Shown one piece after another: positions 1-38,781 of a stretch of 38,781 nucleotides of DNA; position 1 is the first letter of the stretch; the number at the start of each line of letters is the position of its first letter. The notes beneath the pieces were generated by a model that worked only from the letters and a program-made list of their open reading frames with translations, was not told the DNA's origin and made no database searches. This DNA is from Planctomycetia bacterium (lineage in GTDB: Bacteria; Planctomycetota; Planctomycetia; Pirellulales; PNKZ01), in contig JAIOPP010000164.1 of NCBI GenBank assembly GCA_021413845.1, forward strand, positions 1-38,781, in the 5' to 3' direction. A program made the position numbers and the translations under genes.

Positions 1-1059
1 CGCTCGATCACTCACGAAGATTCGCAGCACGCGCAAGGTTCGGTCCGTTTTCTCAGCGGTCGACACACTCCGAGCGTCGATCCGATTTCCGAGTTTCCGT
101 GCGTCGGGCCGATCGTGGCCAAGATGCGCGAACATCGGCAACTCGGCGTCCCGAACCATGTTGCCAGTTCGGCCCGCGCCTACGGCGACGGCAGCGCGTA
201 CCTCGGCGAATCGACGATGCCGTTCGTGGTCGGCGGCAATCCCGGGGCACCGGGCTTCAAGGTGCCGAATCTCGCCGTGAGTTCCGCGCTCAAGGGTCGC
301 CTCGGCGACCGCGCCGCGTTGCTGAAAGCGTTCGACACATTTCGCCGTGAGGCCGACGGCTCCCTCTCGATGTCGTCGATGGATGCTTTCAACCAACGTG
401 CTTTAGACCTGCTCACCAGCGAGAAGGCTCGCCAAGCGTTCGACCTGACATTCGAGAGCGAAGCGACTCGCGATCGCTACGGCCGGCATGAATGGGGCCA
501 ACGTGCCTTGCTCGCCCGCCGGCTCGTCGAAGCGGGCTGCAGTTTCGTGCGGATGGACATGAACAATCCCAACGTGCCCGGCGTCGATGAAACTCGCACC
601 GCCGGCAACTGGGACATTCATGCCGTCAACGGCGATCTCTATTACGATCTCGGCGTGCGCTTGGCGCCGTTCGACAAGGCGGTCGCGGCCTTGATCGAAG
701 ACATCTACGATCGCGGACTCGATCGCAAGACGATGTTGATCGTCGCCGGCGAATTCGGCCGCACTCCGCGCGTCAATCCGGCTCGGGGAACACGCTCCGG
801 CGTGATGCAGCCCGGTCGCGATCATTGGCCCGGTGCGCAGTCGGTGCTGATCTCCGGCGGCGGCGCTCGCATGGGGCAAGTTATCGGTTCGACCACCGAC
901 AAAGGTGAGTATCCGAAAGACAATCGCCTCGATCCGAACGACCTGCTCGCCACGGTCTATCGCTTTTTAGGTATCGACTACCACCACGCGTTCCTCGACC
1001 GGAGCGGTCGACCGATGCCGATCCTGCCGCACGGCAATCCGATCGCGGAGTTGTCGTAA
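1..1059 (+). CDS. DUF1501 protein, 5' end cut by window edge
   Basis: The reading frame is open from base 1 to the TAA at 1057-1059 (352 visible codons), so the gene begins outside the window; the first internal ATG at 118-126 is not the start. The visible part opens with the RSITH...H segment that in the paralogue at 9877-11301 lies about 120 residues in, so the Tat signal and N-terminal domain are missing. The alkaline-phosphatase-superfamily signature GEFGRTP is at 748-768 and GRDHWP at 814-831. DUF1501 proteins are exported and common in planctomycetes; no reaction has been assigned to them that I can state. The next gene on the same strand, also DUF1501, starts 95 bp downstream. It is more like the 9877-11301 paralogue (long form, with QPGRDHWP) than its immediate neighbour. 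Confidence 0.9.
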   Translation, partial: RSITHEDSQHAQGSVRFLSGRHTPSVDPISEFPCVGPIVAKMREHRQLGVPNHVASSARAYGDGSAYLGESTMPFVVGGNPGAPGFKVPNLAVSSALKGRLGDRAALLKAFDTFRREADGSLSMSSMDAFNQRALDLLTSEKARQAFDLTFESEATRDRYGRHEWGQRALLARRLVEAGCSFVRMDMNNPNVPGVDETRTAGNWDIHAVNGDLYYDLGVRLAPFDKAVAALIEDIYDRGLDRKTMLIVAGEFGRTPRVNPARGTRSGVMQPGRDHWPGAQSVLISGGGARMGQVIGSTTDKGEYPKDNRLDPNDLLATVYRFLGIDYHHAFLDRSGRPMPILPHGNPIAELS

Positions 1060-1154
1060 GGCTTCGAGTGCGACCGTAGGCGAAAATTTGAAGCGGAGAT
1101 AAGCGTCGGAGACCGGCTCCTCAGCGTGATGCGAGGCATTACAGGAATTGCTTC

Positions 1155-2633
1155 ATGTCCAGCGACTTTCGTGCAAGGCCTTGTCAACGTGCGGCACATG
1201 CCGCCCACGCCTTCGTCGACTTTCAAGGAACGACGCGTGAAGGCCTGACCCTGGTCGACCGGCGCGGGATGTTGAAGGCCGGTGCGGCGGGCATCGCCGG
1301 GTTATCACTCCCCGCCTTGCTTCAAGCACGTGCCGAAGCCGCCGACGCAGGGCGTAAGATGCGCGCGCCGAAGAGCGTGATTCTGCTGTGGATGGCCGGC
1401 GGTCCGAGCCAGATCGACACGTGGGATCCGAAGCCCGATCGACCGGAGAACAACCGCGGTCCGTTCGGCGTCACGCAGACGAAGTTGCCCGGCGTCGTCA
1501 TTTGCGAGCACTTGCCGAAGCAGGCGGCGATGCTCGACAAGTTCACGATCATTCGCTCCGTCGACGCGCGACACAGCAATCACGAACCGAACAAAGTCTT
1601 TCAAACGGCGAACCTCACTGCCGAAGCCCGCACGAATCCCGAAGCGGAGCACTATCCCGCCTTGGCGTCGGTGATCGCGAAGCATCACGGAGCCAATCAT
1701 CCTTCGATGCCGCCCTATGCGGCGTTCATGAAATCACGCTCGCACTTGGCCTTCGCCGGATATCTCGGCAAGCAGTACGATCCGTTTCTCTGCAGCCAAG
1801 CAACGAAGCTGCCGGTGTATTCGAACGTCGGCATCGACACGGGCGACATGACCGGCGGCGACTTGTTCCAATTGCCGACTGGCCTCTCCATCGATCGACT
1901 TCACGATCGTCGGGCGTTGCTGCAGCGATTCGACCAAATGCGCTCGGGCCTTGATCAGTCGGGCTCGATGCAAGCCCTTGATGTCTATCAGCGGCAAGCG
2001 GTCGACATGCTGCTCGGCGAGCGAGCCCGCAACGCGTTCGACGTGGAGCGCGAGCCGCAAGCCGTCCGCAACCGATACGGCAAACATCTGTGGTGTCGGC
2101 AGGCATTGATCGCGCGGCGTTTGGTCGAGGCGGGTACGGCCTTCGTCACGCTCGACCTCAGCTACCATTCCGCTTCCGGCACATGGGATACTCACGGCGA
2201 CAATATCCCTCCCTACGGCGGCATCAAGAACGGCCTCGGTCCGCTACTGCCCCTGTTCGATCATCTCATCACGACGCTCGTCTCCGATCTCGATGAGCGA
2301 GGATTGCTCGACGACGTGCTGGTGATCGCGATGGGAGAATTCGGGCGTACGCCGAACATGGGAACGCAAGGGAGCACCGATGGCCGGAATCATTGGCCCG
2401 TCGTGATGTCGATGTGCATGGCGGGAGGCGGACTCAAGCATGGTCAGATCATCGGAGCCTCGAGCCGCGACGGAGGCGAGATCCACGAGCGACCCGTTAC
2501 TCCGGGCGACCTTGCGGCGACGCTGTTTCGATATTTCGATGTGCCTCAAGACGTGAGCTACCTCGACAATCGAGGTCGCCCGCGCTTCATCTTGGATCAA
2601 GGCGGGAAGCCGATTCGAGAGTTGGTCGGATAG
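1155..2633 (+). CDS. DUF1501 exported protein (492 aa)
   Basis: A full-length DUF1501 protein of the alkaline phosphatase superfamily. A twin-arginine-type signal lies at residues 35-60 (DRRGMLKAG, then an alanine-rich hydrophobic stretch), preceded by an unusually long 34-residue leader that is also present in the paralogue at 12074-13513. GEFGRTP is at residues 394-400 and GRNHWP at 410-415. ATG 1155 has an AGGA about 8 bases upstream and is accepted as the start because the paralogue also has a pre-Tat extension. Expected location is the periplasm or cell surface after folded export by Tat. Its function is unknown; planctomycete DUF1501 genes often sit beside DUF1549/DUF1553 or DUF1592 heme-protein genes, and here a broken one lies downstream. 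It could be co-transcribed with the gene ending at 1059. Confidence 0.9.
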   Translation: MSSDFRARPCQRAAHAAHAFVDFQGTTREGLTLVDRRGMLKAGAAGIAGLSLPALLQARAEAADAGRKMRAPKSVILLWMAGGPSQIDTWDPKPDRPENNRGPFGVTQTKLPGVVICEHLPKQAAMLDKFTIIRSVDARHSNHEPNKVFQTANLTAEARTNPEAEHYPALASVIAKHHGANHPSMPPYAAFMKSRSHLAFAGYLGKQYDPFLCSQATKLPVYSNVGIDTGDMTGGDLFQLPTGLSIDRLHDRRALLQRFDQMRSGLDQSGSMQALDVYQRQAVDMLLGERARNAFDVEREPQAVRNRYGKHLWCRQALIARRLVEAGTAFVTLDLSYHSASGTWDTHGDNIPPYGGIKNGLGPLLPLFDHLITTLVSDLDERGLLDDVLVIAMGEFGRTPNMGTQGSTDGRNHWPVVMSMCMAGGGLKHGQIIGASSRDGGEIHERPVTPGDLAATLFRYFDVPQDVSYLDNRGRPRFILDQGGKPIRELVG

Positions 2634-3087
2634 CCAGTCGGCGAATCGACCGTGCTCTCGCGCTCACTGTAGTCCTCGCGGACGGTTCCCCATCGACGCT
2701 CGCTACGGCACAGGCTTGAGTTCCGTCTCGTCGTCTGTTGAAACGGGGTGTGTGTTCCCAAGTATCGGACGGGTGACAACGCGCGGCGATCCGTAACCGG
2801 AGTATGCGCGGCTTTGGAACGGCAAGGTGAAAAGCGACGCCAAGCCCGACTCGCGGAGAAACCACGGCTCAGGTCGCTCACAGCGGGATGCACTCCTCTA
2901 AAGTGGGGAAAACTAGCGAGGGAAACTCCAGAATGTCCTGTGAAACAACGCAACGTCGATTGCCGGAGTGCTTGCCGGATGGGCTTGGAAGATCAACTTG
3001 TGTTCAGGCATCGATCAACTAAGATTGATGATCCCCGCCTGATATCCTGCCGTCCGCGATCCAATTCGCCTGCACGTCGGCTCTCCG
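2634..3087. other. Intergenic stretch holding repeat copy E
   Basis: No supported gene. The middle is occupied by the extended repeat copy at 2820-2942. From 2943 to 3087 I see no coding pattern and no clear promoter or terminator. Overlapping short open frames here are shadows. Confidence 0.5.
2820..2942 (-). repeat. Dispersed repeat, copy E (extended, degraded core)
   Basis: Matches the extended copy at 11432-11568 over about 120 bp. A perfectly shared 20-base word lies at 2856-2875 here and 11470-11489 there. The part at 2897-2942 is a diverged version of the 55-bp core: read on the minus strand it has gacattctgga and later ccactttag, like the copy at 8611-8665. No open frame is conserved between the two extended copies. 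Confidence 0.7.
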
Positions 3088-4074
3088 ATGCTAATATCCC
3101 TGCTCATTGCGTCGGTTCTTGCCGCCCCCGCCTCGTCGAGATCGCGACGGCCGGAATGTCGAGATAGGGATTGCCGCATTGCGTCGGTTCTTGCCGCCCC
3201 CGCCTCGTCGAGCGGATCGACGACGGGGCTGCGGGTTGATCCCCCCGCGCCGTTGCTCACCGGAGCCGATGCACGTCAGCAACTGTTAGTGACCGCGATT
3301 CATTCAGGGGGGGAAGTCGACGCCACGGATGAGGCGGTATTCGCTTCATCGAACCCCAAGATTGCAACCGTAAGCGAAGATGGAGTCGTGCTCCCGGTCG
3401 GCAACGGCTCGGCCGTAATTTCCGCGACCTTCGACGGCCGATCATCTTCGGTCGATGTTCGTGTCGAACGTGTTGCGGTGTTGCCGTCGCCTCATTTTGC
3501 TCGCGACATTATTCCCCTGCTCACCAAAGCCGGATGCAACTCGGGTGCTTGCCACGGAAAGCAAAGCGGTCAAAACGGTTTCAAGCTTTCAGTGTTCGGT
3601 CACGACGTCGGGGCCGACTATCAAGCGATCGTTTGCGAAGGGCGTGGGCGGCGGTTGTTTCCCTCAGTGCCGCGCGAGTCGCTTTTACTCACGAAGGCTA
3701 CGAATCGAGTGCCGCACGGCGGCGGTGGACGTTTGGAAGAAAACTCGACCGAGTACCGGCGATTGCTTCGCTGAATCGACGCCGGGATGCCGCACGGCAG
3801 CGACGACGCTCCGCAGGTCGTCGCCATCGACGTACAGCCCAAAATTCGAACGATGCGCGAGCGCTCGCAGCAACGACTGCTGGTCACGGCCACGCTGTCC
3901 GACGGCTCGAGCCGCGACGTGACGCATGAGGCGGTTTACACCTCCAACGACGACACGCGAGCGACCGTCGATCAGCACGGTCGTGTCGCCACGAAGATGA
4001 TGGCCGGAGAATCGGCCATCGTCGCTCGCTTCCAAGATCACGTCGCTGCAACCTTCGTTACGGTGCCGTTGAAC
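3088..4074 (+). pseudogene. DUF1549/DUF1553-type Ig-like and heme protein, broken
   Basis: An exported planctomycete protein fragment with, in order: a signal-like segment, a first Big_2-type Ig domain (3225-3470), a cytochrome-like segment with the heme motif CNSGACHG (3536-3560), and a second Big_2-type Ig domain (3800-4070). The frame is interrupted by TGA at 3772-3774 and then continues in the same frame. The context is RRLLR-stop-IDAGMPHG where relatives have RLLRWIxxGxP, so TGG changed to TGA is the simple reading. After TFVTVPL at about 4070 the frame runs straight into repeat copy A, and the DUF1549 and DUF1553 domains that normally follow (several hundred residues) are absent. The gene is therefore both nonsense-mutated and 3'-truncated. 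The start at 3088 is weakly supported, and the N-terminus contains a 72-bp-period duplication. Confidence 0.85.
3105..3212 (+). repeat. 36-bp direct repeat pair in pseudogene leader
   Basis: An identical 36-bp sequence occurs at 3105-3140 and 3177-3212, separated by exactly 36 bp, so the period is 72 bp and stays in frame (24 codons). It encodes the signal-peptide-like words ASVLAAPASS twice in the broken DUF1549-type gene. This looks like a duplication of the signal-peptide region. Confidence 0.9.
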
Positions 4075-4129
4075 CGTGCTGAGTGTCACGACATTCCGTA
4101 CTTTTGTGCGCGAGTTCTCGCCATTCTAG
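4075..4129 (+). repeat. Dispersed repeat core, copy A
   Basis: A 55-bp element beginning cgtgctgagtgtcacgac and ending ctcgccattctag. It is shared with copies at 8611-8665 (same strand), 11513-11568 and 27401-27454 (opposite strand). Its GTGCTG end abuts the truncated 3' end of the DUF1549-type pseudogene. The core contains the partial dyad gcgcgagttctcg. No transposase or target duplication is evident. Confidence 0.8.
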
Positions 4130-4433
4130 CTGAACCAAGCCGGGAATTGCCATCCGCCCGGTTGCTTGGCCGGTGGGGTTGGTAATGATCGAGTGATGGC
4201 CACCGCAACTCGCACGCAACGCCGTTACGATCACCGTCTCCGGAATCTGGTTCGGACTACGCGGGACATTCATTGCGCCGTCCAACGAGGCTAAAGCGCA
4301 TGTGCTCCGCGGAGTTCCGTGCATGTCAAGTCATTTGTCGTTGAATCAGCGAACTGACGTGGACAAAATAGCGAGAACTCTTCCGCTAGAGTCCCGCCAC
4401 ACCACCGGCCAAAGAACGAAGCCTACCCCGTCT
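4130..4433. other. Intergenic stretch with a partial repeat copy
   Basis: No supported gene. The first part follows repeat copy A and resembles no neighbour. A partial, oppositely oriented repeat match lies at 4361-4380. The open frame running into the downstream gene from 4302 crosses this repeat and is not accepted as coding. Confidence 0.5.
4361..4380 (-). repeat. Dispersed repeat, partial copy F
   Basis: The bases acaaaatagcgagaactc resemble actaaaatggcgagaactc in copy C with two or three differences. The match stops after about 20 bases. It lies in inverted orientation relative to copy A, 230 bp away. Such a short match could be chance, but it sits in the same kind of intergenic position. 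Confidence 0.4.
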
Positions 4434-7043
4434 ATGAAGATTCTCACGATTACGTTGCTGCTGGTGCTTGGTAGCACGTGGACGATTCTGGCCGCCGATG
4501 GACCAGCGGCGCCGCAAACGTTGGAATCGGTCAAGGAGCAAGGTCGCGCGAAGTCGCGATTTTTGAAAGAGACCAAGGCCGCGCCCGAGTCCACCGACGC
4601 GCTGCCGCAGGCGAATCTGGCGACCTTTCGCCAATCGATTGACGCGGTCCTCAAAAAGAGCTGCCTCGGCTGCCACGGCCCGCAACGTTCGGAAGGGCGA
4701 CTGCGAATCGATCAATTGAATCCCGACCTGCTCGCCGGCCCCGATGTCGACCGTTGGCGCGAAGTGTACAACGCGCTCGGCAAGTCCGAGATGCCGCCGC
4801 AAGACGCGCCTGAGTTCGTCCTGGCCGAGGCCGAGCGAGGGCGGATCGTCGATTGGCTCGGTGAAGAGTTGAACAAGGCGTCGCTCGTGCGCCGCAACAG
4901 ACAAGTGCATTCGTCGTTTCGTCGACTCACGAAGTACGAATACAACTACGCCCTGCAAGATTTGCTCGGCATCCCGTTCGCGCTCGGGAACAAGCTGCCG
5001 CCGGAACCCGTCTCGGCGGATGGCTTCAAGAACAGTTCGGAACTGCTGCAGATGTCGGCGATGCAGTTCGAGACCTACCGCGAGATCGGGCTCACCGCGC
5101 TCAAGCGCGCCACGGTGATTGGCGAGCGGCCGCGACCGGTCACATACAAGGTCGCTTGGCAGGAACAGATGGATCAAGCGGCCAAGGCGAAGAACGCCAA
5201 ACCGTTCGAGAAGCATGACGATAGCTACAACAAGCACCAGAATCAGCCGCACTTGCTCAGTCGCGAATCGGGGCAGGGCATCGTGTTTACCACCGGCAAG
5301 TCGCTGCCGCTGCCCAACGCGACCATCGAGCAAACGCCGGCCGACACCCCGGTCGTGCTCGTGCTGCCGAAGAACAGCGAAGTGAAGCTCGACTTGGATC
5401 GCTTTCTGCCGGACGAAGGAGTGATGCGTGTGCGCATTCGCGCCGGTCGGACGACAATGAACCCCGACGAGTATGCGAGCCTGCGGTTGATTTTCAGCGC
5501 TCACACCAGCAACAACGCCAACTTCTCGCAGGTCGTCAGCGACCGCGACATTCCGGTGACGGCACCGGCCGACGATCCGCAGTTCGTGCAGTTCGATATT
5601 CCGCTGAACGATATCCAGCGCAATCCGTTTCGCAAGCTCACGACCGCATTCCCGCGCCGCGACGAGTTCGTGCACATTCACAATGTCTCGAATGCCTTCG
5701 GCGGCGAAGAACGGCTCAACGTGGTGATCGACTCGATCGAGATCAGCGCTCCGTACTACGAGCATTGGCCGCCGAAGTCGCACACGGACATCTTTTTTGC
5801 CAGCAGCAACCAAGCCAACGAAGCAATCTACGGTCGCGAGGTGTTGAGTCGCTTTTTGAGACAAGCCTGGCGGCGACCGGTATCGACGCAGGAAGTGGAC
5901 CAGTACATGGCGTTGTTCGCCCAGTATCGACCCAGCTTCGCGACGTTCGAGGAGGCGATGCTCGAGGTGCTGGCCACCGCGCTCGCCAGTCCCGAGTTCC
6001 TGTACCTGACGCAGCGCACATCGGCCGACGACAGAAAGTCGGCCGCCAAGATCAGCCAGCTCGAATTAGCCAGCCGGCTGGCCATGTTTCTCTGGTCGAG
6101 TCTGCCGGACGATGAGCTGCTGACCCTCGCCGAGCAAGGCAAGCTCCGCGAACCGGAAGTCCTCAGTGCTCAAGTGACGCGACTGCTGGCCGATTCGCGA
6201 TCGCGGCGAATGTCGCAGAACTTTGTCGAGCAATGGCTGGGCCTGGATCGCTTGAATAGCGTGACGCATCTCACCGACGCCACGTTGCGCGAGGCACTCG
6301 AGGCCGAGCCGATCGCGTTCTTTGACGAAGTCCTACGGCAGAATCACAGTGTCATGGACTTCATCCATTCCGATTACGCTCTCGTGAACGAGCGGCTGGC
6401 GAGTCACTATCGCATTCCTAAAGTCTTCGGCCCGCACTTTCGCAAAGTGGCCATCACGTCGCAGACGAACCGCGGGGGGCTGTTGACCTGTGCCGCGATC
6501 TTGGCGATGAACTCCGACGGCAAAGACTCGCACCCGCTCAAACGTGGTGTCTGGATGCTCGAGCGCATCTTGCACGATCCGCCACCTCCGCCGCCGCCGA
6601 ATGTGCCGGAAGTCGATTTGACTGACCCGGAGATCTTGAAGATGACGCTCAAGGAGCGGATCGCCGATCATCGCAACAAAGCGGCGTGCAACTCGTGTCA
6701 CTCGCGGATCGACCCTTGGGGCATCGCCTTCGAGAACTACGATGCCCTGGGGGCGTTTCGGACGCACATCAAGAACCAGCCGGTCGATGCCACGGCCGAG
6801 CTCTTTAATCGGCAAACCCTCGCCGGGATGAATGGACTCAAGCAGTACCTGCTCGCCGACCGACAGGATCAATTTGCCAGTGCGATGGTGCACAAGCTGC
6901 TAGCGTATGCCCTCGGCCGATCGCTCACCCTGGGTGATCGTACCGCCATCGACAGCTTGACAGCTCGGTTCCGGCAACGGGATGATCGCCTGGGAGACCT
7001 CGTGCGGTTGATCGTCAGCAGTGATATTTTCAACGCCAAGTAA
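4434..7043 (+). CDS. DUF1592-family c-type heme protein (869 aa)
   Basis: An exported planctomycete protein with the usual domain order. After the signal peptide (residues 1-21) come a cytochrome-like segment with CLGCH at 77-81, a DUF1587-like segment (about 160-225), a central beta-rich insert, a DUF1595-like segment (about 465-525), DUF1592 (about 540-640), DUF1588 (about 640-775, with a second heme-type motif CNSCH at 752-756 followed by RIDPWG), and DUF1585 at the C-terminus (805-869). A run of seven prolines before NVPEVD is also typical of the family. ATG 4434 is chosen because it opens a clean signal peptide (MKILTITLLLVLG); the longer frame from 4302 reads through a repeat. The two heme motifs suggest electron transfer, but no reaction is established. 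The DUF1552 gene starts 16 bp after its stop, the usual partner arrangement, so the two probably form an operon. Confidence 0.92.
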   Translation: MKILTITLLLVLGSTWTILAADGPAAPQTLESVKEQGRAKSRFLKETKAAPESTDALPQANLATFRQSIDAVLKKSCLGCHGPQRSEGRLRIDQLNPDLLAGPDVDRWREVYNALGKSEMPPQDAPEFVLAEAERGRIVDWLGEELNKASLVRRNRQVHSSFRRLTKYEYNYALQDLLGIPFALGNKLPPEPVSADGFKNSSELLQMSAMQFETYREIGLTALKRATVIGERPRPVTYKVAWQEQMDQAAKAKNAKPFEKHDDSYNKHQNQPHLLSRESGQGIVFTTGKSLPLPNATIEQTPADTPVVLVLPKNSEVKLDLDRFLPDEGVMRVRIRAGRTTMNPDEYASLRLIFSAHTSNNANFSQVVSDRDIPVTAPADDPQFVQFDIPLNDIQRNPFRKLTTAFPRRDEFVHIHNVSNAFGGEERLNVVIDSIEISAPYYEHWPPKSHTDIFFASSNQANEAIYGREVLSRFLRQAWRRPVSTQEVDQYMALFAQYRPSFATFEEAMLEVLATALASPEFLYLTQRTSADDRKSAAKISQLELASRLAMFLWSSLPDDELLTLAEQGKLREPEVLSAQVTRLLADSRSRRMSQNFVEQWLGLDRLNSVTHLTDATLREALEAEPIAFFDEVLRQNHSVMDFIHSDYALVNERLASHYRIPKVFGPHFRKVAITSQTNRGGLLTCAAILAMNSDGKDSHPLKRGVWMLERILHDPPPPPPPNVPEVDLTDPEILKMTLKERIADHRNKAACNSCHSRIDPWGIAFENYDALGAFRTHIKNQPVDATAELFNRQTLAGMNGLKQYLLADRQDQFASAMVHKLLAYALGRSLTLGDRTAIDSLTARFRQRDDRLGDLVRLIVSSDIFNAK

Positions 7044-7059
7044 GAGTCAGGAATACTCG

Positions 7060-8457
7060 ATGATCCACCGCAATGCAACGCTCAGTCGCCGGACCTTTCT
7101 GCACGGCACGGGAGTGGCCCTGGCATTGCCGTGGCTGGAGACGTTTGCCGCCGAGCGCTCTGCCACAGACGATACACCCAAGCGGTTCCTCAGTGTCTAT
7201 CATCCCGATGGCGTCGGCTTGCCGCTGAAGTCGGATCCGGCGTGGAAGGATTGGAGCTGGTTCCCTCGCGGCGGCGAGAAGAATTTCGAGCTGACGAAAG
7301 TCCTCGACGTGCTCGATCCGCTGCGCAGCGACATTACAATCTACTCCGGCCTATCGCATCCCGCCGCTCGCCAAGTCCACGGCCACTCGAATGCCGATCA
7401 GTACTTGACCGGTGCTCCGATCGGTGGTCACGGCCCGTATCAGAACACGATCTCGGTCGACCAGGTTTACGCGGCCCATATCGGCGATCGTACACGACAC
7501 GCATCGTTGGTCATGTCGACCAACGGCGGCGTGGGTGGCCCGCGGGGCGCTCAAACGCAATCGTTCAATCGCGAAGGTCGACCGATCCCGGCACTCAACA
7601 AGCCGCGCGATATCTTCAACATGCTCTTCGTCACGAGCAGCAAAGACACGGCCGCCAAGCTAACCCGCAGCAAGAGTGCGCTCGATCTGCTGATCGACCA
7701 CACACGTTCGCTCGGACGTCAACTTTCCAGCCACGATCAAGCGACGCTCAAGCAGTATCTCGACGCGGTGCGCGATACCGAGCTCAAGCTCGCCAAGGCG
7801 CAGCGATGGATCGACACGCCTGTGCCGCAGGTTGATACGCGTAACTTGCATCTCGACGCCGAGCCCAAAGAAGCGCGGCTTTATTTCCAGACGATGTACG
7901 AGCTGATTTATCTCGCGTTTCTAAGCGACTCGACGCGCGTGGCGACATTCCAGTTGGGGCGCGAGAACGGCGAGGGACCGCACGATCTGCTGTCGCTGGC
8001 CGTAGGGCTTGGAGGTGCGCACGGTCTGACACACGCCGTCAAAAAACCCGGCGGCTGGCAGAACCTCGGCACCTACAATCGCTATCAGGCCGAGGAGTTT
8101 GGCCGCTTTGCTCAGCGGCTGCGCGACACGCCCGAGCCCACGGGCAACGGCAATATGCTCGACAACACCGTTGCCATGCACGGCTCGGCGTCGAGCAGTT
8201 TCCATCTCTCGCGCAACTATCCGATCATTTCCGCTGGTGGCAAGAATTTCGGCTTCACCAACGGTCGCTATCTCAAGTTCGGCAAGGGGAATGAAGACAA
8301 TCAGGCTGGTGCTGGAATCGATACCGACGCGGGTTGGACCGGCAAGATCGAAGTGGAAGAACTGCCGTTGGCAAAGCTCTTCGTCACGATCTTACAGCGG
8401 CTTGGCGTCGAGACCGACAAGTTTGGCGGGTACAGCGGGACGTTGAGCCGGGTCTAA
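7060..8457 (+). CDS. DUF1552 exported protein (465 aa)
   Basis: Full-length DUF1552 protein. A twin-arginine signal is at residues 9-30 (SRRTFLHG followed by a hydrophobic stretch ending LPWLE). The C-terminus has the family-typical ending LFVTILQRLGVETDKFG. ATG 7060 has AGGA seven bases upstream and lies 16 bp after the DUF1592 stop; the GTG at 7021 inside the preceding gene is rejected. DUF1552 genes characteristically follow DUF1592 genes in planctomycetes and verrucomicrobia, and the two products are presumed to act together outside the cytoplasm. The biochemical role is unknown. No damage is seen. Confidence 0.92.
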   Translation: MIHRNATLSRRTFLHGTGVALALPWLETFAAERSATDDTPKRFLSVYHPDGVGLPLKSDPAWKDWSWFPRGGEKNFELTKVLDVLDPLRSDITIYSGLSHPAARQVHGHSNADQYLTGAPIGGHGPYQNTISVDQVYAAHIGDRTRHASLVMSTNGGVGGPRGAQTQSFNREGRPIPALNKPRDIFNMLFVTSSKDTAAKLTRSKSALDLLIDHTRSLGRQLSSHDQATLKQYLDAVRDTELKLAKAQRWIDTPVPQVDTRNLHLDAEPKEARLYFQTMYELIYLAFLSDSTRVATFQLGRENGEGPHDLLSLAVGLGGAHGLTHAVKKPGGWQNLGTYNRYQAEEFGRFAQRLRDTPEPTGNGNMLDNTVAMHGSASSSFHLSRNYPIISAGGKNFGFTNGRYLKFGKGNEDNQAGAGIDTDAGWTGKIEVEELPLAKLFVTILQRLGVETDKFGGYSGTLSRV

Positions 8458-8472
8458 CGCGAGCGGCACATT

Positions 8473-8600
8473 CTAGGCCAAGATCGCTTTGGCGATGTTG
8501 CCGTCGACGTTGGTCCGGTGGAAGTCGCGACCGGAGTAACGGTAGGCGAGTCGTTCGTGATCGAGACCCTACAGATACAGGATCGGTGTGCTAGTCCACC
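8473..8600 (-). pseudogene. C-terminal remnant of a DUF1501 gene
   Basis: On the minus strand this reads TPILYL-stop-GLDHERLAYRYSGRDF and ends with NIAKAILA and a TAG at 8475-8473. That is the typical DUF1501 C-terminus (hLhGLDHxxLxxRxSGRDxRLTDVxGxVhxxIL). The internal TAG at 8571-8569 sits where relatives have Leu, so TTG or CTG changed to TAG. Everything upstream of TPILYL is missing, and the fragment ends about 10 bp from repeat copy B. It belongs to a different DUF1501 subgroup from the five intact or edge-cut genes in the window, none of which has this tail. Confidence 0.75.
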
Positions 8601-8610
8601 GACTTTTCGC

Positions 8611-8665
8611 GGTGCTGAGTGTCACGACATTCTGGAATTTCGTGCGCGAGTTCTCGTCATTTTAG
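8611..8665 (+). repeat. Dispersed repeat core, copy B
   Basis: Begins ggtgctgagtgtcacgac and ends ctcgtcattttag. It differs from copy A at a handful of positions, including ccgtacttttg versus tggaatttcg in the middle. Its GTGCTG end faces the broken 5' side of the DUF1501 remnant at 8473-8600. The other end lies about 45 bp from the stop of the minus-strand gene at 8709. Confidence 0.8.
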
Positions 8666-8708
8666 TTGGTCGGGGTCGTTGAACGCCACTCGCACGGTTG
8701 CTCTGCCG

Positions 8709-9620
8709 TCAACGGAGCGGCTTGCCCGATAGCGGCCGGCCGTTGGTGGTGAGGATTTGGAAGTGATGAACCCGTTGCGGGCCCTCGAACTTCCAGACCA
8801 ACTTTTTGTCGCGAGTGACTTCGAACAGCTTGATCCCTTTCACCGCGTGATAGGCGGCGATGACCGTGTTACCGTTCGGAAGCCTCTGACAACCGCAAGC
8901 ATCGTCGAAGGGTTTGATCGGCAAGTCGCCGTTCGATATGCGCCAGACGACTTGTCCCGCGGCATCGAACTCAACCACTTTGTTGCCGTTCGTCAGGCCG
9001 ACGAGCGTATTGCCGTCTTCAAGACGAATCGCCGTGAAGGGCCAGTTCTTTTCCGGGCGTCCGCCGAGTTCTTCGAGGTCGGTGCGCCACGTTTTTGCCA
9101 CCGATCCCGTCGGGGTGTATTCCTTCACCTTGAAGGCCAGCAGATGGGGCACTAGATAGTTTCCATTCGGTAGCTTGCGAGCCATGCGGGTTTGCATGTG
9201 CGCATTGTCGGTCTCGGGTTCCAACGGGAACTCCACGGCAATCTTGCCGTCGGGCTCGATTTCGAGCAGTCGCGGCTTCGGCCCCAACTCCGTCACCAAC
9301 GTTCGACCGTCGGCGAGGCGCTCGACGGTACCGATCTCTTTGTTGTCGGCTGATCGGGCATACCGAAACACCACGGCCTTGTCGCGCGTGAATTCTTTGA
9401 CTTCGTCGGTCCAGGCGATCAGCACGTTGCCGTTGGGCAACACCCAACCGTCGCGAGCCCCACCGCGACCGGCGTTCCAACTTTCCTGTCCCGCCTCGTC
9501 GATGATCCCCGTAAACGTCGGCCCGGCGACGAAGAACGAATGGCGAATCTCTTCGGCGGCCAGCTCCCGATCGACAAACAGCGACAACACACCGACCAGC
9601 AGCAACGCGAAACGGGTCAT
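8709..9620 (-). CDS. Exported beta-propeller protein, PQQ/arylsulfotransferase-like repeats (303 aa)
   Basis: After a Sec signal (about residues 1-22) the protein consists of recurring beta-propeller strands, several with the pattern hxxLxNGNxLV: LPNGNVLIAW, LADGRTLVTE, LPNGNYLVPH, LEDGNTLVGL and LPNGNTVIAA. Each is followed by a turn such as VVEFDAAGQVVW or KLVWKFEG. This is the layout of PQQ-like and arylsulfotransferase-like propellers. No catalytic residue could be assigned, so a binding or scaffold role is as likely as an enzymatic one. ATG 9620 has GGAG five bases upstream; a longer frame from 9716 has no support. It is divergent from the DUF1501 gene at 9877, sharing a 256-bp intergenic region in which I could not fix a promoter. 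Confidence 0.8.
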   Translation of the reverse strand: MTRFALLLVGVLSLFVDRELAAEEIRHSFFVAGPTFTGIIDEAGQESWNAGRGGARDGWVLPNGNVLIAWTDEVKEFTRDKAVVFRYARSADNKEIGTVERLADGRTLVTELGPKPRLLEIEPDGKIAVEFPLEPETDNAHMQTRMARKLPNGNYLVPHLLAFKVKEYTPTGSVAKTWRTDLEELGGRPEKNWPFTAIRLEDGNTLVGLTNGNKVVEFDAAGQVVWRISNGDLPIKPFDDACGCQRLPNGNTVIAAYHAVKGIKLFEVTRDKKLVWKFEGPQRVHHFQILTTNGRPLSGKPLR

Positions 9621-9876
9621 AACAACTCCGCGATGAAGATAAATCGAAAGACGGCTCGATCGTATTCCGAGCGACCATCGAGAGCAACGACGAGTTGTTA
9701 GCGGATACGATCTCAATGCATCGACGTATTATTGATGAACGGTTCTTGGCGATCTACAATTGTATTGCTTGGTTTCCCGCCCGCCTGCCGCTACTCGCTC
9801 TCGCTTCTCACCTCCCGTAGTCGGCATCCGAAGCCGAGCCTCTGCTTTAGCTCGATCCGCATTTCCGAAAGCCCTT

Positions 9877-11301
9877 ATGGGACGCCCTCCTACCGCTCAA
9901 GGTTCCTCGGCTTCTCGGCGCGAGTTTCTCCGCCTGGGACTTACCGGGCTCGGGAGCCTTTCGCTTCCCTCGCTTTTTCGGCTTCGCGCCGAAGCCGCGA
10001 CGACAAGCTCGAAACCGCCGACGGCCGTGATCGTGGTTTGGCTTCGAGGTGGGTGCAGCCACCTCGATACCTACGATCCTAAGCCAGACGCCCCGAGCGA
10101 CTATCGAGGCCCATTCGAAACGATCGATACACGAACACAGGGCCTTCGTTTTTCGGAACTCCTTCCTCGGCAGGCGGCCATCTCCGACAAGTTCACCGTC
10201 TTGCGATCGATGGCGCACACCGGCGGAGGCCATCCGGCCGGATCACTCCAGCTTCTTTCCGGCGATCCTGCGGCGCAAGACAAGCCGAAGCCCGTCTATC
10301 CCGACTTCATGACTGTTGCGCATTTCATGCGCTCTCGCGCTGCACATACGTTGCCCAACTACGTCGGCGTGAATCCGATCACGCGCTACGATGGCTTTCA
10401 GATCGCCGGTCCCGCTTATCTCGGACCTTCATTCGAGCCTTTTGCGGTGACGGGCGATCCTAGCTCTCCGCAATTCCAAGTACCGAATATCGGGATGTCC
10501 GACTCTCGGCAGACCTCTCGCGTTCGCGACCGAATCCATTTACGGCAGTCGCTCGATCAATTACGGCGCGATGTCGATTCGTCGGGCCTGATGGACGCGA
10601 TGGACCGATTCGAGTCGCAGGCGCTCGGCTTGCTCACGAGCAAGGAAGCCGCACAGGCGTTCGATTTGAACCATGAACGTCCGGAGGTTCGCGATCGTTA
10701 CGGCCGTCACCAATGGGGACAACAGTGCCTGATGGCTCGGCGCTTGGTCGAAGCCGGTGTCGAAATCGTCACGACGACGTTCGACGGTCCGCTATGCGGT
10801 CGGGTCGCCAACTGGGATGATCATGCCGTAAATCATCATGTGTTCGATGCCTTGACCTATCGTGCGCCGTTCTTCGATCAAGCGGTATCCGCCTTGATCG
10901 AAGATATTTACGCGCGGGGTCTCGACAGACGAGTGCTCGTCATCGTCACCGGTGAGTTCGGACGAACGCCGCGGATCACATATGTCGGCAGCAGCGGAGA
11001 AGGAAAGGCCAGTGCGCCGGCCGGAATCGTGCAGCCGGGCCGAGATCATTGGCCGCGCGCCAATTCGATGCTGTGGGCGGGAGGTGGGATTCGGACCGGT
11101 CGCATTATCGGCGGCACGGATCGAAGAGGAGAAGACGTCGTCGATCGACGAGTCGGACCGCAAGACTTTCTCGCGACGATTTATCAGCACCTCGGCATCG
11201 ACTACCGGCATGCGACGATTCCGGATCTTACCGGACGCCCGACGCCGATCGTCACCGACGGTCAGGCAATTCCGGAATTACTCCGCACCGATTATTCCTA
11301 G
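9877..11301 (+). CDS. DUF1501 exported protein (474 aa)
   Basis: Complete DUF1501 protein. A strong Tat signal is at residues 13-38 (SRREFLRLG, then a hydrophobic stretch ending at FRLRAEA). The metal-site-like motifs GEFGRTP and QPGRDHWP are present near the C-terminal third, and the protein ends with GRPTPIV and a short tail. ATG 9877 is chosen because it puts the twin arginine at residues 14-15; the frame extends upstream to 9760 through sequence with no export signal. It is closest to the edge-cut gene at 1-1059: both share QPGRDHWP, GLDR, and FLGIDY/HLGIDY with Y-x-HA. The role is unknown. Repeat copy C begins 131 bp after its stop. Confidence 0.9.
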   Translation: MGRPPTAQGSSASRREFLRLGLTGLGSLSLPSLFRLRAEAATTSSKPPTAVIVVWLRGGCSHLDTYDPKPDAPSDYRGPFETIDTRTQGLRFSELLPRQAAISDKFTVLRSMAHTGGGHPAGSLQLLSGDPAAQDKPKPVYPDFMTVAHFMRSRAAHTLPNYVGVNPITRYDGFQIAGPAYLGPSFEPFAVTGDPSSPQFQVPNIGMSDSRQTSRVRDRIHLRQSLDQLRRDVDSSGLMDAMDRFESQALGLLTSKEAAQAFDLNHERPEVRDRYGRHQWGQQCLMARRLVEAGVEIVTTTFDGPLCGRVANWDDHAVNHHVFDALTYRAPFFDQAVSALIEDIYARGLDRRVLVIVTGEFGRTPRITYVGSSGEGKASAPAGIVQPGRDHWPRANSMLWAGGGIRTGRIIGGTDRRGEDVVDRRVGPQDFLATIYQHLGIDYRHATIPDLTGRPTPIVTDGQAIPELLRTDYS

Positions 11302-11431
11302 CGGAAACGACTTCCTTGCGGTACGTGGTAGCGCGAGGGCATCGTGTTCATCCTCTTCGTTACGTCGGTGCCACGATGCTCTTAGACCTCGCAGTTCTTG
11401 TTCGCGATCCTTAAGTCGCAGCACTTGGGGA

Positions 11432-11568
11432 CGGCGAGGTGAAAGCGGCGCTAAAACGCCGGACTCGCTGAGAAACCACGGCTCAGGTCACCCCAGCCGG
11501 GACGGGCATCGACTAAAATGGCGAGAACTCGCGCACAAAAGTGCTGAAGGTCGTGACACACAGCACGG
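11432..11568 (-). repeat. Dispersed repeat, copy C (core plus extension)
   Basis: The core (11513-11568) read on the minus strand begins ccgtgctgtgtgtcacgac and ends ctcgccattttag, nearly identical to copy A through gtacttttgtgcgcgag and gcacttttgtgcgcgag. It is followed by an extension (11432-11512) shared only with copy E, including a perfect 20-base word at 11470-11489. The core's GTGCTG end abuts the broken 3' end of the metallophosphoesterase scrap. Confidence 0.8.
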
Positions 11569-11877
11569 CGTGAAAGCCCCGGTTTGCCATGCATCGCGCG
11601 TCGTGTACTCGCGCACGATGAGCTGCCGATCATGCAGCTCGACGTAGAAAAACGCTTGAGCCGCGCCCGCGAAGTGGCTCGCATTGTCGGTATTGAAGAC
11701 GTTAAAGCCGCTTGTCGCTCGCTTCGACAAGCCGTCCCAACGAAAGACTTCGCGGAAGTGCGTGTGGCCGTAAAAGATCCCGGCGACATTGAACCCCTTC
11801 AAGGCTTCGTAAAACCCTCGGACGTCGCACGAGTCCCATTCCTTGCTGTCGGGCGGAGCACTGGGAATCTTTGGGGC
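11569..11877 (-). pseudogene. Metallophosphoesterase C-terminal remnant
   Basis: The minus-strand frame reads DSKEWDSCDVRGFYEAL, then NVAGIFYGHTHFREVFRWDG, then FNVFNTDNASHFAGA, FFYVELHDRQLIVRE and DAWQTGAFTP. GHTH is the last metal-binding motif of calcineurin-like phosphoesterases, and the following VFNTDN and FFYVE strands fit the family C-terminus. The catalytic N-terminal half (D-x-H, G-D, G-N-H motifs) is absent, a stop precedes the fragment at 11880-11878, and the C-terminus runs into repeat copy C after TGAFTP. It is therefore broken on both sides. Confidence 0.7.
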
Positions 11878-11904
11878 TTAAGGGGAGGTCCCCCTCGACA
11901 TTGA

Positions 11905-12073
11905 ATCCGCCGACCAAGTACTGAGCGAAATCCGCCAGCCGATCGTGCTCCCAGCAGATCACTACGGTCTTGCCGTGATAAGCCCGCGCTTCGTCTTTGA
12001 GCAGCTCGTCGGCGAGCGCTCGGTAGTCGTCGCGCCTATAGAGGCACAAACCCTTCTCTTTCGGAGAGAAAGA
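11905..12073 (-). pseudogene. Histidine-phosphatase-like remnant
   Basis: The minus-strand frame directly after the DUF1501 stop reads YRRDDYRALADELL, then YHGKTVVICWEHDRLADFA. The word VhICWEHxxhxxhA is typical of the C-terminal part of planctomycete histidine-phosphatase-family proteins. The N-terminal RHG motif is absent. The family match fades after about 11905, and a different frame then carries the metallophosphoesterase scrap. The assignment rests on one motif. Confidence 0.45.
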
Positions 12074-13513
12074 TTAGAACAGCTCACTTATCGGCTTGCC
12101 GTTGAGCTGCACGATCGGGTGCGGTCGGCCACCGTTGTCGCGGTACTCCGTGTCGAGCGGCACGTCCATGTAGCGATAGATCGTCGCCGCCAGATCGCCC
12201 GGCGTCACGGGTCGATCCGCGATCGCGCCCCCCGATTCATCCGTCGAACCGATCACTTGCCCATGCCGTAGTCCGCCGCCGGCCAGCGCCATCGACATCA
12301 CCGCCGGCCAGTGGTCCCGGCCGTCGATCCCGCCGATGATCGGCCTCCGACCGAATTCGCCCATCGCGAGCACCAACGTATCGTCGAGCATCCCGCGCTC
12401 ATCGAGATCGGCCACCAGCGTGCCGAGCGCATGATCGAAGAGCGGCAACATCGGCTTCAGTCCGCTTTGCAGTCCGCCGTAAGGCGGGGTGTTGTCGCCG
12501 TGATGGTCCCAACTCGCGCCGCCGCCGTAGTTCATCCCGATCGTCACGAAGCTCACGCCGGCTTCGACCAACCGCCGCGCCAAGAGCGCCTGCTGCGCCC
12601 ACAAATGCTTACCATACCGATCGCGCACCGCGGCCGGCTCGAGCGACAAGTCGAACGCCGTCTGCGCTCGCTTCCCCGTGACCATCTCGACCGCTTGGCG
12701 TTGATAAGCGCCGATGGCCTGCATCCCCCCTTCGTTGTCGAGCCCCATCCGTACCCGATCGAAATACTTCAACAACTCCAGCCGATCGCCGAGCCGCGAC
12801 GTCGAAAGTCCTTCCGGAAGTTGAAACAGATTATTGCCGGTGAAGTTGCCGGTGTCGGCTCCTTCGAACGACACGATCGGCAACTTCGCGGCATTCTCGG
12901 CGATGAACGGATCGTAGCGCTTCCCCAAGTAACCGGCGAACGCCAGATGCTTCCGCGGCGCAGCGACCGCCGCCACGTAAGGCGGCATCGCCGGATGATT
13001 CGGCCCGCGAAACTTCGCGATCACTGAGCCGATCGCCGGGTAGCGCGCGTCGACCGTCGTCGACTCGGGATGCCCCGTCTGCATGACCCGATAAGGGTTG
13101 TGGCCGCTGAAACGAGCGTCGACCGAGCGGATGAGGGTGAACTTGTCGAGCAACGCGGCCTGCTTCGGCATGAACTCGCAGATCCGCACGCCGGGCATCG
13201 CCGTGGCGATCGGCGAGAACGGCCCCCGGTTGTTGATCGGCCGCTCAGGCTTCATGTCCCACGTGTCGACCTGGCTCGGCCCGCCCGACATCCACACCAG
13301 GATCACGCTCTTATTCGTCTTCGGCTTCCGGCCGGTCTCCGTCGCTCCGGCCCGAGCTCGCAAGAGTTCGGCAACGCTCAGGCCCGCGATCCCTGCGAGC
13401 CCAGCCTTCATCATTCCGCGACGATCAACGACGGTGAGTCCTTCGGCCGTGTCGCCGTAGTAGTTCTGAAACGCGTGTCGCCCATGCGTCGCGACGTTTC
13501 CGGAAGGAGTCAT
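12074..13513 (-). CDS. DUF1501 exported protein (479 aa)
   Basis: Complete DUF1501 protein, closest in the window to the 1155-2633 gene: both have SVDAR after the IRS segment and a long leader before the signal. The Tat signal is at residues 30-55 (DRRGMMKAG and a hydrophobic stretch). GRDHWP is present, but the usual GEFGRTP reads GEFGRRP, a Thr-to-Arg change in the signature. The start is ATG 13513-13511 because GGAGG lies seven bases upstream; the frame can be read up to 13612 but has no ribosome site there. The stop at 12074-12076 follows the ordinary ending GKPISELF, so this gene looks intact although scraps of other genes begin in the next base. Confidence 0.9.
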   Translation of the reverse strand: MTPSGNVATHGRHAFQNYYGDTAEGLTVVDRRGMMKAGLAGIAGLSVAELLRARAGATETGRKPKTNKSVILVWMSGGPSQVDTWDMKPERPINNRGPFSPIATAMPGVRICEFMPKQAALLDKFTLIRSVDARFSGHNPYRVMQTGHPESTTVDARYPAIGSVIAKFRGPNHPAMPPYVAAVAAPRKHLAFAGYLGKRYDPFIAENAAKLPIVSFEGADTGNFTGNNLFQLPEGLSTSRLGDRLELLKYFDRVRMGLDNEGGMQAIGAYQRQAVEMVTGKRAQTAFDLSLEPAAVRDRYGKHLWAQQALLARRLVEAGVSFVTIGMNYGGGASWDHHGDNTPPYGGLQSGLKPMLPLFDHALGTLVADLDERGMLDDTLVLAMGEFGRRPIIGGIDGRDHWPAVMSMALAGGGLRHGQVIGSTDESGGAIADRPVTPGDLAATIYRYMDVPLDTEYRDNGGRPHPIVQLNGKPISELF

Positions 13514-14036
13514 CAATCGGCCTCCGAATACGGTATCGGCGAGTGGATTCACACACCGTGCCCTTAACCTATCGACACGCTCCGATGGAAACAAGAGTGT
13601 ATCGGTGCCCACTCACGGCTTCGCGACGACTACCCCTTAAACAAGCGTATGCCGCCCGTCGGTGGTCGCGGCGAACTTGCCTGAAGGCGCAGACGTGGAG
13701 CGAGCTGTCCGTCGCGTTGCGGATGACATGAGGCGTCGGCTTGTCGGTCGGACATGCTGCGGGGTCATTTCTTGATTCGGCGTTTCGTCGAATCTTTTCG
13801 ATCGGTGGGATGGAAGCCTGCGTGTGAGGTCGACGTCAAGCCCGCCATAGCGACCTTCATCCCGTTTCTTGATCCAAGGCACCTTTAATCGGAACGGAAT
13901 CACCCCGGAGGACGAGGAATCGTTTTCGCCGTCCACACCGCATGCATCTCCGAATTGATTTGACTATGGCGGTAGTCGTCGAATACGATCTGCCTATGGA
14001 TGTAGTCAGTCTTGTTCGTCTCCCGGTAAAATTCCC
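13514..14036. other. Intergenic stretch with a decayed coding remnant
   Basis: Lies between the minus-strand DUF1501 gene and the BlaI gene, which diverge. 13514-13636 shows nothing I can identify. The rest is the decayed remnant described separately. I looked for a BlaI-type dyad (TACAnnTGTA-like) near 13990-14020 and found only an imperfect half-site, which lies inside the remnant. Confidence 0.4.
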
Positions 14037-14040
14037 ATGC
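13637..14040 (-). pseudogene. Decayed coding remnant of unknown family
   Basis: Read on the minus strand, 14040-13900 gives a convincing protein segment: AWEFYRETNKTDYIHRQ, then IVFDDYRHSQINSEMHAVW, ending TAKTIPRPPG and a stop. Further along, in a second frame, KPTPHVIRNATDSSLHV appears, and a third frame carries SAPSGKFAATTDGRHTLV and a stop at 13637-13639. These pieces read as one C-terminal region broken by at least two frameshifts. I do not recognise the family. It overlaps the promoter region and first codon of the plus-strand BlaI gene. Confidence 0.45.
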
Positions 14041-14435
14041 CCGAATCGAAAGCAGTTCTCGGCTCCACTGAAATCGAGATTCTCCGTTATCTGGGCGACC
14101 GACCGGCGATGAGCGTGGGCGAAGTGGCCGATCATTTCGCGCGGACGACGGGCCAGGCCCGAACTACGATCCTCACGATCATGGAGCGCCTGCGAAAGAA
14201 AGGGCATCTCACGCGGAAGCAAGTCAAAGGGGTGTATCACTACTCACTTAAGGTCGCCAAGCAAGACTTTCTGCGCGGGTTGGTGCGGTCGTTCGTCGAT
14301 ACGACGCTCGGCGGATCGGTGTCGCCGTTCGTGGCCTACCTCTCCGAAAGCGGACCGTTTTCCGATCAAGACCTCACCCATTTGAAACAACTTGTTCACG
14401 ATCTCGAACAAGAACGGAAGCGAGGTGGCAAATGA
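14037..14435 (+). CDS. BlaI/MecI/CopY-family repressor (132 aa)
   Basis: A short winged-helix regulator. Residues 10-70 form the DNA-binding domain (STEIEILRYL, then SVGEVADHF, then the recognition segment ARTTILTIMERLRKKGHL), followed by a wing with GVYHYS and a C-terminal dimerisation helix. In this family an M56 membrane peptidase cleaves the repressor between the two domains when a signal is sensed. The stop overlaps the start of the M56 gene by ATGA, so the two are translationally coupled, as blaI-blaR1 pairs are. ATG 14037 is the only plausible start; the ribosome site is weak. Typical targets are its own operon. Here the likely regulon is the long plus-strand run downstream, which is inference. 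Confidence 0.93.
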   Translation: MPESKAVLGSTEIEILRYLGDRPAMSVGEVADHFARTTGQARTTILTIMERLRKKGHLTRKQVKGVYHYSLKVAKQDFLRGLVRSFVDTTLGGSVSPFVAYLSESGPFSDQDLTHLKQLVHDLEQERKRGGK

Positions 14436-16351
14436 GCTTCGACGGCGACCTACTCGATCTGTGGGGCGCGGCGATGTGGCGCGCGAGTTGGCAGGGTGGG
14501 CTCGCGGCCTTGGTCGTCGCCTTCATGTGCCGACTCAGGCCTTCGATTCCAGCGCGCTATCAGTGTTGGATGTGGCGGCTCGTGATGTTGAAGTTCGCGG
14601 TTGCTTTCGTGTGGTCGGTGCCCGTCGAAATACCGGTGCTCCCTAGTGCCGATCCGATCGTGTCTGCCGCCGTCGATTCGCCGATCCCATTTAGCCACAT
14701 GTCGAGCGACGACACACCGACCGTCGACGAGCGGTCTCCGAGCAACGTCCCATTGCTGCTGATTCCTTTTGCGACTTGGGCCGTGATCGTCGCCTGGCAA
14801 TTGGGTCGCATTCTGGTCTCTTGCCGAAACGCTCGGCTGCTCAAGAATCGTTGTCGGGCGAGCGAAGATCGTCAACTTCTCGACCCTTGTTCGCGATTAA
14901 GCGCAATGCTCGGTCTCCGGAGTCCGCCGCTTGTGCTGGAAACAGAAGGACAAGGAAGTCCGCTCCTCGTCGGCATACTGCGGCCGGCCATCGTGCTTCC
15001 GACCACGACGCTGGAGCGACTGGATGCCTCGGAACGTTCGCTCGTGCTCGGCCATGAGTTGGCACACGTCAGTCGCCGCGACCTCTTTTGCAGTCTCGTC
15101 TCCGCGATGATTCGGGCGTTGTTCTTTTTCCATCCCGCGGCGTGGTTCAGCGAGCGACGGCTCGGCCTCACGCAAGAAATCGCCGCCGATCAACTCGCGA
15201 TATCGCTGCAGAATCAAAGCCCGGTCCATTACGCCCAGATTCTCTTGGCGATCGTCGGCAAGCTAGGCTCCGGTCGAACGGCTCACATGATGTCCATGGG
15301 AGCCGCGGGTGAAGCGGGCTCGCTCTACCGTCGATTGTCGGCGATGCGATACGTCCAGCGGACGACTCCCGGAGTCGTCCTGGCTTACGGCCTACTGATC
15401 GGGTTCGGCGCCATGCTCGGACTTGTGCCATGGTCGCTCGTCGCAGCGCCGGCGGCGGCAGCGGAAGAGACCAAGCCCACGGAACGGAAGGAGCAGTCGG
15501 AAGCTATCGTTAACGGACGATACGTCTCCTTCCAAGAGGGTGTCCTGAAAGTAAAAGTGCGCGACGATCAAAGCGACGTCGAGACGGAGCGAGAATGGAA
15601 CGTCGCCGAAGACGTCAACGTCGTCAGCCATCATCGTGCGGGACCGAAGCAATCGATTGCCCGAGATGCTTTTAAGCAATGGGAACCGGGAGGGTTGATC
15701 GCCGTGACGCTGAACGACGGCAACGTCGTTTTCATCAAGCTTGGTACCGATAAAGTGCGGGTGCCGAAGTCTGTGCGATCACGTGAGTCGTCTCTCGAAA
15801 AGAAGGTGGATCATAGGATCGATGCAAACTCGAAAATGCATTGGGGGCGATTCACATCGTTCAAGAACGGTACGCTCACACTTGAGTCGAACTCCGGTGA
15901 GCTGATCGAAACCAACGTCGTCCGAAAGACCAAAACCACGGAGTGGAGCGACACGTCCGGCAAGTTCGTGCCGACGGATACCTTCGTGGCTTTAAGGCAA
16001 CTCAAGGTCGGCACGGTGATCGTCGTCAACGGCGCGAACCAGAGCGGAACTCTCCGCATCGGATCGCGCAAAGGAGTTACGATCGGCACCTTCGTATCGT
16101 ACGAAAACGACCGACTGCTGATGCTCGGCAAAAACCTCGGTGAGCGTTTCACTAAGAAGTACGGAAACAACGTTCACTTCAACAAGTTCCGCGACGACGT
16201 TCCTGCCTATGAGAGCATCGACGGCGGTGAGTACCGGCCGATCGGTATGGCCAACGAGGCGCTGCGCAACGTCAAGGAAGGAACGATTCTCCATGTGCAT
16301 AGCGAGGGAGACGACAACATCACCCTCGTTCGGATCGGCGAAAAGAAGTAG
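14432..16351 (+). CDS. M56 BlaR1-like sensor peptidase with modular ectodomain (639 aa)
   Basis: An integral membrane zinc peptidase paired with BlaI. Predicted membrane segments lie at about 18-36, 46-63, 106-127, 222-237 and 311-337. The zinc site is HELAH at residues 208-212 (E209 catalytic) and QEIAADQ around 248 (E249 the third ligand). After the last membrane segment comes an Ala-rich linker and an ectodomain of about 295 residues. This is not a penicillin-binding domain: it is built from three modules that each open with a G-[RT]-[FY]-x-S-[FY] word (about residues 363, 472 and 552) and close with a GT/GG-hxxV...I-hxhG strand. The third module is closely similar to the C-terminal half of the next protein (shared FTKKYGNN, ESIDGG, VKEGT, GxxNITL). 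In BlaR1 the ectodomain binds the inducer; by analogy this one binds an unknown extracellular signal. Confidence 0.9.
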   Translation: MSFDGDLLDLWGAAMWRASWQGGLAALVVAFMCRLRPSIPARYQCWMWRLVMLKFAVAFVWSVPVEIPVLPSADPIVSAAVDSPIPFSHMSSDDTPTVDERSPSNVPLLLIPFATWAVIVAWQLGRILVSCRNARLLKNRCRASEDRQLLDPCSRLSAMLGLRSPPLVLETEGQGSPLLVGILRPAIVLPTTTLERLDASERSLVLGHELAHVSRRDLFCSLVSAMIRALFFFHPAAWFSERRLGLTQEIAADQLAISLQNQSPVHYAQILLAIVGKLGSGRTAHMMSMGAAGEAGSLYRRLSAMRYVQRTTPGVVLAYGLLIGFGAMLGLVPWSLVAAPAAAAEETKPTERKEQSEAIVNGRYVSFQEGVLKVKVRDDQSDVETEREWNVAEDVNVVSHHRAGPKQSIARDAFKQWEPGGLIAVTLNDGNVVFIKLGTDKVRVPKSVRSRESSLEKKVDHRIDANSKMHWGRFTSFKNGTLTLESNSGELIETNVVRKTKTTEWSDTSGKFVPTDTFVALRQLKVGTVIVVNGANQSGTLRIGSRKGVTIGTFVSYENDRLLMLGKNLGERFTKKYGNNVHFNKFRDDVPAYESIDGGEYRPIGMANEALRNVKEGTILHVHSEGDDNITLVRIGEKK

Positions 16352-16477
16352 TAGTTCCCAATAAGCCGGATGGCCTGCTTCGTGCCTTACTTCCGCGCTC
16401 CGTTGTCGTAAGCATTCCGTCCGATTACATCATCGATTTCCCGCACATTCGAACTCTTTCTTGTGAGATCATCCGCC

Positions 16478-17221
16478 ATGCGTTTTACGATTTCTTCAAC
16501 TCATTCGTTCGCAATGCTATTCGCAATCGTCACCGTAACGAGCCCGGCTGCGTGGACCTTCGCACCGGGTTCCGCATCGGCCGCCGATAAGCCTGGGGCG
16601 GAGAAGCCCGCGGCAGCGCTCTCGCAACTCGAGATCGGCAAAGGGAACTTCGTGTCGTTCGCGGAGGGAGTCTTGACGCTCGACGGAAGTATTCGTCTCT
16701 CGGCGACGAGCAAAGGGAGCACCGGCCTCGTCGTCTGGAAGAACATCGACGACAAGACGAAGGTCTACGTCGTAGCCGGCGAAGATAAAGGGCCGGACCG
16801 TGGCTATAAGCCGGCTCCGGCACTTGAAACGCTCAAGAGCGTCAAGCCGGGGACGCCGATGTTCGTCGGCCCGTGGTTCGCCTATCAAGATCGGCCGGGA
16901 ATCTTTGTCGGCGTCACCAAGGCGCGCACGGTCGGCACGTTCGTTTCGTACACGACGGGAAGCAAGTCGAGCGGCCTGACCATGCTCGGCAAGGATCTGG
17001 CGCCGAGCAGCTTTACCAAGAAGTACGGCAACAACTTGTTCATTCGCAGCATTCCCGAAAACACGCCGGTGGAAGAAAGCATCGACGGCGGGCCCTATCA
17101 GCCGATAGGCACCGTGAAAACGGTGTTGAAGGATGTTAAGGAAGGGACGCTCCTCACCGTCCATACTCACGGCGAGGGGAACATCACGTTGATCCAACTC
17201 GGCTTGCCCAAGGAAAAGTAA
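16478..17221 (+). CDS. Secreted protein sharing the M56 ectodomain module (247 aa)
   Basis: After a signal peptide (about residues 1-40, ending SASAAD) the protein has two modules of the type seen in the preceding M56 ectodomain: one opening GNFVSFAEGVLTL and one opening GTFVSYTTG. The second module matches the last M56 module nearly end to end (MLGKDL, FTKKYGNNLF, EESIDGGPYQPIG, VKEGTLLTVHTHGEGNITL). No catalytic motif is visible. ATG 16478 is used because it begins the signal peptide directly; the in-frame GTG at 16463 adds five residues. It lies 126 bp after the M56 gene and 58 bp before the G8 gene on the same strand. A role as soluble competitor, ligand carrier or co-sensor for the M56 protein is inferred from the shared module. 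Confidence 0.85.
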   Translation: MRFTISSTHSFAMLFAIVTVTSPAAWTFAPGSASAADKPGAEKPAAALSQLEIGKGNFVSFAEGVLTLDGSIRLSATSKGSTGLVVWKNIDDKTKVYVVAGEDKGPDRGYKPAPALETLKSVKPGTPMFVGPWFAYQDRPGIFVGVTKARTVGTFVSYTTGSKSSGLTMLGKDLAPSSFTKKYGNNLFIRSIPENTPVEESIDGGPYQPIGTVKTVLKDVKEGTLLTVHTHGEGNITLIQLGLPKEK

Positions 17222-17279
17222 GCCGTCTTCACCAAGCGAGCCTGTGTAAGTCCGTTTTCCGCGTGATCGGAGCGAGCCC

Positions 17280-19655
17280 ATGTTGAAGGTGATATCGACG
17301 GTCGTCGTGTTAGCGTTCTCAACCGTGACGATCGCCGCGGAGTCGGTGTCGTTTCAAGCGCGCACGGTGCAAAGCGGCAGCTGGTCCGACAAGAGCACCT
17401 GGGAGAGCGGCCGCGCTCCGCAGGCCGGCGATTTCGTTCAAGTTCGTGCCGGGCATGCTGTCACTTACGACGTGCATTCCAGCGTCGCGCTGCGCATGGT
17501 CCATGTGGCAGGAACACTGAGCTTCTCGCGCACGATGTCGACACTGATGGACGTCGGCTTGCTGAAGATCGAACCGGGTGAGACGACGACCGAAGACGGT
17601 TTCGATTGTCACGCCGCGCCGGTGGCTGCGCCGAAAGGTTCCCATGGGCACTCGCATAGTCAAGTCGCGGCCATGCCGCCGCCGGCATTAGAGATCGGCA
17701 CGCCCGCCGAACCGATTCCGGCCGGCATTCAAGCGACGATCCGCTTGCGATACCACGCCGGAACGAACAAGGAAACGTTGCCGGCGATCATTGCCTGCGG
17801 CGGCCGTTGGGATGTTCATGGCGCGCCGCTCGCTCGCACCTGGTTGAAGCTCGCCGCGGCGGCGAAGCCGGGAGATGCGCGGATCACTCTGGAGCAAGCG
17901 CCGGCCGATTGGCGCGTCGGCGATCGAATCATCGTCACGACCGGCGTTGCGAACGGGCCGGGCCCGTTCGCAACGTTTCGCAAGAGCGGCGGCAGGCCCA
18001 AGCCGGTGGGGACGGAAGAACGCGTGATCACAGCCGTCGAAGGAACGGTGCTCCTATTGAATCAGCCGCTGGAGAAGTCGCATGTCGGCGACGGCTTCAA
18101 GCGGTCCGAAGTGGCGAATCTGTCGCGCAACGTCGTCATCGAATCGGCACAAACGGCCGGCGAGCGCGGACATACGATGTATCACTTCGGCTCCTCCGGC
18201 GGCATCAGCTACGCCGAATTTCGACACTTGGGAAAAGAGGGTGTGCTCGGCAAGTACCCGATTCACTTCCATCTCGTGCGCGACACGATGCGCGGCAGCG
18301 GAGTACTCGGGGCGAGTGTTTGGGATTCGCACAACCGCTGGATCACCGTACACGGAACCGATCATCTGCTGATCCGCGATTGCGTCGGCTACCAATCCCT
18401 CGGACACGGCTACTTCCTGGAAGATGCGACCGAGCAGTGGAACGTGTTCGATCGGAACCTCGCCGTGCAAGCGTTCAACACGACGCCGTTGCCGCGGCAA
18501 GTTCTGCCGTACGACCCGAACGACGGGGCGGGCTTCTGGTGGGCCAACGGCCGCAACACGTTCGTGCGCAACGCCGCCTGCGAAAACGATCACTACGGCT
18601 ACCACTTTCAGGTCGCCGCGGCCGGCGGCTTCGATCCCGTGCTCACCTTGCTCGGGCCCGACGGCACAACCGCGAAACGCGACGTGCGGCGAATTCCGCT
18701 CCTCCGCTTCGAAGACAACGAGTCGCACGGCGAAGGTCTGTACGACTTCCGCTTCGGCGACGAAACCGACCTCGGCGTGGCCGGGGATCGCGAGCATCCG
18801 TTCATCGTGCGACGGCTCAAAGCGTGGGACTCGCATTATGTGATTCGGCCGAACGTGCGCTATTTTCTCCTCGAAGGGCTGATGGCCGAGAATGCCGCCT
18901 TCGGCATCTATCACCCGAACTACGACGAGCATGTCTACCGCGATGTGGCGCTCGCCAACGTGAAGCAGGAACCGCTGAACGGCGGCCACGATGAAGAGAG
19001 CCTCGCGCGCGGCAACTACACGTTCGAACGTCTGACGCTCACCGCCAGCAAGCTTAAGAACGACCCGCTGATTCAATTGACGGGGATAGGAATCAAGCCG
19101 GATCTCTTCGGGCACTTCCGCAACGTCCTGACCGCGAGCAGCTCTTCGAATTCGGGAGGGATCGTTGATTTCGGCGGCGGCCCGAGGACGAACCGTGTCG
19201 AGAACTGCGTAGCTTACTACTTCCACGACACGCCTAAGTCCGGCACGACGATGCGCGTGGCGCCGGTGAAGGCGAAGGAGTTGTTGAAGACCGGTAACTA
19301 TCAAAGCATCGCCGGCTGGACGGGGCCGGATGCTTTGGCGGCCGAAGTCAACGTCGGAGACTTTCCGAAATTGGTCAAACCGGTCGACGATCTACCGCCG
19401 GCAACGTTGATTACCGGCGTAGAGCGAGCCGGCGACAAGTGCGTCGTACGGGGAGTCGCTCATGACGACGGCGAAATCGCTGCGGTTACCGTCAACGGAC
19501 TTCCGGCGACGATCATCGCGCAGCAGGCCGGAGTCGCCGATTGGACGATCACGCTCGATGCTCCAAGCGACGGTCGCTACGTCGCGCAAGCGAAGGACCT
19601 CGCCGGAAATCAAGAATCGATGACTCACACACTGACTTCTCAGGCAGATCGCTGA
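17280..19655 (+). CDS. G8-domain right-handed beta-helix protein, CEMIP/TMEM2-like (791 aa)
   Basis: After a signal peptide (residues 1-20) a G8 domain opens with GSWSDKSTWESGRAPQAGD, the characteristic G8 beginning, and includes the His-rich word HGHSHS around residue 124. A long right-handed beta-helix follows (about 230-680) with the word YPIHFHLV around 326-333, also found in the animal G8 proteins CEMIP, TMEM2/CEMIP2 and PKHD1L1. A C-terminal Ig-like segment (about 705-790) closes the protein. CEMIP and TMEM2 depolymerise hyaluronan, so a glycosaminoglycan or polysaccharide substrate is plausible, but the activity of bacterial members is not known to me. ATG 17280 has GGAG eight bases upstream. 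It is followed 74 bp later by the 1009-residue gene. No damage is seen. Confidence 0.85.
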   Translation: MLKVISTVVVLAFSTVTIAAESVSFQARTVQSGSWSDKSTWESGRAPQAGDFVQVRAGHAVTYDVHSSVALRMVHVAGTLSFSRTMSTLMDVGLLKIEPGETTTEDGFDCHAAPVAAPKGSHGHSHSQVAAMPPPALEIGTPAEPIPAGIQATIRLRYHAGTNKETLPAIIACGGRWDVHGAPLARTWLKLAAAAKPGDARITLEQAPADWRVGDRIIVTTGVANGPGPFATFRKSGGRPKPVGTEERVITAVEGTVLLLNQPLEKSHVGDGFKRSEVANLSRNVVIESAQTAGERGHTMYHFGSSGGISYAEFRHLGKEGVLGKYPIHFHLVRDTMRGSGVLGASVWDSHNRWITVHGTDHLLIRDCVGYQSLGHGYFLEDATEQWNVFDRNLAVQAFNTTPLPRQVLPYDPNDGAGFWWANGRNTFVRNAACENDHYGYHFQVAAAGGFDPVLTLLGPDGTTAKRDVRRIPLLRFEDNESHGEGLYDFRFGDETDLGVAGDREHPFIVRRLKAWDSHYVIRPNVRYFLLEGLMAENAAFGIYHPNYDEHVYRDVALANVKQEPLNGGHDEESLARGNYTFERLTLTASKLKNDPLIQLTGIGIKPDLFGHFRNVLTASSSSNSGGIVDFGGGPRTNRVENCVAYYFHDTPKSGTTMRVAPVKAKELLKTGNYQSIAGWTGPDALAAEVNVGDFPKLVKPVDDLPPATLITGVERAGDKCVVRGVAHDDGEIAAVTVNGLPATIIAQQAGVADWTITLDAPSDGRYVAQAKDLAGNQESMTHTLTSQADR

Positions 19656-19697
19656 CCGTCTCCATTCTCCGCGGTTAACCTACCGATCGAGCCCGCC

Positions 19698-19733
19698 ATG
19701 AAACATAACTTCAGCCAAAAGGTATCAACATGA
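19698..19733 (+). CDS. Possible 11-codon leader ORF
   Basis: ATG at 19698 opens an 11-codon frame (MKHNFSQKVST) ending in a TGA that overlaps the ATG of the next gene at 19730. The ribosome site of that gene (AAAAGG, seven bases before ATG) lies inside it. It may couple translation or be chance; nothing else supports it. Confidence 0.2.
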   Translation: MKHNFSQKVST

Positions 19734-22700
19734 AGAATCGCATCGCTCACACAGCGGCTTCGGTTCTCTTCACGCTAGCTCTTTGCGCCCCCATGCGTGC
19801 CGCCGAACCGATCGAGGTGTTTCGCACGGGCGACGAGCTCATCGTGCGGCTCGATCGATTCGATCTGCTTCGCCAAGCGAACCGCGGCTTGACTGCGGAG
19901 TTGAAACTGCGCGGGGAAGGAAAAGAAAAGGATCTGCTGATCGATCTGTCCGACCCGGCCGTCAACGGCACGCTCGTGATCGATCTCTCAAAGTTCGGTA
20001 ACTGCTCGGGAATGAGCATCGCAGTGAAGGATGCCGGCGGAAAGTCGATCGTCGCGAAGACGGCTTCGCCCATCGTGGAAGCTCCGGTGAAAAGCGGCTT
20101 CTCGACCTCGGCGACCGGTCCCTTTGCCTTTATCGAACCGGGCACGGCGATGAGCGCCGCACCGGCGGGCGCAAGTGCGCCGAAGATACAGCTTCCCGAC
20201 GTGAAGACGCTCCGAGCCGTGCAAATCGAATCGCCGAAGCGTTCCGTCTCGAAGCAAGACATCACCTACCCGGTAATTACGGAAGGGGAAGCTCCGTTGC
20301 GGGGTGGCGTTGCCTTGTTGAGCCGGCAGACGGCTGCACCGAAGGATCCGACGAAGGCCAGCTTGTACATCACCTACAAGAAGGCGCTTTACGAAGGGAC
20401 GAAGCTGGCCCGCTGGCAAAAATTCTTGGTGGAGATTCCCATTCAAGAATCTTGGGGCAGAGGGCAAGGGGATGAGACGGTGAATCTCGGCAACGATGTT
20501 CTCGTCCATGTCACGAGCGAGGTGAAAGAGAAGGATTGGCGAGGGGTTCAACGCAATATTCTCGGCGAGGGAGACGATGATCTCGGCCAAACTCTTTCCG
20601 CCATCGATGACGAAGGCCGCATCTATTTCATCGCCGAGTATCGCGTGGTCCGCTTCGACCCGAACACGAAAAAGTTCGAGATCTCGCCGCCGTTCGAATT
20701 GCAGAAGTTATGTCCCGGCGGCGCTGTGATGAAGGGTTCGCCCGGATGGCTGAGCGGCAACTGGACGATGGTCTGCGGGCATGGCCGTGTTTTTATCGTC
20801 GATATCCTCGACTTGAAAACGGGACCCAATTTGGGCGATTTATCGCAGCGACGAATCGGCGGGCTCTTTTCGATCCCGCAAGATTGGCGCGATGCGCAGG
20901 CGTTCGCCGCCGATGTTCGACTGCATGTCGGAACCTGGGAGACTGCCACGCCTACGCTCTACAAGACCGGGCCGACGATCGGCGCTGCGGCGGACGAACG
21001 GAAACTCGGCAAGCCCATGGTCACCGAAGCCGGCCTCTTGATTGTCCCGGCGGGAAAACAATCCGCCGGCGGTCCTTGGCGGCTCGACCTCGACGACCAA
21101 GGAAACAACAAAGCTTTCGGTGAGGTCAATTCACTCTCCGATACGGTCTCGAAGGATGGCAGCACCACGTTCGCCCCGACGCAAGAAGCCACGATCAACG
21201 GCGTCAGCAAGACGATGCTGCATCTCGTCAGTACCGGCTACGGCCGTCGCTTGGTCGGCGCTGCCGGAACCGATGGGCTGGAGATTCCTCGTGCTTCCAT
21301 TCGACAACTTTTGATGAGCGACGGGTGGAATGCCTCCATGCTTCATCGGCCCTCGTCAGAAGATAAATATTGGACTTACGCCGACGCCCCTAAAGGGACC
21401 GTGACGGTGAAGTATGAAGTGGTCGAGAAGTTGAAGGCCAATCCGGATGCGCAAGGCGCGCTGGCCGATTCATTAAAAGGCGGACCGAGCCTCGGGCCCG
21501 TCTTCCTCATCACACCGGTTCCCGGCGTACCGGATAAGGCCGTCGGGGTGAGCGAGTATGCAATTTATCCTTTGGCTACGTTCGATTTCTCCAAGCTGGA
21601 AGAGAAACGGGCCGTGACTAAAACGGCGTTGCCCGGCAAGGCGGCGCTCGCCGTCGGAGTAGGCCCCTACGACTCCGGTTGGGTCAAGCAAGGTGACGAG
21701 CAATGGCTTTATGTCACCGGTTACACGGGCATGACTAAGATCAAATACGCCGCGGGCGGCAAAGTCTTAGACGTCATGACGTCGGACCAGTTTCACAGAC
21801 GTCTGGCGGCAGTGCCGGTGGATCAGCATGCGCGCGAAGGCTTAAAGCAATACGATCGAATCTTCCCGGTGTTCGGCGGTCGATTGATGGATTCCGGCAC
21901 CGGACGTTCGGGCCGCGGGGGAACGCCGTTCTCTACCGGGCTGGAGCTCTTCGATCCGAAGCAACTCGGCGCCGACGCGACGTCGGGCTCCGTTCCCAGT
22001 CAAACGGCCGCCTACATGAACCGCTGCTGCGGCGCACTTCAGACCCTGCAAAGCCGGCTGATTTGGAACGCACACAACGGGAGCCGTCGGCAGGAGATCT
22101 TCGGTACCGGCAAGCCGAACCCGGTGTTCGTAGAAGAACTCGGAGTCAAGGACAAAGCTCTACTCCCGAGCAACTTAGACGAAAAGGTCTTCTGCTACGA
22201 AGTTGCCGAGAACGACGGGCTACGCGACCTCTTCGGCTTTTCGTTACCTGTCTCGGAGAACGGCGCGAGCGCCGGGAGCTATCTGGCTCTCTCTCCGTGT
22301 AGTCGATTTCTGCTCGTCCTTATGAGCGACGGCTCGCTCTATTCGTACGCCATCGCCTCGAAGCAATTCATCGACGGCGTGCACTTGACGACGCCGTCCG
22401 GCGACGCCGTCGCGACGATCGGCTTTAGGCGACCCGGCGAGCGTATCATCACCGCGCCCGACGGCGGGCAATTCTTCTTGACCGCCCCGGCCGAAAACAC
22501 CGGAACGAAGGTGCAGTTCAATCGCATCGCAGTGGGCAACGACGGTCGCTTAAGCATCGAGCCGTACCTGGGGATCGAGTGCGCGAGTAGTGCCGACTGG
22601 CAAGATCTCGAGAACTGCGTCCGCTGCTTCATGCCCGATCTGAAAAACAAAGACGGCTCGATCGACTTTGTCATCGGCTGGGACTCCAAGGATCGCGACC

Positions 22701-22759
22701 AAGCGAAGCCGTTCGTGAGGGTGATCAAGGATTTCATTCCCTCGACTGCGGGCCGATAG
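19730..22759 (+). CDS. Large exported protein, unrecognised (1009 aa)
   Basis: I do not recognise a family. The protein starts with a clear signal peptide (residues 1-25, ending MRAAEP) and has no other membrane segment. Residues 25-120 form a small beta domain. The rest, from about 250, has many strand-turn patterns of propeller type with GRIYFIAEYRVVRFDP, GRVFIVDILDLKTG, WLYVTGYTGMTKIKY and LVLMSDGSLYSYAI, each resembling a blade in which a quantity is displayed along a value track. A cysteine pair (RCC) lies near residue 765. No catalytic motif is visible. ATG 19730 has AAAAGG seven bases upstream. It sits in the plus-strand run between the G8 protein and the sialidase-like protein, so a role in surface glycan handling is a guess from context. 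Confidence 0.8.
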   Translation: MKNRIAHTAASVLFTLALCAPMRAAEPIEVFRTGDELIVRLDRFDLLRQANRGLTAELKLRGEGKEKDLLIDLSDPAVNGTLVIDLSKFGNCSGMSIAVKDAGGKSIVAKTASPIVEAPVKSGFSTSATGPFAFIEPGTAMSAAPAGASAPKIQLPDVKTLRAVQIESPKRSVSKQDITYPVITEGEAPLRGGVALLSRQTAAPKDPTKASLYITYKKALYEGTKLARWQKFLVEIPIQESWGRGQGDETVNLGNDVLVHVTSEVKEKDWRGVQRNILGEGDDDLGQTLSAIDDEGRIYFIAEYRVVRFDPNTKKFEISPPFELQKLCPGGAVMKGSPGWLSGNWTMVCGHGRVFIVDILDLKTGPNLGDLSQRRIGGLFSIPQDWRDAQAFAADVRLHVGTWETATPTLYKTGPTIGAAADERKLGKPMVTEAGLLIVPAGKQSAGGPWRLDLDDQGNNKAFGEVNSLSDTVSKDGSTTFAPTQEATINGVSKTMLHLVSTGYGRRLVGAAGTDGLEIPRASIRQLLMSDGWNASMLHRPSSEDKYWTYADAPKGTVTVKYEVVEKLKANPDAQGALADSLKGGPSLGPVFLITPVPGVPDKAVGVSEYAIYPLATFDFSKLEEKRAVTKTALPGKAALAVGVGPYDSGWVKQGDEQWLYVTGYTGMTKIKYAAGGKVLDVMTSDQFHRRLAAVPVDQHAREGLKQYDRIFPVFGGRLMDSGTGRSGRGGTPFSTGLELFDPKQLGADATSGSVPSQTAAYMNRCCGALQTLQSRLIWNAHNGSRRQEIFGTGKPNPVFVEELGVKDKALLPSNLDEKVFCYEVAENDGLRDLFGFSLPVSENGASAGSYLALSPCSRFLLVLMSDGSLYSYAIASKQFIDGVHLTTPSGDAVATIGFRRPGERIITAPDGGQFFLTAPAENTGTKVQFNRIAVGNDGRLSIEPYLGIECASSADWQDLENCVRCFMPDLKNKDGSIDFVIGWDSKDRDQAKPFVRVIKDFIPSTAGR

Positions 22760-22854
22760 CCGACACGCGTGGGCCGATGATATTTCATTTCCAGCGATCG
22801 AAACTCGATCCTGAGAAGCCGGTCGAAGAACTTACATTCCACTAGGAGCGCAGC

Positions 22855-24201
22855 ATGGCGGCACGAAAACACTTGTATCTGGTGATCGGTTTCGTTTGCT
22901 GCTTAGGCGCAGCTACGGGACAGTCGAGTCTACACGCCGAGGAGAAAGCTCCTAAAGTCGCCGGCAGTCCACTGTCGACCATGCCCGACTATACGATCAA
23001 ACTCGACACGATCACCTCCGGCTTCGACGGTAAGACCTGCTGGGTGGCGCCGCGCGCAGGAATCGTGCCGGGAAAGAGTCCGGATTCGACTCCGAGCGTC
23101 GTGCTGACGATGCAGAAGCTGTGGCTTAAGGGAAGCGACGTTTTCTTTGCCGTAAATGAAGTCCGCACCGATGATCTCGGCAAAACATGGTCGCCGCCGC
23201 TAGAGCATGCGACGTTGGATCGACGCAAGGAGCCGAACGGCGTCGAGATCATCGTCGGCGATTTCACATCGAAGTGGCATGCGCAAACCGGCAAGCTTTT
23301 GGGAACCGGCCCGACCGTACGCTACCAGAAGAACGCCGCCGGCGCGGAAGTGAAGATCAATCAAAACGATGCCCCATCGCGCGCGGCGTACTCCGTTTAC
23401 GACCCGCAGCAGCGCTCGTGGACGCAATGGGAGATGGTCGTCATGCCCGACGATCCCAAATTTTTCTACGCGACGGTCGGGGCAAGTCAGCGCGTCGATC
23501 TCCCGAATGGCGAGCTCCTCTTGCCGTTTCACTTCAAGACGAGCGGCCAGAGCCCGTACCACACCTCGGTGATGCGCTGCTCGTTCGACGGCAAGAAGCT
23601 CGCCTACATCGCGCACGGCGACGAACTCTCGCGACCGACGGAGCCGGGGGTCGAATACAAGCAACCGGCGGGGCGACAGACGGGCGTCTTCGAACCGTCG
23701 CTGACTCGCTTCCGCGGGCGCTACTATCTGACCATGCGTAACGATCGCGCGGCGTACGTGGCGACCTCGGACGACGGTCTGCGTTACGGCGAGGTCAAAC
23801 GCTGGCGCTTCGACGACGGCGGGGATCTCGGCAGCCGAAACACTCAACAACATTGGGTCACGCATAGCAACGGCCTGTTTCTCGTCTACACGCGAGTCGG
23901 CGCGAACAACGATCACGTCTTCCGCAACCGCGCGCCGCTGTTCATCGCCCAAGTCGATCCGGAGAAGCTGCAAGTAGTCCGCGCCACGGAGCGAATTTTG
24001 ATTCCCGAGCGAGGGGCGGGACTGGGTAACGCCTTCGGTGTCACCGAAGTCAGCCCGAACGAAACCTGGGTCACCACGGCCGAGTGGATGCAAGGACCGA
24101 AAGGTATTTCGGTTCCAGGAAACAAGTACGGTTCGGACAACAGCGTCTACGCCGCGCGCATCGTCTGGAAGACTCCGAATCGAGATTGGGATGCTCGATA
24201 G
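22855..24201 (+). CDS. Exported sialidase-like (Asp-box) protein (448 aa)
   Basis: A signal peptide (residues 1-29) is followed by a beta-propeller of sialidase type. One clear Asp-box-like word is RTDDLGKTW (about residue 103), and weaker strand repeats follow, such as YVATSDDGLRYG. The start of the propeller carries DTITSGFDGKTCWVAPRAG, used in related planctomycete proteins annotated as sialidase superfamily. The FRIP/YRIP arginine motif of true GH33 enzymes is not seen, so this may bind or cleave a different glycan. ATG 22855 has AGGAG six bases upstream. The next gene, a sialate O-acetylesterase, starts 48 bp after its stop. Confidence 0.75.
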   Translation: MAARKHLYLVIGFVCCLGAATGQSSLHAEEKAPKVAGSPLSTMPDYTIKLDTITSGFDGKTCWVAPRAGIVPGKSPDSTPSVVLTMQKLWLKGSDVFFAVNEVRTDDLGKTWSPPLEHATLDRRKEPNGVEIIVGDFTSKWHAQTGKLLGTGPTVRYQKNAAGAEVKINQNDAPSRAAYSVYDPQQRSWTQWEMVVMPDDPKFFYATVGASQRVDLPNGELLLPFHFKTSGQSPYHTSVMRCSFDGKKLAYIAHGDELSRPTEPGVEYKQPAGRQTGVFEPSLTRFRGRYYLTMRNDRAAYVATSDDGLRYGEVKRWRFDDGGDLGSRNTQQHWVTHSNGLFLVYTRVGANNDHVFRNRAPLFIAQVDPEKLQVVRATERILIPERGAGLGNAFGVTEVSPNETWVTTAEWMQGPKGISVPGNKYGSDNSVYAARIVWKTPNRDWDAR

Positions 24202-24249
24202 CTCCGTGCTCGAGGCAAACAATCATTCCATGAAATCGCAAGGCAACGA

Positions 24250-26112
24250 ATGAACATCAATCTGCTTGGGGCGTTGATTTGCTTGTTGTCGATGACGGCC
24301 ACCTCGCGTTTCGGCATGGCTCAGTCTGTGAACGAACTAACCGATGGCTCGCCGGTCACCGACCTCGGCGGAGATCGTTGGACGAGCCGAGTCTTCAAGA
24401 TCTTCGTGCCGGTTAACCAGACTCGACTCACTATCACTACCCGAGGAATAGCGACCGGAAGAGAAGCGGGCGTGACGTTGTATGCGAAGCACGGAGCGAC
24501 GCCGACGACTACGGTCAACGACGCGCGCTCCGGCGTTGTCGGCAACAACGAGCGGATCTCCATCGCCGACCCGAAGGCTGGGGATTGGTATCTTCTACTC
24601 TACGCGACGACGGCCTATGGGCGCGTGACTCTGTCGGCCGACTACGACGACGCTCCGCCTGCCCCGACACCGCCGCCGGTTTTGACTGCGGCATCGGTGT
24701 TCAGCGACCACATGGTTCTTCAGCGGAATCAGCCGGTTCCCATCTGGGGAACGGCGAAGCCCGGCGACACGGTCACCGTGACGCTCTCTCCGCAAGGGCC
24801 GGCACCGATTAACCCGCCGGCGACCGTCGCGACTAAAGCCGATGGGAACGGCAGGTGGCGAGTTGAAATGGCTCCGCTGAAAGCCTCGTCGCAGCCGATG
24901 GACGTGCGCATCACTTCGGCGGCCGGCGATCCGGCCGCGGTCATGACCGATGTTCTCGTCGGGGAGGTGTGGGTGGCGTCTGGCCAGTCGAACATGGAGT
25001 GGCCGATCTACAAGTGCAGCAACGGTGCGGCGGATATCGCCGCTGCCGACGATTCGCAATTGCGCCTGCTGACGGTCCCGCTGGGCGTCAGCACCACCGG
25101 GCCGCGCGCCAGCATGCCGTTGCAATACAACGGCACCCCGAGCAAATGGAGGCTTTGCACGCCGGCCAACATCCCGAACTTTTCAGGCGTGGCTTACTAC
25201 TTTGCGCGAGATCTGCGCAAAGCTTTGGGAATCCCGGTGGGTGTGATCTATCAAGCGATGGGAGGGACGACCTGTCGGGCTTGGTCGCCCCGCAGTGCGT
25301 TTACCGGCGATCCCATGGTAGAGAAATACCTCGCCGACTGGGACGCAAGAATCAGAAACTGGAACGCCCAGTGGGGCTCCGATCCGGCAGAGGACGTCAA
25401 CCGGCCGATGGTGCTCTACGACGCGATGATCGCGCCCCTGCAGCCGTATGCCATCCAAGGTGTGATTTGGTATCAGGGAGAATCCGACTCCGGCGATGCG
25501 GTGACTTTCCGCCACTTGTTTCCGTCTCTGATCAAGAGTTGGCGCAGAGAGTGGGGAGTTCGCGATTTCCCGTTTTTATTCGTTCAAGTCGCGCCTCACA
25601 ACGGCTGGACGCCCGAGCTTCGCGAGGCCCAACTGCAGACATGGCAAACTGTGCCGAATACCGCCATGGTAGTCACGACCGACGTCGGTCCCGTTGATCC
25701 CAAGGATTTTCATCCGCCGAACAAGCAGCCGGTCGGCTCGCGTCTCGCACTGGCGGCGCGGGCGCTGGTCTACGGCGAGAGCCTCGAATACTCCGGACCG
25801 GTCTACGCTTCGTGCGCGTCCGACAACGGCCGCGTGATCGTTCGATTTACCCATGCCGCCGGCGGATTGAAGACGGGAGACGGCAAGGCGCTCAGAGGCT
25901 TTACCATCGCCGGTGCCGACGGCGTGTTCGTCGATGCCGAGGCGGTGATCGAGGGCGACTCCGTGGTTGTAAGCAGCCCCAGCGTGCCGACGCCGAAGGC
26001 CATGCGCTATGGGTGGGCGAACATGCTGAGCTGCAACTTGGCCAACGGCGAAGGATTGCCTGCCAGTCCGTTTCGTGTCAGCGAGCTAGCCGCGCAAAAG
26101 CCCGTTAAGTAG
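24250..26112 (+). CDS. Sialate O-acetylesterase with N-terminal PPC-like domain (620 aa)
   Basis: Removes O-acetyl groups from sialic acids in characterised relatives, exposing them to sialidases. After the signal peptide (about residues 1-24) a pre-peptidase C-like domain spans 28-135 (YLLLYATTAYGRVTLSADY is its last strand). The esterase begins with the family opening SVFSDHMVLQRNQPVPIWG. The nucleophile block is GQSNMEW (S247), WYQGES is at 407-412, and the likely catalytic His is H488 in DFHPPN. ATG 24250 has AAGG seven bases upstream. The GH33-type sialidase follows 61 bp after, a functional pairing. A diverged copy of this gene's last 90 codons lies at 27482-27739 as a pseudogene. Confidence 0.93.
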   Translation: MNINLLGALICLLSMTATSRFGMAQSVNELTDGSPVTDLGGDRWTSRVFKIFVPVNQTRLTITTRGIATGREAGVTLYAKHGATPTTTVNDARSGVVGNNERISIADPKAGDWYLLLYATTAYGRVTLSADYDDAPPAPTPPPVLTAASVFSDHMVLQRNQPVPIWGTAKPGDTVTVTLSPQGPAPINPPATVATKADGNGRWRVEMAPLKASSQPMDVRITSAAGDPAAVMTDVLVGEVWVASGQSNMEWPIYKCSNGAADIAAADDSQLRLLTVPLGVSTTGPRASMPLQYNGTPSKWRLCTPANIPNFSGVAYYFARDLRKALGIPVGVIYQAMGGTTCRAWSPRSAFTGDPMVEKYLADWDARIRNWNAQWGSDPAEDVNRPMVLYDAMIAPLQPYAIQGVIWYQGESDSGDAVTFRHLFPSLIKSWRREWGVRDFPFLFVQVAPHNGWTPELREAQLQTWQTVPNTAMVVTTDVGPVDPKDFHPPNKQPVGSRLALAARALVYGESLEYSGPVYASCASDNGRVIVRFTHAAGGLKTGDGKALRGFTIAGADGVFVDAEAVIEGDSVVVSSPSVPTPKAMRYGWANMLSCNLANGEGLPASPFRVSELAAQKPVK

Positions 26113-26173
26113 CGGCTCATGGCAAGAGTGAAGGACTATGTGTCTCCTATCCGGTCGTCCGCGGAGGTGTGTG

Positions 26174-27307
26174 ATGAAGATGAAGTCGATGTGGTTGGCA
26201 GTCCTGGGTTGGTCGATGGTCATGAGCGTTGCCACGGCCCAGTCGCTCGAGAAGGTCGATGTTTTTGTCGGTGGTGAGAATGGATACTTTGCCTATCGTA
26301 TTCCGTCGCTCATAACCACCAAAGTCGGGACGCTGCTCGCCTTTTGCGAAGGACGCAAGGCGAGCCTGAGCGATGACGGCGATCACGACCTCGTGTTGCG
26401 TCGCAGCACCGACCATGGCCGTACGTGGCAGAAACTTCAACTCGTGCATGAAGAAGGGGGCGACGCCGTTGTGACGATCGGCAATCCCACCGCCGTCGTC
26501 GATCAATCGACGGGCCGTGTGTGGCTGTCGATGATCCGCAATAATATTGCCGTATATTCCGTATTGATCACGTTCAGCGACGACGACGGGGTCAGCTGGG
26601 CACCGGTCAAAGACATCACCGCACAAACCTCGCGACCGAGTTGGGGTTGGAACGCGCTCGGTCCCGGCGTGGGGATTCAACTCACACGCGGACCGCATCG
26701 TGGCCGGCTTGTGCTGCCGGCGTACCATCGTGAGACGAAAGATCGCAGTGGTCCGAGTACGTCGCATGTCGTTTACAGCGACGATCATGGCCAAACGTGG
26801 CAAGTCGGTGGCAACGTCGGCTTGCACACTAATGAATGTCAATTGGTCGAGACGGTCGCCGGCGACAGTTCCGAGTTGCTCATCAACATGCGCAACCATT
26901 GGGCCCAATCGGGCGGTCGGCCCGAATTGGCCGGCCGACGTCTCGTGAGTCGCAGTCGCGATGGCGGCGCTACGTGGAGCGAACCGGTGCGCGACGAGCA
27001 GCTTATCGAACCGAAGTGTCAGGCGAGTTTGATTCGGTTTGCTTGGCCCGGCGACCAAGAGAAGAGCGTGTTGCTATTCGCAAATCCTGACAGTCTTTTG
27101 AAACGGCATCGGACTACGGTTCGAGCAAGTTTCGACGAAGGCAAGACTTGGCCGATGAGCCGGTTGATCGACGGCTGGTCGGGCTATACCGGCTTAACTC
27201 GGTTAGCCGACGGACGCATCGGGCTCATCTACGAACGCGAACGCTCTCAAAAGATTACGTTCGTGGCGATCGGGCTCGGCTCGTTGAGTGCGACACCGGC
27301 TCCATAA
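26174..27307 (+). CDS. Exo-alpha-sialidase, GH33-type (377 aa)
   Basis: Releases terminal sialic acids from glycans. The signal peptide covers residues 1-22. YRIP at 41-44 gives the family arginine (R42), followed by EGRKASLSDDGDHDLVLRRS, the segment that carries the catalytic Asp in this family. Five Asp boxes are visible: STDHGRTW, SDDDGVSW, SDDHGQTW, SRDGGATW and SFDEGKTW, one per propeller blade region. The length fits the compact bacterial enzymes with no lectin module. ATG 26174 is chosen because GGAGG lies six bases upstream; the frame is open to 26138. It is placed between a sialate O-acetylesterase and repeat D. No damage is seen. Confidence 0.93.
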   Translation: MKMKSMWLAVLGWSMVMSVATAQSLEKVDVFVGGENGYFAYRIPSLITTKVGTLLAFCEGRKASLSDDGDHDLVLRRSTDHGRTWQKLQLVHEEGGDAVVTIGNPTAVVDQSTGRVWLSMIRNNIAVYSVLITFSDDDGVSWAPVKDITAQTSRPSWGWNALGPGVGIQLTRGPHRGRLVLPAYHRETKDRSGPSTSHVVYSDDHGQTWQVGGNVGLHTNECQLVETVAGDSSELLINMRNHWAQSGGRPELAGRRLVSRSRDGGATWSEPVRDEQLIEPKCQASLIRFAWPGDQEKSVLLFANPDSLLKRHRTTVRASFDEGKTWPMSRLIDGWSGYTGLTRLADGRIGLIYERERSQKITFVAIGLGSLSATPAP

Positions 27308-27400
27308 AACGAGTTATCGATCGCAATTAGACAGCGCGTGCAAGAGGCCTTGCGTCAGCTACAGATACCGTGACCTGGAGCGAGTATCGCTGGCCGGGCC

Positions 27401-27454
27401 GAGATGACCGGAACTCGCGTGCAAAAGTACGGAACGCCGTGACGCTCAACACGG
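27401..27454 (-). repeat. Dispersed repeat core, copy D
   Basis: Read on the minus strand it begins ccgtgttgagcgtcacgg and continues cgttccgtacttttgcacgcgagttccggtcatctc in two parts matching copy A. The run ttccgtacttttg is identical to copy A. Its GTGTTG end faces the truncated 5' end of the esterase fragment at 27482-27739 and merges with the hairpin at 27451-27480. Confidence 0.75.
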
Positions 27455-27480
27455 CCGTCAGTTATACGACTGACGGCCGT
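27451..27480. repeat. Perfect 12-bp inverted repeat (hairpin)
   Basis: acggccgtcagt at 27451-27462 and its exact complement actgacggccgt at 27469-27480 flank the six-base loop tatacg. There is no T tract after it, so a classical terminator is not indicated. It lies exactly at the junction of repeat D and the esterase fragment. Confidence 0.8.
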
Positions 27481-27481
27481 T

Positions 27482-27739
27482 GCCACCGGCGGGGTGAAAA
27501 CATGAGACGGCAAGGCAGTAAAAGAGTTTACCGTCGCCGGAGCCGAAGGAGTGTTCATCGATGCCGAGGCGGTGATCGAGGGTGACACCGTGGTCGTGAG
27601 CAGTCCCACCGTGCCGACTCCGACGTCGGTGCGCCATGGATGGGCCAACGTGCCGAACTGCAATTTAGCCAACAGTGTAGGATTGCCTGCCAGTCCGTTT
27701 CGCGTGAGCGAGGTAACGGCGCATAAGCCCTTGAAATAG
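27482..27739 (+). pseudogene. C-terminal fragment of a second sialate O-acetylesterase
   Basis: The frame from 27482 reads ATGGVKT-stop-DGKAVKEFTVAG, then VFIDAEAVIEGD and LPASPFRVSEVTAHKP. It matches the last 90 or so residues of the intact esterase at 24250-26112 (there AAGGLKTGDGKALRGFTIAG and LPASPFRVSELAAQKP). The TGA at 27503-27505 stands where the intact gene has GGA (Gly). Everything before the KTGDGK segment is missing, and upstream lie a perfect hairpin and repeat D. The nucleotide match is about 80 percent by eye, so it is an old duplication and not a recent one. Confidence 0.9.
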
Positions 27740-27851
27740 CCGCCGCCGAATCACGATGATTGCAATGAGCCAGTCGTCGAAAAATTACGGCTTCCTTGTC
27801 AACGTTTCGTGATGTTTTCGCTTCCAAAGTGCGCGTCGCGTGAGGAATTGT

Positions 27852-30473
27852 ATGTCGCGAATCCTGGCCGGGACTTGCGTGATACTCCTGAACCTAGGCA
27901 CGTCGGTTGTCGACGCGGCATTGCTCCCCCACCGCGCCGTCGTGCAAGTGAGCGCCCAGACGACCGGCAAACCGTCCCCCGCGATCGTACTGAAGTGGAA
28001 GCCGGATCCAGCCGTCCGGAATTGGGCGATCTATCGTCGACCGATCGGAGTCGAGGGTTTCGATCGCTGGGGATCGGCGATCAATGCCCCCTTCGATCTC
28101 GGTGCGAAGGAAATTCGCTATATCGATTCCGACGTTGAAATTGGCTCCGCCTTTGAATACCGCATCGATAAGCTGGGGACTAACGATGGCCGGGACTTCA
28201 CCGCGTCGACCTTCATCCTCGTCGGATTGGAGGAGCCGCCGGTCGAGCTGCGAGGCAAGTTGATCCTGGTGGTCGACGATCGATTCGTGGAATCGTTGCG
28301 GCCCGAACTGACGCGTTTCGTGCACGACTTGATCGGCGATGGTTGGGAGGTCATCCGGCACGACGTTGCTTCGACACTCTCCGTGCGACAGGTCAAATCC
28401 GTCATCAAGGCCGACTACGTCGCCGACCCTTCGGGCATCAAATCCGTCTTCTTGTTCGGCCGCCTCCCCGTTCCTTACTCGGGAAGTATCTCCCCCGACG
28501 GCCATCAGGTCGATCACCTGGGGGCATGGCCGGCAGACGTGTACTACGGCGACATGGATGACGAGTTATGGACTGACATCGACGACAAACCGCGAATCAA
28601 CGAACTTGTTCCTCGAATCGAGAAGCACGTGAATGTGCCGGGTGACGGCAAGTTCGACCAGAGCACGATTCCCGGCGACGGCCGAGTTGAGTTGGCAGTC
28701 GGACGTGTCGATCTCTCAGATATGCCGGCCTTCGGCGCCACGGAAACGGAACTACTACGTCGCTACTTAGACAAGAACCACCGATACCGGCATCGAGTGA
28801 TCAATCCCGATCGGCGTGCCTTGCACATCGACGGCTTCGGCAACTGCGAAGATGGAATTCGTAACTTCACCCCGATGCTCGGATTCGACAACATGGACCG
28901 CAAGGTCTCGCATACTTGGTTTCCCTCTCTTCGCGACGGTTCCTATCTCTGGGCCTTCGGCGCGGGTGGAGGACAGCCGACGTCATGTGCTACGATCGGC
29001 ACGACGACCGACTTCGCGAACAATCGCGTAGAGAGCGTCTTCCATATTCTGTTCGGCAGTTTCTTCGGCGTCTGGGACGACCGGAACAGTCTGCTGCGTG
29101 CGCCGCTTGCGTCGCAGCCGAATGCCTTGACGTGCCTATGGGGCCGAAAATTCTGGACGCTTCACGAGATGGGGTTGGGGCGTCCGATCGGCTTCAGCGT
29201 GCGTCGCAGTCAATCGCAGGTCGTCGCGTCGTACAAGTGGATGAACGGCGTTCAAACGGCGCTGATGGGAGATCCGACCCTGCGAATGTTCGTCGTCGCG
29301 CCGCCGCGAAACGTCGGGGTGCAAAGCGACCGCGATCGCGGCGTCGTGGTTTCATGGGAAGGCTCGGAAGATTCGGTGTTAGGCTATCACGTCTTTCGCC
29401 GGGACGACGCCGACGGACGGTTCAAGCGTTTGACGGGGGACAAGTCCGGCACATCGGGTTTCATCACCGGAAACTCTTTCACCGATCCAAATCCAGCGAA
29501 CGATCCGGCGCAATACATGGTTAGGGCCCTTCGATTGGAAACGGTTAATAGCGGGACCTTTTACAACTTGAGCCAAGGGATACCTGCAACCTATTCCGAT
29601 GAACCGTCCGGTATAACCGTCACCACGACGGTTGAGACTTCAAGCGGGACCACCTCGAACGTGCTTCGACTCTCTCGAGGAACTTATCAGACGCTCACGA
29701 TGCCGCCTAAGTCGAGTTCGGATGAGACCGGCATCTGCAAATGGGTGGGAACAGGCGACGTGCCTAACGGCGGTATCGGAACGAGTGTGCGGACTTTCTT
29801 GGATCGCGACTCCACGATCCGCTGGAAATGTTCGGCAAATCGCGATGCAGCGGTAAACATTACCTCGCCGACATCGAACCGCAACTTCACGCAGCCTGCC
29901 GATGTCGTCCGACTTGAAGCGACAGCCGCCGATCCGGACGGCTTGATTCGCAAGGTGGAGTTCTACGCCGGGACGACGCTCCTCGGCGAGGATCGCGACT
30001 CCGTGTTCGATTTCGTAAATGATCAATCGGGCGTGGCCTACAAAGCACATGGTCAGTCGGCAGTCGCGACCTATCGATTTGACTGGAAGAACGTGCCCGA
30101 CGGCAGCTACACGGTCACGGCCAAGTCGTACGACGATTTCGGCGGCAGCACCACTTCGGCGCCGATTCGGTTCACCGTGAGCGGAAAGAACGTACCACCG
30201 ACGGTCGTCATCGACGCTCCGAAAGAGGGAACGATCTACAAGACCGGTTCCGCCAAGTTCAACTTGCAGACGAACGCTCGAGACGACGGCACGATCGTAA
30301 AAGTGGAATACTTTCTCGGAGCTAAGAACTTGGGACGCGCCGTGACGCCGCCGTACAATCTTTGGCAAAGCCTCGGTCCGGGAACTTACACGTTTACGGC
30401 CGAGGCAACCGATCACCAAGGCGCCGTCACGATCTCGCCACCCGTGTCGATAACAGTCACTGCTGATGAGTGA
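27852..30473 (+). CDS. Large exported protein with Ig-like and possible caspase-like domains (873 aa)
   Basis: A signal peptide (residues 1-22) is followed by a first fibronectin-III-like domain (about 28-120, ending EYRIDKLG), a long alpha/beta region (about 130-500), a second fibronectin-like domain (about 505-605, GYHVFRRDD...YMVRALRLE), and two C-terminal bacterial Ig domains (about 690-785 and 785-873; VEFYAGTTLLGED and VEYFLGAKNLG). The central region has VFLFGRLPVPYSG and AVGRVDLSDMP, words that recall the caspase-like fold of C25 (gingipain-type) peptidases, but I cannot place a His-Cys pair with confidence. It may be an adhesin or a non-catalytic relative. ATG 27852 has GAGG six bases upstream; the frame is open from 27840. 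It starts 112 bp after the esterase fragment. Confidence 0.8.
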   Translation: MSRILAGTCVILLNLGTSVVDAALLPHRAVVQVSAQTTGKPSPAIVLKWKPDPAVRNWAIYRRPIGVEGFDRWGSAINAPFDLGAKEIRYIDSDVEIGSAFEYRIDKLGTNDGRDFTASTFILVGLEEPPVELRGKLILVVDDRFVESLRPELTRFVHDLIGDGWEVIRHDVASTLSVRQVKSVIKADYVADPSGIKSVFLFGRLPVPYSGSISPDGHQVDHLGAWPADVYYGDMDDELWTDIDDKPRINELVPRIEKHVNVPGDGKFDQSTIPGDGRVELAVGRVDLSDMPAFGATETELLRRYLDKNHRYRHRVINPDRRALHIDGFGNCEDGIRNFTPMLGFDNMDRKVSHTWFPSLRDGSYLWAFGAGGGQPTSCATIGTTTDFANNRVESVFHILFGSFFGVWDDRNSLLRAPLASQPNALTCLWGRKFWTLHEMGLGRPIGFSVRRSQSQVVASYKWMNGVQTALMGDPTLRMFVVAPPRNVGVQSDRDRGVVVSWEGSEDSVLGYHVFRRDDADGRFKRLTGDKSGTSGFITGNSFTDPNPANDPAQYMVRALRLETVNSGTFYNLSQGIPATYSDEPSGITVTTTVETSSGTTSNVLRLSRGTYQTLTMPPKSSSDETGICKWVGTGDVPNGGIGTSVRTFLDRDSTIRWKCSANRDAAVNITSPTSNRNFTQPADVVRLEATAADPDGLIRKVEFYAGTTLLGEDRDSVFDFVNDQSGVAYKAHGQSAVATYRFDWKNVPDGSYTVTAKSYDDFGGSTTSAPIRFTVSGKNVPPTVVIDAPKEGTIYKTGSAKFNLQTNARDDGTIVKVEYFLGAKNLGRAVTPPYNLWQSLGPGTYTFTAEATDHQGAVTISPPVSITVTADE

Positions 30474-30526
30474 CGCCGGTGCCTACGTCGAGTCACTATT
30501 CCCTTTCTTGAGAGATATGACGGTCG

Positions 30527-31585
30527 ATGATGCAGCAACTCTACGTAATCTCCGCCTGCTTCGCCGGGCTGGTTTCAGTTGCGAACGAACCGCCGCCGGC
30601 CGCCGCGCCGTTCGATGCCGGACAGGCCCGAGCCTATCAAGAGTCGTGGAGCAAGCACTTGGAACAGCCGGTAGTTGTGACGAACTCGATCGACATGGCG
30701 CTCGTTTTGATGCCACCGGGCGAGTTCATGATGGGAGGTGCGCCCGGGTTGCTCATGGAGACCGCCGCATGGGCCGATACCAAGCGGCAGTCGCCGCCGG
30801 GAGCCGAACGAACCCGAATCGAGAAAGACGAGCAGCCTAGCCATCGCGTAAAGCTCACCAAGCCGTTTCGACTCGGCGCGACCGAAGTAACCATCGGCCA
30901 GTTTCGGCGATTCGTCGAGGCGACGCGCTACGTGACCGAGACCGAGACCGAACGCTTCGGCGGCGGCAACTCCAGTAAGATCGGCGAAACCGCGCCGGAG
31001 AAAAAGAAGGCGCTTTGGCACACGCCAGGGCTCAAAGTCACCGACGACTCGCCGGTGACTCAGCTCACATGGAACGATATGGCGGCGTTCTGCAATTGGC
31101 TGAGCGAGAGCGAGAAACGATCCGCCTGCTACCGGCTCGACGACCGGAAAGCGTATCAACTCGTCGCCGGCGCCGATGGCTATCGGCTTCCGACCGAGGC
31201 TGAATGGGAATACGCCTGCCGAGCCGGAACGACCACGCAGTATTGGTTCGGCGACGATCGCAAACTACTGGTGAATCACGCGTGGTTCGAAGACAACGCC
31301 GACCATCTAGGCGCTCAGCCCGTCGGGAAGAAACCGGCCAATCCCTTCGGGCTTTACGATATGTCGGGCAATGTCTGGGAACGCTGCCAAGATTGGCACG
31401 ATGCCGCGTGGTATGCCCGTAGCCCGATCGACGATCCGCAGGGACCGGAGACAGGCGGAGCCAAAGTCGTGAGGGGCGGAGCTTGGCACTACTTCGATCT
31501 TCATTGCCGCAGCGCCTATCGCAACAACTACAAACTCACGGCTCGCACGGCCAACACGGGTTTCCGCGTCGCGCGAAGCCCATGA
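30527..31585 (+). CDS. SUMF1/formylglycine-generating-enzyme-fold protein (352 aa)
   Basis: A signal-like N-terminus (residues 1-20) precedes the sulfatase-modifying-factor fold. The typical opening is MALVLMPPGEFMMGG, then PSHRVKLTKPFRLGATEVT, the WNDMAAFCNWLS segment, YRLPTEAEWEYACRAGT and the end GLYDMSGNVWERCQDW, VVRGGAW, NTGFRVAR. The two active-site cysteines of true formylglycine-generating enzymes are not in their usual positions; only HCRSAYR is present in the last part. It is therefore safer to call it a member of the fold than an FGE. No sulfatase gene is in the window. Its stop overlaps the next gene by ATGA, so it is coupled to the DUF5009 membrane protein. ATG 30527 is followed at once by another ATG. 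Confidence 0.88.
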   Translation: MMQQLYVISACFAGLVSVANEPPPAAAPFDAGQARAYQESWSKHLEQPVVVTNSIDMALVLMPPGEFMMGGAPGLLMETAAWADTKRQSPPGAERTRIEKDEQPSHRVKLTKPFRLGATEVTIGQFRRFVEATRYVTETETERFGGGNSSKIGETAPEKKKALWHTPGLKVTDDSPVTQLTWNDMAAFCNWLSESEKRSACYRLDDRKAYQLVAGADGYRLPTEAEWEYACRAGTTTQYWFGDDRKLLVNHAWFEDNADHLGAQPVGKKPANPFGLYDMSGNVWERCQDWHDAAWYARSPIDDPQGPETGGAKVVRGGAWHYFDLHCRSAYRNNYKLTARTANTGFRVARSP

Positions 31586-32913
31586 AAACGGCTCAAGCCG
31601 ATCCGCAGCCTGCTCACGACGACACCCTTGCGACTCCGACGGTAACCATGGCAACGACGCTCACCGAAACCGACCTGCGCCCTGAATCGAATTCGGCGGC
31701 GACGGCACCGGTCGAGACCGCGTCGCAGCGGTTCGTTTCCGTCGACGCCCTGCGCGGCTTCGATATGTTTTGGATCCTCGGAGCCGACGCCGTCGGGCTT
31801 GCGCTCAAAGGGGTGAACGGGAATCGAGTGACACAGTGGATTGCGACGCAGTTGGAACACGAGGAATGGGAGGGCTTTCGGTTTTACGATCTCATCTTTC
31901 CGCTGTTCCTGTTTCTCGTCGGCGTATCGATGGTCTTTTCGCTCGATCGCACGCTGGCTGCCGGAAGATCGGCTACCCTGGCGCGCGTCGTACGGAGAAG
32001 CGCATTACTGTTTGCCTTGGGACTCTTCTACTACGGCGGCCTATCTCAGCCGCTATCGAATATCCGTTGGGGAGGCGTGCTGCAGCACATCGCGATCTGC
32101 TACTGCCTCGCGGCCGGCGTATATTGCGTCGTCCGTACGACGCAGAGGCTCTTGACCGTCAGTGCCGTGCTCTTGATCGGCTACTGGGCTGTGCTCACCT
32201 TCGTTCCGTTTCCTGACCTGAAGTTGGATCCGGAAGTCGTCGAGCCGCTTGCGCAACAAGTCGCCTCGCAGTCGCCATACGATGTCGCGGCGGCCGTCGA
32301 GGGACGAATTCGAGGAGTCTATGAAGACGGGAGGAATCTAACGCACTATATCGACTATCGCTTCATGCCCGGCCACCGCAACAACAAGGGCTATTACACG
32401 AACATGGGACTGTTGAGCATCGTGTCGTCGGTAGCGCTTGTGCTGCTCGGCTCCATCTGCGGGTTGCTACTGAAGAACACACGAATCGTACCGAAGCGCA
32501 AAGTCGTCTGGCTCTCGGCGGCCGGAGCCGCGTGCCTCGTGCTGGGCCTGACATGGTCGGTACAGTTTCCGATCATCAAGCGGATTTGGACATCGTCGTA
32601 CGTCTTGGTCTCGGCCGGCCTTAGCATGTGGCTGCTGGCGGTCTTCTATCTGCTCATCGATGTCTATGAACGCCGTACGTGGTGCCTCCCTTTTATCTGG
32701 ATCGGATCGAACGCCATCGCGCTCTATCTAATTTCGCGCATCGTCGACTTCAAAGGCCTTGCCGACCGATTCGTCGGCGGAGATATCGGCAAGTATCTCA
32801 ATACGCACGTCGCCGATGGTAGCAGCGGCATCGCCACGACATCGGTCGCCATGCTATGGATCTTGCTTTTGGCAAGGTGGCTCTACCGCCGGAACATTTT
32901 CATACGAGTATAA
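31582..32913 (+). CDS. DUF5009 / heparan-alpha-glucosaminide N-acetyltransferase-like membrane protein (443 aa)
   Basis: A polytopic membrane protein related to human HGSNAT, which transfers acetyl from cytosolic acetyl-CoA to terminal glucosamine of heparan sulfate on the other side of the membrane. The diagnostic opening is SVDALRGFDMFWILG (about residues 53-67), then DLIFPLFLFLVGVS, a segment with GVLQHIAICY, and about ten hydrophobic segments to the end. The N-terminal 50 residues are hydrophilic. ATG 31582 is used because it overlaps the SUMF1-type stop as ATGA. The longer frame from 31483 is inside the previous gene, and ATG 31648 is a possible internal alternative. It is the last gene of the plus-strand run. 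Bacterial substrate is unknown; the neighbouring glycan genes make a glycan acceptor plausible. Confidence 0.85.
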   Translation: MKTAQADPQPAHDDTLATPTVTMATTLTETDLRPESNSAATAPVETASQRFVSVDALRGFDMFWILGADAVGLALKGVNGNRVTQWIATQLEHEEWEGFRFYDLIFPLFLFLVGVSMVFSLDRTLAAGRSATLARVVRRSALLFALGLFYYGGLSQPLSNIRWGGVLQHIAICYCLAAGVYCVVRTTQRLLTVSAVLLIGYWAVLTFVPFPDLKLDPEVVEPLAQQVASQSPYDVAAAVEGRIRGVYEDGRNLTHYIDYRFMPGHRNNKGYYTNMGLLSIVSSVALVLLGSICGLLLKNTRIVPKRKVVWLSAAGAACLVLGLTWSVQFPIIKRIWTSSYVLVSAGLSMWLLAVFYLLIDVYERRTWCLPFIWIGSNAIALYLISRIVDFKGLADRFVGGDIGKYLNTHVADGSSGIATTSVAMLWILLLARWLYRRNIFIRV

Positions 32914-32950
32914 CGCACGCCCTGCCGCTTAGAACCAACTCTCAGCCTCG

Positions 32951-34471
32951 TCAGCTTGGTCTCCTGAATCGTCTCCGGGAGAATACCGAACTGAGCACCT
33001 TCACCGGTTCGACGTTGCGAAGTGTTTCGCTTAATATTGCCAAGCCCGGCAGCGCCATGTTCGATTGCCCCGCGCAAAGCCACACCTCGCCGATGAGTAC
33101 ATCGCGGATTGTCGTCCGTGCGCCGAACTTTGAGACCAAGTTCATCGTTTGCGGATCCGTATTAGCTTTCATCGCGTCGAGCCGGACGATCCACTTGCCC
33201 GTAATATCAGTGACCGCCGTCTTCGACTGACCCGCGAAGTGAACGGTGATCTCATCGCCCGGCACGCTCCAACCCCAAACCGGCACCGGCTGTTCACGCT
33301 GAAGGATCATCCGATCCGAAAACATCGCCGGCAGTTTCAATGTGCATTCGCGTTCGAGCCAGGGGATGACCTTCTCGGCCCACTTCACGCCGTGAACGCG
33401 CAATCCCTCCCCGCTGAAGTGGACGCCTTTCCCCTTGCGCTCGCGAAACCTGCCTTTGATCGCGTCGCTATCCGGGCCTTCGAGCGCGACGCCATCCTTC
33501 CACAGCGATGCCTGCGCGGCGCGGATATCGTCGCTCCCTTCATCGCCGGGCACATGATAACTCGCCTGTGCCACGAACCACGGCGCTTCCCAGCCGATTT
33601 CGCGCCGCGACTCGCGGATGAGATTGGTTAAAAACTCTCGGTAAAACTTGCCGGGCAGCGTGCAAGCCGGGTCGGACTGGTTCGCGTCACTCTCCCCTTG
33701 GTGCCAAAGCACGGCACGAAAGCCACGGAGCCCGGGTTGTTTCATCCGGGTCACCAGCATCGCGAATGCGTCTCCCATACTCGACCACCGCCCCGTAGAC
33801 AGCTTTTCGACCCGACCCAAGAGCGTCGGTGGATTGGGAAACGTCGTTCCTTTCGGCTGCCATTCCCTCACGCTTGTTGCGCCGATCCCGCACGAGATGA
33901 AGCCGACGGGAACGTTGAACCTTCGCACGATTTCATCGCCCAGCGGCGGCATGAAGCTGCCTCCCTTGCCGCCGGCCCCCGGCTGCGGGTCGTCCGCGAT
34001 CTGCCAACGCTCGCCGGTAAACGCGGCGACTCGGCCGGTTTGCGGATTTTGCTTCTCCTCACCGAAGTTGGCCGAGTTGGATTGCCCCGCGACGACGAAG
34101 ACCTCACCGACGCCGACATGCTCAACCGTCGCTCCCGCGACAACTTGGTCGTTCCGCAGCGCGCGTACTTCCAGTTGATGCCAGCCACCGGCGGGAACTT
34201 CCAGCGTACCATCGAAACCTTCCGCGGTAATCTTCGCGTCCATCCTATGCCACGAAGCGGCCTTCCCGTCGACGACGATGCGCGTTTCCAACTTTTCCGG
34301 ACTCAAGGCAAAGTCCGTCAACTTACCGCGAACGCGAACCGTACCGACGGCCTGCGAAGCCCGTTGAATAACTTGATAATCTAAAGGCTCGATAATACGG
34401 ATCGTGGCGGCGTGCAACGAAGCCGGCGACGCGAGCAACAAGACAGCGAGGAGCTTGAGCGTGGGGTTCAT
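32951..34471 (-). CDS. Chimeric SGNH esterase: complete acetylesterase plus truncated second one (506 aa)
   Basis: Residues 1-21 are a signal peptide. Residues 22-390 form a complete SGNH-type carbohydrate acetylesterase with GQSNS (S131), ISCGIGATSVREW, WHQGESD at 256-262, and the His-containing end VHFSGEGL. From about residue 395 a second protein begins with the sialate O-acetylesterase opening KLPAMFSDRMILQREQPVPVWGW and runs to GQSNM (S470). The sequence then changes character and stops after 36 more residues, so this second esterase has lost all of its body after the nucleophile block. ATG 34471 has GGAA seven bases upstream. The protein is divergently placed from the DUF1501 gene. It could be a natural two-domain protein with a carbohydrate-binding-like tail, but GQSNM with nothing after it favours gene fusion and loss. 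Confidence 0.85.
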   Translation of the reverse strand: MNPTLKLLAVLLLASPASLHAATIRIIEPLDYQVIQRASQAVGTVRVRGKLTDFALSPEKLETRIVVDGKAASWHRMDAKITAEGFDGTLEVPAGGWHQLEVRALRNDQVVAGATVEHVGVGEVFVVAGQSNSANFGEEKQNPQTGRVAAFTGERWQIADDPQPGAGGKGGSFMPPLGDEIVRRFNVPVGFISCGIGATSVREWQPKGTTFPNPPTLLGRVEKLSTGRWSSMGDAFAMLVTRMKQPGLRGFRAVLWHQGESDANQSDPACTLPGKFYREFLTNLIRESRREIGWEAPWFVAQASYHVPGDEGSDDIRAAQASLWKDGVALEGPDSDAIKGRFRERKGKGVHFSGEGLRVHGVKWAEKVIPWLERECTLKLPAMFSDRMILQREQPVPVWGWSVPGDEITVHFAGQSKTAVTDITGKWIVRLDAMKANTDPQTMNLVSKFGARTTIRDVLIGEVWLCAGQSNMALPGLAILSETLRNVEPVKVLSSVFSRRRFRRPS

Positions 34472-34972
34472 GACGGGTTCCAGCTTGGGTGATCGCGCGG
34501 CGCGTTATCACGAATCAGCCAATATATCACATGTAGTTGCGTGCTGAATTCACGGAACGTGTCCGTGCCGCTTGCGAATCGATCGTCATCGACTTCAAGG
34601 TCGTGTAGCGTAGCGATGAAGAGGTTGGTGAACGGCGTGTTGTTCCGAGAGGCCTCCGTGCTTGCCCTCGCTATGGACGAGAATGACGGCAAGTTTGCGA
34701 TTGTCGTGTGAGTTCGAATTGCCGAGGCAACTACCGTAAACGATTACATGCGATCGAGCAGAACGCCGATGTCGTCGAAAGAAACGGCGCGGTGTCTATG
34801 GCGAAGCGGCGTCAGTGGGCTCCGAAGCCTTGTTATCGCGCGCTCCGTCCTATCCCAATGCCGCTATTTCCACGGCCGTCGCGACGATGCTAAATTAGAA
34901 GTCCCGCCATTTTCCACCGGTCGTCGCCTCGCCGCCGCCCGCATGCTCGCGCCACCTGCCGGAGTTCCCGCG
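34472..34972. other. Intergenic stretch with a DUF1552 remnant
   Basis: Between the chimeric esterase (minus) and the DUF1501 gene (plus). 34545-34810 is the DUF1552 remnant listed separately. 34811-34972 shows a ribosome site near its end and nothing else identifiable. The plus-strand frame open from 34748 is rejected as coding before 34973. Confidence 0.5.
34545..34810 (-). pseudogene. Decayed C-terminus of a DUF1552-type gene
   Basis: On the minus strand three short frames line up into the DUF1552 C-terminus: DDIGVLLDRM, then VIVYGSCLGNSNSHDNRKL, then, after a frameshift, RNNTPFTNLFIATLHDLEV and DDDRFASGTDTFREF. The intact DUF1552 gene at 7060-8457 ends LAKLFVTILQRLGVETDKFGG, and relatives carry YGSxhxxxNxHxxxxLPhhLAG just before. 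The pieces are separated by a stop and at least one frameshift. The N-terminal two thirds are absent. Confidence 0.65.
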
Positions 34973-36316
34973 ATGTATCAACTCGTCGGTTCCGCAAATC
35001 GTTTCTGCGACGGTCGCTCACGGCGCTCGTTTCTGCAGATCGGCGGTCTCGCGCTCGGCAGCCTTCCGTTCGCCGGCCTCACGCTTCCCGACCACTTGCG
35101 CGCCGAAAGCGCGGCGAGCAAAGCCAAGGCGCACAAGGCGATCATCTTGGTCTACCTGTCGGGCGGGCTGGCGCATCAAGACTCGTTCGACTTGAAGCCC
35201 GACTCTCCTGCCGAAGTGCGCGGGGAGTTCAAGCCGATCGACACCAACCTGCCGGGCCTGAAGATCTGCGAGCACTTGCCTAAGCTCGCCGGCATGATGG
35301 ACAAGTTCGCCGTGCTTCGCTCCGTCGTTGGACAGCGCGACGAGCACACGAGCTACCAGAATCTCACCGGCTTCCCGATGAACATCGCGCAGCGCGAGCA
35401 GCGGCCCAACCTCGGTTGCGTCGTCGGTCGGTTGCAAGGCTCGGTGAATCGGGTCGTGCCGCCGTACGTCGATCTCTTTCCGACGATGCAGCACAAGCCG
35501 TACAACAGCGCCGGCTCCGGCTTCCTCGGTCCGCAATACTCGCCGATCAAAGCCGACGGCGAAGATTTGGCGAGCATGAAGCTCCGCTTCGTCAGTCCCG
35601 AGGAGTTTCAAAGTCGGCGCGAACTCCTCTCGGGCCTCGATCGCATCCGCCGCGATGCGGCGGACGTGGAAGCGTCGAAGCTAGACAATGCCTACAAGAA
35701 CGCGTTCGAAGTACTCACCGGAAGTCGCTTGGTCGAAGCGATGGATATCGAGCGCGAAGATAAGGCCGTGCGCGAACGCTACGGACACGGCTCGTCGAAG
35801 CATCAGGGAGACGGCGCTCCGCTTTGGAACGAACAGTTGCTGATGGCCCGACGCTTGGTCGAAGCAGGCGTGCGCGTCGTGACCGTGGGGTTCGGCTTTT
35901 GGGATACGCACGGCAATAATTTCACGCACTTGAAGAAGAACCTGCCGCAGTTCGACGTCGCGATTTCGGCGCTGGTGCAAGACCTCCACGATCGGGGTCT
36001 CGAAGACGACGTGACGGTGTGCGTGTGGGGTGAGTTCGGACGCACGCCGAAGATCAATAAGCAAGCGGGTCGCGATCACTGGGCTCCGGTGAACGGTTGC
36101 CTGTTGGCAGGCGGCGGATTGCGCGTCGGGCAAGTTATCGGCAGCACAGACAAGATCGCTGGCCAAGCCGCAGACCGACCGATCCCCTATCAGGATATTT
36201 TGGCCACGCTTTATCACACCGTCGGCATCGATCCGCATCTGATGGTGCGCGACATTTTCGATCGACCGGTCCCGATCTTGCCGTCGACGACACAAGTTAT
36301 TCGCGAACTCGTGTAG
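34973..36316 (+). CDS. DUF1501 exported protein (447 aa)
   Basis: Complete DUF1501 protein of the classic type. The Tat signal at residues 13-35 has the very common form CDGRSRRSFLQIGG. The IRS-like segment is VLRSVVGQRDEHTSYQNLTG, and GEFGRTPKIN with AGRDHW lies near the C-terminal third. ATG 34973 has GGAG eight bases upstream; the frame is open to 34748 but that part overlaps a minus-strand remnant and has no signal. The neighbour downstream, an SGNH-type hydrolase, begins 239 bp later. It is not closely similar to the other four DUF1501 proteins in the window, so it is a separate subgroup and not a local duplicate. Confidence 0.92.
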   Translation: MYQLVGSANRFCDGRSRRSFLQIGGLALGSLPFAGLTLPDHLRAESAASKAKAHKAIILVYLSGGLAHQDSFDLKPDSPAEVRGEFKPIDTNLPGLKICEHLPKLAGMMDKFAVLRSVVGQRDEHTSYQNLTGFPMNIAQREQRPNLGCVVGRLQGSVNRVVPPYVDLFPTMQHKPYNSAGSGFLGPQYSPIKADGEDLASMKLRFVSPEEFQSRRELLSGLDRIRRDAADVEASKLDNAYKNAFEVLTGSRLVEAMDIEREDKAVRERYGHGSSKHQGDGAPLWNEQLLMARRLVEAGVRVVTVGFGFWDTHGNNFTHLKKNLPQFDVAISALVQDLHDRGLEDDVTVCVWGEFGRTPKINKQAGRDHWAPVNGCLLAGGGLRVGQVIGSTDKIAGQAADRPIPYQDILATLYHTVGIDPHLMVRDIFDRPVPILPSTTQVIRELV

Positions 36317-36555
36317 ATACGATTCGAGACGCGACGGTCTTTATCGCATTTTGCGAAGTAGATTGGGTTGGGACTCGGCGCCTCCATACCGTTCTGAAAA
36401 TGGCAAGCGTGTGGTCCTGGCCAAGCGGATCATTCCCGTGGCCGTAGCCTCCGCCACGATCAAACGAATGCGCACCATTCCGGCTCGCGAAGCGACGTAA
36501 CGCATGCATAATCAAGCGGCCCTGCCTTCCAGCCCTAATACTTTTGAGACCCGCC

Positions 36556-37443
36556 ATGTGGAAGATAACTCGCCGCCTCGTGCTGACTGTTTCGTGCGTC
36601 GGATTATTTGCGGTTCCCGTCGAAGCACGCGGCCAGGAAGCCGTTGCTCCACCGAAAGGGGAACGAGTCTATTCGATCGGCCATAGCTTCCATGTGTTCA
36701 TGCCGAAGATCCTGGACCAGATCGCGAAGTCGGCCGGCATCGCCGACCATAAGCAAGTCGGTTTGTCGAGCATCGGTGGGTCGTACGTCATTCAGCACTG
36801 GAACGTCGCCAACGATAAGTTCAAATCGAAGGCCGTGTTGAACTCGGGCGAACTCGACGTGCTGACGATCGCCGCTCTCTATTTGCCGGACGAAGGGATC
36901 GAAAACTTCGTGCGACTGGCATCGGAGAAGAGCCCGCATATTCGCGTGCTGGTTCAGGAGTTTTGGTTGCCGTTCGATGTGAACATGAACTTCCGCAAGG
37001 AGAAAGTGCCCCCTCCGACTCGTGAGGTCTACGATGGAAAGAAACTGCAGGCCGAGCACGACGCATACTTCGCCGGACTTGATGCCCACGTGCGAATGCT
37101 GAACGAAAAACACGGGGGCAAACCCAAGGTGTTCGTTGCGCCCGTCGGCCAAGCGGTACTGGCGATGCGTGAGCAAATCGCCGCGGGGACGGTCCCAGGT
37201 CTAACGAAGCAGGAGCAATTGTTCACCGACCCGATCGGCCACGCCAAGCCGCCGCTGCAAGTGCTGGTGGCCTACGTCTACTACGCCCAGATCTACGGTC
37301 GCAGCCCGGTCGGCCTACCGGTCCCGGCGGCGCTCAACGGCACCTTCAACGAAGAGACGACCGCGAAGGTGAACCGCGTGCTGCAAGAAGTCGCTTGGAA
37401 AGCGGTGACCGGACATCCGCTGAGCGGCGTCGCGGCGAAATGA
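36556..37443 (+). CDS. Exported SGNH/GDSL-type hydrolase-like protein (295 aa)
   Basis: A signal peptide (residues 1-27, ending EARGQE) is followed by VYSIGHSFHVFMPKIL, where GHSFH stands in the place of the GNSFT/GDSL nucleophile block. The next parts are SSIGGSYVIQHWN and, near the C-terminus, FTDPIGHAKPPLQVLVAY, which fits the Asp-His block of this family, then YYAQIYGRSP. The substrate is unknown; related planctomycete proteins are annotated only as SGNH/GDSL hydrolases. ATG 36556 is preferred to 36544 because it gives a compact signal (MWKITRRLVL) with GAGA eight bases upstream. The 239 bp before it include a frame with VVLAKRIIPVAVASATIKR that I could not assign. Confidence 0.8.
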   Translation: MWKITRRLVLTVSCVGLFAVPVEARGQEAVAPPKGERVYSIGHSFHVFMPKILDQIAKSAGIADHKQVGLSSIGGSYVIQHWNVANDKFKSKAVLNSGELDVLTIAALYLPDEGIENFVRLASEKSPHIRVLVQEFWLPFDVNMNFRKEKVPPPTREVYDGKKLQAEHDAYFAGLDAHVRMLNEKHGGKPKVFVAPVGQAVLAMREQIAAGTVPGLTKQEQLFTDPIGHAKPPLQVLVAYVYYAQIYGRSPVGLPVPAALNGTFNEETTAKVNRVLQEVAWKAVTGHPLSGVAAK

Positions 37444-37990
37444 GGCAGCCGAAGAAGTCGCCAAGCCGAACGGCATCATGCTGTCGACAGACTACGAGCT
37501 CCTTTTCCGGCGAGTCGAGGGTGAGATGGAGTTCGCTGTAGTCGCAGCGCCCAACTAACACGATCAAACGCTCGCAAAACTTTTCGTCGAAACGGCGCGC
37601 TGGTTATCGGAGCGTGGATTGCCCGCGACAGGCGCTCGCGCTCCGGACGCGGAACGTCTCACGGTGCCTGGGCCGAACATCGCGGCAACCGCAGGCTTAA
37701 AGGCTAAACCTGCAGGTAATGAAGATAGAATGCTGTTTGCGCTACACTTGTGCGTACCGGGAATCCAGGGGAGAGTAGCAGTACGGAATCGATGAAAATG
37801 GAAACGCAGCTATCCCAGGCTTCACCGCAACGAAGCGGTCGCGAGCTAAACCGGTGATGGCCTGATCTTCCAGCCGATGCGCATTCTTCGCCCTTTAGCG
37901 AATTCACCCCGCCATTGGCAAGCCATCCCTTGAACGTCTTTTATGATCCAGCTTGCGGCTTGAATCGCAACCGCGGACTTCTCCAATCCG
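37444..37990. other. Intergenic stretch, no supported gene
   Basis: Several short frames are open in this GC-rich stretch, one reading LLFRRVEGEMEFAVVAAPN to a stop at 37558, but none has a start, ribosome site or recognisable family. A weak bulged hairpin may lie at 37692-37717 (ccgcagg and cctgcagg). I see no repeat copy here. Confidence 0.4.
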
Positions 37991-38781
37991 ATGCACGACC
38001 ACATGAAACCATTGCTCACGATTTTCCTCGCCGTACTCATGCTTGCCACGGCTGATGCCGGCAATCCCGCTGCTGAGGCGAGCATAGAACCTAAGCTCGC
38101 CACGATGCGTGGGCTGACCAAGGAGCGCAAGTGGAGCGAACTGATTGCGCAATTCAAGAACGAGGACATCTCGGCATGGCAAGAGGTACCCGAGAAAGCC
38201 GCCGAGGCGGCTGCTCTGCGCGGGAAAGCCTACATCGCGCTCAAGGACGGAGCGAGTGCCGAGAAGGATCTCAAGCTTGCCGTTGAGCGCACTCCGAAAA
38301 GTGGTGAACGTTGGCACGAGTTGGGCGATCTCTATCGCGGTCTCTTGGCAAATGAGACGCTCGCTCTCGCAGCTTATGACAGAGCCTTTGCGTGTTCAGG
38401 CAAGTCTTTAAGTTGGCTGCCGATCAGTGCCACGATCAATGAAGCCTCGGTTCTCCTCAAGCAAGGCAACCCGCAGGAAGCACGGAAGATCATGGAGCGC
38501 TACGACAGCTCCGACCTGGTGCAAATAGCTCCCGTGTGGGGCGACAAGATGCGGACGTTGAATGAGGCGATCGAGGAGAAACTCAGCTCATCGCTGCTGG
38601 TGATCGCCGACAAGGGCCGGAGCGATTACCAAATCGTGCTGCCTGACAGCTATCCTACGCCCGCCATCGCAGCCGACATGCAGCAAGTGGCGCGCTTGTT
38701 CCAAACTGCTTTCAAAGCCAATGGAGCGGAGTTAACCGTCGTGGCCGAAGCGGACCGCGACAAGGCCAAACCGGCCATCTA
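37991..38781 (+). CDS. Exported TPR/DUF4838-like protein, 3' end cut by window edge
   Basis: The frame is open from ATG 37991 to the last base (263 codons and a partial codon) with no stop, so the gene continues beyond the window. A signal peptide is at residues 5-24 (MKPLLTIFLAVLMLATADA); ATG 38003 is an equally good start and neither has a clear ribosome site. Residues 35-170 have helical repeats of TPR type (WHELGDLYRGLL, LALAAYDRAFA, LLKQGNPQEARKIME). From about residue 200 the sequence SLLVIADKGRSDYQIVLPD begins the N-terminal domain shared by GH67 alpha-glucuronidases and DUF4838 proteins, which act on or bind plant or algal polysaccharide. The catalytic part is outside the window, so the activity is not shown. 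Confidence 0.75.
   Translation, partial: MHDHMKPLLTIFLAVLMLATADAGNPAAEASIEPKLATMRGLTKERKWSELIAQFKNEDISAWQEVPEKAAEAAALRGKAYIALKDGASAEKDLKLAVERTPKSGERWHELGDLYRGLLANETLALAAYDRAFACSGKSLSWLPISATINEASVLLKQGNPQEARKIMERYDSSDLVQIAPVWGDKMRTLNEAIEEKLSSSLLVIADKGRSDYQIVLPDSYPTPAIAADMQQVARLFQTAFKANGAELTVVAEADRDKAKPAI

Follow-up and report, generated by a model that had tools for sequence, protein, structure and literature searches.

A planctomycete BlaI-M56 locus with a modular sensor tail and a separate secreted protein built from the same modules

The window, i.e., the whole stretch of DNA analyzed here (38,781 nucleotides from a Planctomycetia bacterium, contig JAIOPP010000164.1), carries a BlaI-type repressor gene, an M56 protease gene and an adjoining gene for a secreted protein, which a preliminary description of the bare sequence had placed at 14037-17221 and all of which are found there. 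The genes and features are listed below.

13961..13978, no strand: operator-like dyad 1, TGACTATGGCGGTAGTCG, with one mismatch and a left arm that overlaps a -35-like TTGACT
13991..14008, no strand: operator-like dyad 2, TGCCTATGGATGTAGTCA, with a single mismatch and placed 30 bp downstream of dyad 1
13960..13989, + strand: sigma-70-like promoter TTGACT-18-TACGAT, across dyad 1 and ending just ahead of dyad 2
14037..14435, + strand: BlaI-type repressor, 132 aa (Pfam PF03965, E 3.6e-22)
14432..16351, + strand: M56 sensor-protease, 639 aa (PF05569 at aa 15-304, E 4.8e-34)
15053..15067, + strand: M56 zinc motif, HELAH at aa 208-212; the third ligand is presumed to lie in EIAAD, at aa 249
15371..15427, + strand: last transmembrane segment of M56, aa 314-332 (hydropathy), followed by the signal-peptidase-like stretch VAAPAAAAEE
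15509..15754, + strand: M56 module 1 (M1), A-prime type, aa 360-441 (module HMM)
15839..16072, + strand: M56 module 2 (M2), A type, aa 470-547 (module HMM)
16082..16348, + strand: M56 module 3 (M3), B type, aa 551-639, with FTKKYGNN and ESIDGG (module HMM)
16478..17221, + strand: secreted two-module protein, ATG start; a GTG at 16463 is also open
16478..16582, + strand: signal peptide at the start of the secreted protein, a relative of the last M56 transmembrane segment; cleavage placed by eye at ASA-AD
16640..16909, + strand: secreted module S1, A type, aa 60-149 (module HMM)
16931..17212, + strand: secreted module S2, B type, aa 157-250 (module HMM)
17280..19655, + strand: G8/CEMIP-beta-helix protein (PF24606 E 3e-39, PF10162 E 4.5e-11), 58 bp downstream of the secreted gene
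19730..22759, + strand: 1009-aa protein, no family assigned (no Pfam match at E <= 1)

The ATG at 16478, rather than the GTG, is the likely start of the secreted gene. The same modules were found at four further loci: C116, a paralog in the same genome, and L015 (= genome G242), G004 and G453.

Repressor, operator pair and protease core

In the BlaI-BlaR1 and MecI-MecR1 systems of Staphylococcus aureus, the repressor and the M56 protease are encoded side by side, and M56-BlaI systems are mainly known as beta-lactam sensors. The present locus resembles these systems in its adjoining repressor and M56 genes, in its HEXXH motif with a distal E, and in a last helix followed by a C-terminal sensor predicted to lie outside. 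It differs in that two or three small, apparently OB-like modules replace the penicillin-binding sensor, in that a G8 gene lies downstream, joined in the window by sialidase-like and acetylesterase genes (Pfam scan), and in that two of the five loci encode separate secreted sensor proteins.

The window repressor has a Penicillinase_R winged-helix domain (PF03965) at aa 8-121, qualifies as a full-length BlaI/MecI protein, and aligns without gaps with S. aureus BlaI (1sd4). The Asn101-Phe102 scissile bond of BlaI/MecI is replaced by Tyr-Leu at 101-102, AYL being conserved at all five loci; for this reason, cleavage of BlaI is assumed here. The CopY/CopR copper repressors belong to the same superfamily (TIGR02698 matches the window BlaI at E 2.3e-8, below its cut-off); unlike them, the window BlaI is encoded with an M56 protease, and its dyad, TGACTA-N6-TAGTCA, differs from the CopY/CopR operator consensus TACANNTGTA given in the abstract of PMC7253601.

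Two such dyads, each with 0-1 mismatch and 28-30 bp apart, precede BlaI at all five loci. Across the four genomes that carry modules, the pair at one mismatch or fewer occurs only at BlaI promoters. The genome to which the window belongs contains six dyad sites against two for a reversed-pattern control; four of the six are the two BlaI pairs, and the other two have no clear target gene. Single dyads elsewhere stay at the control level (counting all sites, 3 vs 3 in G004, 10 vs 12 in G242, 4 vs 4 in G453 and 1 vs 1 in G003), giving no sign of a wider operator regulon in these genomes. The search for sigma-70-like promoters gave two sites against 1.0 expected in shuffles, which is weak by itself. 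The operator pair suggests a self-regulated operon.

The M56 protein belongs to the BlaR1-type M56 family by its PF05569 domain, its HEXXH (HELAH) and its distal E (EIAAD). HELAH and E-x-x-A-D are conserved in all five module-bearing M56 proteins, whose cores form one clade (support 100/99). As the preliminary description had claimed, the 639-aa protein lacks the penicillin-binding ectodomain of BlaR1, no such domain being detected by a Pfam scan at E <= 1; the NCBIfam model blaR1_generic matches only aa 88-284, scoring 58.9 bits where its cut-off is 400. The loop region ahead of the last helix aligns only weakly with BlaR1 (phmmer E 0.14), and small-residue stretches (e.g., VAAPAAAAEE) follow the last transmembrane segment of the M56 proteins.

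The sensor modules and their distribution

The five modules first proposed for the window, three in M56 and two in the secreted protein, were recovered by HMM at ranges close to those originally given, and each matches the joint profile at E <= 1e-20, all five having contributed to its building. The match of M3 with S2 is strong, at 45 SD over shuffles; what was described as almost end to end amounts to 48 identical columns of 95, i.e., about 50% identity and no recent copy. The remaining nine module pairs score 1.4-6.6 SD over shuffles, with the M2/S2 pair no better than noise (52 of 500 shuffles did as well). The proposed closing motif, GT..V...I..G, also needs correction, as "GT" reads "GG" in M1.

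None of 19 modules scanned singly exceeded a Pfam cut-off (best E 0.026), and no family was matched by more than one module; for two G453 modules, scanned within the whole protein, the Pfam matches were to M56 and M48 alone. A known catalytic or penicillin-binding family, which by the preliminary description would refute its reading, was sought in Pfam, NCBIfam and PDB sequences, and on these searches such an identity was rejected. The six PDB sequence matches of the module profile, all at E 0.79 or worse, were taken as chance; one was UHRF1 and the other five were antibody or nanobody chains. With no Pfam match over cut-off and no credible PDB-sequence match, the early view of a new modular M56 tail unlike the BlaR1 sensor is supported, and the predicted outward-facing sensor of this BlaI-M56 switch is, judged by sequence, of an undescribed kind.

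An AF2 model of the M56 A-B pair (pLDDT 85.5) suggests that the modules are small OB-like domains. Foldseek searches with the module models gave no match at E <= 0.001. The best VIA match of the A module was an S-layer self-assembly domain (Z 8.5, 67 residues, 2.2 A), a Z in the range that may reflect merely a common arrangement; that of the B module was Rim1 SSB (Z 7.5), and OB-fold chains fill the B lists. The likeness to OB-fold proteins, including periplasmic CusF, is in fold only (a beta module with one helix ahead of the last two strands); the modules differ in having no sequence match to them, and the Z for B, at most 7.5, is middling. We do not claim homology to S-layer or OB-fold families on this fold-list resemblance, nor do we draw any conclusion from a family's absence from the lists.

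In total, 21 modules were located, at the five loci and in four genomes only, so that all comparisons rest on few events. Every one of the 21 is encoded within an M56 gene or in the gene or genes that directly follow it. The preliminary description was to be refuted if the secreted protein never stood beside M56 in other genomes, and it survives this test: at L015 two secreted genes directly follow M56. C116, G004 and G453 have no separate secreted gene. Matches in six further genomes at E 0.006-0.008 were taken as chance.

For the secreted protein, the preliminary description had suggested a decoy, ligand-delivery or co-receptor design, each of which stays hypothetical here. The protein might capture ligand or serve as a co-receptor, binding the ligand beyond the inner membrane and presenting it to, or joining, the M56 ectodomain, thereby raising sensitivity. 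The A-B module order common to secreted and anchored forms agrees with this, the seven modules in the two secreted proteins of L015, beside three in its M56, suit multivalent binding, and the S-layer match of the modeled A module is compatible with module-module contact. However, that Z value may reflect just a common arrangement, and G004 and G453 manage without a separate secreted gene; we regard this reading as rather unlikely.

M56 proteins are present in 40 of 57 related genomes searched, with up to 18 per genome, and a tail of at least about 200 residues beyond the matched core occurs in 25 of 28 other M56 loci examined. The likeness of these planctomycete proteins to the window M56 lies in a core with a C-terminal tail; the difference is that the module HMM found no module in any of the 28 loci, with flanks of about 1.5 kb. 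Another planctomycete M56 protein, at L120, ends in a DUF1559 tail, and a secreted DUF1559 protein, the best match in that genome (55%), is encoded next door. DUF1559 is a common secreted family in that genome, and matches of 48-51% among non-M56 proteins elsewhere weaken L120 as a further example of a sensor with a soluble copy. The same scan showed two M56 frames matching each other at L112 and, at L118, a 69-residue match at E 6e-4.

The linked G8/CEMIP-like gene

The protein encoded at 17280-19655 has a G8 domain and a CEMIP beta-helix, which makes it CEMIP/TMEM2-like, with putative hyaluronidase activity. Such a gene follows at four of the five module loci, and the four linked G8 proteins (one partial) form one clade (support 100/100). 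Among 24 loci from a G8 search, only the window and G004 have M56 or a module sequence within about 1.5 kb. At C116, no G8 gene lies between the module-bearing M56 and the next gene, and the contig ends soon after; thus, G8 is not a strict partner.

One could argue that the secreted proteins serve the G8 enzyme as accessory factors, or are surface proteins, and act in glycan binding or assembly outside signaling, with the shared modules reflecting a common ligand. At C116 the secreted and G8 genes are missing together, and an 86% identical homolog of the 1009-aa protein stands directly after M56 (L005, 6022 to 6138). The C116 sensor modules have also changed faster than those of the window (with L015 as outgroup, 29 changes against 6, p 1e-4; with G453, 18 against 8, p 0.076, the core there showing 24 against 5). 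Yet this change is not clearly set apart from that of the core (sensor-versus-core Fisher p 0.033, 0.22 and 0.34 with L015, G004 and G453 as outgroup, respectively) and is therefore not used as proof, and G004 and G453 have the G8 gene without a separate secreted gene. On balance, a role outside signaling appears unlikely.

Proposed origin of the secreted genes and proposed circuit

The secreted genes have the appearance of 3' ends split off from M56 genes, with the last membrane helix reused as a signal peptide. A profile of that segment recovered three secreted N-termini at E 5.4e-5, 6.8e-4 and 1.2e-3, all ahead of the best of 191 other ORF starts (E 0.16); the N-terminus of sec2, when cut from its first Met, reached only E 0.089. 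In shuffle tests against the last M56 segment the best agreement came from the two L015 proteins, while the window N-terminus, the weakest of the three, scored 0.6-4.1 SD; one of 42 control comparisons reached 3.8 SD. The nearest relative of the window's secreted module pair is the G453 M56 pair (55% identity over 165 columns; grouped with support 99/97), rather than the window's own M56.

Duplicate 3' ends are easily made, and the copy is missing from three of the five loci, as would be expected of functionless debris from a partial M56 duplication, open by luck. Against this, such genes occur in two genomes with two to four modules each, and the window copy, with coding-like GC3 (0.75, as in the adjoining genes) and only 55% identity to the G453 pair with which it groups, is old yet open. 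We consider debris very improbable.

The reading we prefer, with about even confidence, is a self-regulated BlaI-M56 switch in a single operon, whose modules sense an extracellular ligand and whose secreted proteins, arising from partial M56 duplication, act as soluble binders. The BlaI, M56, secreted and downstream genes would form one operon. The modules would be exposed on the outside and recognize an extracellular ligand, which is probably a glycan or else a product connected with the G8 enzyme; on binding, the M56 protease would cut BlaI and free the operon. The secreted proteins would stem from a partial copy of the M56 gene that begins right behind the autocleavage-loop region and runs through the stop codon; with its last helix turned signal peptide, the cell would make an already shed sensor. 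Our best guess is that this soluble protein binds the ligand that M56 binds, becomes more abundant when the operon is induced, and damps or shapes the response; that it captures ligand is almost as likely. Three of the five loci have no separate secreted gene, so the soluble copy is optional and not essential to the circuit.

According to PMC9834060, the BlaR1 autocleavage fragment consists of the last helix and the sensor, and signal peptidase sheds BlaR1 just past that helix. The secreted protein would correspond to a sensor shed at the equivalent place, made soluble from the outset. A possible, though tentative, extension is that a shed receptor fragment has turned gene: the M56 3' end was duplicated, beginning right behind the autocleavage loop, its helix took on the role of signal peptide, and the soluble sensor, expressed within the one self-repressed operon, acts back on the receptor it came from. 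In the module tree the secreted forms occupy at least two positions; thus, anchored and secreted forms may interchange repeatedly.

The open-licence literature searched yielded no paper on M56-BlaI in Planctomycetes, none on BlaI-family or M56-family proteins of Planctomycetes, none that pairs BlaR1 with a shed ectodomain in those terms, and none on soluble sensor copies. The preliminary description had missed the apparent derivation of the secreted genes from M56 3' ends, as well as the operator pair and the linkage to the G8 gene. In our opinion, the locus supplies one long-tailed M56 system for which the sensor module is defined, a putative target enzyme is linked and a candidate operator is at hand, and it offers a clear route by which a membrane receptor may come to have its own soluble copy, in a family with documented sensor shedding.

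Putative sensor modules of the M56 proteins

Judging from its sequence, the module-bearing BlaI-M56 locus is a real and rare variant of the BlaI-M56 switch, which pairs a repressor (BlaI) with a BlaR1-type membrane sensor-protease (M56); a literature search found no description of this variant. The three genes lie within the range given in the preliminary description (14037-17221), with BlaI at 14037-14435, M56 at 14432-16351 (a 4-base overlap) and the end of the secreted gene at 17221. In a Pfam scan, BlaI matched Penicillinase_R and the second protein Peptidase_M56 at aa 15-304, with no match over the cut-off in the M56 tail or in the secreted protein.

The five modules proposed at the outset, three in the M56 tail (M1-M3) and two in the secreted protein (S1 and S2), held up as real in shuffle tests of all pairs. 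The best pair, M3/S2, shares 48 of 95 alignment columns and lies 45 SD above shuffles; the remaining nine pairs lie 1.4-6.6 SD above, M2/S2 taken alone being at noise level. A profile grown over seven proteins found 19 modules, each at E <= 2.2e-18, these being the training rows of the profile that scored them; two further modules outside the training set, in genome G453, scored 4.6e-17 and 6.6e-27.

There are two module types, for which we coined labels: a short A (~78 aa; variant A') and a longer B (~90 aa, SFTKKYGNN / ESIDGG). Their order is A'-A-B in M56 of the window and of locus L015, and A-B in M56 of G004, G453 and C116 (the second locus of the window's own genome), as well as in the window secreted protein. 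The two secreted proteins of L015, sec1 and sec2, read A-B-A-B in one and A-B-B in the other. AF2 modelled the M56 A-B pair with good confidence (pLDDT 85.5, pTM 0.75) and the secreted protein with middling confidence (pLDDT 64.6); in these models both types are beta domains with a single helix ahead of the final two strands. Foldseek searches with the module models gave no match at E <= 0.001. By VIA, the B module resembles OB folds (best Z 7.5, 2.6 Å, 72 residues) and the A module the S-layer self-assembly domain 9fs9 (Z 8.5, 2.2 Å, 67 residues), scores that may mean only a common arrangement.

Distribution and gene neighborhood

PF05569 matches two genes of the own genome at E <= 0.001, and all seven module matches in that genome (E <= 10) fall within these two loci. 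The first profile matched at E <= 0.01 in 2 of 146 related genomes, own genome counted, and the 19-row profile in 9 of 396 genomes of the window's order. Three of these nine are strong (own genome, G004 and G242); the other six, at E 0.006-0.008, were set aside as chance. At E <= 0.001, 2 of 241 genomes of G242's family were positive (G242 and G453), and an even draw across the phylum gave 1 of 392, the own genome; these genome sets overlap, and at most 13 candidates were scored per genome in the order and phylum sets (at most 21 in the G242-family set), so that distant members may be missed. One profile scan of genome contigs returned a single locus, L015, which its record lists as a Pirellula staleyi MAG; by coordinates it is the locus of G242, which belongs to the same order as the window. 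The system is patchy, since three congeners (G001-G003) yielded neither a module nor an M56 at E <= 1e-6.

BlaI adjoins M56 in all five module loci, and the five M56 cores form one clade (100/99, tree of 30 cores). The module profile found no module in the stretch covered of 28 other M56 loci, 25 of them long enough to enter that tree. The next gene, placed after the secreted genes where those exist, encodes a G8/CEMIP-like protein in the window (17280-19655), L015 (where the contig end truncates it), G004 and G453. These four G8 proteins form one clade (100/100) in a tree of 22, which left out L095 (poor match) and L098-L100. Among 24 loci from the G8 search (L077-L100; two genes are each split across two loci, and contig ends shorten some flanks), M56 or module sequence lay within ~1.5 kb only at the window and G004. 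The C116 paralog (BlaI-M56 operon at L005 2627-6022) has neither secreted nor G8 gene at the corresponding place. Instead, a homolog of the 1009-aa protein that follows G8 in the window, 86% identical, begins ~115 bp past M56 (6138-8867) and extends into the contig end. An IS200-like transposase (PF01797) lies upstream of this operon, whose B module no longer has the KKYGNN signature.

In the window, G8 is followed on the same strand, up to 27307, by genes for the 1009-aa protein, for two sialidase-like (BNR) proteins, of which the first falls short of the Pfam cut-off, and for a SASA esterase; the gaps are short enough (25-95 bp) that these genes may belong to the same operon. The same-strand run as a whole (17280-32913), which adds an FGE-sulfatase-type protein and a weak HGSNAT-like acyltransferase, possibly serves glycan breakdown. 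After the G8 gene of G453 (L075 12025-16293) lie a sulfatase (PF00884), a phage-type integrase (PF00589) and an IS66 transposase (PF03050); the latter two may bear on the patchy spread of the system.

Origin of the secreted proteins

There is a good case from sequence that a fragment of the M56 receptor was turned into a separate secreted gene. The N-termini of the secreted proteins look like the region of M56 made up of SLYRRLSAMRY, the last membrane segment and LVPW.LVAA. In shuffle tests, the sec2 N-terminus matched the M56 of the window and of C116 at 6.7 and 7.0 SD (0 of 1000 shuffles as good) and those of G004 and G453 at only 0.6 and 1.5 SD. Against intact M56 proteins, sec1 scored 3.9-5.1 SD and the window protein 3.7 and 4.1, with 0.8 and 1.5 in its other two comparisons; with the two fragments of the broken L015 M56, scores ranged from -0.7 to 5.9, and one of 42 control comparisons reached 3.8. 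A one-base shift close to a run of CCCC breaks the L015 M56 frame at ~4245, immediately before the last membrane segment, and the downstream part of the frame is open, starting with a GTG at 4277; the break is either real or a sequencing error.

A profile of this region trained on four M56 proteins alone placed all three secreted N-termini on top (E 5.4e-5 for sec1, 6.8e-4 for sec2, 1.2e-3 for the window), and none of 191 other ORF starts did better than 0.16; five of the 196 entries in the control set were the same secreted genes, and L015, lying inside L076, had its starts counted twice. Cut from its first Met, sec2 scored 0.089, above all controls yet not significant. The Met of AMR[FY] is kept in all three proteins; sec1 starts with it, and the window gene probably does too, but in sec2 it is internal to the longest frame, and the likeness starts upstream of it (FYRRMF). 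A weak BlaR1 alignment (E 0.14; position hand-counted) sets this Met just past the autocleavage loop. According to PMC9834060, BlaR1 cleaves itself at Ser283-Phe284 and its sensor is shed by signal peptidase at Gly331, directly past the last helix. On this basis the secreted gene would correspond to the C-terminal autocleavage fragment of BlaR1, with the helix serving as signal peptide.

When nine A-B pairs were placed in a tree, the pair of the window secreted protein joined that of G453 M56 (99/97) and the first sec1 pair joined sec2 (99/97); the second sec1 pair falls among M56 pairs (93/94, under the tool's star threshold). The secreted label requires at least two changes on this tree, each of which could run either way.

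Among 40 further M56 regions scanned, one other M56 (L120) has a clearly similar nearby non-M56 protein. At L120 5158-8322 (G048:C381), an M56 with a DUF1559 ectodomain and BlaI adjoin a secreted DUF1559 protein with 56% identity to the M56 tail over 192 aa, the best match in that genome. Since other DUF1559-like proteins elsewhere in the genome show 48-51% identity, L120 is only a hint of a second soluble sensor copy. A short ORF at L118 3-485 weakly resembles the tail of a neighbouring M56 frame over 69 residues (E 6e-4).

Regulation and proposed mechanism

Upstream of BlaI, all five loci carry two TGACTA-N6-TAGTCA dyads, with 0-1 mismatch each and spaced 28-30 bp; no such dyad was found before the secreted, G8 or 1009-aa genes examined. 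In the window, dyad 1 overlaps a -35-like TTGACT and dyad 2 begins directly past a -10-like TACGAT, promoter matches that by themselves are near chance level. The own genome has six dyad sites at <=1 mismatch, four of them the two BlaI pairs, versus two for the reversed pattern. In G004, G242 and G453 the dyad pair occurs only at BlaI, total sites not exceeding the reversed-pattern control. A perfect dyad also lies outside both BlaI-M56 loci of the own genome (G000:C127:34212-34229), where a clear target gene was not found. We infer a single autoregulated operon.

The HELAH and E motifs are present in all five M56 proteins, and the module tail is positioned after the last membrane segment. The scissile pair, Asn-Phe in known BlaI, is Tyr-Leu here and is kept in all five. 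A ligand binding the M56 sensor outside the cell would lead to BlaI cleavage and release of the operon. The cue may plausibly be a glycan, given the likeness of the G8 partner to two hyaluronidases, CEMIP (PMC10471826) and TMEM2 (PMC10474455).

Against this model count the lack of a separate secreted gene in three of the five loci and of G8 in C116. Sensor-module changes in C116 versus the window number 29 versus 6 (outgroup L015), 23 versus 7 (G004) and 18 versus 8 (G453). The M56 core is also faster in C116 (24 versus 5, outgroup G453), the core-versus-sensor difference having p 0.033 (L015), 0.22 (G004) and 0.34 (G453).

Ligand capture or a co-receptor function of the secreted protein is nearly as likely as our first choice of role, a soluble sink. 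The level of the secreted sensor should track induction, provided that it is expressed from the same operon.
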